NCBI RefSeq assembly: GCF_048128805.1
Contig: NC_135999.1
Coordinates: 22,245,659-22,309,658 of the forward strand
DNA length: 64,000 nucleotides
Reading direction: 5' to 3'
DNA from: Centroberyx gerrardi
Lineage: Eukaryota > Chordata > Actinopteri > Beryciformes > Berycidae
Shown: piece after piece, positions 1-64,000 of the stretch
Layout: each line of letters opens with the position of its first letter
Position numbering within the stretch: position 1 is the first letter of the stretch
Program-made: the position numbers and the translations under genes
Notes under the pieces: generated by a model
Database searches by the model: none
What the model saw: only the letters and a program-made list of their open reading frames with translations
What the model was told of the DNA's origin: nothing

Positions 1-830
1 TACAAACTAGATATTTACATTTGGTTAACCAACAATGTAAAAATACAGGGTTTTGATGAGAATCTTCTTTTTGTTTTTGTTTTTTTGCTTTGCCCTGCTT
101 TTCTGTGTCTAGCTTTTGGTGATGATGGTTGTCCCTTTGAGTATTTCTCAAAACGTTATAATTTACCATTTTACTCAGTACATAATCTGGCAACCCACTC
201 TATGTTCAACAAGTAAAATTCTTGAGCCTCCATCCTGGCAGGACGCTGCGATGGGGCGGGTGTCTTTCGTTTCTCGGAATTTTGTCAACACACAAACCAC
301 TGCGTTTGCTTTGGCAAAATGTTGTTTGTGTGTGTGTGTGTGTGGGTGTGGGTGGGTGCGTGAGCGCTTGCATGCACAGTCATGTGTGCCTTGGTTTGTG
401 TGTGTGTATTTGGAGAGAGAGAGAGCGGTTAAAAGGAGTCTGTGTCCCTTGCCTTTGTTTATCTGCATGTTTTATAGTACATTTTGAACGTCTGTTACGG
501 AGCATATGCACCAGACACTTTCATCGTCTCCCTACCAACAAGAGTGGGATGAGATTGGACAAGAATTTGTCTAGCAGATCACAAAAAGGTTATAAAGGTC
601 AATCAGATCAAAAGCCAAATAATCCTATGATAGAATCTCTACTCAGGCGGGTGAATATGGAACGAAAAATGCTTGATGGGAAAGGGAGTGAAGGCACATG
701 TTTCCAGCATGTTTTGTGTGTGTGAAAGAGAAAGAGTTGCACACAGAGGGAGAGAGAGAAAGTGTGTGTAACCTGACTGGCTGTCCATTTCTCTGTGTGT
801 TTGTCCCGTCTGCCATCCGCACCACTGTAG
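1..830. other. intronic or upstream sequence of the CaBP gene
   Basis: No supported coding exon was seen before the acceptor at 829-830. The stretch contains a TG microsatellite at about 326-345 and purine-rich GA tracts near 415-425 and 745-760. The in-frame ORFs here are low-complexity and lack family similarity. It is probably an intron of the calcium-binding protein gene, because the first exon found (831-861) begins in phase 0 without a start codon. Confidence 0.5.
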
Positions 831-3800
831 GACAGAGATCTACGGCCAGAGGAAATGGAAGGTACAGAGATATCAAAAGCTTAATCCAAATCCTCACTCC
901 CATCTCTCGCTCTGTCAGTCGCTCCCTCTTTCTCCCTGCCCCACGTTCCCTTTCAGATTTTCTCTTTCGCTCTGAAACCCAGATGGAGGATATGTTCTTT
1001 AAATTGTGGAATTTGAAAAGAATGTACCACTTTTCCTGACCTTGACCTTTCCTGGAAATCACTGTGACTTTGTTTGTAATGTTGTTGTTACATATGCCAG
1101 TGTTTTTTTGTTTTTCAATTGTCAAATAAAATAAACTGCACAAGATCAAAGTAAAGGATTATTATTCAAAGGAAAGGATTATTCTACACAATTGGAGCAC
1201 AGCTCCACACTTATTCTTACCTCCAGTCTGGCTCTCACTACCAAACTCCACATTCACAAGAATGGGGAACAGGATTATACTAATTTGATTGTGAAAAAAT
1301 GGTAGCTGTTATATTCTCTGTAAAAACTCAGGCAAAATAGGCAAATACTTCTTGGATTACTGAAAAAACCCTTTGAATAAAAAGGCCATTATTTTGGTCG
1401 TTGTTAAATTATGGTCTAAATTGCAGTGTTGGCTGCTGATCCCATGGGTTTTGGAGAAGTTAACTGCACAGTAACTGAAACTAATCAGAATTCATATGTG
1501 AGTTGGACCATCCAGGTACTTTCAGGTCATCTGGGTACTTGAAATCTACAACTAATGTGCTAATTGTGATACACGTCTCTCTTTATGCCAGTTAGCATTG
1601 CAAAGTTATTTATTTACAGGTTGCTGACAGCCAAATACCTTATTAAAACTTGTAACATCATGACAGGCAAATATAAAATAGATGTTTTGATTTAGTTTAC
1701 CTAAGATCTAAGAATATATAATTAGGATGGGAATCTACACTATAGCGTGTTTGTCCCACTTTGCCCTGCTTCTCCATGTGTATTAATATTGACATAAAAT
1801 TTTAGATTCCTTCTTTGACCCAGGCATATAAAGCCTTGTAATGACTAAATGTCTAAAATAGTATTTATGGATGAGCCCTTTTGCATCCTAAGTATTGGAT
1901 CTCTCTTTCTGTCTCTATCTCTTTCCTCCTCACACACTCTGTCTCACCATACACAATGCAGAGCTGCGTGAGGCGTTCAGGGAGTTTGATAAAGACAAAG
2001 ACGGCTTCATCAGCTGTAAGGACCTTGGCGAGTGCATGAGGACGATGGGATACATGCCCACAGAAATGGAACTGATAGAACTCAGCCAGCAGATTTGTGA
2101 GTCCTGCACGCATACCTGCCACATACACACACACACACACACACACACATATGCACGCACGCACGCAGATGTATGTCATTTAAAAAGATGTCACACCTAC
2201 TTTTATAAATTTTTTGCTGACTAGAGGGTAAAGTTGACAATGAACTAAAGCGACTATACATGTTATAATCAATTCAGATTTTTTTCTTGACTTTTTAGGA
2301 AAAGTTGACTGAGCATGCATGCTCTTTTTCAGTACCATGCTGCTTCACATTCATACAGTTACACACATTCACATTTGGAGGCTGCAGTACATCCACAGTC
2401 TTCTACAGGAGGTAGAGGTTGTGTGCCTTGCTCAAGGACACCTTCCTGGTATGTGGATGTCCGCAGGCTTCACCAAGGATCCTGACTCCTACCGTACTGC
2501 CTGGTGTACGAGCGCACGCTGTATTTCCCTTTTGCAGGGCTATGCACGTCCCCGCAAAGAGCTACGAGTCCCCTAAGCACTGCACATTGCGAAAAGCGTT
2601 ACACACAAACAAACGGCTGTTACAGAGGTGTATACTCCTCCCGAGCGCCTAATAAACATCAGTTAACGATTTGTTTTGTTTTATTTTCCCACTAGGTGGG
2701 GGCAGAGTGGACTTTGATGATTTTGTGGAGTTGATGGGTCCCAAGATGCTGGCTGAGACAGCAGACATGATTGGAGTCAAGGAGCTGAGAGACGCCTTCA
2801 GAGAGGTGAGCACCATCAGCTGGGCATCTAACTGAATACATTAATTTACACTAACAGTCAAACGTTTGGACACACCTGATTGAATGTTCTGTTTTTCATT
2901 ATCTTAAAGCCATTTTGATCTAAAGGCTTATGCCTAAATGCTTGAAATTTGTTTCTTAGACAAATATAAACAGTGAAGTTGATGCCGATGCATGAATTTC
3001 TTTCCAAAGCTTTTGCCTTTCCATCAAGGCAAAGGGCGGCTACTTTAAAGAATCTAAAATATAAGATAGTTTTGATTTAGCACCTTTTTGGTCACTGCAT
3101 AAATGACCATTTGTGTTATTTCATAGTTTTGATGTCTTTACTATTATTCAGAAAATTAACATCTATTATTAGGAAAAGTAATAAAATGACCTTTGAATGT
3201 ATCCTCATGGCCTGCTCACTTACCTACGTCTACAACTCTCTCTCTCTACCTCATTCCCCCTCTTATGCCTGTCTGTTTCCATGCTTTCTTAATTTTATCA
3301 CCGCCCTCTCCATTTTTATTTTTTTCCCCCCAGTTTGACTCCGATGGCGATGGTCAGATCAGCCTCGGGGAGCTGAGGGAGGCCATGAAGAAGCTGATGG
3401 GGGAGCAGCTCAACCACCGCGAGATCGACGAGATCCTCCGAGACGTAGACCTCAATGGGGACGGGCAGGTGGACTTTGAAGGTGAGCAAGACTATAGGCG
3501 CGTACCATGTGACCGTGACGTACTGGGTTCGAATCTGGTCTGGGACCTTTGACGCATGTCCCCTTCTCTCTCACCCAATCTTTCCTGTCTCTACTGTCAA
3601 CTTTAAAATAAAGGCAGAAATGGCGCAAAAAAAATCTAAAATCTAAAAAAAGTATTTCTTAATAGGAGAGAAAGGCCTCTGAAACTGCATTTAGGGCATG
3701 TTACACTAAAACCCTCCTTTCAAACCAGCGCAAATGAAATTATTTTAGGCTTGATAGAAGTTTATTGAGGATGAGTGGTCAATCCCACCGATTTAATGGC

Positions 3801-6058
3801 GGGACAAACACTGACAGAACTAAACAGAGACCAGCGGGTGGACTTTGAGGCTGAGGAAAGAGGGAAGAAGACATCGTGGGAAGAGAGGGTGTGAACCATA
3901 CTGTGACTTTCTGTGTGGGTCTCCTATTCTTCACTGACAAGCCCACAGACATGGTTATCCACTACATCATGCGCATGCTTCAGTGAGCTGAAGACTGACA
4001 GTGAATTACTTAATGGTTTATTATCTTTTAAAAGCACCACAAACATTCAGACTGTATACAGCAATAATACAACACAAATCAATACAGTCATGCACAGAGC
4101 TACAAAAAAGATTAAAAAAACGGTGCTGCTGACCAACAGTTTTGGGGTCATTACTGGAAAAAACTACACATTACTCCTTACAGGGTAAATTACATTAACT
4201 CAAGTTACTGTAATTGAGTCGCTTTTTTGTGTACTTAGAAGTCAGTCATTCTACTTTTACTTACGTACGTTTTTGCTAAAGTATTGTTCTTAGCTACATT
4301 TTAAATCACATCCATTACAGAGTACAGATTTTGGGGCTCTACATAAGCATCAGAAACTGGCCCAACATAAACTGACAAATTGTGGAGCCATTCACAGTGA
4401 TCTGACTTTACTTGTGCACTTTATTTTGTAATTTCCAAATTTTCCAATTAAAGGAATCTAGTTTGAACTCTGTCCTCTTGAATTGCAAAGATCACATCTA
4501 ACAAAGTTCTCTTTTCTAAAAAGTAACTCAGTAACTTTTATTCTGAGTTTTTTAAATGAGCTACTTTTTACTTTTACTCAAGTAGATTTTCACACCAGTA
4601 CTTTTACTTAAAATTAAGTAAATTATCAGCAAAGTAATTATACTTTAATTATACTATAGCAAAGTATTATACTTGGGTACATTCTACTCTTTCCACCACT
4701 GCTCGTTACTTATCTTAAAAGTAACTTTACTTATTATTCCCAGAGAAAAGTAATTAAACTACTCGTTACCCTAAAGCGACTGCGCTATACCTAAGCCCAC
4801 ATTACCATCAGAAGTAGTCTAAATAATGACAGACAGTAAAAAGATAGTGGACTTTTCGAGTCATGTTGATCCTTCATGTGCGCTCTGCTGGTAATTCCGA
4901 TATTTTCGACATGATTAAGGCAGGATAAGATGGGGGGAATCTTTTGATAGATTACGCCAATAACGTTAAAGGATGCAACGCAAGTATCGACTGTAACTAC
5001 TGAAATTGTTACAGCAGCCTAATGCCCTGCTTTAGTCCGTTACATGAGAAAGTAATGTGATTACAGTAACGCATTACTTTGTAACGGGTAACCCCCCAAC
5101 ACTGCTCACCAATGCTGACTAACAGCTGACAGACAGAATGCGCTATAAGACAATATCAACAGAGTTACGTAGCCTACAATTAGACGGTTTTAAACAGATA
5201 AACATCCACATTTACTGTATGTAGACGGCGCTACACATATAAACAATCACATTTACTGTAGCCTATATGTAAATTATCCTACCTTCTAGATGTCTTTTTA
5301 AAACCAAATCCTCCGAGGTCCGTTAATTGGTTTCTCTTTGACAGTTGTTGTTGTTGTTGTTGTTGTTTTGTTATTTTGGTTAAAACAAAAGTCACTAACC
5401 TTAAAACAAAAGTTACAAACGAAATGATTGTGTTTTTCCTCGAAATGTAAAAAACTCCTCGTTGCCCTGCCCACGCTGGCGCCAAGTGGCCCACTGTGGG
5501 TGATAACTGTAATTAAGTCGTTGGGACAAATGGTATAATCCACAGTTTTTTTTTGTTGAGTTTTTCCCAATACACTTTTAATATAAAATACAGAAACACT
5601 GCTGAACACATTTTTTCATCGCACTTTTAATACAAAATATACAACTACAGAAACACTGCTGAACATTTTTTTTCAATACACTTTTATACAAAATATAGGT
5701 AAAATGGTATAATACACAGTTTATTTTATTTAATTTTTTTATATTATGTATTTATTTATTCAGTACACTTTTAATACAAAATATGCCACTAAAAACTGTA
5801 TATATATACATAGTTTATTTTTTATTTTATTTTTTTTATTTATTTATTGAATTATTTTCAGTACACTCTTAAAACACAATATACAAACACTGTTGAACAC
5901 ATCTGAACATTAAAGAGAGCTATAGGGGGTTGGCTCCCCCTATAGCTCCCCTGTAATCCACACCATGGTTAGGGGTGATAGGCCCACTGTCCCTGTCCAT
6001 AACCAGCAACATCATGTCTTCTCTTTCTGCAGAGTTTGTACGAATGATGTCTCGTTGA
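831..6058 (+). CDS. cabp1/2: CaBP1/CaBP2-type EF-hand calcium-binding protein, 3' five exons
   Basis: Neuronal calcium sensor of the CaBP family, relatives of calmodulin that modulate voltage-gated Ca2+ channels and InsP3 receptors. Exons read as 831-861, 1962-2096, 2696-2805, 3334-3481 and 6033-6058; all phases agree and give 149 residues to TGA at 6056-6058. The visible protein starts [16 protein letters not shown], the usual CaBP entry to EF-hand 1. EF1 ([12 protein letters not shown]), EF3 ([12 protein letters not shown]) and EF4 ([12 protein letters not shown]) keep full Ca2+ loops. EF2 is degenerate ([11 protein letters not shown]), the hallmark of CaBPs. The C-terminus is VRMMSR. EF1 and the EF2-EF3 linker look like CaBP1, whereas the short QQICGG junction and the [13 protein letters not shown] run look more like CaBP2, so the paralogue is left open. 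The start codon and any myristoylated N-terminus lie left of the window. Confidence 0.93.
2125..2149. repeat. (CA)n microsatellite in CaBP intron
   Basis: Uninterrupted CA dinucleotides lie about 30 bases after the donor at 2097. Confidence 0.95.
2845..3175. repeat. degenerate non-autonomous Tc1/mariner-like element
   Basis: The left side has a Tc1-type end, AGTCAAACGTTTGGACACAC. The right side carries the common fish Tc1 tail (AAGGGCGGCTACTTTAAAGAA, then a stretch around TCATAGTTTTGATGTCTTTA). No transposase frame remains. It lies in the intron between the second and third EF-hand exons. Confidence 0.6.
3485..3645 (+). repeat. tRNA-derived SINE, degenerate
   Basis: A box-B-like GGTTCGAATCTGG at about 3527-3539 is followed by a T/C-rich region with TCTTTCCTGTCTCTACTGTC and an A-rich tail with a degenerate repeat of AAAATCTAAA. 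It resembles the intact SINEs at 46441 and 59607. The box A half is eroded. Confidence 0.6.
4190..4702. repeat. non-autonomous hAT-like repeat 1
   Basis: The block is rich in ACTTTTACTTAAGTA-like runs and ends in TTTCCACCACTG, the reverse complement of the common fish terminus CAGTGGTGGAAA. There is no coding capacity. The left border is uncertain. Confidence 0.45.
4703..5107. repeat. non-autonomous hAT-like repeat 2
   Basis: It starts CTCGTTACTTATCTT and ends GGGTAACCCCCCAACACTG, the reverse complement of the CAGTGTTGGG-type ends common in fish. The interior has many GTAA/TTAC runs. It abuts the previous repeat. Borders are approximate and no target duplication was confirmed. Confidence 0.45.
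5529..5905. repeat. degenerate tandem repeat, units of ~80-110 bp
   Basis: Four to five imperfect copies of a module containing CACTTTTAATACAAAATATA and ACAGAAACACTGCTGAACA, separated by T-rich runs. Non-coding, in the last CaBP intron. Confidence 0.7.
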
Positions 6059-6435
6059 CGCTTCACCGAGCTACACTGCACTCAACCAAACCTCTGCTGC
6101 ACTACAAATGAAATGGACCAGACTTCACACTGTTAATGTTCTTGTAATTCTCTTCGATGTACAAAGATTTCATGGTGTTTTTGTCTGTATTTTATTTTTA
6201 TTTTTTTTTTGTTGGTTTCATCATCTCTCAAGTGTAAGAGAATCCCTTCAATGTGATGTATGCTGCTGTTGTAGGAATGTACTATGTATGTAATATTTAA
6301 TGAGATATTATAGAGAGTGATGGCTGTGGAAGAAGATGGTTCACACCAAGGCTGTGGTCAATTCAGAATTGAAGAATTTGTAGAAATTACATTCAAATAA
6401 TTTTGGATTTTAAATCGGATAGCAACAAAAATAAA
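6059..6435 (+). other. CaBP 3' UTR with candidate polyadenylation signal
   Basis: From the TGA at 6056-6058 to AATAAA at 6430-6435 gives a UTR of about 375 bases. AATAAA hexamers are frequent in this AT-rich DNA, so the exact end is uncertain. Confidence 0.45.
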
Positions 6436-8303
6436 ATTTGAATCAAAGTTCAAAACAAGTCACTAACAACATTGTGCACAAAATGGAAAAGATAGAACAG
6501 CTGTTTTCTTAGCTTTGTGGCTTGAATATTTCAGCAAACATACATTTTTTGCACATTTTGACATTATTTGTGACCCTCAGTAGATGGCAGAGTGCTAATG
6601 GTTTAGTGAGTTATCTAGAAAACATCAATCCACATAGGTTTGAATCCTAGCTCAAGCTGTTCAGATAGGATTTTGATTTTATTATGCTGTCAATATAAAA
6701 AATCTGAAATTTATGAGATATAGTTTTAAATATCCACCATCCCAAGTTGCTTGGCTCGAATCTGACAGCAGGTGTAAAATATATGTATTGCCAGATATAT
6801 ATAGTAAAGTAGTGACGAGGTTGTGATATCAGACCAAAATTTCAATATGTCTAGATCATGTTCATATTACACTTCTCTTACTCCTATCCAACTCATCTCA
6901 TGCAATTCAAACTCATCTCATGATTAGAACTGAATTATGATTTAAAAGCAAATCACAATTCAATTCTAAATAGACCCAGCCTTGGATCATACAACTATAT
7001 GACTCAGAACTGAGAACCTTATAGTGGTATAGATCGCAAATAACACAGGATTTGAGTTTTTAGGAAGATAGAAAGCCAGAAAAATGTGTGACCTGAAACA
7101 GTGAGTACTTTGATTGTTGATAAGAAAGCAAGTGAATGAGATTAGATCTACATCTTTATTGTACGAGACAATACTTAACCACATGGATTCATAAGACATC
7201 AATTACTTTGACCGTTAGCTAGAGTCAGCCTGTTATGCCATATGGGTGAACTTTGCACTTTCAAGATAATTCCAGTGATCCAGGCAATTTAAATTGCTGC
7301 AGATTGATTTCAAATAACCTTTTGATACAGATTTGATAGCAGTAATATTATGGTTTTTGGTGTCTCTTTGGAAATGTTTTGTGTCCATACCTCTATTCTC
7401 CCTATTCGGGTGGAAATTAATTGATGGGTTGTGTCAATACATATGTATATTTTTTGCAAACATATTTAAATGCTAAATGTTTTATTTGTATGTCCACAGA
7501 TCTTAAGGACACAATGCTTCCTCAGTGTGATGTATTTCCTGTTGAAGCAAGATATTTGGGTGGGACATAACGCAGGGAGGGATCATTCTAAAGAGTAAAC
7601 CAATGGGATATCAGTTAGGGAGAGAAAGGCATTTTTATTTGATGGGAGGGGCAGAGGGGCAGGATTGTTCAAAAATCTGTGATGTTTTATTGGTTGAAAT
7701 TTTTATGTACGCCTCCTGATACACAATGAAGTCATCACTAAATATTTTCTGTCTTGCAGGAAGTAGCAGTAATGATTTTTTCATACAATAAAATATAATT
7801 GTTGTCTTTTTTGGCAAAAATTCTCAGACAGGTGTGTGTTATGATAGAATGAGCTAAAAAGAGAAAAAGTCATTTTTCATTTTAGTGACTTTAATAAAAA
7901 ACATTGTAAATAATAAAATGATTAAGAGAGATGATGAAATACATATTTACTTATTATTACATGACTGAAATGCACACACTTTATACAATAAAAAGAATGA
8001 CCAGTGAAATCATACAACTGTGATGCCTATTCAAAGTCAAAGACAAATGTATCATACAAATGATATAGCTGATTACAGGCACAATGCCCAAGTTGGTCCA
8101 CAAGACATCATTATCTTACATTTTCCATTTAAATTTAACTCCCATTACTCAAAATGTTATATAAAACTGTAGGGCTGTAGATAAAAGTAATACAAAACAT
8201 AGAAAAGCAAAATCAGTGAAGGAACAGAGGCAAGAAGCAGTATAGAGACAGAAGTGGCTGACTGGACTGATAAGAGTTCAATGTAAAAACAGCCCTATTT
8301 TCT
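6436..8303. other. intergenic, nothing coding seen
   Basis: AT-rich sequence between the convergent CaBP and GTPase genes. The ORFs of 60-71 codons have no recognisable family signature. A TTTATT at 8304-8309 (AATAAA on the minus strand) is a candidate poly(A) signal for the GTPase gene, about 175 bases after its stop. Confidence 0.5.
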
Positions 8304-8483
8304 TTTATTTCCATTTCAAGATTCACTGGTTTTCAGTTCGAAAACAAAATAAACTGAAACCTGCCCTTGTTATGCATAGTCCACTTCACTTGTGTAATTC
8401 TAGTTACATCATAATTTGTACAATATTTTGATGCCTGGACATCAATTTCTGCATTTTCCCCAGATCAACTGAATTTACATTTC

Positions 8484-10966
8484 TCATAAAGCCTTCCAAA
8501 TGCTTTTTATACTCCCGATTAAATGTTTCAGATCACCTCTTTCCCGGCATCTTTTGAAGTCTCCTATCAATCTCTTTTTGAAGGCATGCACGGTCTCGCT
8601 GTAGTCAACAGTGTATGGAGCCATAGGTGGAGTCCCATGCCAAAGCTGAGGAATGTACCAGCTGCAAGTGTCTGGATCATACTCCATCACATCTGAGATC
8701 CTAGTGATGTTCTTCTGCTTCATCCTGGGGTCCGTCACGATCATTTCATTCAGCTGTTCCATCAACTGTTTATCCCTCTGCTTCCGTTCATGAGTGGGCA
8801 TGTCGGACATATTTGTATGCACAAAATGACACAGCGGCTTCTTGCCCACATCTTTTGATCTAATGAACGCATGAAGCACAACCTCTAAGATGTCTTTCAT
8901 CTCTCTGGAGTTGTCCTTGGAAATACTGACGATTGTGGCATCACTGAGTCCCACAGCAAGGCTTGCTACTTCCTTGTCACGTTCATGACTGTCGTCCTCT
9001 TGGGCCAGCTGATGTGGTTTTAGTCCCTCGGTGTCAATGATCATGATGCAGTCACACCCTAATTCCAACCTGGCTTCTTTGTTGATATTGATTAGTTGCA
9101 TGAAAGCACCCCTGGTGCCTCTTCCTCTACTGACAGCAAACCTGACACCAAACATGGTGTTGAGGAGAGTAGATTTCCCTGTGTTTTCACCTCCTATGAT
9201 GGTAATGATCTTGATCTTACTGTTGGAATGCATAATATAGTGAAGTTCGGTAAGTACACCAGTGATCCATTTCATCGGGATGTTTGATGCATCTCCATCA
9301 ACAAGCTCAACAGGGAAACCGTCCAACAGCATCTGAGCGCACAATGCGGGGAGATGTTCCATGATTTTTCTTTGATGGCTGTATTCTGGCAGATAGCAGG
9401 TATATTCATATAACTGCCCACACTCACGGAAAAAGTGTTCCAGCCCTAAAGAACAGTCAGAGATTTGCTTGTCGATCTTTGCAATTCTGTCTTTTTCCTG
9501 GGGAGATGTCTGGCATAGGTCTTTGTACTGATCCTGCAAACTTGACAGCTGATGCCGGGACAGGTTGTCCAAATCTATTTCCAACCATTTGAGGAAATAG
9601 TATCGTTGCACCTCTGAAGTCACCACCCCGTGAAGGAAGCCTGACATTGCAGCTGTCATCTCAAGTCTTTGCTGTTTCCTTCTACATTCTTCCTCCTTTC
9701 TTTTCAGAGACTTGCTGTAGTTATCAATCTTTTGATCCCCAGCTTTTCGCAGTCTGCAGCTCTCGTTTTCCAGCCAAGAAAGTTCTTTCCACACATGTCC
9801 CTGAGAAGGAAGTTGTTTGTTTTTGAATTCTGTGGCATTGGTTATATCCCCGGTGATTTTGGTTACATTCTTCCTGGCACTCTGACATTCCTCACAATCC
9901 TCATCAACCAGAATCCCACAGCAACGAGCTTTGCTTGCCATATTTTCCACTGAGACTTTGTTTGGGCGGCTTTCCAGCATGTTAATGACCGATTCCTGGA
10001 GGGCTTTTGTCAGTTCTGTATCATTCCTTTTCTTTTGACTCACGTTAGTTGTCTTTAAGCTGGGTTTCACTGTCATCCTTTTTAGCGTAAATGTTTTCCC
10101 CTGAAAACTGCTAACCAAAAAAAGCTTTGCCTTCCCATCTCTCCCTTCCAAAATCTTGAAGTAATCTGCTTCTGATTCATCACAGAAAATGTAAACAGCT
10201 GCTGATGTCTGACAGAGGAATGAGAATTGTTTGTCAAAGACCCTGATGTCTCCTCTGAGGTTGGCGACGGCCACAGGATCAGTGAAGGTGTCCGTGTTCC
10301 TGTTCCCACATGGGAGGTACCAGCTGATTTCAACTAGCCCCTCTGAAATCCTCCTGGGAACATCACCACACTCCATGTTACGATGACAAAATGTGTTGTG
10401 GTACTGCTGAGGGTTACTAAGCAGTTTGTTCAAGATCTGAGACTTGGACAAGTTGCTTTTCCCTAGCCTGGCAAATGAAACCAAAGGAATATCAGAGAGG
10501 ACAATTCTGTCCTCACAGGTCAACTTTGTGAATGCATGGTTGGAAGGTCTAAACTTCCTCACAATTTCACGCATGGACCACAGCATCATTGTGATTTCTC
10601 TTGTTTCATGGTTGGGCAGCAAGAGCGGGATGGCAAACTGGCACAGTGACATTTTCAGAACTATCTCCTGCTGAAGCAAACCATCTGAGCAGAGAAACAA
10701 TGCCGTTATCAGGTCCAGGGGATTAATGGCATTGCTGTTATCTCTGTCAAAGTTGTCAACATAACTGGACACACATTTGACACTTCTAGCATTCACGTTC
10801 ACCATCATGAGTCTCTTCAAAAAGGCCCCGGGAAGTGATTGCATGGTTTCAAGTTTTTTCTCTGATATATCATTTTGATTCATCTCAATGATAGTACTTA
10901 GTGTGAGCTTGTTTTCATACTGGTCTTCAAGTCCAATCTTCGATAGCACCTTCCTGAGACAGGGTT
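8484..10966 (-). CDS. last exon: complete URGCP/VLIG-family large GTPase domain (826 residues)
   Basis: One 2,483-nt exon, phase 1 acceptor at 10966 (TTCACAG), ending IKSIWKAL and TGA at 8486-8484. Early residues (KIGLEDQYENKLTL, then NPLDLITALFLCSDGLLQQE) follow the N-terminal region of URGCP. The middle has LVEISWYLPCG and VAVANLRGDI. The G domain has P-loop GGENTGKST near exon residue 590, a DTEG motif near 640 in place of DxxG, and LWHGTPPMAPYTVDYSE near the end. Human URGCP, as recalled, ends just after the same region (LWHGAPPMA, then about 50 residues), so this is a natural URGCP-type end and not a truncated 2,400-residue VLIG. A GTG at 10949 reads as an ORF start but is internal to the exon. 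Confidence 0.95.
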
Positions 10967-13900
10967 CTGTGAATCAACAGGAACAGACCAGAGTATGATT
11001 AGAGCAAGTTATATTTTGCACCTTATTAGGATACCCAATAGCTATTTTTTTTTTTTTTTTTTTTTCTTGAGTGGGTTCACTTATCACACTACAAGTGAGA
11101 ACAAAAGTGAGCAAAACTGTAACATTAAAGAACCCTTTTCATCATAGTCACTTAGCAAAAAGAAACACCTTTTTGACCCCACCCTTACAAGTATAAAAGG
11201 GCACCGACTGTGATGCTTGCAACATTTTAGCTTGGCTGCAAGTTTGGGTGATATCTCACACTATGAATAATATCTGAACTTTCTAGATACCTTACTAAGA
11301 AAGTTTTTTTACAATTAAGTTATCATAATTGTATTTATTTGTGCTTAAAGGGCAGAAACATAGTATAATCTCTTACTTGTGTGTATAGTTGTAGAGACAG
11401 GCTTACTATGCCTTTGGTTGTTGAGCACTGATGAGACGGAGATAATGTACTCTGTGTCAGGTTTTAAGTCAGAGAACATCTTGTAGCAGTCCTCAGTGTG
11501 TATTGCCAGCGGCTCTTCTCCTGGGCTTTTGACAGTTAAAAGGAATCGATGTGGGATTTGCTCCATTTTGTCTCCTTTGGTCCATTTTAGGGACAGAGCA
11601 GTGGCCTCTGAATGCTCTTCTGTCATGTTTCTTGGGGCTGGCACCTCTGGAAAAGACAAGTAATTTGGTTATGAAAATGTTTAGCTTCTATTCATTCAGT
11701 TAAATGTGAACACTGCAATCAAAGGGATATGAAATGTCTTGGCATTATTTACATTACCTGTGAAAACAGATGCTGTGGCCCATACACTTAAATTGCCATC
11801 GTTGTCCTCTGTGGCCACACTGAAGTAATATTTTTGGCCAAGTTTAAGATTGTTTATTTCAATTCTATAAAGGTCTTTAATGGTTATGTAGTCCTCAACT
11901 TTCTCAGAAGATCTCCATTTCACTCTGAAGGTCCTGGGTCCCTCCAGTCCCTCAGGACTTCCCCAGCTCAGGATCACAGAGTCTGGCTTCATCGACAGGA
12001 ACGTAATCTCACCAGGAGGGGGCACCACTGCCAAAAATAACACAATAATTTAGTGCCACCAACAGTGTCACATACTTTAAGCAGGCTTACATATGAATAC
12101 TACTAACCTATCACTGCCATGCTGTGAAAACCTTATGACTCAGTTTTTTTAAATTTCTGATCCTACTGCCACAAACTTAATTCTTACTGGCTCTGGTATG
12201 TGTTTCCTCTGTGCTGCTTACCGAAGCTCTGTTCATTAAGTGAGGACTTTCAGAAACTATGGGTCAGGCAAGCTCACATAGGGAAAGAAGAACGTCATCC
12301 AACTCAATGCCTAGAGCTAGCTTTTAATGTGCAATAAATCAATAAACAAACAAGGTCTGTCTTTGTGGCAACTGGGTTACTGATCTTGGAGCTGTAAAAA
12401 ACACAACCCAGAGGTTGTGTAAAGACGTCTGAGGCACACTGAAGTGGTGAATAAGTCAAAAAGCTTTTATTATGACATGGCCAGGCAAAAATACAAATAT
12501 GTTTCAGCTCACAAGGAGCCTTCACCATGCAACACCCTAGTGAAGAGCCATATAAAACAAACGTAAAATGTATTACCCTGTATGCAATTTTGGTCAAGTT
12601 GTCCTCTGAAGCATTCACTTACCTGCACCAGGTACAGCAGGGTCTTGGCATTGCTCTCCAACAACAATCTGTAACAGCATCAGTATAACTAAGCAAAAAG
12701 TTACACTCATTCTGTTATTTCCCCATTTTCTGAGTTCTGTTCTATTTTCAGAAAAGTCACAACGCACCTGTCCTGCAGCATGCGGTGTCTTCTGCAAAAT
12801 GACGTCATGCCGTCTATGCTTTCCCTCTGAACAAATGTTGCAAATCTGCATCTGATCAGTCCTGCAGAAGAAATCTAGAGGCTTGTGGTAGTGATGGCAG
12901 CGTTTCTCCTCGACCTCGCGGGACACATCTCTTAGTATGTGTCTCTGCATTGCCGACGCTGTGTAGTGCGGCCTAACATGGTAATCGCAGTAGGAGATGT
13001 TACAGGTCAGACAGGTCTTCACAGCTTTAGCCCGGGAGCAGATGTCACAGATCACCTCCCCTTGTCTGTTTTCAATTAAAGAAATACAACTTAAGTTGTT
13101 GTTTATTGTGTCATCCTTGACTTTTTCTGCTTGTAATGCACTGGACTGTCATGATATTCTGTGTGTTTTACATGCTGTTCTCTGCCTTTAAATGGAATTG
13201 TTGAAGAAACTCAATCAACTAATCAATCAGTGTAACTAAACAGTATGTTAATATAGTGAATAAAAAAGTGTCCCACATGTCATCATGTAGAAATGATTCC
13301 TCCTCATAAGAATGGAAATCCGCTGATTCAGCAGTCTTAGATGATGATGAATATCCAGATGTGTCAGATTCTCTTCTCACCAGATAAACCCTACAAGGTA
13401 AATTTAACACCGACTGAGCTTGAGAGGCATAGTCAGAGAAATTACTTGCATCTGTCATCACGTTCCCTTGTCTCCTCAAGTCTCTGCAATTAGAAGCTAC
13501 GAGAAATTGTACCTATGGTAATGGAAACTTAATGTAGCTGGGCGGATTAGCTATTTTTTTCTAGAAAGCTTATTTTTGTTCTCTGAATTCTAAAAGATAA
13601 ATGGGCAAGTTTATGGAAAATTATGCAAAATGATAAAGAGCATAAAGATTAGAAAATAGAGCGATTAAACAATGTGTTAATTGTTATGTACTAGATGATA
13701 GTAAAAATCCAAGTCGATTAATCTAAATACTATATGAGATGGCAGAACATTACATTTCTATAGTTTATCAATACAAATACAAATTGGTATTTTGTATTTA
13801 TTAAACGTACTAGGCAAAAAATGAAGTCATCATCAGCTGGTTTATAAAGGGTTGGCATGGTTTACATAATAAAAGTGTATATTCCGTCTGTTTGTGGTGC

Positions 13901-16900
13901 TTAGTTTGTTTTTAGACTAGTCAGTTATGGTTACATAGCTTTAAATCAATAGTGAAATTAGTTGAACTCCCTATCCATAATAATGATTACTGATTAGTAC
14001 TGAGGCAGCCCTGTAGACATATGTAACAAGCATAAGTAATTAGCCTACAGTAAGTCACAATATTACTGGGACTTGCTTACTGTGTGTCTTTGAAATGGAG
14101 AGGGGAATTCTTTGAATCTCTTCTCTTCTCTGTCTCATAACCAGAGTATGCAGACACTGGTGTCTCCCTGCTGTAAAAATAACAACATTAAATGCAAAAA
14201 TACAACTTGTAACTTTCCTTATGCATACGTTTGAATTAAAAGTGAACTTTACCCAGAGGATGCAGACTCTTCGCCCCTCAGTCTGAAAATTATGCAAAAA
14301 CAAAGTTTTGGAAATTACAAATATTTCACTCAGTCTTTGCAACTCTGTCTTTCCTTTCAATTAATTGAAGCCTGAATTATGTTTGCTTCAAAGATAATCA
14401 AAAAATACTTATTTTATTATCAAATTTATTGAATTATTGAATTATATATATTTTCTTTTCCCTCCCCGCTGCTGCTTACCAGCATACCAGGAGAACACGT
14501 GATAGTTTTCTGCTCCATTACTTTATCACTTGAAAATGTCAATCAGTTTAATCAAATTAATTAATTATGAGAAAATCCCACATGTTGCATCTTTAAAATG
14601 TAGACCATGACTCACTAATCAACTCTTTCCATAACAAAACACACAAACTGCAATGCAATCACGCTATGGCCTAAGTTACTGCAATATTTGGTGTATGATT
14701 CTTACCGGTGGTTGATTGCTCTGGAATCGTCACTTTGCATCACATAAGCAGCAGATGGAGAGGTGATGAGATTTTCTGCCTTCAACCTGAAAATTACAAC
14801 ATATACTGTATATACGTATATATAAGTGAAGAGAGATATGACAGCTTAGCACTGGACATATTCAAAAGTATGCAGTCACCGTACTTGAATGGCTCCCCAG
14901 GAAAACACACTTGTCCACCCCAAAAATGGGGCACCCCAAAAGCTGCTTTCCTGTAAGGAATTCAACAGAGGAAAAAAGTACAATCATTAATAATTACCAA
15001 TTAAAATGACTTTGGGAAACATGTTGAAAAGACAGAGAGAGAATTCGTTAAAAAAAACAAAAAAAAAAACATCATGGCATTATGATATTGTCTTTGAGCT
15101 TGTGTCTGAAAGGGAATACCTGCAGTCATCAGGCATAGCAGAACAAGTTGGCACTGAGAGTATTGTAATTTAAGACTATTTTTGACTGACCAAAATAATC
15201 CTACACTTTACATCATACTATATACAGTATAATATAATGCACTTCTGGCCATTTGGGTGTTTGTTAAAACTGAAAATATTACTATTGGATCTGAGCAGTG
15301 TCCATAAAGGCAGAACAAAGCTTTTTCAAAGTTGCTATGATCAGTTAATGCACTTTGTTCCCACTCAAGTTCCCATAGAGAAACATATCTTCTAAGGTTG
15401 CAATGGAAGGGGGCAAAGTAAGTCTTGATTGTCAGATTGACCGATGGCCTGAATGACACAACTGATAAAAACCAGCATGAGAATTGGGCATCAGAGAGTC
15501 AGAACTTTATTTTCCCAATTAAAACATTTTAGAGCCGAAATCTTTTTAATTAAGTCTACAAATTTTCCAAGAAGCAAAAAGGACTTTACTTTTGAATCGT
15601 TATAGCTACAATATTCAAGCTATAGGAGGATACTCTCTTACTGCTTCTCTCTGAAATGAAGAGGGATATTCTTTGAAGACTTCTCTGTCTCATAACTGGA
15701 GTAGCTATGTAGACACTGGAGTCTTTCAGTCCTCAGATGTAAAAATACAATGTGTAGATTGGTTTATACAGACAACTGAATAAAAATGAAACTCCAGATT
15801 AAGGCAGGGGAAAGACTGTGCAACTGAGAGTGAGGTCACCAATGGGAAAAACACCAAAACCGTTGGGGGGAAAATCATACTAAGTTAAACATGAAACATG
15901 AAATATTTAAGCCTTTCTTACTTTGTATCTCTGAAATGAAGAGGGATGTCCTTTGATGACTTCTCTGTCTCATAACCAGAGTATGTGGACACTGGTGTCT
16001 CCCCACTGCAAGAATAACAACATAAAATGCAAAAATACAATCTATAACTTTGCTTATCCATACGTTTGAATTAAAAGTGAACTTTACCCCTTAATGTCAG
16101 ATGTTTTAAAAGCATCGTAGCAAAAATTCTTTACCACACAATATTTTTCCAGGAAAAAAAAAGCCACTGACAGCTGTGACTTGTAAAAATAATGCTATAT
16201 CAAAGTTATGGTAGTATTCAGGTATGTTGTCTTACTGTTTTTCTCTAAAATGAAGAGGGATATCCTTTGACGACTTCTCTGTATCACAACCGGAGTATGT
16301 AGATCCTGGTGTCTTCCTTCTGAAAGAATTACAAGCGTCTCAGTCCTCAGATGCAGAAAATACAATCAGTATTCAGACATTTGAGTAAAAATAAAACTTT
16401 ACAGCTTGTGTGTTGTCACAATTGTACAGCGGCTTTAACCATGCAATATTTTCCATAATAACAGTCCCAATTTGTTTTATTTATTGACTAATTGATTTAT
16501 AGTCGGTGTAAATTGTCAGTTACATGTGTATATTACTGGGTTTTTAAAGCTAATGACAGCAGTTTCTTTTATAGAGGCCTCAAATCAAAGTTCAATTTAC
16601 TTCATAGATCCCTTTTTTTTTTTTTTTCCTCTCTTGACTTTCAGGGATTTTGTAATTAGGTCACCAAAAGCAGAGAACGTATTTTTTGAAAGAATCATGC
16701 TACATCAAAGTTACATCATACAAATGTTTAAGCCAGGTGTTCTGTTTTACTGTTTTTCTCTGAAAACAAGAGAAATATCCATTGATGACTTATCCCAAAA
16801 TGGATTTATAGCATTTTAAAATAAATTCCGTTATATAACGATTGACATTACAGCTATGCAGTATGTGACCTTACTGTTTGTCTTTGAAAACAAGAGGGAT

Positions 16901-19900
16901 ATCCTTGGAGCCATCAGACTTCTCTGTCATATAACTGGATGTTGACCGTGGTGTCTTCAGCCTGAAAGTCATCTTCTAATTTTAGGCAATGTTTTCAACA
17001 TCACACAAATTTTTAAGCATCCTACAGACATTTTAATGCAACTTAACATCCATCCCCTATCAAGCTGCTGCAGAAATACCAGGAGTATACAATAGATTTC
17101 TTGTGTCAAATCGATATTTGAGAACGTATTTTTTGAAAGAATCATCCTACATGAAAATACTACACATAAAATTACATCAGAATACACATTATTAAGCCAG
17201 GTATTCTGTTTTACTGTTTTTCTCTGAAAACAAGAGAAATATCCATTGATGACTTCTCTGTCTCATAACCAGAGTATGCAGAACCTGGTGTCTTCCCTCA
17301 AAAATACCCTCAAAAATACTACTTATAACTTTGCTGATGCATATTTAAAAGTGAAATTTACCCCTTGTGTCAGATGTTTTAAAAGCATCATAGCAAAATA
17401 CTTTAACACAGAATATTTTCTTCCAGGGAATAAAAAGCCACTGACAGCTGTGCCTTGAAAAAATAATGCTATATTATGGTAGTTATGGTAGTATTCAGGT
17501 AAGCTGTCTTACTGTTTTTGTCTGAAATGAAGAGGGATATCCTTTGAAGATTTCTCTGTCTCATAACCGGAGTATGTAGATCCTGGTGTCTTCCCTCTGA
17601 AAGAATAAAAATCTTTAATTTATCTGATGCAAAAACACAATTTCTAAATTGGCATACAGACAATGGAATTAAAAGAACATCCATGTTTTACACACAATGC
17701 CAGAAGCTTTCTTTGTGAGGTTTTCATGTGCGCTTAATCTGCCATTTAAAGCAGTTCACATCAGTTTCTCTATAGGGCTTCACTCTAAAAATAAAAATAA
17801 AAATTACTTTGGAAGACATTTTTAGAGATTGCAGTGTGTTTCTCACATAGGGAGCATTTTAAAAATCCCCAAATCCCAAAATGAATTTATAGCATTTTAA
17901 AATAAATTCCGTTATATAACGATTGACATTACAGCTATGCAGTATGTGACCTTACTGTTTGTCTTTGAAAACAAGAGGGATATCCTTGGAGCCATCAGAC
18001 CTTTCTGTCATATAACTGGATGTTGACCGTGGTGTCTTCAGCCTGAAAGTCATCTTCCAATTTTAGGCAATGTTTTAAACATAACACACTTTTGTCACAC
18101 AATTCAAATGTTTAAGCATCCTACAGACATTTTAATACAACTTAACATCCATCCCCTCTCATGCTGCTGCAGAAATACCAGGAGTATACAATAGATTTCT
18201 TGTGTCACATCGATATTTGATTTTGGTGTATAGTGGGGGTTCACCCAAGGCAACAATTTCTGATTTTGCCTATCTCAGTAATATGTATAATACAATCTCC
18301 CACTAATTTTCATAACCAATTAAGACATTTTGTCTATGATAAAAGGCACCACAATTTCTGTCTTTGCAAGTTGTTTACTGGTTATCATCTTTTTATTTAT
18401 TAATGTGACATATGACAAAAATCTCACAAATCATGAAAGCAAAACTGGTTTAGAGATAATTTGAAATACTTTGTGTGGTTTTGATTAGGCAAACAAGACC
18501 ACAAGTCTTTACTTTTTATCTAAAAACAGAACTAAGTTCAGTCAGGAACACTCATAAAATCAGCATGAAATGAACTATTTATTGCTCAAATGGTTATACA
18601 GTTGTATTTAGTGGTGCAGGTCCTGCTCTCTAGGTTGCAGGGCTGTAGTCAAGACCACCATGATCGAGTCCAAGTCAAATCCAAGACCAGGTGCAAATGA
18701 GTTTGAGTCAAGAACAAGTCCAAAGGGGGTCAAGATCAAGTCAAGACCGGGTCCTAAACAAATCAAGTCCTATTCAAGTCCAACAGAAATAAGCAATAAA
18801 CATGCCTCTCTAAACACAAAAATTATATATAAAGGGTTTCCTCAGAGATTAGAACAGAGAAATTTTCCTGCGATGGAGCTCTGTAGCCTATTATACCCTT
18901 CAACATCCATCTAATCAGTGATTAGGATTTAGGTTTGAGGGTCATTGCATAGACAGGTTTCTGAAATACCTTAAATTGTTTGTAGTTCTTGAGAGGAAAT
19001 AAACTGAATATCAGTAGAATCTTAAAATCAATTCTAAAAACAATACACAACCAATGAAGAGAGGCCAGGACAGGGGTGATATGGGCATGTCTCTTGGAGT
19101 TGGACTAAGATCTGAGTCAAAGAAAACGCTATTTGACGTTTTCTTACTTTCTGCCTTTGGCATAAATAGTGACGTCCTCTGAGCCAGCAGACCTCTCTGA
19201 CAAAGAATCATCAGAGAATTTAGACACCAGACTCTTGTGGCCTTGTGATCAGATACACAGATATCTAAAATCTCCATCATGGTGGGGGAAACTCCAAGTG
19301 AGAGCACAAGGTCAAGGGTATGCCCTTTACTATGTGTGGGTTCTTTGACGGACTGGACCATGTTGAAAGACTACAGTCGTGGGAGGTTTTCTTACTTTCT
19401 GCCTTTGGCATAAATAGTGACGTCCTCTGAGTCAGCAGATGACTCTGACAAAGAATCATCAGAGAATTTAGACACCAGACTCTTCACATCCACCCTGAAA
19501 AGTATTAAACAGCAAAGTGATTTAATATTTTGCTTTGCTGACCTGATAATGCACTTGTTGTGTGGAACAGCTGAACACAGTTTGTATGGGACATTTTCAG
19601 CAGCCATTAGCTGCCATTAGCTGGGTCTCACAAACATATCGCTTTTGTTTTGTTGAGTTTCATGTTCCAACTTGAATTGAAGGATCACAAGCTCCTCTAT
19701 GGACTGAGAAAATTCTTCAGCCTTATAAAACCCATTCAAAACCCCACTGGATAACATCAAAAATGCATTGTCATCAAGGCTATGTTTCTTAGTTCCTGAA
19801 AAGTTGAGATTTTGCCAGATTGTTTTTCACTTCTGTATGTACAGTATGTATCATCTCACGTGTGTGCATGCCTTTCACAGGTACATATACTTAGGGGAGA

Positions 19901-20326
19901 CATCTTTATCAGGGTTCAGTGCTGGTGAAGTACTGTAGAACTAGTTGAAAAAATTAATGAAAACATATGGACCAAGATTGTGTTTCTGTCTTTTGAAAAA
20001 CATGTTGAATTGATAAATGAACAAGTTTAGCACCAGTTTGACCTTGCATACTGGTTGTATGAATGATGGCCAGGCACAAATATCCCATCTGGGCCTCCAG
20101 TTGTTCCCAAACCTATCAGATGTCTAAAGGAGTGACTGAAATATTTATCTTTGGGAATGAAAGTAATGATCGCTTCTACCATTAAAAAGCACAGTCTAAG
20201 AAACACACATGCATGAAGTGTGCACATTCACTCTCATCTTCAGAGAAGACCTGACTTTCTCTCACCTCATGGGTTCTAAAGGTTTATGGATTTTTACCTT
20301 ACAGTGCCTTCCTCTGAAGAATCCAT
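8484..20326 (-). CDS. mosaic protein: peptide-repeat exons + two B-boxes + two FN3 + URGCP/VLIG-type GTPase
   Basis: Model of 15 coding exons, 5' to 3': 20326-20298, 19494-19396, 18042-17956, 17596-17513, 16961-16875, 16319-16236, 16005-15922, 15731-15642, 14786-14706, 14170-14081, 13065-12768, 12668-12623, 12027-11758, 11646-11377, 10966-8484. Every junction has AG/GT sites and matching phase, and the sum is 4,182 nt (1,393 residues). Domain order: repeats of ~28-30 residues (core YSGYETEKSSKDIPLHF), a finTRIM-like double B-box without RING, a short linker, two FN3 domains, then a full-length URGCP-like GTPase. Repeats of this kind are known at the N-terminus of fish-specific NLRs, double B-boxes in finTRIMs, and the GTPase in URGCP and interferon-induced very large GTPases. 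Their union in one frame suggests an inducible cytosolic immune protein (inference). No signal peptide or membrane segment is in the model. The domain exons are solid; the first exon and the exact set of repeat exons used are less certain, and a break into two genes between repeats and B-box cannot be excluded without RNA. Confidence 0.75.
11377..11646 (-). CDS. exon: fibronectin type III domain 2 of the mosaic gene
   Basis: 270-nt symmetric phase-1 exon, 90 residues from EVPAPRNM to TTIHTS. FN3 hallmarks are the LSLKWTKGD strand, the LKPDTEYIISV core (tyrosine corner) and TTIHT at the end. One FN3 domain per exon with phase-1 borders is the standard arrangement for this module. The donor is ACAA|GTAAGA at 11377/11376. 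Confidence 0.9.
11758..12027 (-). CDS. exon: fibronectin type III domain 1 of the mosaic gene
   Basis: 270-nt symmetric phase-1 exon, beginning VVPPPGEITFLSMKPDSVIL with the SVILSWGSPEG strand, then LKLGQKYYFSVATED (tyrosine corner) and ASVFT. Equal in length and phase to the next exon, which points to an in-gene exon duplication. Acceptor TTGGCAG at 12028 and donor CAG|GTAATG at 11758. Confidence 0.9.
12310..12600. repeat. dispersed repeat in FN3/B-box intron
   Basis: The minus strand holds a run with TGAAGGCTCCTTGTGAGCTG, AAACATATTTGTATTTTTGC and AATAAAAGCTTTTTGACTT, the layout of a retroposed fish repeat family. A related motif is at 36,402-36,512. There is no coding frame. Confidence 0.4.
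12623..12668 (-). CDS. exon: 15-residue linker between B-boxes and FN3
   Basis: 46-nt exon (phase 0 in, phase 1 out), reading IVVGEQCQDPAVPGA plus one base. Acceptor CTGTTACAG, donor GCAG|GTAAGTG. The flanking intron continues the open frame upstream into a hydrophobic MSVTFCLVILMLLQIVVG. If an ATG at 12709 were used, this could serve as an alternative first exon with a signal peptide and give a secreted FN3 form; that is speculative. Confidence 0.75.
12768..13065 (-). CDS. exon: tandem B-box zinc-binding module (finTRIM-like)
   Basis: 298-nt exon, phase 2 in and phase 0 out, 99 residues. Box 1 is CDICSRAKAVKTCLTC with SYCDYHVRPHY. Box 2 is RCHHYHKPLDFFCRTDQ with CNICSEGKHRRHD. The cysteine/histidine ligands of both boxes are present. 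The closest known pattern is the double B-box of fish finTRIM/TRIM25-like proteins, but no RING lies upstream, so E3 ligase activity is not predicted. Acceptor GAAAACAG at 13066; donor CAG|GTGCGT at 12768/12767. The first base A completes the CA left by the upstream repeat exon, giving Gln. Confidence 0.92.
13219..13483 (-). CDS. candidate exon, possible alternative terminal exon with diverged repeat
   Basis: A phase-2 acceptor (AATTGCAG at 13484) opens the frame DLRRQGNVMTDASNF, then NLPCRVYLVRRESDTSGYSS, which continues to TAG at 13219-13221 with no phase-2 donor. A second acceptor-like TTACCTTGTAG lies inside it, and the segment RESDTSGYSSSSKTAESADF resembles the repeat core. Used, it would end the protein before the B-boxes; skipped, the 14081 to 13065 join keeps frame. 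It could also be a dead copy. Confidence 0.4.
14081..14170 (-). CDS. repeat exon (90 nt), last before the B-boxes
   Basis: Symmetric phase-2 exon: acceptor TTTTTACAG, donor CACACA|GTAAGC. It reads RETPVSAYSGYETEKRRD and then SKNSPLHFKDTQ. The insertion of two residues relative to the 84-nt copies (KRRD for KS) keeps frame. Confidence 0.8.
14706..14786 (-). CDS. repeat exon (81 nt), divergent copy
   Basis: Symmetric phase-2 exon with acceptor AATTTTCAG and donor CACCG|GTAAGAA, reading LKAENLITSPSAAYVMQSDD and then SRAINHR. It is the most diverged complete copy but keeps the aromatic, acidic and serine pattern and the phase. Its AYVMQSDDSRA core is near the SxxSMKSDxS pattern of fish NLR N-terminal repeats. 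Confidence 0.75.
15642..15731 (-). CDS. repeat exon (90 nt) with locally shifted start
   Basis: Symmetric phase-2 exon reading TERLQCLHSYSSYETEKSSK and then NIPLHFREKQ. The first third aligns at DNA level with neighbours but is read in another frame, restored by an extra AGC-containing insertion before SYSSYE. Acceptor ATCTGAG is weak, donor GCA|GTAAGA is strong. Confidence 0.7.
15922..16005 (-). CDS. repeat exon (84 nt)
   Basis: Symmetric phase-2 exon: acceptor TTCTTGCAG, donor ACAAA|GTAAGA. It reads GETPVSTYSGYETEKSSKD and IPLHFRDT, the consensus form. Confidence 0.82.
16236..16319 (-). CDS. repeat exon (84 nt)
   Basis: Symmetric phase-2 exon reading RKTPGSTYSGCDTEKSSKD and IPLHFREK. The tyrosine of the YSGYE core is replaced by Cys. 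Acceptor AATTCTTTCAG, donor AAACA|GTAAGA. Confidence 0.82.
16751..16790 (-). pseudogene. truncated repeat exon (3' half only)
   Basis: Only the part encoding SSMDISLVFREK and the donor AACA|GTAAAA remain. The 5' half and acceptor are missing, and upstream is the start of the duplicated block found again at 17,875. It is unlikely to be spliced. Confidence 0.65.
16875..16961 (-). CDS. repeat exon (87 nt), subtype 2
   Basis: Symmetric phase-2 exon reading LKTPRSTSSYMTEKSDGSK and DIPLVFKDK. Acceptor GACTTTCAG, donor AAACA|GTAAGG. Nearly identical to 17956-18042 (Lys for Arg in EKSD), 1,081 bases away. Confidence 0.82.
17215..17296 (-). pseudogene. repeat exon with frame-breaking acceptor change
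   Basis: DNA-level copy of the repeat (would read GKTPGSAYSGYETEKSSMD). The C before the acceptor AG has been lost, so the usable AG leaves an 82-nt exon that reads TGA after nine codons. It is probably skipped. Confidence 0.65.
17513..17596 (-). CDS. repeat exon (84 nt), consensus type
   Basis: Symmetric phase-2 exon: acceptor TTATTCTTTCAG, donor AAACA|GTAAGA. It reads GKTPGSTYSGYETEKSSKD and IPLHFRQK, the clearest consensus copy. Confidence 0.85.
17956..18042 (-). CDS. repeat exon (87 nt), subtype 2
   Basis: Symmetric phase-2 exon reading LKTPRSTSSYMTERSDGSK and DIPLVFKDK. Partner of 16875-16961; the surrounding intron DNA is duplicated with it. Confidence 0.82.
18600..18790. repeat. degenerate tandem repeat of AAGTCCAAGACC-like units
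   Basis: Runs of GTCAAGACCGGGTCC and AGTCAAGAACAAGTCC variants form an imperfect array common in fish dispersed repeats. The ORF through it is an artefact of the repeat. Confidence 0.55.
19148..19236 (-). pseudogene. partial copy of the first repeat exon
   Basis: Matches 19396-19484 closely (SLVSKFSDDSLSE, then EDVTIYAKGRK) and keeps the donor GAAA|GTAAGA, but the 5' end and the phase-2 acceptor are absent. It lies beside a LINE fragment. Confidence 0.6.
19240..19370 (-). mobile_element. LINE fragment (endonuclease C-terminal part)
   Basis: The minus-strand frame reads VKEPTHSKGHTLDLVLSLGV and later ICVSDHKA. THxKGHTLDLVLS and SDH are signatures of the apurinic-type endonuclease of L2/CR1-like LINEs. 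The fragment is flanked by the two copies of the first repeat exon. Confidence 0.7.
19396..19494 (-). CDS. first repeat exon (99 nt)
   Basis: Symmetric phase-2 exon: acceptor ATACTTTTCAG, donor AGAAA|GTAAGA. It reads VDVKSLVSKFSDDSLSESSA, then DSEDVTIYAKGR. SDDSLSESSADSEDV keeps the acidic/serine pattern of the other repeats. The phase joins the upstream AG from 20298 to give Arg. Confidence 0.75.
20298..20326 (-). CDS. candidate start exon of the mosaic gene
   Basis: ATG at 20326-20324 begins MDSSEEGTV plus AG, donor AAG|GTAAAA, with acceptor CTTACACAG at 20334. Phase 2 at its end fits the 19494 exon exactly. The acidic, serine-rich start resembles fish NLR N-termini (inference). A second donor (ACT|GTAAGG) would not fit the phase. 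Confidence 0.5.
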
Positions 20327-20543
20327 TGAATCTCTGTGTAAGGAGTGTGCATCATCAGCTACAACTTTGGACCTTGGACCGTACTGCCATTGGACCATTA
20401 AAGCTCAGTATCAACCTGCAGATATGTTGCACAAGCGTGTCATCAACCAGACATCATCATCTCACGTGATCAAAATTACCCATGCTAGAACCCAGTGTGC
20501 TTTCAGCCTTACGTTGTATGTTAGATGGTTTTGTTATCAGTAA

Positions 20544-20599
20544 TTCAATGGCTTATTCACTAATTACCTGGTTAGGTAATTAGTGAATAAGCCATTGAA
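20544..20599. repeat. perfect 26-bp inverted repeat with 4-base loop
   Basis: Left arm 20544-20569 starts TTCAATGGCTTATTCACTAA; the right arm 20574-20599 is its exact reverse complement; the loop is GGTT. It lies in the first intron of the mosaic gene model. Confidence 0.95.
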
Positions 20600-20985
20600 G
20601 CAGGAACACAAATTTGCTTTGAAAAGGTCCAAAGACCAGTCCACCAGGTCAGGTTTATGACACCACTGCACAGAGCCGATATGTCAGCCTGTCATGTCAG
20701 CTTAACATACATTTTACAAAAGGAAAAGAATAGCACAATAACACATGGTCATCAATCCAAAATGTTTGCTTGTTCTATTAAGTGAACAGTTCCTGAAAAT
20801 CTAACTTTTTAGATTAGATTTCCAAAGCAGCAATGTAGCACCAAGACTATCAGACAAGGGACTAAACAATGTCAATTGTTTTGTCAGAGTGATGTAAAAT
20901 CACTATTCAAAATCTTTGATACCTAACAAAATAAATCAATCTAATATTGTATCTGGAATGAAAAACTGCATGACAAGTAGCCTAC

Positions 20986-21282
20986 CTGAAAGAGTCCCAT
21001 GGTGATTTAGTCAAACTGAGTGAGAGTCTGGAGACTTGAAATGGGGCGGAAGGTGTTCAGTTTGAAGGTGGAGTGTTAGGTGGGAGGAGAGGAAGGTGTT
21101 CCTTTACGTGTTGCACCTATGAATCTATGAATCTGGGACAGGACAAATAGTCCCTCCATATCACTCACAATCTCACTGGCAGAGTGGCTGACCTCTGCCT
21201 CAACACTGAACTGTATAATAAGTAACCATACTGAGGTCTCAGATGCCAGTGGAAGGCTGTAAAACGTCTTTCCTGACATCAA
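20986..21282 (-). promoter_or_regulatory. candidate 5' exon / upstream region of the mosaic gene
   Basis: The minus strand has CACCATGGGACTCTTTCAG and donor GTAGGC at 20985. In this reading the ATG (21000-20998) sits in a strong Kozak context but would open only a 23-codon upstream ORF running past the main ATG of the next exon. The transcription start is not identified. Confidence 0.3.
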
Positions 21283-23079
21283 AGCTCACTGAGAGAAAAA
21301 AAAAAAAGTGAAAATGTGTTATGATGAAAATGCACCATCATCATGCATGTGCCAGCATGTGTGTGTGTGTGTGGGGGGGGGGGGGGGGCAAGAAGGGACA
21401 GAAGCAGGAAGATATCAAGTTTACATATCAAGTATGAGTTCTTGCATTCTGTATCTATCTAGATTTGACTATAATGTTTTATGATATCACAGTAAGTCTG
21501 TAATGAAATGAAATGTTTCAAGTACATTCACGTTAGGTTGCCATCTACTGGTAGCCTAGTGACACTGCAAAAGTTGGAAGGTGAAACTGCTGTGTGGGCA
21601 GTGGCAGCAAGGGATATCTGGGAAATCTGAAGTGGCAACACAACTCTCAGAGTCAACTGTGTGTGTGTGTGTGTGTGTGTGTGCTTTCACACATACAAGT
21701 GTACAACTGCTTTGTTTAGTTCAGGTTCCACACAAGACAGAGTGACTCTTTGATATGGGAACTGTTTAGAGGCCTGTTTCCGACTCAGAACAGCTTGCGA
21801 TTGTATGGCTAATCATTTGTTTCCCACTGGGTCCATGTGATGGAGACATGGATCCCAGCACAGTCCTAGTCTTTACTGAGGTCCTCCTGTTCCAGAACAG
21901 TCTCACTCTTTATTAATATCGTTAAACGATGTCAAATAAATGGGTATTATATAATAAAAGTAAAAATAAAGTGTATTAGTTTAGAGTTTCAAATTCTGTG
22001 ATAATACCTACCTCCCCTACATTTCTACATTTTTTTCCACTTAAGAATGGTGTATTTAGTGATTTGTGTACATCTCAGGCAAAAAAAAAAGTAGCATAAC
22101 ACAATATAAAAAAAGGGATGCTAAAATGTATGCAGACTTTATACATTTCATGTCTTGCATGTCTTTTCTTTTCTGGATAACTTATCAAAAAGCCATAGGT
22201 TCAAGTGCATGAGCGGTCCAAGTGTGATAATGTGAAAAACACATAAATAAAATGCGCTGAAAACTACTTCCATTCAAGGAAAGCAATACAAACAATGATA
22301 CTGATTGGTTGTTTACATTATGTGAATGAATTTGGTCTCATAATTGCAGAAAAGTCACTTTTCAAACTAACCCTAACACATTTCATGAACATGTTCAGTT
22401 GCCCCAATGATTAAAACTTTATGCATTTGACCCATTAAAGATAATTAAAAGAGACTAAGAATAAAAGAAAAGAAAAAATCAATTTATTTTTAAAAAGCAG
22501 TATGGGTGGGTAAAGCAGACATCCAAGTCATCAGATTTTAAGTATAAATTCCCCACCAAACAATCAGCCATGCACAATAAGAAATGTTTTACTTCACAGA
22601 AAGTTTACAGTTAGCAAAATGCACATATAATTTCAGGTAGGTTGAAGATGACACAGAATAAGCTTGTAAAATTGATAAGGCTGATACGGTTGTGAAGGCT
22701 CTCCACAATGGTTGATGAACTCTTCAATGTGATGACTGTTCTCAGTTTAGGTTAAGTTTTAACTTAACAACATATGTTGGTCAATGGAAATATATCAGAC
22801 TGTCTGTTTGCATGTCCATCTGCTTGTCTGTGTGGAATACATATCTGACTACGTTGTCAACTGATATACTGTATATTGATAGTGATATTTATTTTTATTC
22901 ATGCACCTCAGGTCTCCTGCATATACTCCTAAATTAACTGAAGTACCATACATATGAAGTATGATGACATTTGTGCCTCACAGAATCCACATTTTCTGCA
23001 ACATATCTAAAGTCTTTCATAATCATCAAAATCATAAAAAACATTTACTGAAATGGAAGTAATTTTACTATAAAACACA
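21283..23079. other. intergenic, microsatellites only
   Basis: A GT tract followed by about 16 G lies at 21359-21388, and a GT microsatellite at 21658-21683. The rest is AT-rich with no ORF carrying family signatures. Confidence 0.6.
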
Positions 23080-23085
23080 TTTATT
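23080..23085 (-). terminator. poly(A) signal AATAAA of ptgr1
   Basis: TTTATT on the plus strand, 20 bases after the stop codon of ptgr1, implying a very short 3' UTR. Confidence 0.6.
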
Positions 23086-23105
23086 AGTTCATCTTTGCAT
23101 TGTCT

Positions 23106-27617
<4,512 letters not shown>

Positions 27618-27802
27618 GGTTCTCTGTTGTTAATAACTGAAAAAAACAGAGAGAGTTAGCAAGTGGTGAGAGAGAAAAATCATAGGCAGAAAGGGAAAAG
27701 AGAAGGAAAAAACTGTTGAGGGTCATGTGGTGTAGTTTGCACACTGCATGTACACGTAAGAGCATGGGTGGGCGTGCTCTATGGGCGAGCTGATGTTGCA
27801 AC

Positions 27803-27838
<36 letters not shown>

Positions 27839-28950
27839 CAACATGAAGTCTTGTTAGTTTTAACACAGTATACAGGGCACATTGAAATGTCAGAAATATA
27901 TATTGTAGTAAATTTATATTTATTATAGGTGCAATACATTTAAATACATGTTTAAATATTTACAATAGGCCTACATATTCACCATGTGTGGGTATTACTG
28001 AAAAGTTTTGCAAATTCCTACAGTAATAATAGCAGCAGTGCAGCAGTGCAGCAGTGCAGCAGTGCAGCGGTCTCCTTGCATCTTTTCCATCAATCATCTT
28101 TTCCAAAAGTGTCACTCGTCAAAACACACGTCAACTGAGCAAAATTGGTGGTGACAGACTCAGTTCCCCCTTCAGCTTCAGAAACAGCAGATGTCCATAG
28201 GAGTAATGAAACACAATAATCTTGGACACATGGAGGCCTCTTGACTAGCTTCATGGGATCAAAAACGAATCATGTGATTTTCTGTCACAAGCAGTTTTTA
28301 CTGTTTCTACTGCTTACTGTAGCAACAACTGACAATGTAAGGATGTTATAAAAATAACTTTCATTTTATTATGTTCTCCTGTTGGCTCTTATACAACGAT
28401 GGTGAAGAAAGGTGGGGCATTTGATCTGAACAACTACCACTAGACTTTAACTTCAACTATAGGGTATTCCTCTGCAACATGCAAGAAAGCTAGTGTGCTC
28501 AGGGCGTGCCCACAGAGAAAAGCTCCTTGGATGGCGGAAAGCAATGACAGGGTGGGTGATGTCATCGTCTTAGGCAAACTCAGGGACGAGGGACATGTGC
28601 TTGCAAAAAGAAAAAGAACATCAAAGGTAGCCAATAAGAGGAAATCTGCAGTCGATTGACACTGGAGGTACAGCTGCAGTTGGAAGTTGTTCAAAATCAG
28701 TTAAGCACAGGGTTGGGGAAGCTTCCATATCCAAGAACCAGAACCAGACAGAAGAGACACGGAGAGGCCACATCAGGACTTTCATCTATATACGTATAAT
28801 ATGGGCAAAATTATGTGAATGAAAAGTACACATAGACATACTACAAAATAAAACAAAGTAATCAAAGTATTCACTTTATTTTTCAGTAATCAGTACTTTT
28901 TACTTTTTTATTTTACAAGCATCTGTAATCTGACTAGGCTATATATGTTT
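27618..28950. other. ptgr1 upstream region and intergenic DNA
   Basis: Contains a TG microsatellite at 27805-27836 and a CAGTGCAG repeat at about 28030-28075. A minus-strand ORF of 84 codons at 28440-28694 (tail HVAEEYPIVEVKV) follows a pyrimidine-rich stretch, but no family was recognised. The ptgr1 promoter should lie near 27620-28000; no clear TATA box was seen. Confidence 0.4.
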
Positions 28951-28959
28951 TTGCAATAC

Positions 28960-29830
28960 CTGTGACACTGTAATGTATTATTTGTAATCAGTTACTTGCC
29001 TACCCTGTTTATACACATAAGACCCAACAGAACCCACATTAGTAAATCCTTGTGTGTGCAGTGATTCATCACACTAGTAGCACAAGAAATACAAGGTGAA
29101 CTCTTTTATTTGTAATTTGTCATTCTAATGTTTTTGTAAATATGATTGAAGCACCTGAGCACAAGTAGGCTATTTGTAGATAGTTAAAGAGCAAGTCAAT
29201 AGTAAAGAAAAGAAAATTCTGAACCAAGAGGTGATCTGATTTCTAGAATACCAGCAAGCCAGTCATTATTGCAAAATAATCCCAGTCAGAGTGATTCAAG
29301 TCCCTGATGCGTGGCGGGGCTTATTTTGCATTATTACTTGGCCTTGTTCAATACTCAATTCTGATTGGCCAATGAACGCATTCTGAGGTCTCTTATTTCT
29401 GAACAACAGACCACTGTTTCACATAAACTGTTTCAAATCGAATCATATCACTCCACAGTCAGGAAGCCTGGTCCATTTTGTTGGATTTACTAATGGTGCT
29501 TATTAGAAATAACAGACCTTAAACTGCCTTCACTGGCCAATCAGAATTGAGTATTTAACAAAACAATATAATAATTTGCACTAATGCACCAACAACTTAT
29601 CATTCATTTTCTACAACAAAGACTACTTTTAAACTGAAATTGCCTTTGCTATGCCACTGCAAGTACAAAATAAGTGGAAAAAAAAAAAAAATCAATTAGA
29701 TCGCAATTTGACTATAGCATAATAATGCAGCCATGCCACACAGCAATTTACAGTTAAGAAAAACATTGATTGGTTGGTTTATATATGGCCCAATATGGCG
29801 TTTTTTTTGTTTGTTTGCAAAACACTGTGT
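28960..29830. repeat. flank of lectin unit A, homologous to 49,290-49,860 and 63,450-63,960
   Basis: Shared landmarks include GTGATTCATCACAC, AGCACAAGAAATACAAGGTG and AAAGAGCAAG. It marks the left edge of the duplication family. An ATTC microsatellite follows at 29889-29913. Confidence 0.75.
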
Positions 29831-30220
29831 CATGTAATCTCATGTGGGATGGGCCATTAATTTGGCATGATACGAAAATAAAATGTCATTCATTCATTCA
29901 TTCATTCATTCATATAGCATATGCATATTATATTTTTTGCTGGGGTCCATTCCCCCAGAATCAATTTCAGCCACACATATTGAGCACACTTGTTTAAGGC
30001 CATCAGTGCCCCTCCACTTTCTTCTCCACCTTCTTTTTTCGCCAAAATAGGTTCAGAAATGGGGGTGTGGCTGACAGCATTTCTGGGGCCTGGATCCAGG
30101 CAAATATATTCCCCATTTACCACCCAATGGAGATAAAGCTCTGACATTACATCATGATCATCAGTACCAGACACTGGCCAGCAAGGTTGGCCATAGCTTA
30201 GGTCACTCTATATAGGAAAC

Positions 30221-32734
30221 CTACATCTCACAAATCCACTCTTGTTCTATTTTACAGTTCTCATCATTCCAGTCCCCTTTCCCTGTCGCACGATGCCAGA
30301 ATTCCACACAGTCCTGGTTTCTCCCATCAAAGCTGTTGGGCTGGTCTTTGCCCCAGTACCTGCAGTACAGAGAGACATCCAAAAGGAGAATAAATGTTGT
30401 TTCCATGACTTTACCAATCCCTGGACGATTGAAAACAACAAAGAGGATATGAATTAATTAATAGTGGCAAGAAAAACAGTTGTTGTTGTTTTTTTCAATA
30501 TCATGCAGAGGTATGAGTTCAGTCTCTTACGCTGTGGTCAGTGACGTCCCGTCCACCCACTTCCAATGTGCTTCTACTCCTTCGTCAGTTAAGCCAATCC
30601 AGACTTCTTTGTCAGCTCCATACAAACCATTGATGAATGACTTAGAGGGAAGAGAGAGAAAATTCAAAACATTATTGCAATGTTTTTCACGCAAATTTAC
30701 GTGAACAAGCGCACAGCAACACATACTTGCACACATACATATAAATGCAAGCGCACACAGATAAACGCACCATTTCTTCTGGGCTGTTGATGATTGCCAG
30801 GTCTGCCCCTTTGCTTTGACAGTCCTGTCTGCTCTGGATCCAGGATTTACGGACAGTAGAAGTGAAGTAGCAGCTATTCTGAAACTTCTTCCAGCCAGGA
30901 AGACAAGTTTCTGCAAATTTAATATATACATTGATCAATAAGTAGATAGTGAGAACAAGTCAGTGCTCCCTGCCATCATTTTGGAGTATTTCCATTCTTT
31001 AAATAGTTTTTGATGGTTCCTCGTGGTCAAAAAGTGTATACCTTTATTGATTTGTTTTTCACCAAATGGAATTGTCAGCAAACATGACTTTTCACTTGTG
31101 CTGTGTGTTAAGAGTGGAGCAGAGCAGCCCACCTTTCTCAATAATACACCTTCCTTAATTGTTGAAAGAATAACATCCAAGGCCGGATTGCAATCCAAGC
31201 CTAACCTAGACAACGTTCTGAAAGGAGAGCTCTCAACTATTACAAAAGTATGCATTGCTTTTCCTTAACTGTTTCTAGAATTAATGCTGACTACAAAGAT
31301 CCAAACTATGCTTTTTCCCAGACAAGGAACCATTTGGGTGAATTATGCTGAATTAATTATTTTATTTCTGTTTCCTTTTGCTTACCTCTCATCGTTGCAT
31401 TCAGTCTCTCAACTTCCCTCTGTAACTGCTCTCTCTCTGCAGTCAGGTTGTCGCATCTCATCTTTAACTTGTCTCTCTCCGCAGTTGTGTTGTTGTAACT
31501 GATCTGTAGCTGGTCTCGTTGTTGAATCAAAGCAGCATAACTAGCCTGCAGCTGGTTTGTCCCTTTTTCAAGTAAGTTGTAACTGGCCTGTAAATTGTCT
31601 CTCTCCTTAGTCAGGTTGTTGTGACTGCTCTGTAACTTGTCTTTCTCACTGGTGGAGGAGTTGTGGCTGATCTGTAACTTCTCTACTTCCTTAATCATGG
31701 AGTTGTAACTAATCTGCAACTGCTCTCTTGATCTGGTCAGGTTGTTGTATCTGTTGTGTAAATTGTCCTTGTCTTTGGTCAGTGAGTTGTAATTGGTCTG
31801 TAACTCATTTGTCCGTTTGACCACTGAATTGTAACTTGTTTGTAACAAGTCTTTGGCTTTAGTCAAGGCATCGTTATTAGTCTGCAATTGGCCTTGACTG
31901 TTTTTTAGCTGGTCTTTCTCTTTTGTTAAAGCATTGTTACTGGTCCGTAAGTGGCTTTCACTAATTTTAAGATTGTTTCTTTCTTTTGTCAGAATATCGT
32001 TATTGGTCCGTAATTGGTCTCTCTGTCTAGTTAAGTAATCGGTATTGCTCTGTAACCGGGTTTGGATGCCTTGTAGTTCCCTTTTGTCTTTAAGCGTGGT
32101 CTTCAGGTTCTCCTGTATGTTGTCTTTCTCTTTAGTCATGGCATTGTAGCTGTTCTCTTGGTCTCTCTTTACATTGCGATCTGCAGAAGAAGTGAGATAT
32201 TGATAAACGTGTCCTGGATTAATGATCTCATCTCAGGTAACTTCTAAAAAGATTAGAATATTTGACAAAATAGAAAGGTAGACTCACAGTGGACTCCCTG
32301 GCCTATGATCCCAGCCAGCAGGAGAACACACAACAGCCCCAGAAGGACTACAGTGGGCCTGAGAGGGCTCTTTCTCAACTCATGAACTGAATCACAGGAA
32401 GCAGTAGAAATGTAAAAAAAAGATGAAGTGATCTGAGGAAATTGTGGTTTTGTCAGCATGAGGGTAAATGTGGCTGACTAGGATATTGAACGGTTTCATT
32501 GCAAAATGCACCAAGTATATATGATTCTGTTGCTATTTTGAAGGTCCTGAAAAAGTATTGAATTGGCAAACAACTTAGACATTTCCACAGTGAGATTAAC
32601 TTTAACAAAAGCATGGTGGCTATCTCCTTTTGGAATGAAGCACTCATTTTATTACCTGAATATTGAAACCTGCTGCCATCCGCTGTAAGGAGCTTATAGC
32701 CATTTCGACCGTCATCAATGTCCATGGTTGTCAT
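30221..32734 (-). CDS. C-type lectin receptor A (CD209/CLEC4-like), type II membrane protein
   Basis: Exons 32734-32656, 32386-32288, 32180-31386, 30910-30771, 30640-30531, 30359-30221; phases agree (1,362 nt, 453 residues). The cytoplasmic tail begins [20 protein letters not shown] and has the YKLL endocytic motif. The membrane segment [17 protein letters not shown] is on its own exon. The single 795-nt stalk exon encodes about 18 coiled-coil repeats of 14 residues ([14 protein letters not shown] type) rich in N-glycosylation sequons. Three exons encode the lectin domain: [38 protein letters not shown] and GDWNDENC, ending WICEM. The Ca2+-site motif is QPN. An upstream in-frame ATG at 32761 adds MVARQSDST. 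Pathogen or glycoprotein uptake is inferred from the family. Copy A alone has a Cys in the stalk (KMRCDNLT). Confidence 0.92.
31386..32180 (-). repeat. 42-bp tandem repeat encoding the lectin A stalk
   Basis: The exon is a coding minisatellite: 14-residue units such as [28 protein letters not shown] and [14 protein letters not shown], two heptads each with Leu at the first position. The same 795-nt length occurs in copies B (39596-40390) and C (52739-53533). Confidence 0.92.
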
Positions 32735-34720
32735 CGTAGAGTCACTCTGTCTGGCAACCATCTCTGCATCTGCTTCATGGGTTTGACCTCATCAAAGTCT
32801 TATCAGAATTTCTGTAAACAAAAGATTTCACAGTCAGACTGAATTTTGGTAGCACTTTATAATAAGATTGTATTACCTAACATGAGTTAAACCTGCAATA
32901 AGCGATTTCAGACCCTATAACCAATCCTGAAACTAACATGTGCTACGTGGAGATTTTTTTGAGACGTAATTATATAAACAATTAGCCACACACGTGGGCC
33001 AGCTGTGTTGTTGTTTTCATCTCTTTTCTAAAGCTTGTTGTCAAACTCGGACTGAATCAGAGCTCCTCCCAGTCCATTCAGTAGCTTTTCATTTTAGTGA
33101 CAAGTACCTTGTCTCCTCCCTCACTGTTTGAAAGTGGCGCTCTCCCCCTCCCATCCCTGAAAAACATTCTTGTAATGGCGGAATCGATGAAGCGAGCGAG
33201 TAAACTTGTTCAAGTAGTAAACTTGCTAAAGTTCTAAAACTGAGACAGATCAGTCATTGACCAGTATTAGTCATTGATCAGTATTTACAAATACATTTGT
33301 TAATTACTTAGTCAACATGAAAAAAAAAATTCATGCCTTAAAGGATAAGGCTGGTGTTTTTTAATGCATTGCTTACCGTCAACAAATCCTATGAAAATAG
33401 CAAAATCAACAATGCTATACTCTACTTCTGTTACTTTCTGACTTCCCACGTATCGTTTTTAGCCGTCAACCCGGAAGTCATTGGCTCCAATTGTAAGCTA
33501 AAAACCTTGAAATACAGCTCACAAAGACAAAGTTTCAATTTTAAAGGGGGGGTATCCTAGGATGTGGCAATTCTTAGTATTTATGGTGATTTTGGTTCTT
33601 GGAGGTGTGAAGTAATCACAGTAAAAAAAAAATGGAATCATGTTACTATGCTGTTTCCCCACAGTCACCAACTATAAAACATGTCCCCTTGTACAAGCCA
33701 GTCAGATTTTGCTCCAGTTTCTATGTAGACACTGGACTGTCTGAAATCGACCAATCAGTGCAAAGAGGAGGGCGGGCCTTCCAGAATGGCCAGCCAATCA
33801 GAGCAGTAGCTCATTAGCATATGAAGGTGCTTATGTAAAACAACCTATTTTCTTGTAGGCGGGAAACAAACACTGGGAAGTGAATAGCTAAAGATATAAC
33901 TAAACGATTTTTACTGAAAAAAACTTAACAGATGTATTTTATAGACACCAGGTAATTATATAAAATTGCTGAAAAAGCAAATGATACCCCTCCTTTAAAA
34001 ATCGCTAACTGTTACCACGAAAAGTCAGACTGTTGTAGTTATTACCAAATCAAATTCAAATGGGAACAAATGCTTCATTACGCTGGGGACTATTTTCGGT
34101 GCTACGGAACTACTTTCCTGAGATCGCAAATGTGTTTACAGCTTATTAAGTTGTTTGAGGAAAAAGTCGGCTGGCCCAGTGCATCGCGATGATGAAATAT
34201 GCTGCCCAGAGCAACGGCATGGCTCTTTGAAGTGTTTTTAATCGTTTTTTTAATACAATGGAGTTCTATGGCTTCATTGGGCACCGGCTACATGGACGAG
34301 ACTTGTTGGCAAAACAAAATCATTGCTGATTTTGTTATTTTCATAGGATTTGTTGACGGTAAGCAATGCATTAAAAAACACCAGCCTTATCCTTTAAGCA
34401 TTTGTTCACCATCAATTAATGCATTAACTCGTTAGTTAATGCAACCTTATTATAAAGTGTTACCAAGTGTTACCAGAATATTTAAACGATCTAACTACAC
34501 CCTCTTTCCTCTTACATCTCCTTTGAATTGCATCCCCCTCTCACTTATTTACCTCCTCTACTTGCCCCAGTATGTTCATGTCTTAAAGAAAGACAATAAA
34601 GAAAATAAGAAGTAGTGTAAGTTGAAAATAAAGTAAGTCTTACCTGGGCTAGATAATGACAAATACAGCAAAACAACTGGAAATAAAATGATACTCCTCT
34701 TGAGCAATCAAGAAAACCAA
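32735..34720 (-). promoter_or_regulatory. 5' leader of lectin A
   Basis: The start-codon exon extends to an acceptor TTTACAG at 32812. A leader exon ends at donor CCCAG|GTAAGA (34644). The leader intron contains the piggyBac-like MITE. An ATG at about 32778 opens a 15-codon upstream ORF. In copy A the leader exon lacks the ATG seen in B and C. Confidence 0.5.
33342..34393. mobile_element. piggyBac-like MITE with TTAA target duplication
   Basis: 1,052 bp with ends AGGATAAGGCTGGTG and CACCAGCCTTATCCT. Terminal inverted repeats extend about 70 bp and are imperfect. It is flanked by TTAA at 33338-33341 and 34394-34397. The paralogous sites at 41,480 and 54,642 are empty and carry a single TTAA. 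There is no transposase. Confidence 0.88.
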
Positions 34721-36860
34721 TGCAGAAGCATTGGTTTTGTGTGTGTCATGTTACACCACCCTTGAATCCTTGTGATATTTTCTTTATACTTGTGGTCAGT
34801 GGGGCGGGAATTGAGGGTTGGTCAGGAGGTGGAGAGAGAGCCTGGGGCAGTCCAAGAGGCATACCTGCACCCATTTACCCTCTGTCTATGTACATTATTT
34901 GTCTGTTTCAGTAGATGCTGGTAGGAAAGCCGTTGTACTGATGGACGAGACTGCGTAGTATACAGATTTACTGACACACATATATACAGTATATCACATA
35001 TATGACGCACATATACCTGTATACCTGAGCACTGAAGACCAGTGCTCCATGGCAACATCACTTTCACAATCAGTGGTTCAATGTGACATGAAAAATTATG
35101 AGGAAGTTCAGATTTCGCAGAACACAGAAATGCTGACCATGCTGTTTCAATAGTTCAGCGATCAACATGCTGTCTGAAACTTATCTGAATCAGGAGTCAG
35201 CTCAGTTACTTCAGTTCAGTTCCTCCAGTGAACTTAAAGTTTGCCTATTTTATGCTGTACTTAAAAGTTATGGAGTGGGCTTATAGTTCCACTGTGGTCA
35301 TAATAAAAACAACTAGCATGTGTACTTTTGATACTAGATAAAGACTGTATGTCTTAATGATATGAGAGTGCTGTTTGATAAGGTCTAGTGGATTGGCAGT
35401 TTAGCATAGAAATTAGTGTGTATTGTACTTCTAATCTAAATATATGATGCACATCATGTATGTTGCTGTAAATTCACAGATCTGCTTTCTTTACATTCCT
35501 ATATCCCTCTTATTGTTACATATACTGTATATATACGGTGTATATATATATATGTTTTTATTTTTATTTCTTTTTTTCTTTTTTTTTTTCTTCTTTTTTT
35601 TCTATTACTATTTTCTGCTGCAAGGACCCAATTTTCACAAGGGGATCATTAAGATTCAAGATTCAAGATTAGCTTAGTTGGTATGGCAATAAGTTTTATC
35701 TTATCTTATTCATTGAAGAGAGCAGGGTTTTTTTTCTTTCTTTTAGTCCTAGTAATTTTGGATGTGCAGATTATCATTTGTACAGATAGTAGATAAGAGC
35801 ATCAAAGATTTCTTTAGATAAATTTAAGTATTTTTAGTCTATTGTTACTTACTCCATGTAGAATATATATTGGCAAAACTCAGTAAATTTAGGGTTTCAA
35901 ACAATATACTTAACATACCTATTTTGAACCCAATTCCAACTTAATGGAGTCAACATAGCCTTGTACAATTTAATGTTCTCTCTTCTCTCTTAAAGGGCTG
36001 CATTTGATTTCCCCAAACGTGGTATCACCATGATAATCCATGATCCATGATGTTTTACCATGATCTCATGTTTTACCATAGTTGCTGGCTGGATTTCTGG
36101 CATTCTATGATACATTTGTGATATATACGTATATGCAATGTGTTCATCCAAATGGGGAAAAGTCAGACATTTTACTGTTGTTCTCACCCTGATTGTTAGT
36201 CTGATGTAAGCTACTGAATTATCTTTTCTAGTTCCATTTCCCTCAACCACCATATATGTAAGCTTAAAGGGTTTGGATCTTAAGCCTGTCAAGAGAAGTT
36301 ACCATGGGAAAAACTACTTAGTATGATAGACTATATTTCTAAATATGCTAAAGTATATTTATCAAAAGTGTGTTCAACCTTTACTAGTTTGAATAAGTAA
36401 TTATATGAAGGTTGAAAATATTTTATTTTACATCACCAACATGTTTCGGCATTATGCCTTCTTCACGGTGTCATGACACCCTGTTGGTGATGTAAAATAA
36501 ATATTTTCATATGGAGAGAAGTGTGCACCAAAGTAAAAAAAAATAGTATATTTTTCCATACTTAAAGTAGGCTACTGTATATTTTTAGTATATAAAGTGC
36601 GTTAAAAGTTTGTTTGAGTATATTTCTACCCATATGTACTTTTCAAAGAGTATACTGGCAGTTTAATTTTGGTATTTTTATGTACTTTAATGTACTAATT
36701 TAAAGTACAGATTTAGTATGAGTCATTAATATGCTGCAATTGTAGTCTAAGTACACTTATAAAAAGTATATTGAAATAGTTACCTCACTTAAGCTGTACT
36801 TTAGTATACTTTTTAAAAGTGTACTATTTTGGTAGCCAAAAGTAGTATAAGCAATAAGCA
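34720..36860. other. non-coding remainder of unit A
   Basis: 34,720-34,950 matches 42,080-42,290 of unit B, and 35,040-36,300 matches 46,270-47,150 without the insertions found there. Contains a T-rich tract at 35,565-35,610 and AT-rich sequence. No coding exon is supported. Confidence 0.55.
36402..36512. repeat. imperfect hairpin repeat
   Basis: ATTTTATTTTACATCACCAA and its near-inverse TTGGTGATGTAAAATAAATA flank a CATGTTTCGGCATTATGCC core, the centre of a widely dispersed fish repeat. Confidence 0.75.
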
Positions 36861-38181
36861 AACTCAGTTGACTGCTGTTGATTATGCTTTTATTTTACAT
36901 GCACGGGAGAAAGGTCATCACCCTAGCAGTGAAATGATTCTTCACAGTGGACACTGGATACCTACTGGTATTTATGCTTTGCTCTGGGAGGAGCTAAGTA
37001 GTAAGAAGTGGAAACTTACATACAGTGACACCTACAGGCCTATAGTGGCACACAGTTTATATTCACAATTCCTCCACATTAGCCAGCAGCAGCTACTCAA
37101 CAATTGTTTGTCCACTTTATTATCTCCTTATTAGCTGATTTTCCATGCCATTTACTAATAAATGCCAAAAATTTTCAAAATCTTTACTTTCTTGTATCTT
37201 CACTGGAAATCAATGTATTTTCAATGGTTACCTCATGTCATACCACTAGGCAGAATAAAAATTCCAAGCAATACCATCACATATTTTTGAACAATTACGC
37301 TCCTCCGCCCCTCTTTCAAGAACTGATATCACATTGGTTTACACTGTCGAATGAACCCTCCCCACGTTATGTCCTGGCCCAATATCCTGTTTCAACAGGA
37401 AACACATCAAGAGAGCAAGATGCTCTCAAAAATGTTGTTTCATTGTGACTTTAAAATGGGTACAACCGCCACAGTTGCTATGTCACTCCCTGCCTGGGAA
37501 TCCATTAATGAGAGTGCCATTGTGCCCTTTGTCATTGGATCATCCTCAACCAATCACAGTAGCAAATGAGTGTGACATAATCTGACACTTTCCTCACCTG
37601 GGTAGACTGATCTGTAAAAAATTATTTATTTGTTAAAAATGCCACAGTTAGTTGATAGTTTCCTTATTTCAGTGTATCCCATACAGAACGATAGCTCCAA
37701 TATCTACTAATGTGAAACTGGGATCAGGTGCTAACAGGTATAAACTGTACAGAATGTATTTTTGAAAATCTCAGTACAATGCTAATATGATAATTAGCCT
37801 CTCTAAACCCATCTGCTCTAGCACCAGCAGGGCCAACTGGTAAATTAAACTTTTTCCAAATCCAAGTTCCAAAGTTACTCATCACAACAAAATACATTTT
37901 AGTTCTCAATGTCAACAACGCTTTAGGTTTGTGTGTAATTTGGTCAAATACAACTTTGGAACGGAAGCTATCTGCTCCTCTGAAACGAAGATGTTTGCTT
38001 CAGTTGCCCTTATTTTGCCATTAACGCCAATACACTGAGAGCAGATCCTATGTGCGATTTTTTTCCCTAACACGCTTCACAGTTGTATTTGTTCGACCCT
38101 GAAACTGAGGTTGAATAAGATCTCTGACCTACCATACACTGACCAGAAAGGTTGGCTATAAGGCCATTCTATATAGGAAAT

Positions 38182-40899
38182 CTACATCTCGCAGATCCAT
38201 TTTTCGTCTTTGTCACATGACTCATCGTTCCAAACCCCGTTCCCTGTTTGACGACGCCAGAATTCCGCACAGTCCTGGTGTCCATTCCAGCTGTTGGGCT
38301 GGTCGCTGCCCCAGTACCTGCAGTACAGAGAGACATTCAAAAGGAGATTAATTGTTGTTTCCATGACTTTACCATTCCCTGGATGACTGAAATCATGAAT
38401 GGTGGCAAGACAAATCGTTCTAGGTTTGTTTTTTTTAATATCATGCAGAGATATGAGTTCAGTCTCTTACGCTGTGGTCAGTGACGTCCCGTCCACCCAC
38501 TTCCAATCTCCTTCTACTCTTTCGTCATTCAAGCCAATCCAGATTTCGTCCCCATCTCCATACAAACCATTGATGAATGACTGAGAGAGATAACATGATG
38601 AAGAGAGATAACATTCAAAACATCAAGCAAATTTACGTGAACAAGCGCGCAGCAACACATACTTGCACACATACATATAAATGCAAGCGCACACAGATAA
38701 ACGCACCATTTCTTCTGGGCTGTTGATGATTGCCAGGTCTGCCCCTTTGCTTTGACAGTCCTGTCTGCTCTGGGTCCAGGATTTACGGGCCATAGAAGGG
38801 AAGTAGCAGCTATTCTGAAACTTCTTCCAGCCAGGAAGACAGGTCTTTTCTGTAAATTTAATATATACATCAATCGATAAGTAGATAGTGAGAACAAGTC
38901 AGTGCTCCCTACCATCCTTTTGGAGTATTACAATTTTTTAACTCATTTTTGATGGTTGACTGATTAGTTTTTCACAAAACGGCATTGTCAGCAAAGTGAC
39001 ATTTCACTTTTGCTCCGCATGCTAAGAGTGGAGCAGAGCAGCCCACCTTTCTCAGTAATACACCTTCCCACTGAGCACTAGACATGATTTCAATGTTGTG
39101 TCTATGCTTTAGCTCTCGTATATAGCCCAGGTTTAGATCAAGCAGTAAATACATTATTAAATATTTAACACATAAACAGCTGTAGCTGAATATCAAAAAT
39201 ATGTACCAAAGAAGTCTATGTACAAGATAACGCTTGGTTTTCGTCATAAAGATGGAGTCATAGCCGTCTATGAAACTTTCACTTTGAACCACTACATGTA
39301 GCCAAATTGTAGCCTAAACATTAATCACCATTAAGACCTCCCAACACAAAATTGCTCAGTGTGTTCCTTCTTTGTTGAAAGAATAGTAATGATGAGGGAT
39401 ATAAATAATGAACATCCAAGGACAGATTGCAATCCAAGCCTAACCTAGACAATGTTCTGAAAGCAGAGCTCTCAACTATTACAAAAGTACACATCTACAC
39501 TATTGACATTCCTAACTGTTGGATAGACATCCAAACTATGCTTTTATGCTGAATATGCTGAATTCATTCTTGTATTTCTGTTTCCTTTTGCTTACCTCTC
39601 ATCGTTGCATTCAGTCTCTCAACTTCCCTCTGTAACTGCTCTCTCTCTGCAGTCAGGTTGTCGTATCTCATCTTTAACTTGTCTCTCTCCGCAGTTGTGT
39701 TGTTGTAACTGATCTGTAGCTGGTCTCGTTGTTGAATCAAAGCAGCATAACTAGCCTGCAGCTGGTTTGTCCCTTTTTCAAGTAAGTTGTAACTGGCCTG
39801 TAAATTGTCTCTCTCCTTAGTCAGGTTGTTGTGACTGCTCTGTAACTTGTCTTTCTCACTGGTGGAGGAGTTGTGGCTGATCTGTAACTTCTCTACTTCC
39901 TTAATCATGGAGTTGTAACTAATCTGCAACTGCTCTCTTGATCTGGTCAGGTTGTTGTATCTATTGTGTAAATTGTCCTTGTCTTTGGTCAGTGAGTTGT
40001 AATTGGTCTGTAACTCATTTGTCCGTTTGACCACTGAATTGTAACTTGTTTGTAACAAGTCTTTGGCTTTAGTCAAGGCATTGTTATTAGTCTGCAATTG
40101 GCCTTGACTGTTTTTTAGCTGGTCTTTCTCTTTTGTTAAAGCATTGTTACTGGTCCGTAACTGGCTTTCACTAATTTTAAGATCGTTTCTTTCTTTTGTC
40201 AGAATATCGTTATTGGTCCGTAATTGGTCTCTCTGTCTAGTTAAGTAATCGGTTTTGCTCTGTAACCGGGTTTGGATGCCTTGTAGTTCCCTTTTGTCTT
40301 TAAGCGTGGTCTTCAGGTTCTCCTGTATGTTGTCTTTCTCTTTAGTCATGGCATTGTAGCTGTTCTCTTGGTCTCTCTCTACTTTGCGATCTGCAGAAGA
40401 GGTGAGATATTGATAAACGTGTCCTGGATCAATGATCTCATCTCAGGTAACTTCTAAAAAACATTAGAATATTTGACAAAGAAAATAAAAAGGTAGACTC
40501 ACAGTGGACTCCCTGGCCTATGATCCCAGCCAGCAGGAGAACACACAGCAGCCCCAGACAGACTACAGCGGGCCTGAGAGGGCTCTTTCTCAACTCATGA
40601 ACTGAATCACAGGAAGGAGTAGAAATGTAAAAAATGATGAAGTGATCTGAGGAACTTGTGGGTTTGTCAACATGAGGATGAATGTGGCTGACTAAGATAT
40701 TTAACGATTTCACTGCAAAATGCTATACAGACAAACAACTTAGACATTTCCACAGTGAGATTAAATTTAACAAAAGCATGGTGGCTATCTCCTTTTGGAA
40801 TGAAGCTCTCATTTTTTTACCTGAATATTGAAACCTGCTGCCATTCGCTGTAAGGAGCTTATAGCCATTTTGACTGTCATCAATGTCCATGGTTGTCAT
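38182..40899 (-). CDS. C-type lectin receptor B, type II membrane protein
   Basis: Exons 40899-40821, 40601-40503, 40390-39596, 38849-38707, 38580-38471, 38317-38182; 1,362 nt, 453 residues. The tail starts [20 protein letters not shown] with YKLL. Membrane segment [17 protein letters not shown]. The stalk is as in A, with Tyr for Cys. The lectin domain has [53 protein letters not shown] and [17 protein letters not shown]. The ATG used for MVARQ in copy A is ATA here, so MTTM is the first start in frame. Function is inferred from the family: carbohydrate recognition and internalisation. Confidence 0.92.
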
Positions 40900-41944
40900 C
40901 GTAGAGTCACTCTTGCTGGCAACTATCTCTGCATCTGCTTCATGGGTTTGACCTCATCAAAGTCTTACCAGACCTAGTGTAAACAAAATATTTCACTTCT
41001 GAAATGGAGTCAGACAGAATTTTGGTAACACTTTATAATAAGGTTGTATTAACTAACATGAGTTAATGTATTTACTAAGTGCTTAACTAAGGAATGAATA
41101 CATGCTAACTAAGTAATTAACAAATGCATTTGTAAATGCAGTAATCAAACTGGACCAACTTGATGCATCATTGCCAGAGTTAAGTAATGTTTCACATGAA
41201 CTTGTAAGCCATTGGTAAGGCATAAAGAGCTGTCACTTTACAGTAGGTAATGTGAAATGGGTTATTTAAGAGTTAACAAATCACCAGGAAACTGTTAATA
41301 GAGGATGGAGATCTTTTGAAAGGAGTTGTAATTACAGTTTTGGGCATGCTTTGTTAATTTTAGTAAATGGTTTATTAATGGAAGAGGAAGTTCTAAAACT
41401 GAGACAGATCAGTCATCGAGTTTAACTACAGTATTTAATGCATTTGTTACTTAGTTAACATGAAATACATATTCATGCCTTAAGCATTTGTTCACCAATT
41501 AATGCATTAACTCTTGTTAGTTAATACAACTTTATTATAGTGTTACCAGAATTTTTAAACAATCCAACTACAGCTTCTCTCCTCTTACATCTCCTTTGAA
41601 TTGCATCCGCCTCTCACTTATTTACCTCCTCTACTTGCCCCAGTATGCTCATGTCTTAAAGAAAGACAATAAAGAAAATAAGAAAATAAATCCTTCCTAC
41701 CTGTTCTCCTCAGCTCTTATTATTTTACCTAACACTTTCACCATCACAGGAACATTTTATTACATCTAGGTGTAGAGACAGGGTGCTGACCCTTTCAATC
41801 CTTCCTGTTGATTGCTTACAAAAGTTGATAGAAATTTATTTGGCTTGTAGTGTGTTACTCATCATACATTTTCCTGCATAAGGATGCCAGATAAAGCCCT
41901 AAAGTATACTGTGAATGTAAGTTGAAAAATAAAGTAAGTCTTAC

Positions 41945-42035
41945 CTGGGCTTGCTAGAGATAATAACAAATACAGCAAAACAACTGGAAATAAAATGGTA
42001 ATCCTCTTGAGCAATCCCAAGAAACAGTTAATCAT
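41945..42035 (-). CDS. leader-exon ORF of lectin B, signal-peptide-like
   Basis: ATG at 42035 reads MINCFLGLLKRITILFPVVL, then LYLLLSLASPG, and ends in phase 1 at the donor CCCAG|GTAAGA. Charged N-region, long hydrophobic core and small residues at the end look like a signal peptide. Spliced to the lectin start exon (acceptor TAG near 40,976) it would stop after four or five more codons, so it may act as an upstream ORF. Confidence 0.45.
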
Positions 42036-44039
42036 GGATGTTTCAATGATTCGACCTCTGGAAGAGTTCAGCCTGCAGAAGTATTGGTTTTGTGTGTCAT
42101 GTTATACCACCCTTGAATCCTTGTGATATATTCTTTATACTTGTGGCCAGTGGGGCGGGAATTGGGGGTTGGTCAGGAGGCGGAGAGAGAGCCAGGGGCA
42201 GTCCAAGAGGCATACCTGCACCCATTTACCTCGATATTGTGTGTTTCAGTAGATGCTGGTAGGAAAGCTGTTGCACTGACGGACGAGTGCGTCAGTAAAC
42301 CTGATCGCGGCTCTCCATGGCACATGGTTGCCCACCCCTGCCGTGAGCTGAAGATTGATCTCAACACCAGAGGTGTGTAATTATATCTCCGAAATAAGTT
42401 TCGAAGATATTATGGATTCATCCTCCCGCGTCCGCTGCCGATCCTTCGTGTGAACACGATAACTTGAACAGTTTTTATAAGAATCTTTTCAAATTTGGTA
42501 TGGACATTGATGACCTCTAGAGGAAGAACTGTATTGATTTTGATATGTTTATGATTATAATAACTATTATTAATTAACTGATTAAATTAATCTCCATGCT
42601 ATTTGGACCCATATCTCACCAGTGGTGCATTATATTAGATTGAAATTTGTCAAGAGAATTGTTCAGGCAATTATGGAGATTTGTATGAAGTTTGCACTTT
42701 CTGTGATTATTATTAATAAATTAATTAATACATTTTTGTACTGTTACTTTTTTTTATTATTATTGTTTTTCTATTTGGGCTCAATTGCCCGTGAGATGGT
42801 AAATGCTAGAGCCATGAAACTTTGCACCACGGTCTAGTATGGCTTCAATTAGACCCACAAGAAATATGACCCACATCGGCCTGATGGTAGACGCTATAAT
42901 CAAAGATCAAAAATAAAAAAGTTTAAAGGGCTGTATCTCTCAAACCGTTTGTCCGATGTACATGAAACTTGGTACACATGTCCACCTAACCATACTCTAC
43001 AAATTTGCCATAAGGACCCTCAAGATTCGCTTGAAAATTTTTGAGATATTTTAAATTATTTGAAAAACACATTTTTAACATCTCCTACACCGTTTGACCG
43101 TTTACCACCAAAATCAGTCAGTAGCATCTATGGTCCTACGCTCTTTAAATTTTGTTGATAGATTGTTGATATCTATTGTAGTTTTGAAGATATTAACTCT
43201 TAAATTTGTTAAGGAGGTGTGGCCTATAAGCTAAATTGTTAGAACTTTGTGATAGATGGTCCAATCATCATGAAACTTAAACAACATGTTCACATATAAT
43301 GAATGAACATGTACACATGCTCTAGGACCATGTCCTAGTCAAAATCTGAAGTTTGGTCATCGTAAGTCAAAGTGGGCATGGCCTTTGACATTTTGGCTTA
43401 TACTCAAAGAGAATTTCACCAATCGCTATGAAACTTGGTAATCATGTTCCAACCCTTATGTGGAACATGCACACCAATTTCCATACAGATCCGACCAGAT
43501 TTTGCCCAACAGTGTACAGTGTACAGCTAAACACATAAAGCCAATACGAAGTTGGATATTGACACCTTTTAACTTGCTATTACATTCTTTAGTATCAGAA
43601 CTTGATAACTTGGGGCCTGATGGCTCAACAGCCTAATATGACAAAACTGACAGTAATGTTAATGCAAACTTCCACGTTTCAGCTCTGGCTGCTGTGCTGG
43701 CATGAACCCAGCCATCGCCGCTAGGCTGTTGAGCCATCCGGCCTCAAGTTATCAAGTTCTGATACTGAAGAATGTAATAGCAAGTTAAAGGGTGTCAATC
43801 CAATTTGGAATTGGCTTTACTGTGTTTAGCTGTACACTCAAAATGCTGCTGTTGGGCAAAATCTGGTCGGATCTGTATGGAAATTGGTGTGCATGTTCCA
43901 CATGAAGGTTGGAACATGATTACCAAGTTTCATAACGATTGGTGAAATTCTGTTTGAGTTATAAGCCAAAATGTCATAGGCTAAGCCCACTTTCACTAAT
44001 GACGACCAAACTCAGATTTTGACAAGACATGGCCTAGAG

Positions 44040-44792
44040 CAGTGGTTCTCAAAGTGGGGTCCGGGGACCCCCAGGGGTCCGTGGCACTCTGCCAGGGGGT
44101 CCGTGAAAAGTTTTCAGATTCATTCATTTAAATTATCATGATATAAAAAAAAGTTTTTTTTTTATTTATTTATTTTTTACAAAAGGTTTCATAGTTCAAC
44201 GTTCTACGTTCTACGTTCTAAGTTCTACGTTCTAATCTAACAAATCTATAAATTTATAAGCCAAGCACGTCACCCGTTACCGTGGAAACAACAATAACTG
44301 GTACGTCAGTCAGAGAGCGCCTCCGGCTGCTAGCATGCTACGAAGATGGACAGATTTTTAAAACGACCGGTTACGGCTACAAATGAAGTAAATGAAAAAC
44401 AAAAAACAAAAGTAAGGAAATACGATGAGGAGTATCTCCAGTATGGATTTACTGAAGTGGAAGGGAGGCCGAAATGTCTTATATGCCTGCAGTGTCTTGC
44501 CAATGAGGCGATGAAGCCTGCCAAATTGAAGAGACACCTCGAGACCAAGCATCCAGATTATATAAAAAAAGGCCGGTCTTTTTTTGAGAGGAAGGGCGAG
44601 GACTACCGCCAGCAACGGATGGTGACAAAGTTGTGGTTTGGGATTGTAGCAATGTTGCAGATGTTTTGCAATCTACTTGATACATATGTTGCAATGCAGG
44701 CATGTGTTCAGTTGTTATAGCCTGCATTTATTTTATGATTAGACTTTTATCAATCATTACGTATGAACTAAGAGTGAAACACTTTTATCTTG

Positions 44793-44850
<58 letters not shown>

Positions 44851-45214
44851 TCTGAAATGCACTTCAAATTAACACTTTTCTCTTGATTTCCCTTTGATAT
44901 TTTGTTTAGGTACAGTGTTACTTGCAGCTAATTGATTGATTGTTTTATGGGTATTCTGTGTTGAGATGGTGCAAATATTTTTAATAAATATCTAATATCT
45001 TTCTAATACATTTCTCTTGTGTTGTTCTTTCACATAACTAAGACTATAGAAGTGTAAAAAATAGGCTACGTCAGATTATTCCAAGGGACATACATGTCAA
45101 GTCAAGTCAATTTTTATTTATATAGCCCAAAATCACAAATCAGAATGAGGGGGTCCCCGGTATATTCTCTATCTTGTAAGGGGTCCTTGGCTGAAAAACA
45201 ATTGAGAACCTCTG
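44040..45214 (+). mobile_element. non-autonomous hAT element with BED zinc-finger remnant
   Basis: Ends CAGTGGTTCTCAA and TTGAGAACCTCTG, flanked by the 8-bp target duplication GCCTAGAG (44032-44039 and 45215-45222). Inside, the plus-strand ORF 44346-44720 encodes a ZBED-like N-terminus: MDRFLKRP, YLQYGFTEVEGRPKCLICLQ, then KLKRHLETKHPDY (C2H2-type BED finger). The catalytic part is missing. Nested in the palindromic element. Confidence 0.9.
44794..44846. repeat. (TG)n microsatellite in hAT copy B
   Basis: About 53 bases of TG, against about 20 in the copy at 57964-57983. Confidence 0.95.
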
Positions 45215-46440
45215 GCCTAGAGCATGTGTACCGAATTTCGTGCATTTGCACCTATTGGATTAGGAGATACAGTTTTCTGGCCTTTGTGGTGCCCCCTATT
45301 GGTCAATATTTTAATGGCTTTGCACACATGTTCATTCATTATATGTGAAAATGTTTTCCAAGTTTCATGATGATTGGACCATCTATCACAAAGTTATCAC
45401 AATTTAGCTTATAGGCCACACCTCCTTGTTGTGAGTTAATATCTTCAAAACTATAGTAGATATCAACAATCTATAGATAAAATTTAAAGAGCGTAGGACC
45501 ATAAATGCTATACTGACCGATTTTGGTGGTAATCGGTCAAACGGTGTAGGAGGAGATGATAATATGTCAAACATTTTCAAGCGAACCTTGAGGGTCCTTC
45601 CACAAACGGTGTGGGAGATACAGCCCTTTAAACTTTTTAGATTTTGACCTTTAATTATAGCGCCACAGTCGGGCTGATGGGGGTCACATTTCTTGTGGGT
45701 CTAATTGAAGCCATACTAGACCATGGTGCAAAGTTTCATGGCTCTAGCATTTACCATCTCTCGGGAAATTGAGCCCAAAGAGAAAAATAATAATAATAAA
45801 ATAAAGTAACAGTATAAAAATTAATTTAGTAATTTATTAATAATAATCACAGATGTATTTGTATGAAGTGCAAACTTCATACAAATCTCCATAATTGCCT
45901 GAACAATTCTCTTGACAAATTGAAATCCAATATAATGCACCATTGGTGAGATATGGGTCCAAATAGCATGGAGATTAATTTAATCAGTTAATTAATAATA
46001 GTTATTATAATCATAAACGGTAACACTTTACAATAAGGGTACATTAGTTAAGGGTTAGTTAATGCTTAATAAGCATTAACTAACCCTTAACTAACAGTTA
46101 ACTAATGTGTCTGGTAATCATTTACTAATGGTGTTCATGTTAACTAAGGTATTAATTTATACATGATTTAATAATCATCTTTATAAACTATTAAATAATG
46201 TATAAATTAATACCTTAATTAACATGAACACCATTTTGGGGATATAATAATGTGAGTAATGTAAAGAGACTGGCAATGTCACTTTCGCAATCAGTGGTTC
46301 AATGTGACATGAAAAATTATGAGGAAGTTTAGATTTCACAGAACACACAGAAATGCTGAATATGCTGTTTCAGTCAACATAGCCTTATACTATTTAATGT
46401 TCCTTATTCTCTCTTAAAAGGCTGCACTTGGGGCTCCCCG

Positions 46441-46600
46441 GTGACTCACAGAGTAGAGCGCGTACCGCATAAGGCTCAGTCCTTCCCGCAGCGACCCGGG
46501 TTCGAATCTGGCCCGTGGTCATTTGCTGCATGTCCTCCCCATACCTTCCTGTCTCTCTCTCACACTGTCTCTATCAAAAATAAAACATTAAAAAAAAAAA
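46441..46600 (+). mobile_element. tRNA-derived SINE, unit B
   Basis: Starts GGGCTCCCCGGTGACTCACA; box A region GACTCACAGAGTAGAGC and box B GGGTTCGAATCTGG; poly(A) end. The target duplication AAAAGGCTGCACTTG is at 46426-46440 and 46601-46615. The site is empty in unit A (near 35,995). Confidence 0.9.
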
Positions 46601-46702
46601 AAAAGGCTGCACTTGATTTCTCAAACATGCTAGCACCATGATCCATGATGTTTAACTGTAGTTGCTGGCTGGATTTCCTGCATTCTATGATACATTTGTG
46701 AT

Positions 46703-46950
46703 ATCAAGCTTTAAATAGGAACACCCCCCCGTCCCGGTGAATATTAACTTTTTGTAACTTGTTTGTACAATGTCAGTATGTTTTTGTCTCTGTACCACTG
46801 TACAATGTCAATGTGTTTTTGGGTTTCTGTTTATTGATTGTGTGTGTTTTTTCTGTTATTTTGTATCATGTCTTTGAACTGTTTTCGTGTGTGCATCAAC
46901 TGTGAAAAGAATTTCCTCTCTGAGGACAATAAACTAACTAACTAACTTAA
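46703..46950 (+). mobile_element. LINE-like 3' end insertion
   Basis: Relative to unit A (36,118) there is an insert with GTACAATGTCAGTATGTTTT, CTGAGGACAATAAACTAACT and a terminal AACT repeat, as at the 3' ends of fish non-LTR elements. Also in unit C (about 59,890-60,140). Confidence 0.6.
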
Positions 46951-46999
46951 CTATATACATGCAATGTGTTCATGCGAATGGGGAACAGGCAGACATTTT

Positions 47000-49945
47000 A
47001 CCGTTGTTCTTACCCAGATTGTTAGTCTGATGTAAGCACTTTTCATGCTACTGAATTATCTTTTCTAGTTCCACTTCCCTCAACCACCATATATGTAAGC
47101 TTAACAGGTTTGGATCTTAAGCCTGTCAAGAGAAGTTACCATGGGAAAAACTACATAGTATGATTCTCACAGAAACAGGTCTGGTCCAAGGCTTTGCAGG
47201 CTTTGGTTTTCTTCTTATCTGTTCAACATTCACTATCTCTACAGGTAACTTTTCCTCCTCACCAGCCTTACTTACACATGTGTGGGCAACCATGTTCCAT
47301 GGAGGGCTGAGAGTATGCAGGTTTTCATTCCAACCAAACACTATACCAGGTCATTTCACTGATGAGCACATCTTCATGTAGTAAAAAAAATGTAAGTTTG
47401 TTGTTGTTGTTGTATGTTTGCACGGTCTATGGCAGTAATTTTTGTTGGCAGGTGAGCTTTGTTCATCTTCCACCTGAATGCGCGCTGTGATGACAGAAGT
47501 TACCATGACACGAAATGCGACAGTTGGTCCAAATCACAAGCGGTCTGTTGATTTGGCCATTTCATGCGGAAAAGTTGCGGCAATTTTGCAAAACTGCAAG
47601 CTCTTGCAAATATTGCGGAGATTTCTTGAATTTGCATTAATTATTGCGATCGCAAAATCACAATTTCCTGGAGGGACTGAATAATGAATGAATTAATAGT
47701 TATAGAATTAGAACTACTGTGGCAAAAGTGAGGAGTATGAAGTTGCTTTTGTATCTTTATTTTGAAAGTGAAAAAAAAAGTGAAAGAGAAAAACGGTCTG
47801 AAAGTAGCAACTGAAAACAAAAGTTTGATAGTTTGATGTTCAGTTTTTGATTTTTCTACTTTTCACTCACAATGTCAATTTTTCATTAATTCAAATATTT
47901 TTTTATTGACTCACATCTTTTTTCAGTCATTCAAATGTTTTTGGCTTCATTTTTGTGGGTATTGTGTACAAGAGAAGGGTGTGGTGAGGGAGCGCTATGG
48001 TAGGTGAATGACAGCTTTATCACATCACTTCTCCAGCACTCGAGATGGCTGAATGTGTTGCTGATTTATTGGAAACTTTGCAAACACACTCTTGAACATG
48101 CCATTATGTTGAGAGCTTGTACACTGACATGAGGCTAATTTTATGCCTACATTTCATTATTTATATTTCTTCCTTGTTAGCAAGTATGTTAGCTAGTGTG
48201 TTAGCTGTTCTTGTAGCTGGTCTTAGGTTACTTTACAATAATGAATGAATGAATAAATGAATAAATGCTCTGGCTTTTTTTGGTGTGAAGCAACTCATGG
48301 ACCTGTACTACAACTAGGAGTCGCCAAAATCAACAATATTCAAATCCAACACATAGGTGCTTCTATAACCCAAGTGACAAACCCGCACCCACACTCCACC
48401 CTTTAACATTTAGATTAGGTGGCTGGTGATGGTGCTGACTGATTTTCCTGCAGATTTATGACGGCAGAGCCTGATGTCCTCTGTAGTCACCATTTGTAGG
48501 TTAGTACATCATTCTTTTGACATCTGCATTGAATGCTCACCTTGGATTACGACACCAAGGACTGCAACATCAAATCCTGTCTATTGATAAATGCTTGTAT
48601 AAGTATATTTTCTTAAATCTTAGAGCAGCAGTAGTGGTGAACAAGGCTTACAGTAAACCAGCCCCAAAGTATATCATGTGTGAGTTTGTGCCAAGCAGAT
48701 GACTGATGATGAAAGCACACAGCTATACAATATTGACAGTAGGCCTATATGTGCAGAGTGATGTGTACAGTACTGTATAACCCACTGTCCACATTATGTA
48801 TTGCACTGTCCCTTTGTGCTGTATGTAATGTCATGTTACCTGTGTTGTATCTGTGTCAGTATGCACTGTGGGACTGTGAATTGTCAATATGTCTCAGCAC
48901 CAATATCACCAAGACAAAATTCTGTACATTATCTACACTACACTGCACTTCTTTTCAACATGTACCAAGTATGTGCTTATCATTGTAAACACAAACTTAA
49001 TCCACTGGAACACTCAATCCCATGAAATCTGATAGCTTTTTCATTGCATTGGCTCAAAAACTCATAGCATGAGCAATTAAGAAATGTATTCTAATTTTAA
49101 ATCTTTGCTTTTTCCCTTCAAATATGTTTCAGAGTAATCCAACAAAGTAATCCAATAGCAAGTATTCACTTCATCTGTCATTAATCATTCAATCATTCCT
49201 TTACAAGACTGTTTGTAATCTGATTACTGTTTTTGCAGTACCTGTAACAGATTAGTTGCTATTTTTATCAGACTACTGTAATGAAATTACATGTAGGCCT
49301 AATCAGTTACTCTCCTACCCTGTTTACACATAACACTTAACCAAACCAGCATTAGTAAACCCTGCTTGCTCTTTTTTGCGGTGATTCATCACACCAGTAG
49401 CACAAGAAATACAAGGTGAATTCTTTTATTTGTAATCAATCATTCTTTGTATTTGTATGTATGATTGAAGCACCTGAGCACAATGAGTGTTAGTAGATAG
49501 TTAAAGAGCAAGAAAATATTAGAGATATTTTAGAAATCAGAAACAGAAATAACAGACCTTAAAAGGTATGGCCAATGTGTGAGTATTTAACAAAACAGCG
49601 TAATAATTTGCACTAATGCATCAACGACTTGTCATTCATCCTATACAATAAACACTACTCTTAAACTGAAATTGAGGTTGCAAAATAAGGGGGGGAAATC
49701 GATTGCATTGCAATGTGACTACCATACAACACAGCCATTTGCCACATATGTCAATTTCCAGTAAGAAAAACATTAATTGAATGGTTCTTAATACATATAG
49801 CATATGTATAATTACTTGCTGGAGTCCACTCCCCCTGAATTAATGTCAGCCACACACAATGGGCAAACGTGTCCCCTCCCGGTCACATGATGAGCAGCAA
49901 TGGCAGAATGTATTGCAGTAACTGTTGTGGAATTTCTTCAATAAA
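47000..49945. other. non-coding remainder of unit B
   Basis: Holds a LINE-derived piece at 47,190-47,380 (internally deleted against unit C), a T/A-rich stretch at 47,760-47,950, an AATG array at 48,240-48,268, and flank homologous to 28.96-29.8 kb. No coding exon is supported. Confidence 0.55.
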
Positions 49946-51305
49946 CAAACTCACTTGACTGCTCTTGATTATGCTTTTATTTTACATGCACGTGAGAAAG
50001 GTCAACACCCTATAGTGAAATGATTCTTCACAGTGGACACTGGATACCTGCCGTTATTTATGCTTTGCTCTGAGAGGAGCTAAGTAGTAAGAAGTGGAAA
50101 CTTACATACAACCAGCCTGCAGTGACACCTACAGGCCTATAGTGGTACACAGCTTATATTCACAATTCCTCCACATTAGCCAGCAGCAGCTACTCAACAA
50201 TTGTATGTCCACTTTATTATCTCCTTATTAGCTGATTTTTCATGCTATAATATATACCTATTTACCAATAAATGCCAAAAATGTTCAAAATGTTTATTTT
50301 CTCATATTTTCATATCAAAATCCTTACTGGAAAACAATGTATTTTGAATGGTTACCTCATGCCATACCAGTAGGCAGAATAAAAATTCCAAGCAATACCA
50401 TCACATATTTTTGAACAATTACGCTCCTCCGCCCCTCTTTCAAGAACTGATATCCCATTGGTTTACACTGTCGAATGAACCCTCCCCACGTTATGTCCTG
50501 GCCCAATATACTGTTTCAACAGGAAACACATCAAGAGAGCAAGATGCTCTCAAAAATGTTGTTTCATTGTGACTTTAAAACGGGTACAACCGCCACAGTT
50601 GCTATGTCACTCCCTGCCTGGGAATCCATTAATGAGAGTGCCATTGTGCCCTTTGTCATTGGATCATCCTCAACCAATCACAGTAGCAAATGAGTGTGAC
50701 ATAATCTGACACTTTCCTCACCTGGGTAGACTGATCTGTAAAAAATTATTTATTTGTTAAAAATGCCACAGTTAGTTGATAGTTTCCTTATTTCAGTGTA
50801 TCCCATACAGAACGATAGCTCCAATATCTACTAATGTGAAACTGGGATTAGGTGCTAACAGGTATAAACTGTACAGAATGTATTTTTGAAAATCTCAGTA
50901 CAATGCTAATATGATAATTAGCCTCTCTCAACCCATCTGCTCTAGCACCAGCAGGGCCAACTGGTAAATTAAACTTTTTCCAAATCCAAGTTCCAAAGTT
51001 ACTCATTACAACAAAATACATTTTAGTTCTCAATGTCAACAATGCTTTAGGTTTGTGTGTAATTTGGTCAAATACAACTTTGGAACAGAAGCTATCTGCT
51101 CCTTTGAATGAAAGATGTTTGCTTCAGTTGCCCTTATTTTGCCATTAACGCCAATACACTGAGAGCAGATCCTATGTGCGATTTTTTTCCCTAACACGCT
51201 TCACAGTGATATTTGTTCTACCCTAAAACTGAGGTTGAATAAGATCTCTGACCTACCATACACTGACCAGAAAGGTTGGCTATAAGGCCATTCTATATAG
51301 GAAAT

Positions 51306-54042
51306 CTACATCTCGCAGATCCATTTTTCGTTGCTGTCACATGACTCATCGTTCCAAACCCCGTTCCCTGTATGACGACGCCAGAATTCCGCACAGTCCT
51401 GGTGTCCATTCCAGCTGTTGGGCTGGTCTTTGCCCCAGTACCTGCAGTACAGAGAGACATTCAAAAGGAGATTAATTGTTGTTTCCATGACTTTACCAAT
51501 CCCTGGACGATTGAAATCAACAAAGAGGATATGAATTCATGAATGGTGGCAAGACAAGCCGTTCTAGGTTGTTTTTTTTCAATATCATGCAGAGGTATGA
51601 GTTCAGTCTCTTACGCTGTGGTCAGTGATGTCCCGTCCACCCACTTCCAATCTCCTTCTACTCCTTTGTCACTCAAGCCAATCCAGATTTCGGCCCCATC
51701 TCCATACAAACCATTGATGAATGACTGAGAGAGATAACATGATGAAGAGAGATAACATTCAAAACATCAAGCAAATTTACGTGAACAAGCGCGCAGCAAC
51801 ACATACTTGCACACATACATATAAATGCAAGCGCACACAGATAAACGCACCATTTCTTCTGGGCTGTTGATGATTGCCAGGTCTGCCCCTTTGCTTTGAC
51901 AGTCCTGTCTGCTCTGGGTCCAGGATTTACGGACAGTAGAAGTGAAGTAGCAGCTATTCTGAAACTTCTTCCAGCCAGGAAGACAGGTCTTTTCTGTAAA
52001 TTTAATATATACATCAATCGATAAGTAGATAGTGAGAACAAGTCAGTGCTCCCTACCATCCTTTTGGAGTATTATAATTTTTTAACTCATTTTTGATGGT
52101 TGACTGATTAGTTTTTCATCAAACGGCATTGTCAACAAAGTGACATTTCACTTTTGCTCCGCATGCTAAGAGTGGAGCAGAGCAGCCCACCTTTCTCAGT
52201 GATACACCTTCCCACTGAGCACTAGACATGATTTCAATGTTGTGTCTATGCTTTAGCTCTCGTATATAGCCCAGGTTTAGATCAAGCAGTAAATACATTA
52301 TTAAATATTTAACACATAAACAGCTGTAGCTGAATATCAAAAATATGTACCAGAGAAGATATGTACAAGATAAAGCTTTGTTTTCGTCATAAAGATGGAG
52401 TCATAGCCGTCTACTAAACTTTCACTTTGAACCACTACATGTAGCCAAATTTTAGCCTAAACATTAATCACCATTAAGACCTCCCAACACAAAATTGCTC
52501 AGTGTGTTCCTTCTTTGTTGAAAGAATAGTAATGATGAGGGATATAAATAATGAACATCCAAGGACAGATTGCAATCCAAGCCTAACCTAGACAATGTTC
52601 TGAAAGCAGAGCTCTCAACTATTACAAAAGTACACATCTACACTATTGACATTCCTAACTGTTGGATAGACATCCAAACTATGCTTTTATGCTGAATATG
52701 CTGAATTCATTCTTGTATTTCTGTTTCCTTTTGCTTACCTCTCATCGTTGCATTCAGTCTCTCAACTTCCCTCTGTAACTGCTCTCTTTCTGCAGTCAGG
52801 TTGTCGTATCTCATCTTTAACTTGTCTTTCTCCGCAGTTGTGTTGTTGTAACTGATCTGTAGCTGGTCTCGTTGTTGAATCAAAGCAGCATAACTAGCCT
52901 GCAGCTGGTTTGTCCCTTTTTCAAGTAAGTTGTAACTGGCCTGTAAATTGTCTCTCTCCTTAGTCAGGTTGTTGTGACTGCTCTGTAACTTGTCTTTCTC
53001 ACTGGTGGAGGAGTTGTGGCTGATCTGTAACTTCTCTACTTCCTTAATCATGGAGTTGTAACTAATCTGCAACTGCTCTCTTGATCTGGTCAGGTTGTTG
53101 TATCTGTTGTGTAAATTGTCCTTGTCTTTGGTCAGTGAGTTGTAATTGGTCTGTAACTCATTTGTCCGTTTGACCACTGAATTGTAACTTGTTTGTAACA
53201 AGTCTTTGGCTTTAGTCAAGGCATTGTTATTAGTCTGCAATTGGCCTTGACTGTTTTTTAGCTGGTCTTTCTCTTTTGTTAAAGCATTGTTACTGGTCCG
53301 TAACTGGCTTTCACTAATTTTAAGATCGTTTCTTTCTTTTGTCAGAATATCGTTATTGGTCCGTAATTGGTCTCTCTGTCTAGTTAAGTAATCGGTATTG
53401 CTCTGTAACCGGGTTTGGATGCCTTGTAGTTCCCTTTTGTCTTTAAGCGTGGTCTTCAGGTTCTCCTGTATGTTGTCTTTCTCTTTAGTCATGGCATTGT
53501 AGCTGTTCTCTTGGTCTCTCTCTACTTTGCGATCTGCAGAAGAGGTGAGATATTGATAAACGTGTCCTGGATCAATGATCTCATCTCAGGTAACTTCTAA
53601 AAAACATTAGAATATTTGACAAAGAAAATAAAAAGGTAGACTCACAGTGGACTCCCTGGCCTATGATCCCAGCCAGCAGGAGAACACACAGCAGCCCCAG
53701 ACAGACTACAGCGGGCCTGAGAGGGCTCTTTCTCAACTCATGAACTGAATCACAGGAAGGAGTAGAAATGTAAAAAATGATGAAGTGATCTGAGGAACTT
53801 GTGGGTTTGTCAACATGAGGATGAATGTGGCTGACTAAGATATTTAACGATTTCACTGCAAAATGCTATACAGACAAACAACTTAGACATTTCCACAGTG
53901 AGATTAAATTTAACAAAAGCATGGTGGCTATCTCCTTTTGGAATGAAGCTCTCATTTTTTTACCTGAATATTGAAACCTGCTGCCATTCGCTGTAAGGAG
54001 CTTATAGCCATTTTGACTGTCATCAATGTCCATGGTTGTCAT
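51306..54042 (-). CDS. C-type lectin receptor C, type II membrane protein
   Basis: Exons 54042-53964, 53744-53646, 53533-52739, 51993-51851, 51724-51615, 51441-51306; 1,362 nt, 453 residues. Tail [20 protein letters not shown], membrane segment [17 protein letters not shown] and stalk almost identical to B. The lectin domain differs: [61 protein letters not shown]. The QPN motif and WND are kept. Confidence 0.92.
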
Positions 54043-54887
54043 CGTAGAGTCACTCTTGCTGGCAACTATCTCTGCATCTGCTTCATGGGTTTGACCTCAT
54101 CAAAGTCTTACCAGACCTAGTGTAAACAAAATATTTCACTTCTGAAATGGAGTCAGACAGAATTTTGGTAACACTTTATAATAAGGTTGTATTAACTAAC
54201 ATGAGTTAATGTATTTACTAAGTGCTTAACTAAGGAATGAATACATGCTAACTAAGTAATTAACAAATGCATTTGTAAATGCAGTAATCAAACTGGACCA
54301 ACTTGATGCATCATTGCCAGAGTTAAGTAATGTTTCACATGAACTTGTAAGCCATTGGTAAGGCATAAAGAGCTGTCACTTTACAGTAGGTAATGTGAAA
54401 TGGGTTATTTAAGAGTTAACAAATCACCAGGAAACTGTTAATAGAGGATGGAGATCTTTTGAAAGGAGTTGTAATTACAGTTTTGGGCATGCTTTGTTAA
54501 TTTTAGTAAATGGTTTATTAATGGAAGAGGAAGTTCTAAAACTGAGACAGATCAGTCATCAAGTTTAACTACAGTATTTAATGCATTTGTTACTTAGTTA
54601 ACAAATAAAATTAAAATACAAATTAAATACATATTCATGCCTTAAGCATTTGTTCACCAATTAATGCATTAACTCTTGTTAGTTAATACAACCTTATTAT
54701 AGTGTTACCAGAATATTTAAACAATCCAACTACAGCCTCTTTCCTCTTACATCTCCTTTGAATTGCATCCCCCTCTCACTTATTTACCTCCTCTACTTGC
54801 CCCAGTATGTTCATGTCTTAAAGAAAGACAATAAAGAAAATAAGAAAATAAATCCTTCCTACCTGTTCTCCTCAGTTCTTATTATTT

Positions 54888-54912
54888 AACCCTAACCCTA
54901 ACCCTAACCCTT
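54888..54912. repeat. short interstitial telomere-like tract
   Basis: Four CCCTAA-type units (AACCCTAACCCTAACCCTAA then CCCTT). At the same place in unit B (about 41,728) only TTTACCTAACAC is present. Confidence 0.9.
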
Positions 54913-55131
54913 AACACTTTCACCATCACAGGAACATTTTATTACATCTAGGTGTAGAGACAGGGTGCTGACCCTTTCAATCCTTCCTGTTGATTGCTTA
55001 CAAAAGTTGGTAATCTAGAACTTTATTTGGCTTGTAGTGTGTTACTCATCACACATTTTCCTGCATAAGGATGCCAGATAAAGCCCTAAAGTATACTGTG
55101 AATGTAAGTTGAAAAATAAAGTAAGTCTTAC

Positions 55132-55222
55132 CTGGGCTTGCTAGAGATAATAACAAATACAGCAAAACAACTGGAAATAAAATGGTAATCCTCTTGAGCA
55201 ATCCCAAGAAACAGTTAATCAT
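55132..55222 (-). CDS. leader-exon ORF of lectin C, signal-peptide-like
   Basis: Same reading frame as 41945-42035: MINCFLGLLKRITILFPVVL onward, ending in phase 1 at donor CCCAG|GTAAGA. Identical in B and C, absent in A. Confidence 0.45.
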
Positions 55223-55569
55223 GGATGTTTCAATGATTCGACCTCTGGAAGAGTTCAGCCTGCAGAAGTATTGGTTTTGTGTGTCATGTTATACCACCCT
55301 TGAATCCTTGTGATATATTCTTTATACTTGTGGCCAGTGGGGCGGGAATTGGGGGTTGGTCAGGAGGCGGAGAGAGAGCCAGGGGCAGTCCAAGAGGCAT
55401 ACCTGCACCCATTTACCTCGATATTGTGTGTTTCAGTAGATGCTGGTAGGAAAGCTGTTGCACTGACGGACGAGTGCGTCAGTAAACCTGATAGCGGCTC
55501 TCCATGGCACATGGTTGCCCACCCCTGCCGTGAGCTGAAGATTGATCTCAACACTGGAGGTGTGTAATT

Positions 55570-58500
55570 ATATCTCCGAAATAAGTTTCGGGGATATTAT
55601 GGATTCACCCCACCCACCGCCGTGTCCGCTGCCGATCCTTCGTGTGAACGCGATAACTTGAACAGTTTTTATAAGAATCTTTTCAAATTTGGTATGGACA
55701 TTGATGACCTCTAGAGGAAGAACTGTATTGATTTTGATATGTTTATGATTATAATAACTTTTATTAATTAACTGATTAAATTAATCTCCATGCTATTTGG
55801 ACCCATATCTCACCAATGGTGCATTATATTAGATTGAAATTTGTCAAGAGAATTGTTCAGGCAATTATGGAGATTTGTATGAAGTTTGCACTTTCTGTGA
55901 TTATTATTAATAAATTAATTAATACATTTTTGTACTGTTACTTTTTTTTATTATTAATGTTTTTCTTTTTGGGCTCAATTGCCCGTGAGATGGTAAATGC
56001 TAGAGCCATGAAACTTTGCACCACGGCTTCAATTAGACCCACATGAAATATGATCGGCCTGATGGTGGCGCTATAATTAAAGGTCAAAAATAAAAAAGTT
56101 TAAAGGGCTGTATCTCCCACACCGTTTGTCCGATGTACATGAAACTTGGTACACATGTCCACCTAACCATACTCTACAAATTTGCCATAAGGACCCTAAA
56201 GGTTCGCCTGAAAATTTTTGACATATTTTGAATTATTTGAAAAACACATTTTTAACATCTCCTACACCGTTTGACCGATTACCACCAAAATCGGTCAGTA
56301 GCATCTATGGTCCTACGCTCTTTAAATTTTGTTGATAGATTGTTGATATCTATTGTAGTTTTGAAGATATTAACTCTTAAATTTGTTAAGAAGGTGTGGC
56401 CTATGAGCTAAATTGTTAGAACTTTGTGATAGATGGTCCAATCATCATGAAACTTAAACAACATGTTCACATATAATGAATGAACATGTACACATGCTCT
56501 AGGACCATGTCCTAGTCAAAATCTGAAGTTTGGTCATCGTAAGTCAAAGTGGGCATGGCCTATGACATTTTGGCTTATACTCAAAGAGAATTTCACCAAT
56601 CGCTATGAAACTTGGTAATCATGTTCCAACCCTTATGTGGAACATGCACACCAATTTCCATACAGATCCGACCAGATTTTGCCCAACAGTGTACAGTGTA
56701 CAGCTAAACACATAAAGCCAATACGAAGTTGGATATTGACACCTTTTAACTTGCTATTACATTCTTTAGTATCAGAACTTGATAACTTGGGGCCTGATGG
56801 CTCAACAGCCTAATATGACAAAACTGACAGTAATGTTAATGCAAACTTCCACGTTTCAGCTCTGGCTGCTGTGCTGGCATGAACCCAGCCATCGCCGCTA
56901 GGCTGTTGAGCCATCCGGCCTCAAGTTATCAAGTTCTGATACTGAAGAATGTAATAGCAAGTTAAAAGGTGTCAATCCAATTTGGAATTGGCTTTACTGT
57001 GTTTAGCTGTACACTCAAAATGCTGCTGTTGGGCAAAATCTGGTCGGATCTGTATGGAAATTGGTGTGCATGTTCCACATGAAGGTTGGAACATGATTAC
57101 CAAGTTTCATAACGATTGGTGAAATTCTGTTTGAGTTATAAGCCAAAATGTCACAGGCTAAACCCACTTTCACTAATGACGACCAAACTCAGATTTTGAC
57201 AAGACATGGCCTAGAGCAGTGGTTCTCAAAGTGGGGTCCGGGGACCCCCAGGGGTCCGTGGCACTCTGCCAGGGGGTCCGTGAAAAGTTTTCAGATTCAT
57301 TCATTTAAATTATCATGATATAAAAAAAAGTTTTTTTTTTATTTATTTATTTTTTACAAAAGGCTTCATAGTTCAACGTTCTACGTTCTAAGTTCTACGT
57401 TCTAATCTAACAAATCTATAAATATAAAAGTCAAGCACGTCACCCGTTACCGTGGAAACAACAATAACTGGTACGTCAGTCAGAGAGCGCCTCCGGCTGC
57501 TAGCATGCTACGAAGATGGACAGATTTTTAAAACAACCGGTTACGGCTACAAATGAAGTAAATGAAAAACAAAAAACAAAAGTAAGGAAATACGATGAGG
57601 AGTATCTCCAGTATGGATTTACTGAAGTGGAAGGGAGGCCGAAATGTCTTATATGCCTGCAGTGTCTTGCCAATGAGGCGATGAAGCCTGCCAAATTGAA
57701 GAGACACCTCGAGACCAAGCATCCAGATTATGTAAAAAAAAGGCCGGTCTTTTTTTGAGAGGAAGGGCGAGGACTACCGCCAGCAACGGATGGTGACAAA
57801 GTTGTGGTTTGGGATTGTAGCAATGTTGCAGATGTTTTGCAATCTACTTGATACATATGTTGCAATGCAGGCATGTGTTCAGTTGTTATAGCCTGCATTT
57901 ATTTTATGATTAGACTTTTATCAATCATTACGTATGAACTAAGAGTGAAACACTTTTATCTTGATGTGTGTGTGTGTGTGTGTATGCACTTCAAATGAGC
58001 ACTTTTCTCTTGATTTCCCTTTGATATTTTGTTTAAGTACAGTGTTACTTGCAGCTAATTGATTGATTGTTTTATGGGTATTCTGTGTTGAGATGGTGCA
58101 AATATTTTTAATAAATATCTAATATCTTTCTAATACATTTCTCTTGTGTTGTTCTTTCACATAACTAAGACTATAGAAGTGTAAAAAATAGGCTACGTCA
58201 GATTATTCCAAGGGACATACATGTCAAGTCAAGTCAATTTTTATTTATATAGCCCAAAATCACAAATCAGAATGAGGGGGTCCCCGGTATATTCTCTATC
58301 TTGTAAGGGGTCCTTGGCTGAAAAACAATTGAGAACCTCTGGCCTAGAGCATGTGTACCGAATTTCGTGCATTTGCACCTATTGGATTAGGAGATACAGT
58401 TTTCTGGCCTTTGTGGTGCCCCCTATTGGTCAATATTTTAATGGCTTTGCACACATGTTCATTCATTATATGTGAAAATGTTTTCCAAGTTTCATGATGA

Positions 58501-59200
58501 TTGGACCATCTATCACAAAGTTATCACAATTTAGCTTATAGGCCACACCTCCTTGTTGTGAGTTAATATCTTCAAAACTATAGTAGATATCAACAATCTA
58601 TAGACAAAATTTAAAGAGCGTAGGACCATAAATGCTATACTGACCGATTTTGGTGGTAATCGGTCAAACGGTGTAGGAGGAGAAGTTAAAAATGTGTTTT
58701 TCAAATAATTCATAATATGTCAAAAATTTTCAAGCGAACCTTGAGGGTCCTTATGGCTTAAGTTTCATGTAAATCAGACAAACGGTGTGGGAGATACAGC
58801 CCTTTAAACTTTTTAGATTTTGACCTTTAATTATAGCGCCACAGTCGGGCTGATGGGGGTCACATTTCTTGTGGGTCTAATTGAAGCCATACTAGACCAT
58901 GGTGCAAAGTTTCATGGCTCTAGCATTTACCATCTCTCGGGAAATTGAGCCCAAAGAGAAAAATAATAATAATAAAATAAAGTAACAGTATAAAAATTAA
59001 TTTAGTAATTTATTAATAATAATCACAGATGTATTTGTATGAAGTGCAAACTTCATACAAATCTCCATAATTGCCTGAACAATTCTCTTGACAAATTGAA
59101 ATCCAATATAATGCACCATTGGTGAGATATGGGTCCAAATAGCATGGAGATTAATTTAATCAGTTAATTAATAATAGTTATTATAATCATAAACGGTAAC
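55570..59200. mobile_element. large palindromic (foldback) element, unit C
   Basis: Paralogue of 42,380-46,020. It retains a segment at about 58,683-58,780 that is largely deleted in unit B near 45,560. Confidence 0.8.
57217..58341 (+). mobile_element. non-autonomous hAT element, unit C copy
   Basis: Same ends and same 8-bp duplication GCCTAGAG (57209-57216 and 58342-58349) as in unit B, so the insertion predates the duplication. The BED-finger ORF (57516-57758) is cut short by an extra A in the run after HPDYVKK. Confidence 0.9.
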
Positions 59201-59606
59201 ACTTTACAATAAGGGTACATTAGTTAAGGGTTAGTTAATGCTTAATAAGCATTAACTAACCCTTAACTAACAGTTAACTAATGTGTCTGGTAATCATTTA
59301 CTAATGGTGTTCATGTTAACTAAGGTATTAATTTATACATGATTTAATAATCATCTTTATAAACTATTAAATAATGTATAAATTAATACCTTAATTAACA
59401 TGAACACCATTTTGGGGATATAATAATGTGAGTAATGTAAAGAGACTGGCAATGTCACTTTCGCAATCAGTGGTTCAATGTGACATGAAAAATTATGAGG
59501 AAGTTTAGATTTCACAGAACACACAGAAATGCTGAATATGCTGTTTCAGTCAACATAGCCTTATACTATTTAATGTTCCTTATTCTCTCTTAAAAGGCTG
59601 CACTTG

Positions 59607-59786
59607 GGGCTCCCCGGTGACTCACAGAGTAGAGCGCGTACCGCATAAGGCTCAGTCCTTCCCGCAGCGACCCGGGTTCGAATCTGGCCCGTGGTCATTT
59701 GCTGCATGTCCTCCCCTTTCTCTCCCATACCTTCCTGTCTCTCTCTCACACTGTCTCTATCAAAAATAAAACATTAAAAAAAAAAA
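59607..59786 (+). mobile_element. tRNA-derived SINE, unit C copy
   Basis: Same insertion and flanking duplication as 46441; it keeps about 12 extra pyrimidine-rich bases after GCATGTCCTCCCC. Confidence 0.9.
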
Positions 59787-60383
59787 AAAAGGCTGCACTT
59801 GATTTCTCAAACATGCTAGCACCATGATCCATGATGTTTAACTGTAGTTGCTGGCTGGATTTCCTGCATTCTATGATACATTTGTGATATCAAGCTTTAA
59901 ATAGGAACACCCCCCCGTCCCGGTGAATATTAACTTTTTGTAACTTGTTTGTACAATGTCAGTATGTTTTTGTCTCTGTACCACTGTACAATGTCAATGT
60001 GTTTTTGGGTTTCTGTTTATTGATTGTGTGTGTTTTTTCTGTTATTTTGTATCATGTCTTTGAACTGTTTTCGTGTGTGCATCAACTGTGAAAAGAATTT
60101 CCTCTCTGAGGACAATAAACTAACTAACTAACTTAACTATATACATGCAATGTGTTCATGCGAATGGGGAACAGGCAGACATTTTACCGTTGTTCTTACC
60201 CAGATTGTTAGTCTGATGTAAGCACTTTTCATGCTACTGAATTATCTTTTCTAGTTCCACTTCCCTCAACCACCATATATGTAAGCTTAACAGGTTTGGA
60301 TCTTAAGCCTGTCAAGAGAAGTTACCATGGGAAAAACTACATAGTATGATTCTCACAGAAACAGGTCTGGTCCAAGGCTTTGC

Positions 60384-60930
60384 TGTTAAAAATAAATGCA
60401 GAATTAAACTCATCTGTTGCATAAAAATATTTCTCTCATTATTTCCAGCATTCAGCCCATTCTAAAAGATCTACACTTGGTCCTACTCTAAAAAAAAAAC
60501 CTATTTCCAAGCTGCCCTTCATTTCAAAAGTCCTAGAAAAAGTGGCCTCCAACAGCTCCTGGATGTACAACGAAACAACATTTTTGAGATGCTTCAATGG
60601 GGCTTCCGCCAGTAAAACTCCACCAGAACAGCACTTCTTAGGGACCAATGACATTTTAATGAATGCTGATGCAGAGGAATCACCTTCTCCTCCTTGATAG
60701 GCTTAATAAGTGGGTTGACATATCTGGAACAGCCCTTGATTGGTTTTCTTCTTATCTGTTCAATAGAACATTCACTATCTCTACAGGTAACTTTTCCTCC
60801 TCACCAGCCTTACTTACACATGTGTGGGCAACCATGTTCCATGGAGGGCTGAGAGTATGCAGGTTTTCATTCCAACCAAACACTATACCAGGTCATTTCA
60901 CTGATGAGCACATCTTCATGTAGTAAAAAA
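60384..60930 (+). mobile_element. LINE reverse-transcriptase fragment (L2-like), decayed
   Basis: Plus-strand frames carry SKVLEKVASN, TNDILMNADAEES and LLLDRLNKWVDISGTALDWF, then SSYLFNRTFTIS, which correspond to the fingers/palm region of L2/Maui-type reverse transcriptase with the catalytic part lost. Stops and frameshifts separate the pieces. Unit B keeps only the last part. Confidence 0.75.
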
Positions 60931-61819
60931 AATGTAAGTTTGTTGTTGTTGTTTTGCACGGTCTATGGCAGTAATTTTTGTTGGCAGGTGAGCTTTGTTC
61001 ATCTTCCACCTGAATGCGCGCTGCGATGACGTAAGTTACCACAACACGAAATGCGACAATTGGTCCAAATCACAAGCGGTCTGTTGATTTGGCCATTTCA
61101 TGCGGAAAAGTTGCGGCAATTTTGCAAAACTGCAAGCTCTCGCAAAGATTGCGGAGATTTCTTGAATTTGCATTAATTATTGCGATCGCAAAATCACAAT
61201 TTCCTGGAGGGACTGAATAATGAATGAATTAATAGTATGTTCTGAACTACTGTGGCAAAAGTGAGGAGTATGAAGTTGCTTTTGTATCTTTATTTTGAAA
61301 GTGAAAAAAAATTGAAACTGAAAAACGGTCTGAAAGTAGCAACTGAAAACAAAAGTTTGATAGTTTGATGTTCAGTTTTTGATTTTTCTACTTTTCACTC
61401 ACAATGTCAATTTTTTATTGACATTGTGACATTTTTTTCAGTCATTCAAATGTTTTTGGCTTCATTTTTGTGGGTATTGTGTACAAGAGAAGGGTGTGGT
61501 GAGGGAGCGCTATGGTAGGTGAATGACAGCTTTATCACATCACTTCTCCAGCACTCGAGATGGCTGAATGTGTTGCTGATTTATTGGAAACTTTGCAAAC
61601 ACACTCTTGAACATGCCATTATGTTGAGAGCTTGTACACTGACATGAGGCTAATTTTATGCCTACATTTCATTATTTATATTTCTTCCTTGTTAGCAAGT
61701 ATGTTAGCTAGTGTGTTAGCTGTTCTTGTAGCTGGTCTTAGGTTACTTTACAATAATGAATGAATGAATAAATGAATAAATGCTCTGTCTTTTTTTGGTG
61801 TGAAGCAACTCATGGACCT

Positions 61820-62460
61820 GTAAAGTAACTCATTCACTCACATCCTCACGGTTAGCCTATCTGAGTCCTAGTGGCCGTTAGGAGGCATTGACATCTGTGA
61901 TGGGAATGAATACTTAAAGCCCCTATGTGTAGAATTTGTATCTGATTATATCATCCTCCAATTAATGTTGGTACCATAAAAGTTTGTCAGTAGAAAAATT
62001 AGACAATCGCAGACAAAATTGGTTTAGTCTGTGTGTTGCATTCATTCTCTGTGTCCCCGGACCGCAACTGGCCGTAGTGACTTACGGCAGAAAGACGGCG
62101 CCTCAACCAAACCAGGAAGAAAACAGATGCAGTTTGAATGCAGACTAGTTGCTTAGATTGAACAGCGTGAAGCTACTCAATATGGCAGATAGTGGTAAGA
62201 TGGAAGACAGGACGGTAACTGCTGGACCTTCTGCAACAAAACAAAACAGGAAGCTTATAACAGAAGAGGCTAAAACAGCTAAGAGGGAGAGGGAGGGCAG
62301 CGCGAGTCCCAGAGCTCCCGGTAGCCCCACGGATCGAATATATATAGGAACTAATGTTTGAGCTACAGTTATCTGCAGCAGTATTTTGTTTACATATTCT
62401 AGCTGTATGAGATCGCTAAGAGGTTGCAAAGACATTTGCGACGGTGTCGTTTTTTGGTAC
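61820..62460. mobile_element. insertion present only in unit C
   Basis: The unit B sequence CATGGACCTGTACTACAACT is split here: the left side reads CATGGACCTGTA and the right side GTACTACAACT, leaving a possible GTA duplication. The insert has an ORF of 70 codons at 62149-62361 (MADSGKMEDRTVTAGPSATK inside), a lysine/arginine-rich type seen in fish MITE-like repeats. Family unknown. Confidence 0.65.
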
Positions 62461-64000
62461 TACAACTAGGAGTCGCCAAAATCAACAATATTCAAATCCA
62501 ACACATAGGTGCTTCTATAACCCAAGTGACAAACCCGCACCCACACTCCACCCTTTAACATTTAGATTAGGTGGCTGGTGATGGTGCTGACTGATTTTCC
62601 TGCAGATTTATGACGGCAGAGCCTGATGTCCTCTGTAGTCACCATTTGTAGGTTAGTACATCATTCTTTTGACATCTGCATTGAATGCTCACCTTGGATT
62701 ACGACACCAAGGACTGCAACATCAAATCCTGTCTATTGATAAATGCTTGTATAAGTATATTTTCTTAAATCTTAGAGCAGCAGTAGTGGTGAACAAGGCT
62801 TACAGTAAACCAGCCCCAAAGTATATCATGTGTGAGTTTGTGCCAAGCAGATGACTGATGATGAAAGCACACAGCTATACAATATTGACAGTAGGCCTAT
62901 ATGTGCAGAGTGATGTGTACAGTACTGTATAACCCACTGTCCACATTATGTATTGCACTGTCCCTTTGTGCTGTATGTAATGTCATGTTACCTGTGTTGT
63001 ATCTGTGTCAGTATGCACTGTGGGACTGTGAATTGTCAATATGTCTCAGCACCAATATCACCAAGACAAAATTCTGTACATTATCTACACTACACTGCAC
63101 TTCTTTTCAACATGTAGTCCTTACAGTTAACCAAATATGTGCTTATCATTGTAAACACAAACTTAATCCACTGGAACACTCAATCCCATGAAATCTGATA
63201 GCTTTTTCATTGCATTGGCTCAAAAACTCATAGCATGAGCAATTAAGAAATGTATTCTAATTCTAAATCTTTGCTTTTTCCCTTCAAATATGTTTCAGAG
63301 TAATCCAACAAAGTAATCCAATAGCAAGTATTCACTTCATCTGTTATTAATCATTCAATCATTCCTTTACAAGACTGTTTGTAATCTGATTACTGTTTTT
63401 GCAGTACCTGTAACAGATAGTTACTATTTTTATCAGACTACTGTAATGTAATTACATGTAGGCCTAATCAGTTACTCTCCTACCCTGTTTACACATAACA
63501 CTTAACCAAACCAGCATTAGTAAACCCTGCTTGCTCTTTTTTGCAGTGATTCATCACACCAGTAGCACAAGAAATACAAGGTGAATTATTTTATTTGTAA
63601 TCAATCATTCTTTGTATTTGTATGTATGATTGAAGCACCTGAGCACAATGAGTGTTAGTAGATAGTTAAAGAGCAAGAAAATATTAGAGATATTTTAGAA
63701 ATCAGAAACAGAAATAACAGACCTTAAAAGGTATGGCCAATGTGTGAGTATTTAACAAAACAGCGTAATAATTTGCACTAATGCATCAACGACTTGTGAT
63801 TCATCCTATACAATAAACACTACTCTTAAACTGAAATTGAGGTTGCAAAATAAGGGGGGGAAATCTATTGCATTGCAATGTGACTATCATACAACACAGC
63901 CATTTGCCACACATGTCAATTTCCAGTAAGAAAAACATTAATTGAATGGTTCTTAATAGCATAAGCATTAGTAACTGAGTGCATAGAAACTGTTGTGGAA
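62461..64000. other. non-coding end of unit C
   Basis: Almost identical to 48,310-49,940. Only short ORFs, the same as in unit B, and no conserved protein was recognised. Confidence 0.6.

Follow-up and report, generated by a model that had tools for sequence, protein, structure and literature searches.

B-boxes are able to cluster proteins, a property established for TRIMs. The repeat family found in fish NLRs is described by Howe et al. as confined to NLRs. Among large GTPases, two reports (PMC11974893, PMC12133148) describe GVIN1 as coating cytosolic Burkholderia thailandensis, and a third (PMC4337061) names a VLIG-1-like gene, another member of the family, as the antiviral gene with the strongest induction in a salmon cell line. 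Here we describe a predicted gene of the beryciform fish Centroberyx gerrardi in which NLR-type repeats, B-boxes, FN3 domains and a URGCP-type GTPase are united, and compare it with these systems.

The gene lies on the minus strand of the window (the whole 64,000-nucleotide stretch of DNA analyzed), between an ATG at 20326 and a stop at 8484. Read 5' to 3', it is predicted to consist of a start exon, repeat exons, a double B-box exon, two FN3 exons and a large URGCP and GTPase exon. A preliminary description had placed the named parts in one gene, and on this strand the start, stop, repeats, B-boxes, FN3 pair and URGCP GTPase were all found. It had also joined 15 exons in phase over 4,182 nt; a 15-exon join with intact phase was obtainable (4194 nt) and formed our first model, but homologues raised this to 17 exons, 4302 nt and 1433 amino acids, with all junctions in phase. 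Because exons were picked with phase in view, the phase agreement figure of (1/3)^16 was not used as evidence. The exon list was corrected by alignment with 17 homologues, among them P0001, a public C. gerrardi model of 1140 amino acids from the same assembly, named 'up-regulator of cell proliferation-like'. The window model and P0001 are identical at 1135 of 1140 aligned residues. P0001 begins at an ATG within the intron before repeat exon R4 and splices R4, its sole repeat, directly to the B-box exon; it contains neither the start exon nor any further repeat, and the exons that lie between R4 and the B-box exon are skipped.

The two exons added under homologue guidance lie at 14950-14885 and 12668-12623. 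Alignment of the homologues revealed an 'FGVPHFWGGxV' exon, the window version of which (KAAFGVPHFWGGQVCFPGEPFK, reading KAAFGVPHFWGG...) corresponds to YGMPQPWGGHV in tuna P0002 and FGVPHYWGGHV in P0003. A candidate exon at ~14.9 kb with donor GTGACT was rejected for its broken phase; the donor GTACGG fits both the phase and the homologues. The second addition, a 46-nt exon (IVVGEQCQDPAVPGA), represents a B-box-to-FN3 linker seen in most aligned homologues, and makes the canonical donor CAG/GTGCGT usable for the B-box exon (the slash marks the splice site). This donor is better than the one in P0001, and the donor GTGC/GTTGTG, used by P0001 and the 15-exon model, was dropped in favor of the canonical donor plus the 46-nt exon. 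Extending the B-box exon to 12618, which would give a small secreted protein of its own (leader-like stretch MSVTFCLVILMLLQ), was also rejected, because its 3' part is the linker exon found in homologues.

At the 5' end, start exon E1 (20298..20326; MDSSEEGTVR, donor AAG/GTAAAA) can be compared with MDSMEEDNARV in tuna P0002 and MDSKEEDDVRV in P0005, and exon R1 (19396..19494, VDVKSLVSKFSDDS... type, phase 2-2) with an NVKxLVxxF exon in homologues. The NLR-type repeat exons R2 (17956..18042), R3 (17513..17596), R4 (16875..16961), R5 (16236..16319) and R6 (15922..16005) follow, and the repeat exon R7 (14081..14170; RETPVSAYSGYETEK...) lies beyond the WGG exon; R2-R7 encode 28-30 residues and are all phase 2-2. 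Between the WGG exon and R7 are exon LKAENLITSPSAAYVMQSDDSRAINH (14706..14786), which occupies the same place in homologues, and a 30-nt candidate (14253..14282) that is in phase and doubtful, with no clear counterpart among the aligned homologues. An exon reading SDTSGYSSSSKTAES...EEESFLHDD (13277..13390), with a weak donor (GTGGGA) and a homologue counterpart, precedes the B-box exon. A second, partial R1 copy without a good acceptor is present at 19231-19148 (minus strand). A possible 5' exon at 21020-20986 on the same strand has a strong start context (ACCATGG) and a donor CAG/GTAGGC, and would open a short upstream frame that is not in register with the main start. No interferon-response (ISRE-like) site of the form GAAAN2-3GAAA was identified within 5 kb upstream of exon 1.

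The 3' half of the gene holds its recognized domains. Each of the FN3 exons (11758..12027 and 11377..11646, both phase 1-1) gave one Pfam fn3 match. The large final exon (8484..10966) encodes a short helical segment, the URGCP domain, the URGCP-type GTPase and the stop, and its open frame of 829 amino acids (10973-8484) contains both domains in full. The Pfam URGCP_GTPase match scored 518 bits (cut-off 55) over 396 of 396 positions, and the URGCP match, placed before the G domain, scored 368 bits (cut-off 27). Fold comparison, which barely tested the B-boxes and the URGCP domain, assigned the G domain to the GBP/atlastin/Sey1p fold; Pfam matches and fold therefore bear out the FN3 pair and URGCP GTPase of the preliminary description. 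The G1 (GGENTGKS, GxxxxGKS) and G3 (DTEG, DxxG) motifs are intact, with G905, G910, K911, E960 and G961 invariant in 51 sequences and D958 conserved in at least 90%. The stop falls 37 residues after the Pfam G-domain match (792 of 829) and 30 after the family-profile match, so the protein lacks the long VLIG C-terminal part. The helical segment before the URGCP domain (10966-10780, minus strand) is SAM-like by eye; a search for a solved sequence relative up to E=10 returned nothing except the unrelated FlgM (E=1.3).

With the 15-exon protein as query, 1399 of 7998 candidate proteins matched at E<=1e-3. The 120 best of these homologues and the window model (121 proteins) were examined with family-built profiles for the repeat, B-box, FN3, URGCP and GTPase parts. 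The order repeat-B-box-FN3-URGCP-GTPase was found in 35 of the 121, comprising the window model, P0001 and 33 other public fish proteins, with tuna, swordfish, mackerel, grouper, sea bass, sea bream, trout and pike represented. A further 17 had B-box-FN3-URGCP-GTPase with no repeat detected, 24 had FN3-URGCP-GTPase, 40 had URGCP-GTPase only and 5 were odd forms; many database models are partial, and absence of a part is therefore weak evidence. None of the 121 carried the five parts in any other order. Given the 1399 homologues and the same order in 35 proteins, the domain combination is not a product of chance. The preliminary description had proposed searching fish proteins for this domain order, which is thus present; it also knew of no described protein uniting all parts. 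That statement stood for the literature covered, as none of the top-ranked open-access papers found describes the five-part union in its title or abstract. At the level of predicted proteins, however, the union is shared with the 33 other public fish proteins and hence is not unique to this gene.

The relationships of the gene were examined in a G-domain tree of 129 tips, comprising the 120 proteins, the window and 8 own-genome paralogues, a ninth having been dropped for coverage. The window fell in a 49-tip clade (support 1.0), the named tips of which we take to be acanthomorphs, and none of the 8 paralogues in the tree was in this clade. The next branch (support 0.92) brings in three sequences that have B-box and FN3, two from pike and one from mudminnow. 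Searching the genome with the GTPase family gave 11 matches (approximately 10 genes), and the window gene was alone on its contig. In 11 intervals of 10 kb each, taken upstream of the other own-genome URGCP-type genes, neither B-boxes nor repeats reached E<=1e-3, and FN3 exons were present close to the C23 copies. The five-part proteins are named 'up-regulator of cell proliferation-like' or similar in the databases, and by comparison with them the predicted window gene is the counterpart of a conserved teleost gene of this name. In four models from the Antarctic clade of Eleginops, Dissostichus and Pseudochaenichthys (P0028, P0019, P0022, P0079) the GTPase is kept and the B-boxes are decayed or undetected, possibly by lineage-specific loss or because the models are partial.

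The double B-box exon (13065-12768; phase 2 in, 0 out) encodes two B-boxes by Pfam, the best solved relative of which is TRIM25 (E 1e-12). At least 150 B-box places exist in the genome (150 scored of 195 candidates), and the three best TRIM exons besides the window among the 150 scored are 43-47% identical. One of these (L054) is a one-exon TRIM with the order RING-B-box-coiled coil-B30.2; the other two (L055, L056) are RING-B-box exons of the finTRIM/TRIM25 kind. L055 and L056 have a phase-0 donor after AAA or AAG followed by CAG/GTA, and the window exon ends in GGA CAG/GTG, also phase 0, at the matching place; L054 is intronless there. In the alignment, 13 Cys/His positions were invariant in 17 of 17 rows, which exclude Eleginops and include one gene twice (window and P0001). 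B-box cysteines are lost from the Eleginops model, yet the B-box profile still matches it; this loss indicates that B-boxes are not essential everywhere and, together with the 17 proteins without a detected repeat, that neither repeats nor B-boxes are indispensable. No RING was matched within residues 1-426, even with hits accepted up to E=1. The B-box match ends at 403 and FN3 starts at 428; the 24 residues between them leave no room for a TRIM coiled coil. The term finTRIM-like used previously thus holds at the level of the TRIM25/finTRIM class, with RING and coiled coil absent.

For comparison with the repeats, previously called NLR-like, a query carrying the motif was used to collect 120 fish NLRs, of which five came from C. 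gerrardi. A profile built from 70 units of GTPase proteins matched 114 of the 120 NLR N-termini at E<1e-3, compared with 1/120 for the remaining NLR parts and none of the 120 shuffled or 120 reversed controls. In a single profile-profile comparison, the GTPase and NLR repeats matched with a probability of 99.1 (E 1.8e-18). A stricter profile of 7 percomorph units, made without the window and salmonids, matched 113 of the 120 NLRs and a profile of window units only matched 34; both gave 0/120 on shuffled and 0/120 on reversed sequences. At E<1e-3, the reverse test with an NLR profile identified 28 of the 121 GTPase proteins (controls 0/121); it scored the window model at E=0.017 and P0001 at E=0.0013. 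Seven single NLR sequences compared with the window produced nothing better than E=0.15 and no NLR core, and the best of their matches falling on repeat exons were from the C. gerrardi NLRs P0137 (E=0.20) and P0195 (E=1.3). The 34/120 result and the weak scores from the NLR side indicate that the window units are a diverged branch. The earlier label was thus sustained for the family by profile tests in both directions and by exon phase, but applies less strongly to the window units: on these comparisons, the window repeats are linked to NLR repeats via the rest of the GTPase family, the match itself being weaker.

We also examined exon phase and the placement of the repeats. The genome has at least 150 FISNA places (150 scored of 215 candidates), and 11 of 12 NLR repeat exons in 12 FISNA loci were phase 2-2 by a simple splice-site score. 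None of four profiles matched the C-terminal 780 residues of 96 GTPase proteins at E<1e-3, and a 48-residue piece of P0030 used as a repeat query matched itself alone among 2 candidates. What appears new here is the occurrence of NLR-type repeats, with matching exon phase, in a GTPase otherwise unrelated to NLRs. A common origin of the GTPase and NLR-C repeats by exon shuffling would explain this most simply. Two salmonid NLR models (P0156, P0161) carry RING-type domains in precomputed Pfam annotation, another case in which TRIM and NLR parts are combined.

Turnover is evident in the repeat array. Internal duplications comprise repeat exons together with their introns (15918-16329 versus 17211-17606, 84%; 16792-17121 versus 17873-18220, 92%), and decayed copies lie at 17.3 kb (17214..17297, no in-frame acceptor), 16.8 kb (16750..16794, truncated) and 15.7 kb (15641..15706, frame broken upstream). 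Copy number ranged from 0 to 6 among the proteins examined. The N-terminal part was the least conserved: between 4 and 9 of 15 sequences could be aligned in it, with a median identity of 30-53%, whereas all 15 aligned over the domains, at 64-73%. Elsewhere in the window, a tandem segmental duplication (36852-49803 and 49939-63968) has larger pieces (721 bases to 8 kb) that are 95-99% identical, and a C-type-lectin-like gene with a coiled-coil-like stretch of ~290 residues occurs three times on the minus strand (30165-32890, 38130-41066, 51254-54209). The gene is flanked by exons of an EF-hand protein (1892-3552, plus strand) and a zinc-binding dehydrogenase exon (24572-24883, minus strand), which probably belongs to a prostaglandin-reductase-like gene.

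The odd make-up of the predicted protein points to an undescribed cell defence machine. Our reading as a whole, which we hold with slightly better than even confidence, is of a conserved teleost URGCP-like gene that shares its repeat family with NLR-C receptors, most simply through exon shuffling, and encodes a cytosolic, self-assembling defence GTPase. GTP binding would drive self-assembly, by analogy with GBPs and GVIN1, the B-box pair would add clustering via zinc-finger contacts and the FN3 pair would act as a rigid spacer. The repeat run, probably disordered, may provide a multivalent docking strip for targeting, with a copy number that depends on the species; once assembled, the protein would serve as a coat or cage around an intruder or as a signaling platform. 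GVIN1 is the source of the coat-former model. The GVIN1 coat and the induction of the VLIG-1-like gene make a defence role likely. Counting against the reading are the lack of an ISRE-like site within 5 kb upstream of exon 1, the missing N-terminal exons of P0001, the family members with no detected repeat or with lost B-box cysteines, and the divergence of the window repeats. The idea of the preliminary description, a sensor or scaffold with B-box-driven oligomerization, is plausible.

Several other explanations were weighed against this reading. The repeat or B-box exons could derive from a neighboring NLR or TRIM gene or its remnant, with chimeric database models, as might be suspected from the decayed copies in the array and from P0001, which starts inside the intron before R4 and leaves out the other repeats. 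This is very improbable given that the seven NLR proteins found no NLR core in the window, and given the distances on C3. With the window at 22.25 Mb, none of the 150 scored FISNA places that fall on C3 is beyond 2.6 Mb, ~19.7 Mb away, and of the 150 scored B-box places the next ones on C3 are found at 3.8 and 23.3 Mb. In addition, all 6 genome matches of the R3 variant fall at this locus, the 33 other public proteins have the same order and the phases fit throughout. An unlikely alternative, to be taken more seriously, is that the repeats form a disordered, almost neutral leader without special function that is kept by duplication of symmetric exons, with the B-boxes, FN3 and GTPase alone doing the work; the low N-terminal identity, the variable copy number and the decayed copies adjoining intact ones agree with it, but the motif is recognizably kept in two otherwise unrelated protein families and in many species.

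The remaining alternatives concern what the protein does. It may be an adaptor or regulator of NLR-C signaling platforms instead of a coat former, and the repeat family in common with NLR-C proteins, the abundance of FISNA places and the ability of TRIM B-boxes to cluster proteins are consistent with such a role; we regard this as rather unlikely, as no repeat was detected in many family members. A role as a cell-proliferation factor, implied by the name that annotation pipelines gave it, is very unlikely: the name was transferred by similarity, and repeats and B-boxes are common to immune families. The self-assembling defence GTPase remains our preferred reading. Within it, repeats common to the GTPase and NLR-C proteins could bind the same partner, and a speculative extension, which we consider improbable, is that they form a shared docking code of fish cell-autonomous immunity, an exon cassette that lets the many NLR-C receptors and the GTPase meet on one hub. 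If this were true, NLR sensing would recruit a B-box-clustered, GTP-driven coat. The occurrence of the repeats, in the same exon phase, in an otherwise unrelated GTPase offers an independent context for testing their role, and since the tree separates the gene from the other URGCP-type genes in this genome, a knock-out should be easier to read than among many NLRs. It also points to exon exchange among three large fish defence families, NLR-C, TRIM and URGCP/VLIG.

Taken together, the predicted protein can be placed beside four known systems. TRIM23, a zinc finger protein with a small ARF GTPase, and RNF112, which has a RING and is not known to have B-boxes, FN3 or repeats, are precedents for fingers of the RING/B-box type joined to a GTPase, and RNF112 was a fold match here. 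With the finTRIM/TRIM25 class it shares a similar B-box1-B-box2 exon, with the same phase-0 exon end in two of three genome exons, but has no RING, coiled coil or B30.2. With fish NLR-C proteins (FISNA-NACHT) it has in common the same family of 28-30-residue repeats, one repeat per exon and phase 2-2, but FISNA, NACHT, LRR and B30.2 matches are absent from it. The URGCP and GVIN (VLIG) large GTPases have full-length URGCP and URGCP_GTPase domains and a GBP/atlastin-like G domain in common with it; the very large fish GTPases of 1500-2300 amino acids extend into a long C-terminal part that it does not have, and it differs by the repeats and B-boxes placed in front, both of which, to our knowledge, GVIN1 lacks.
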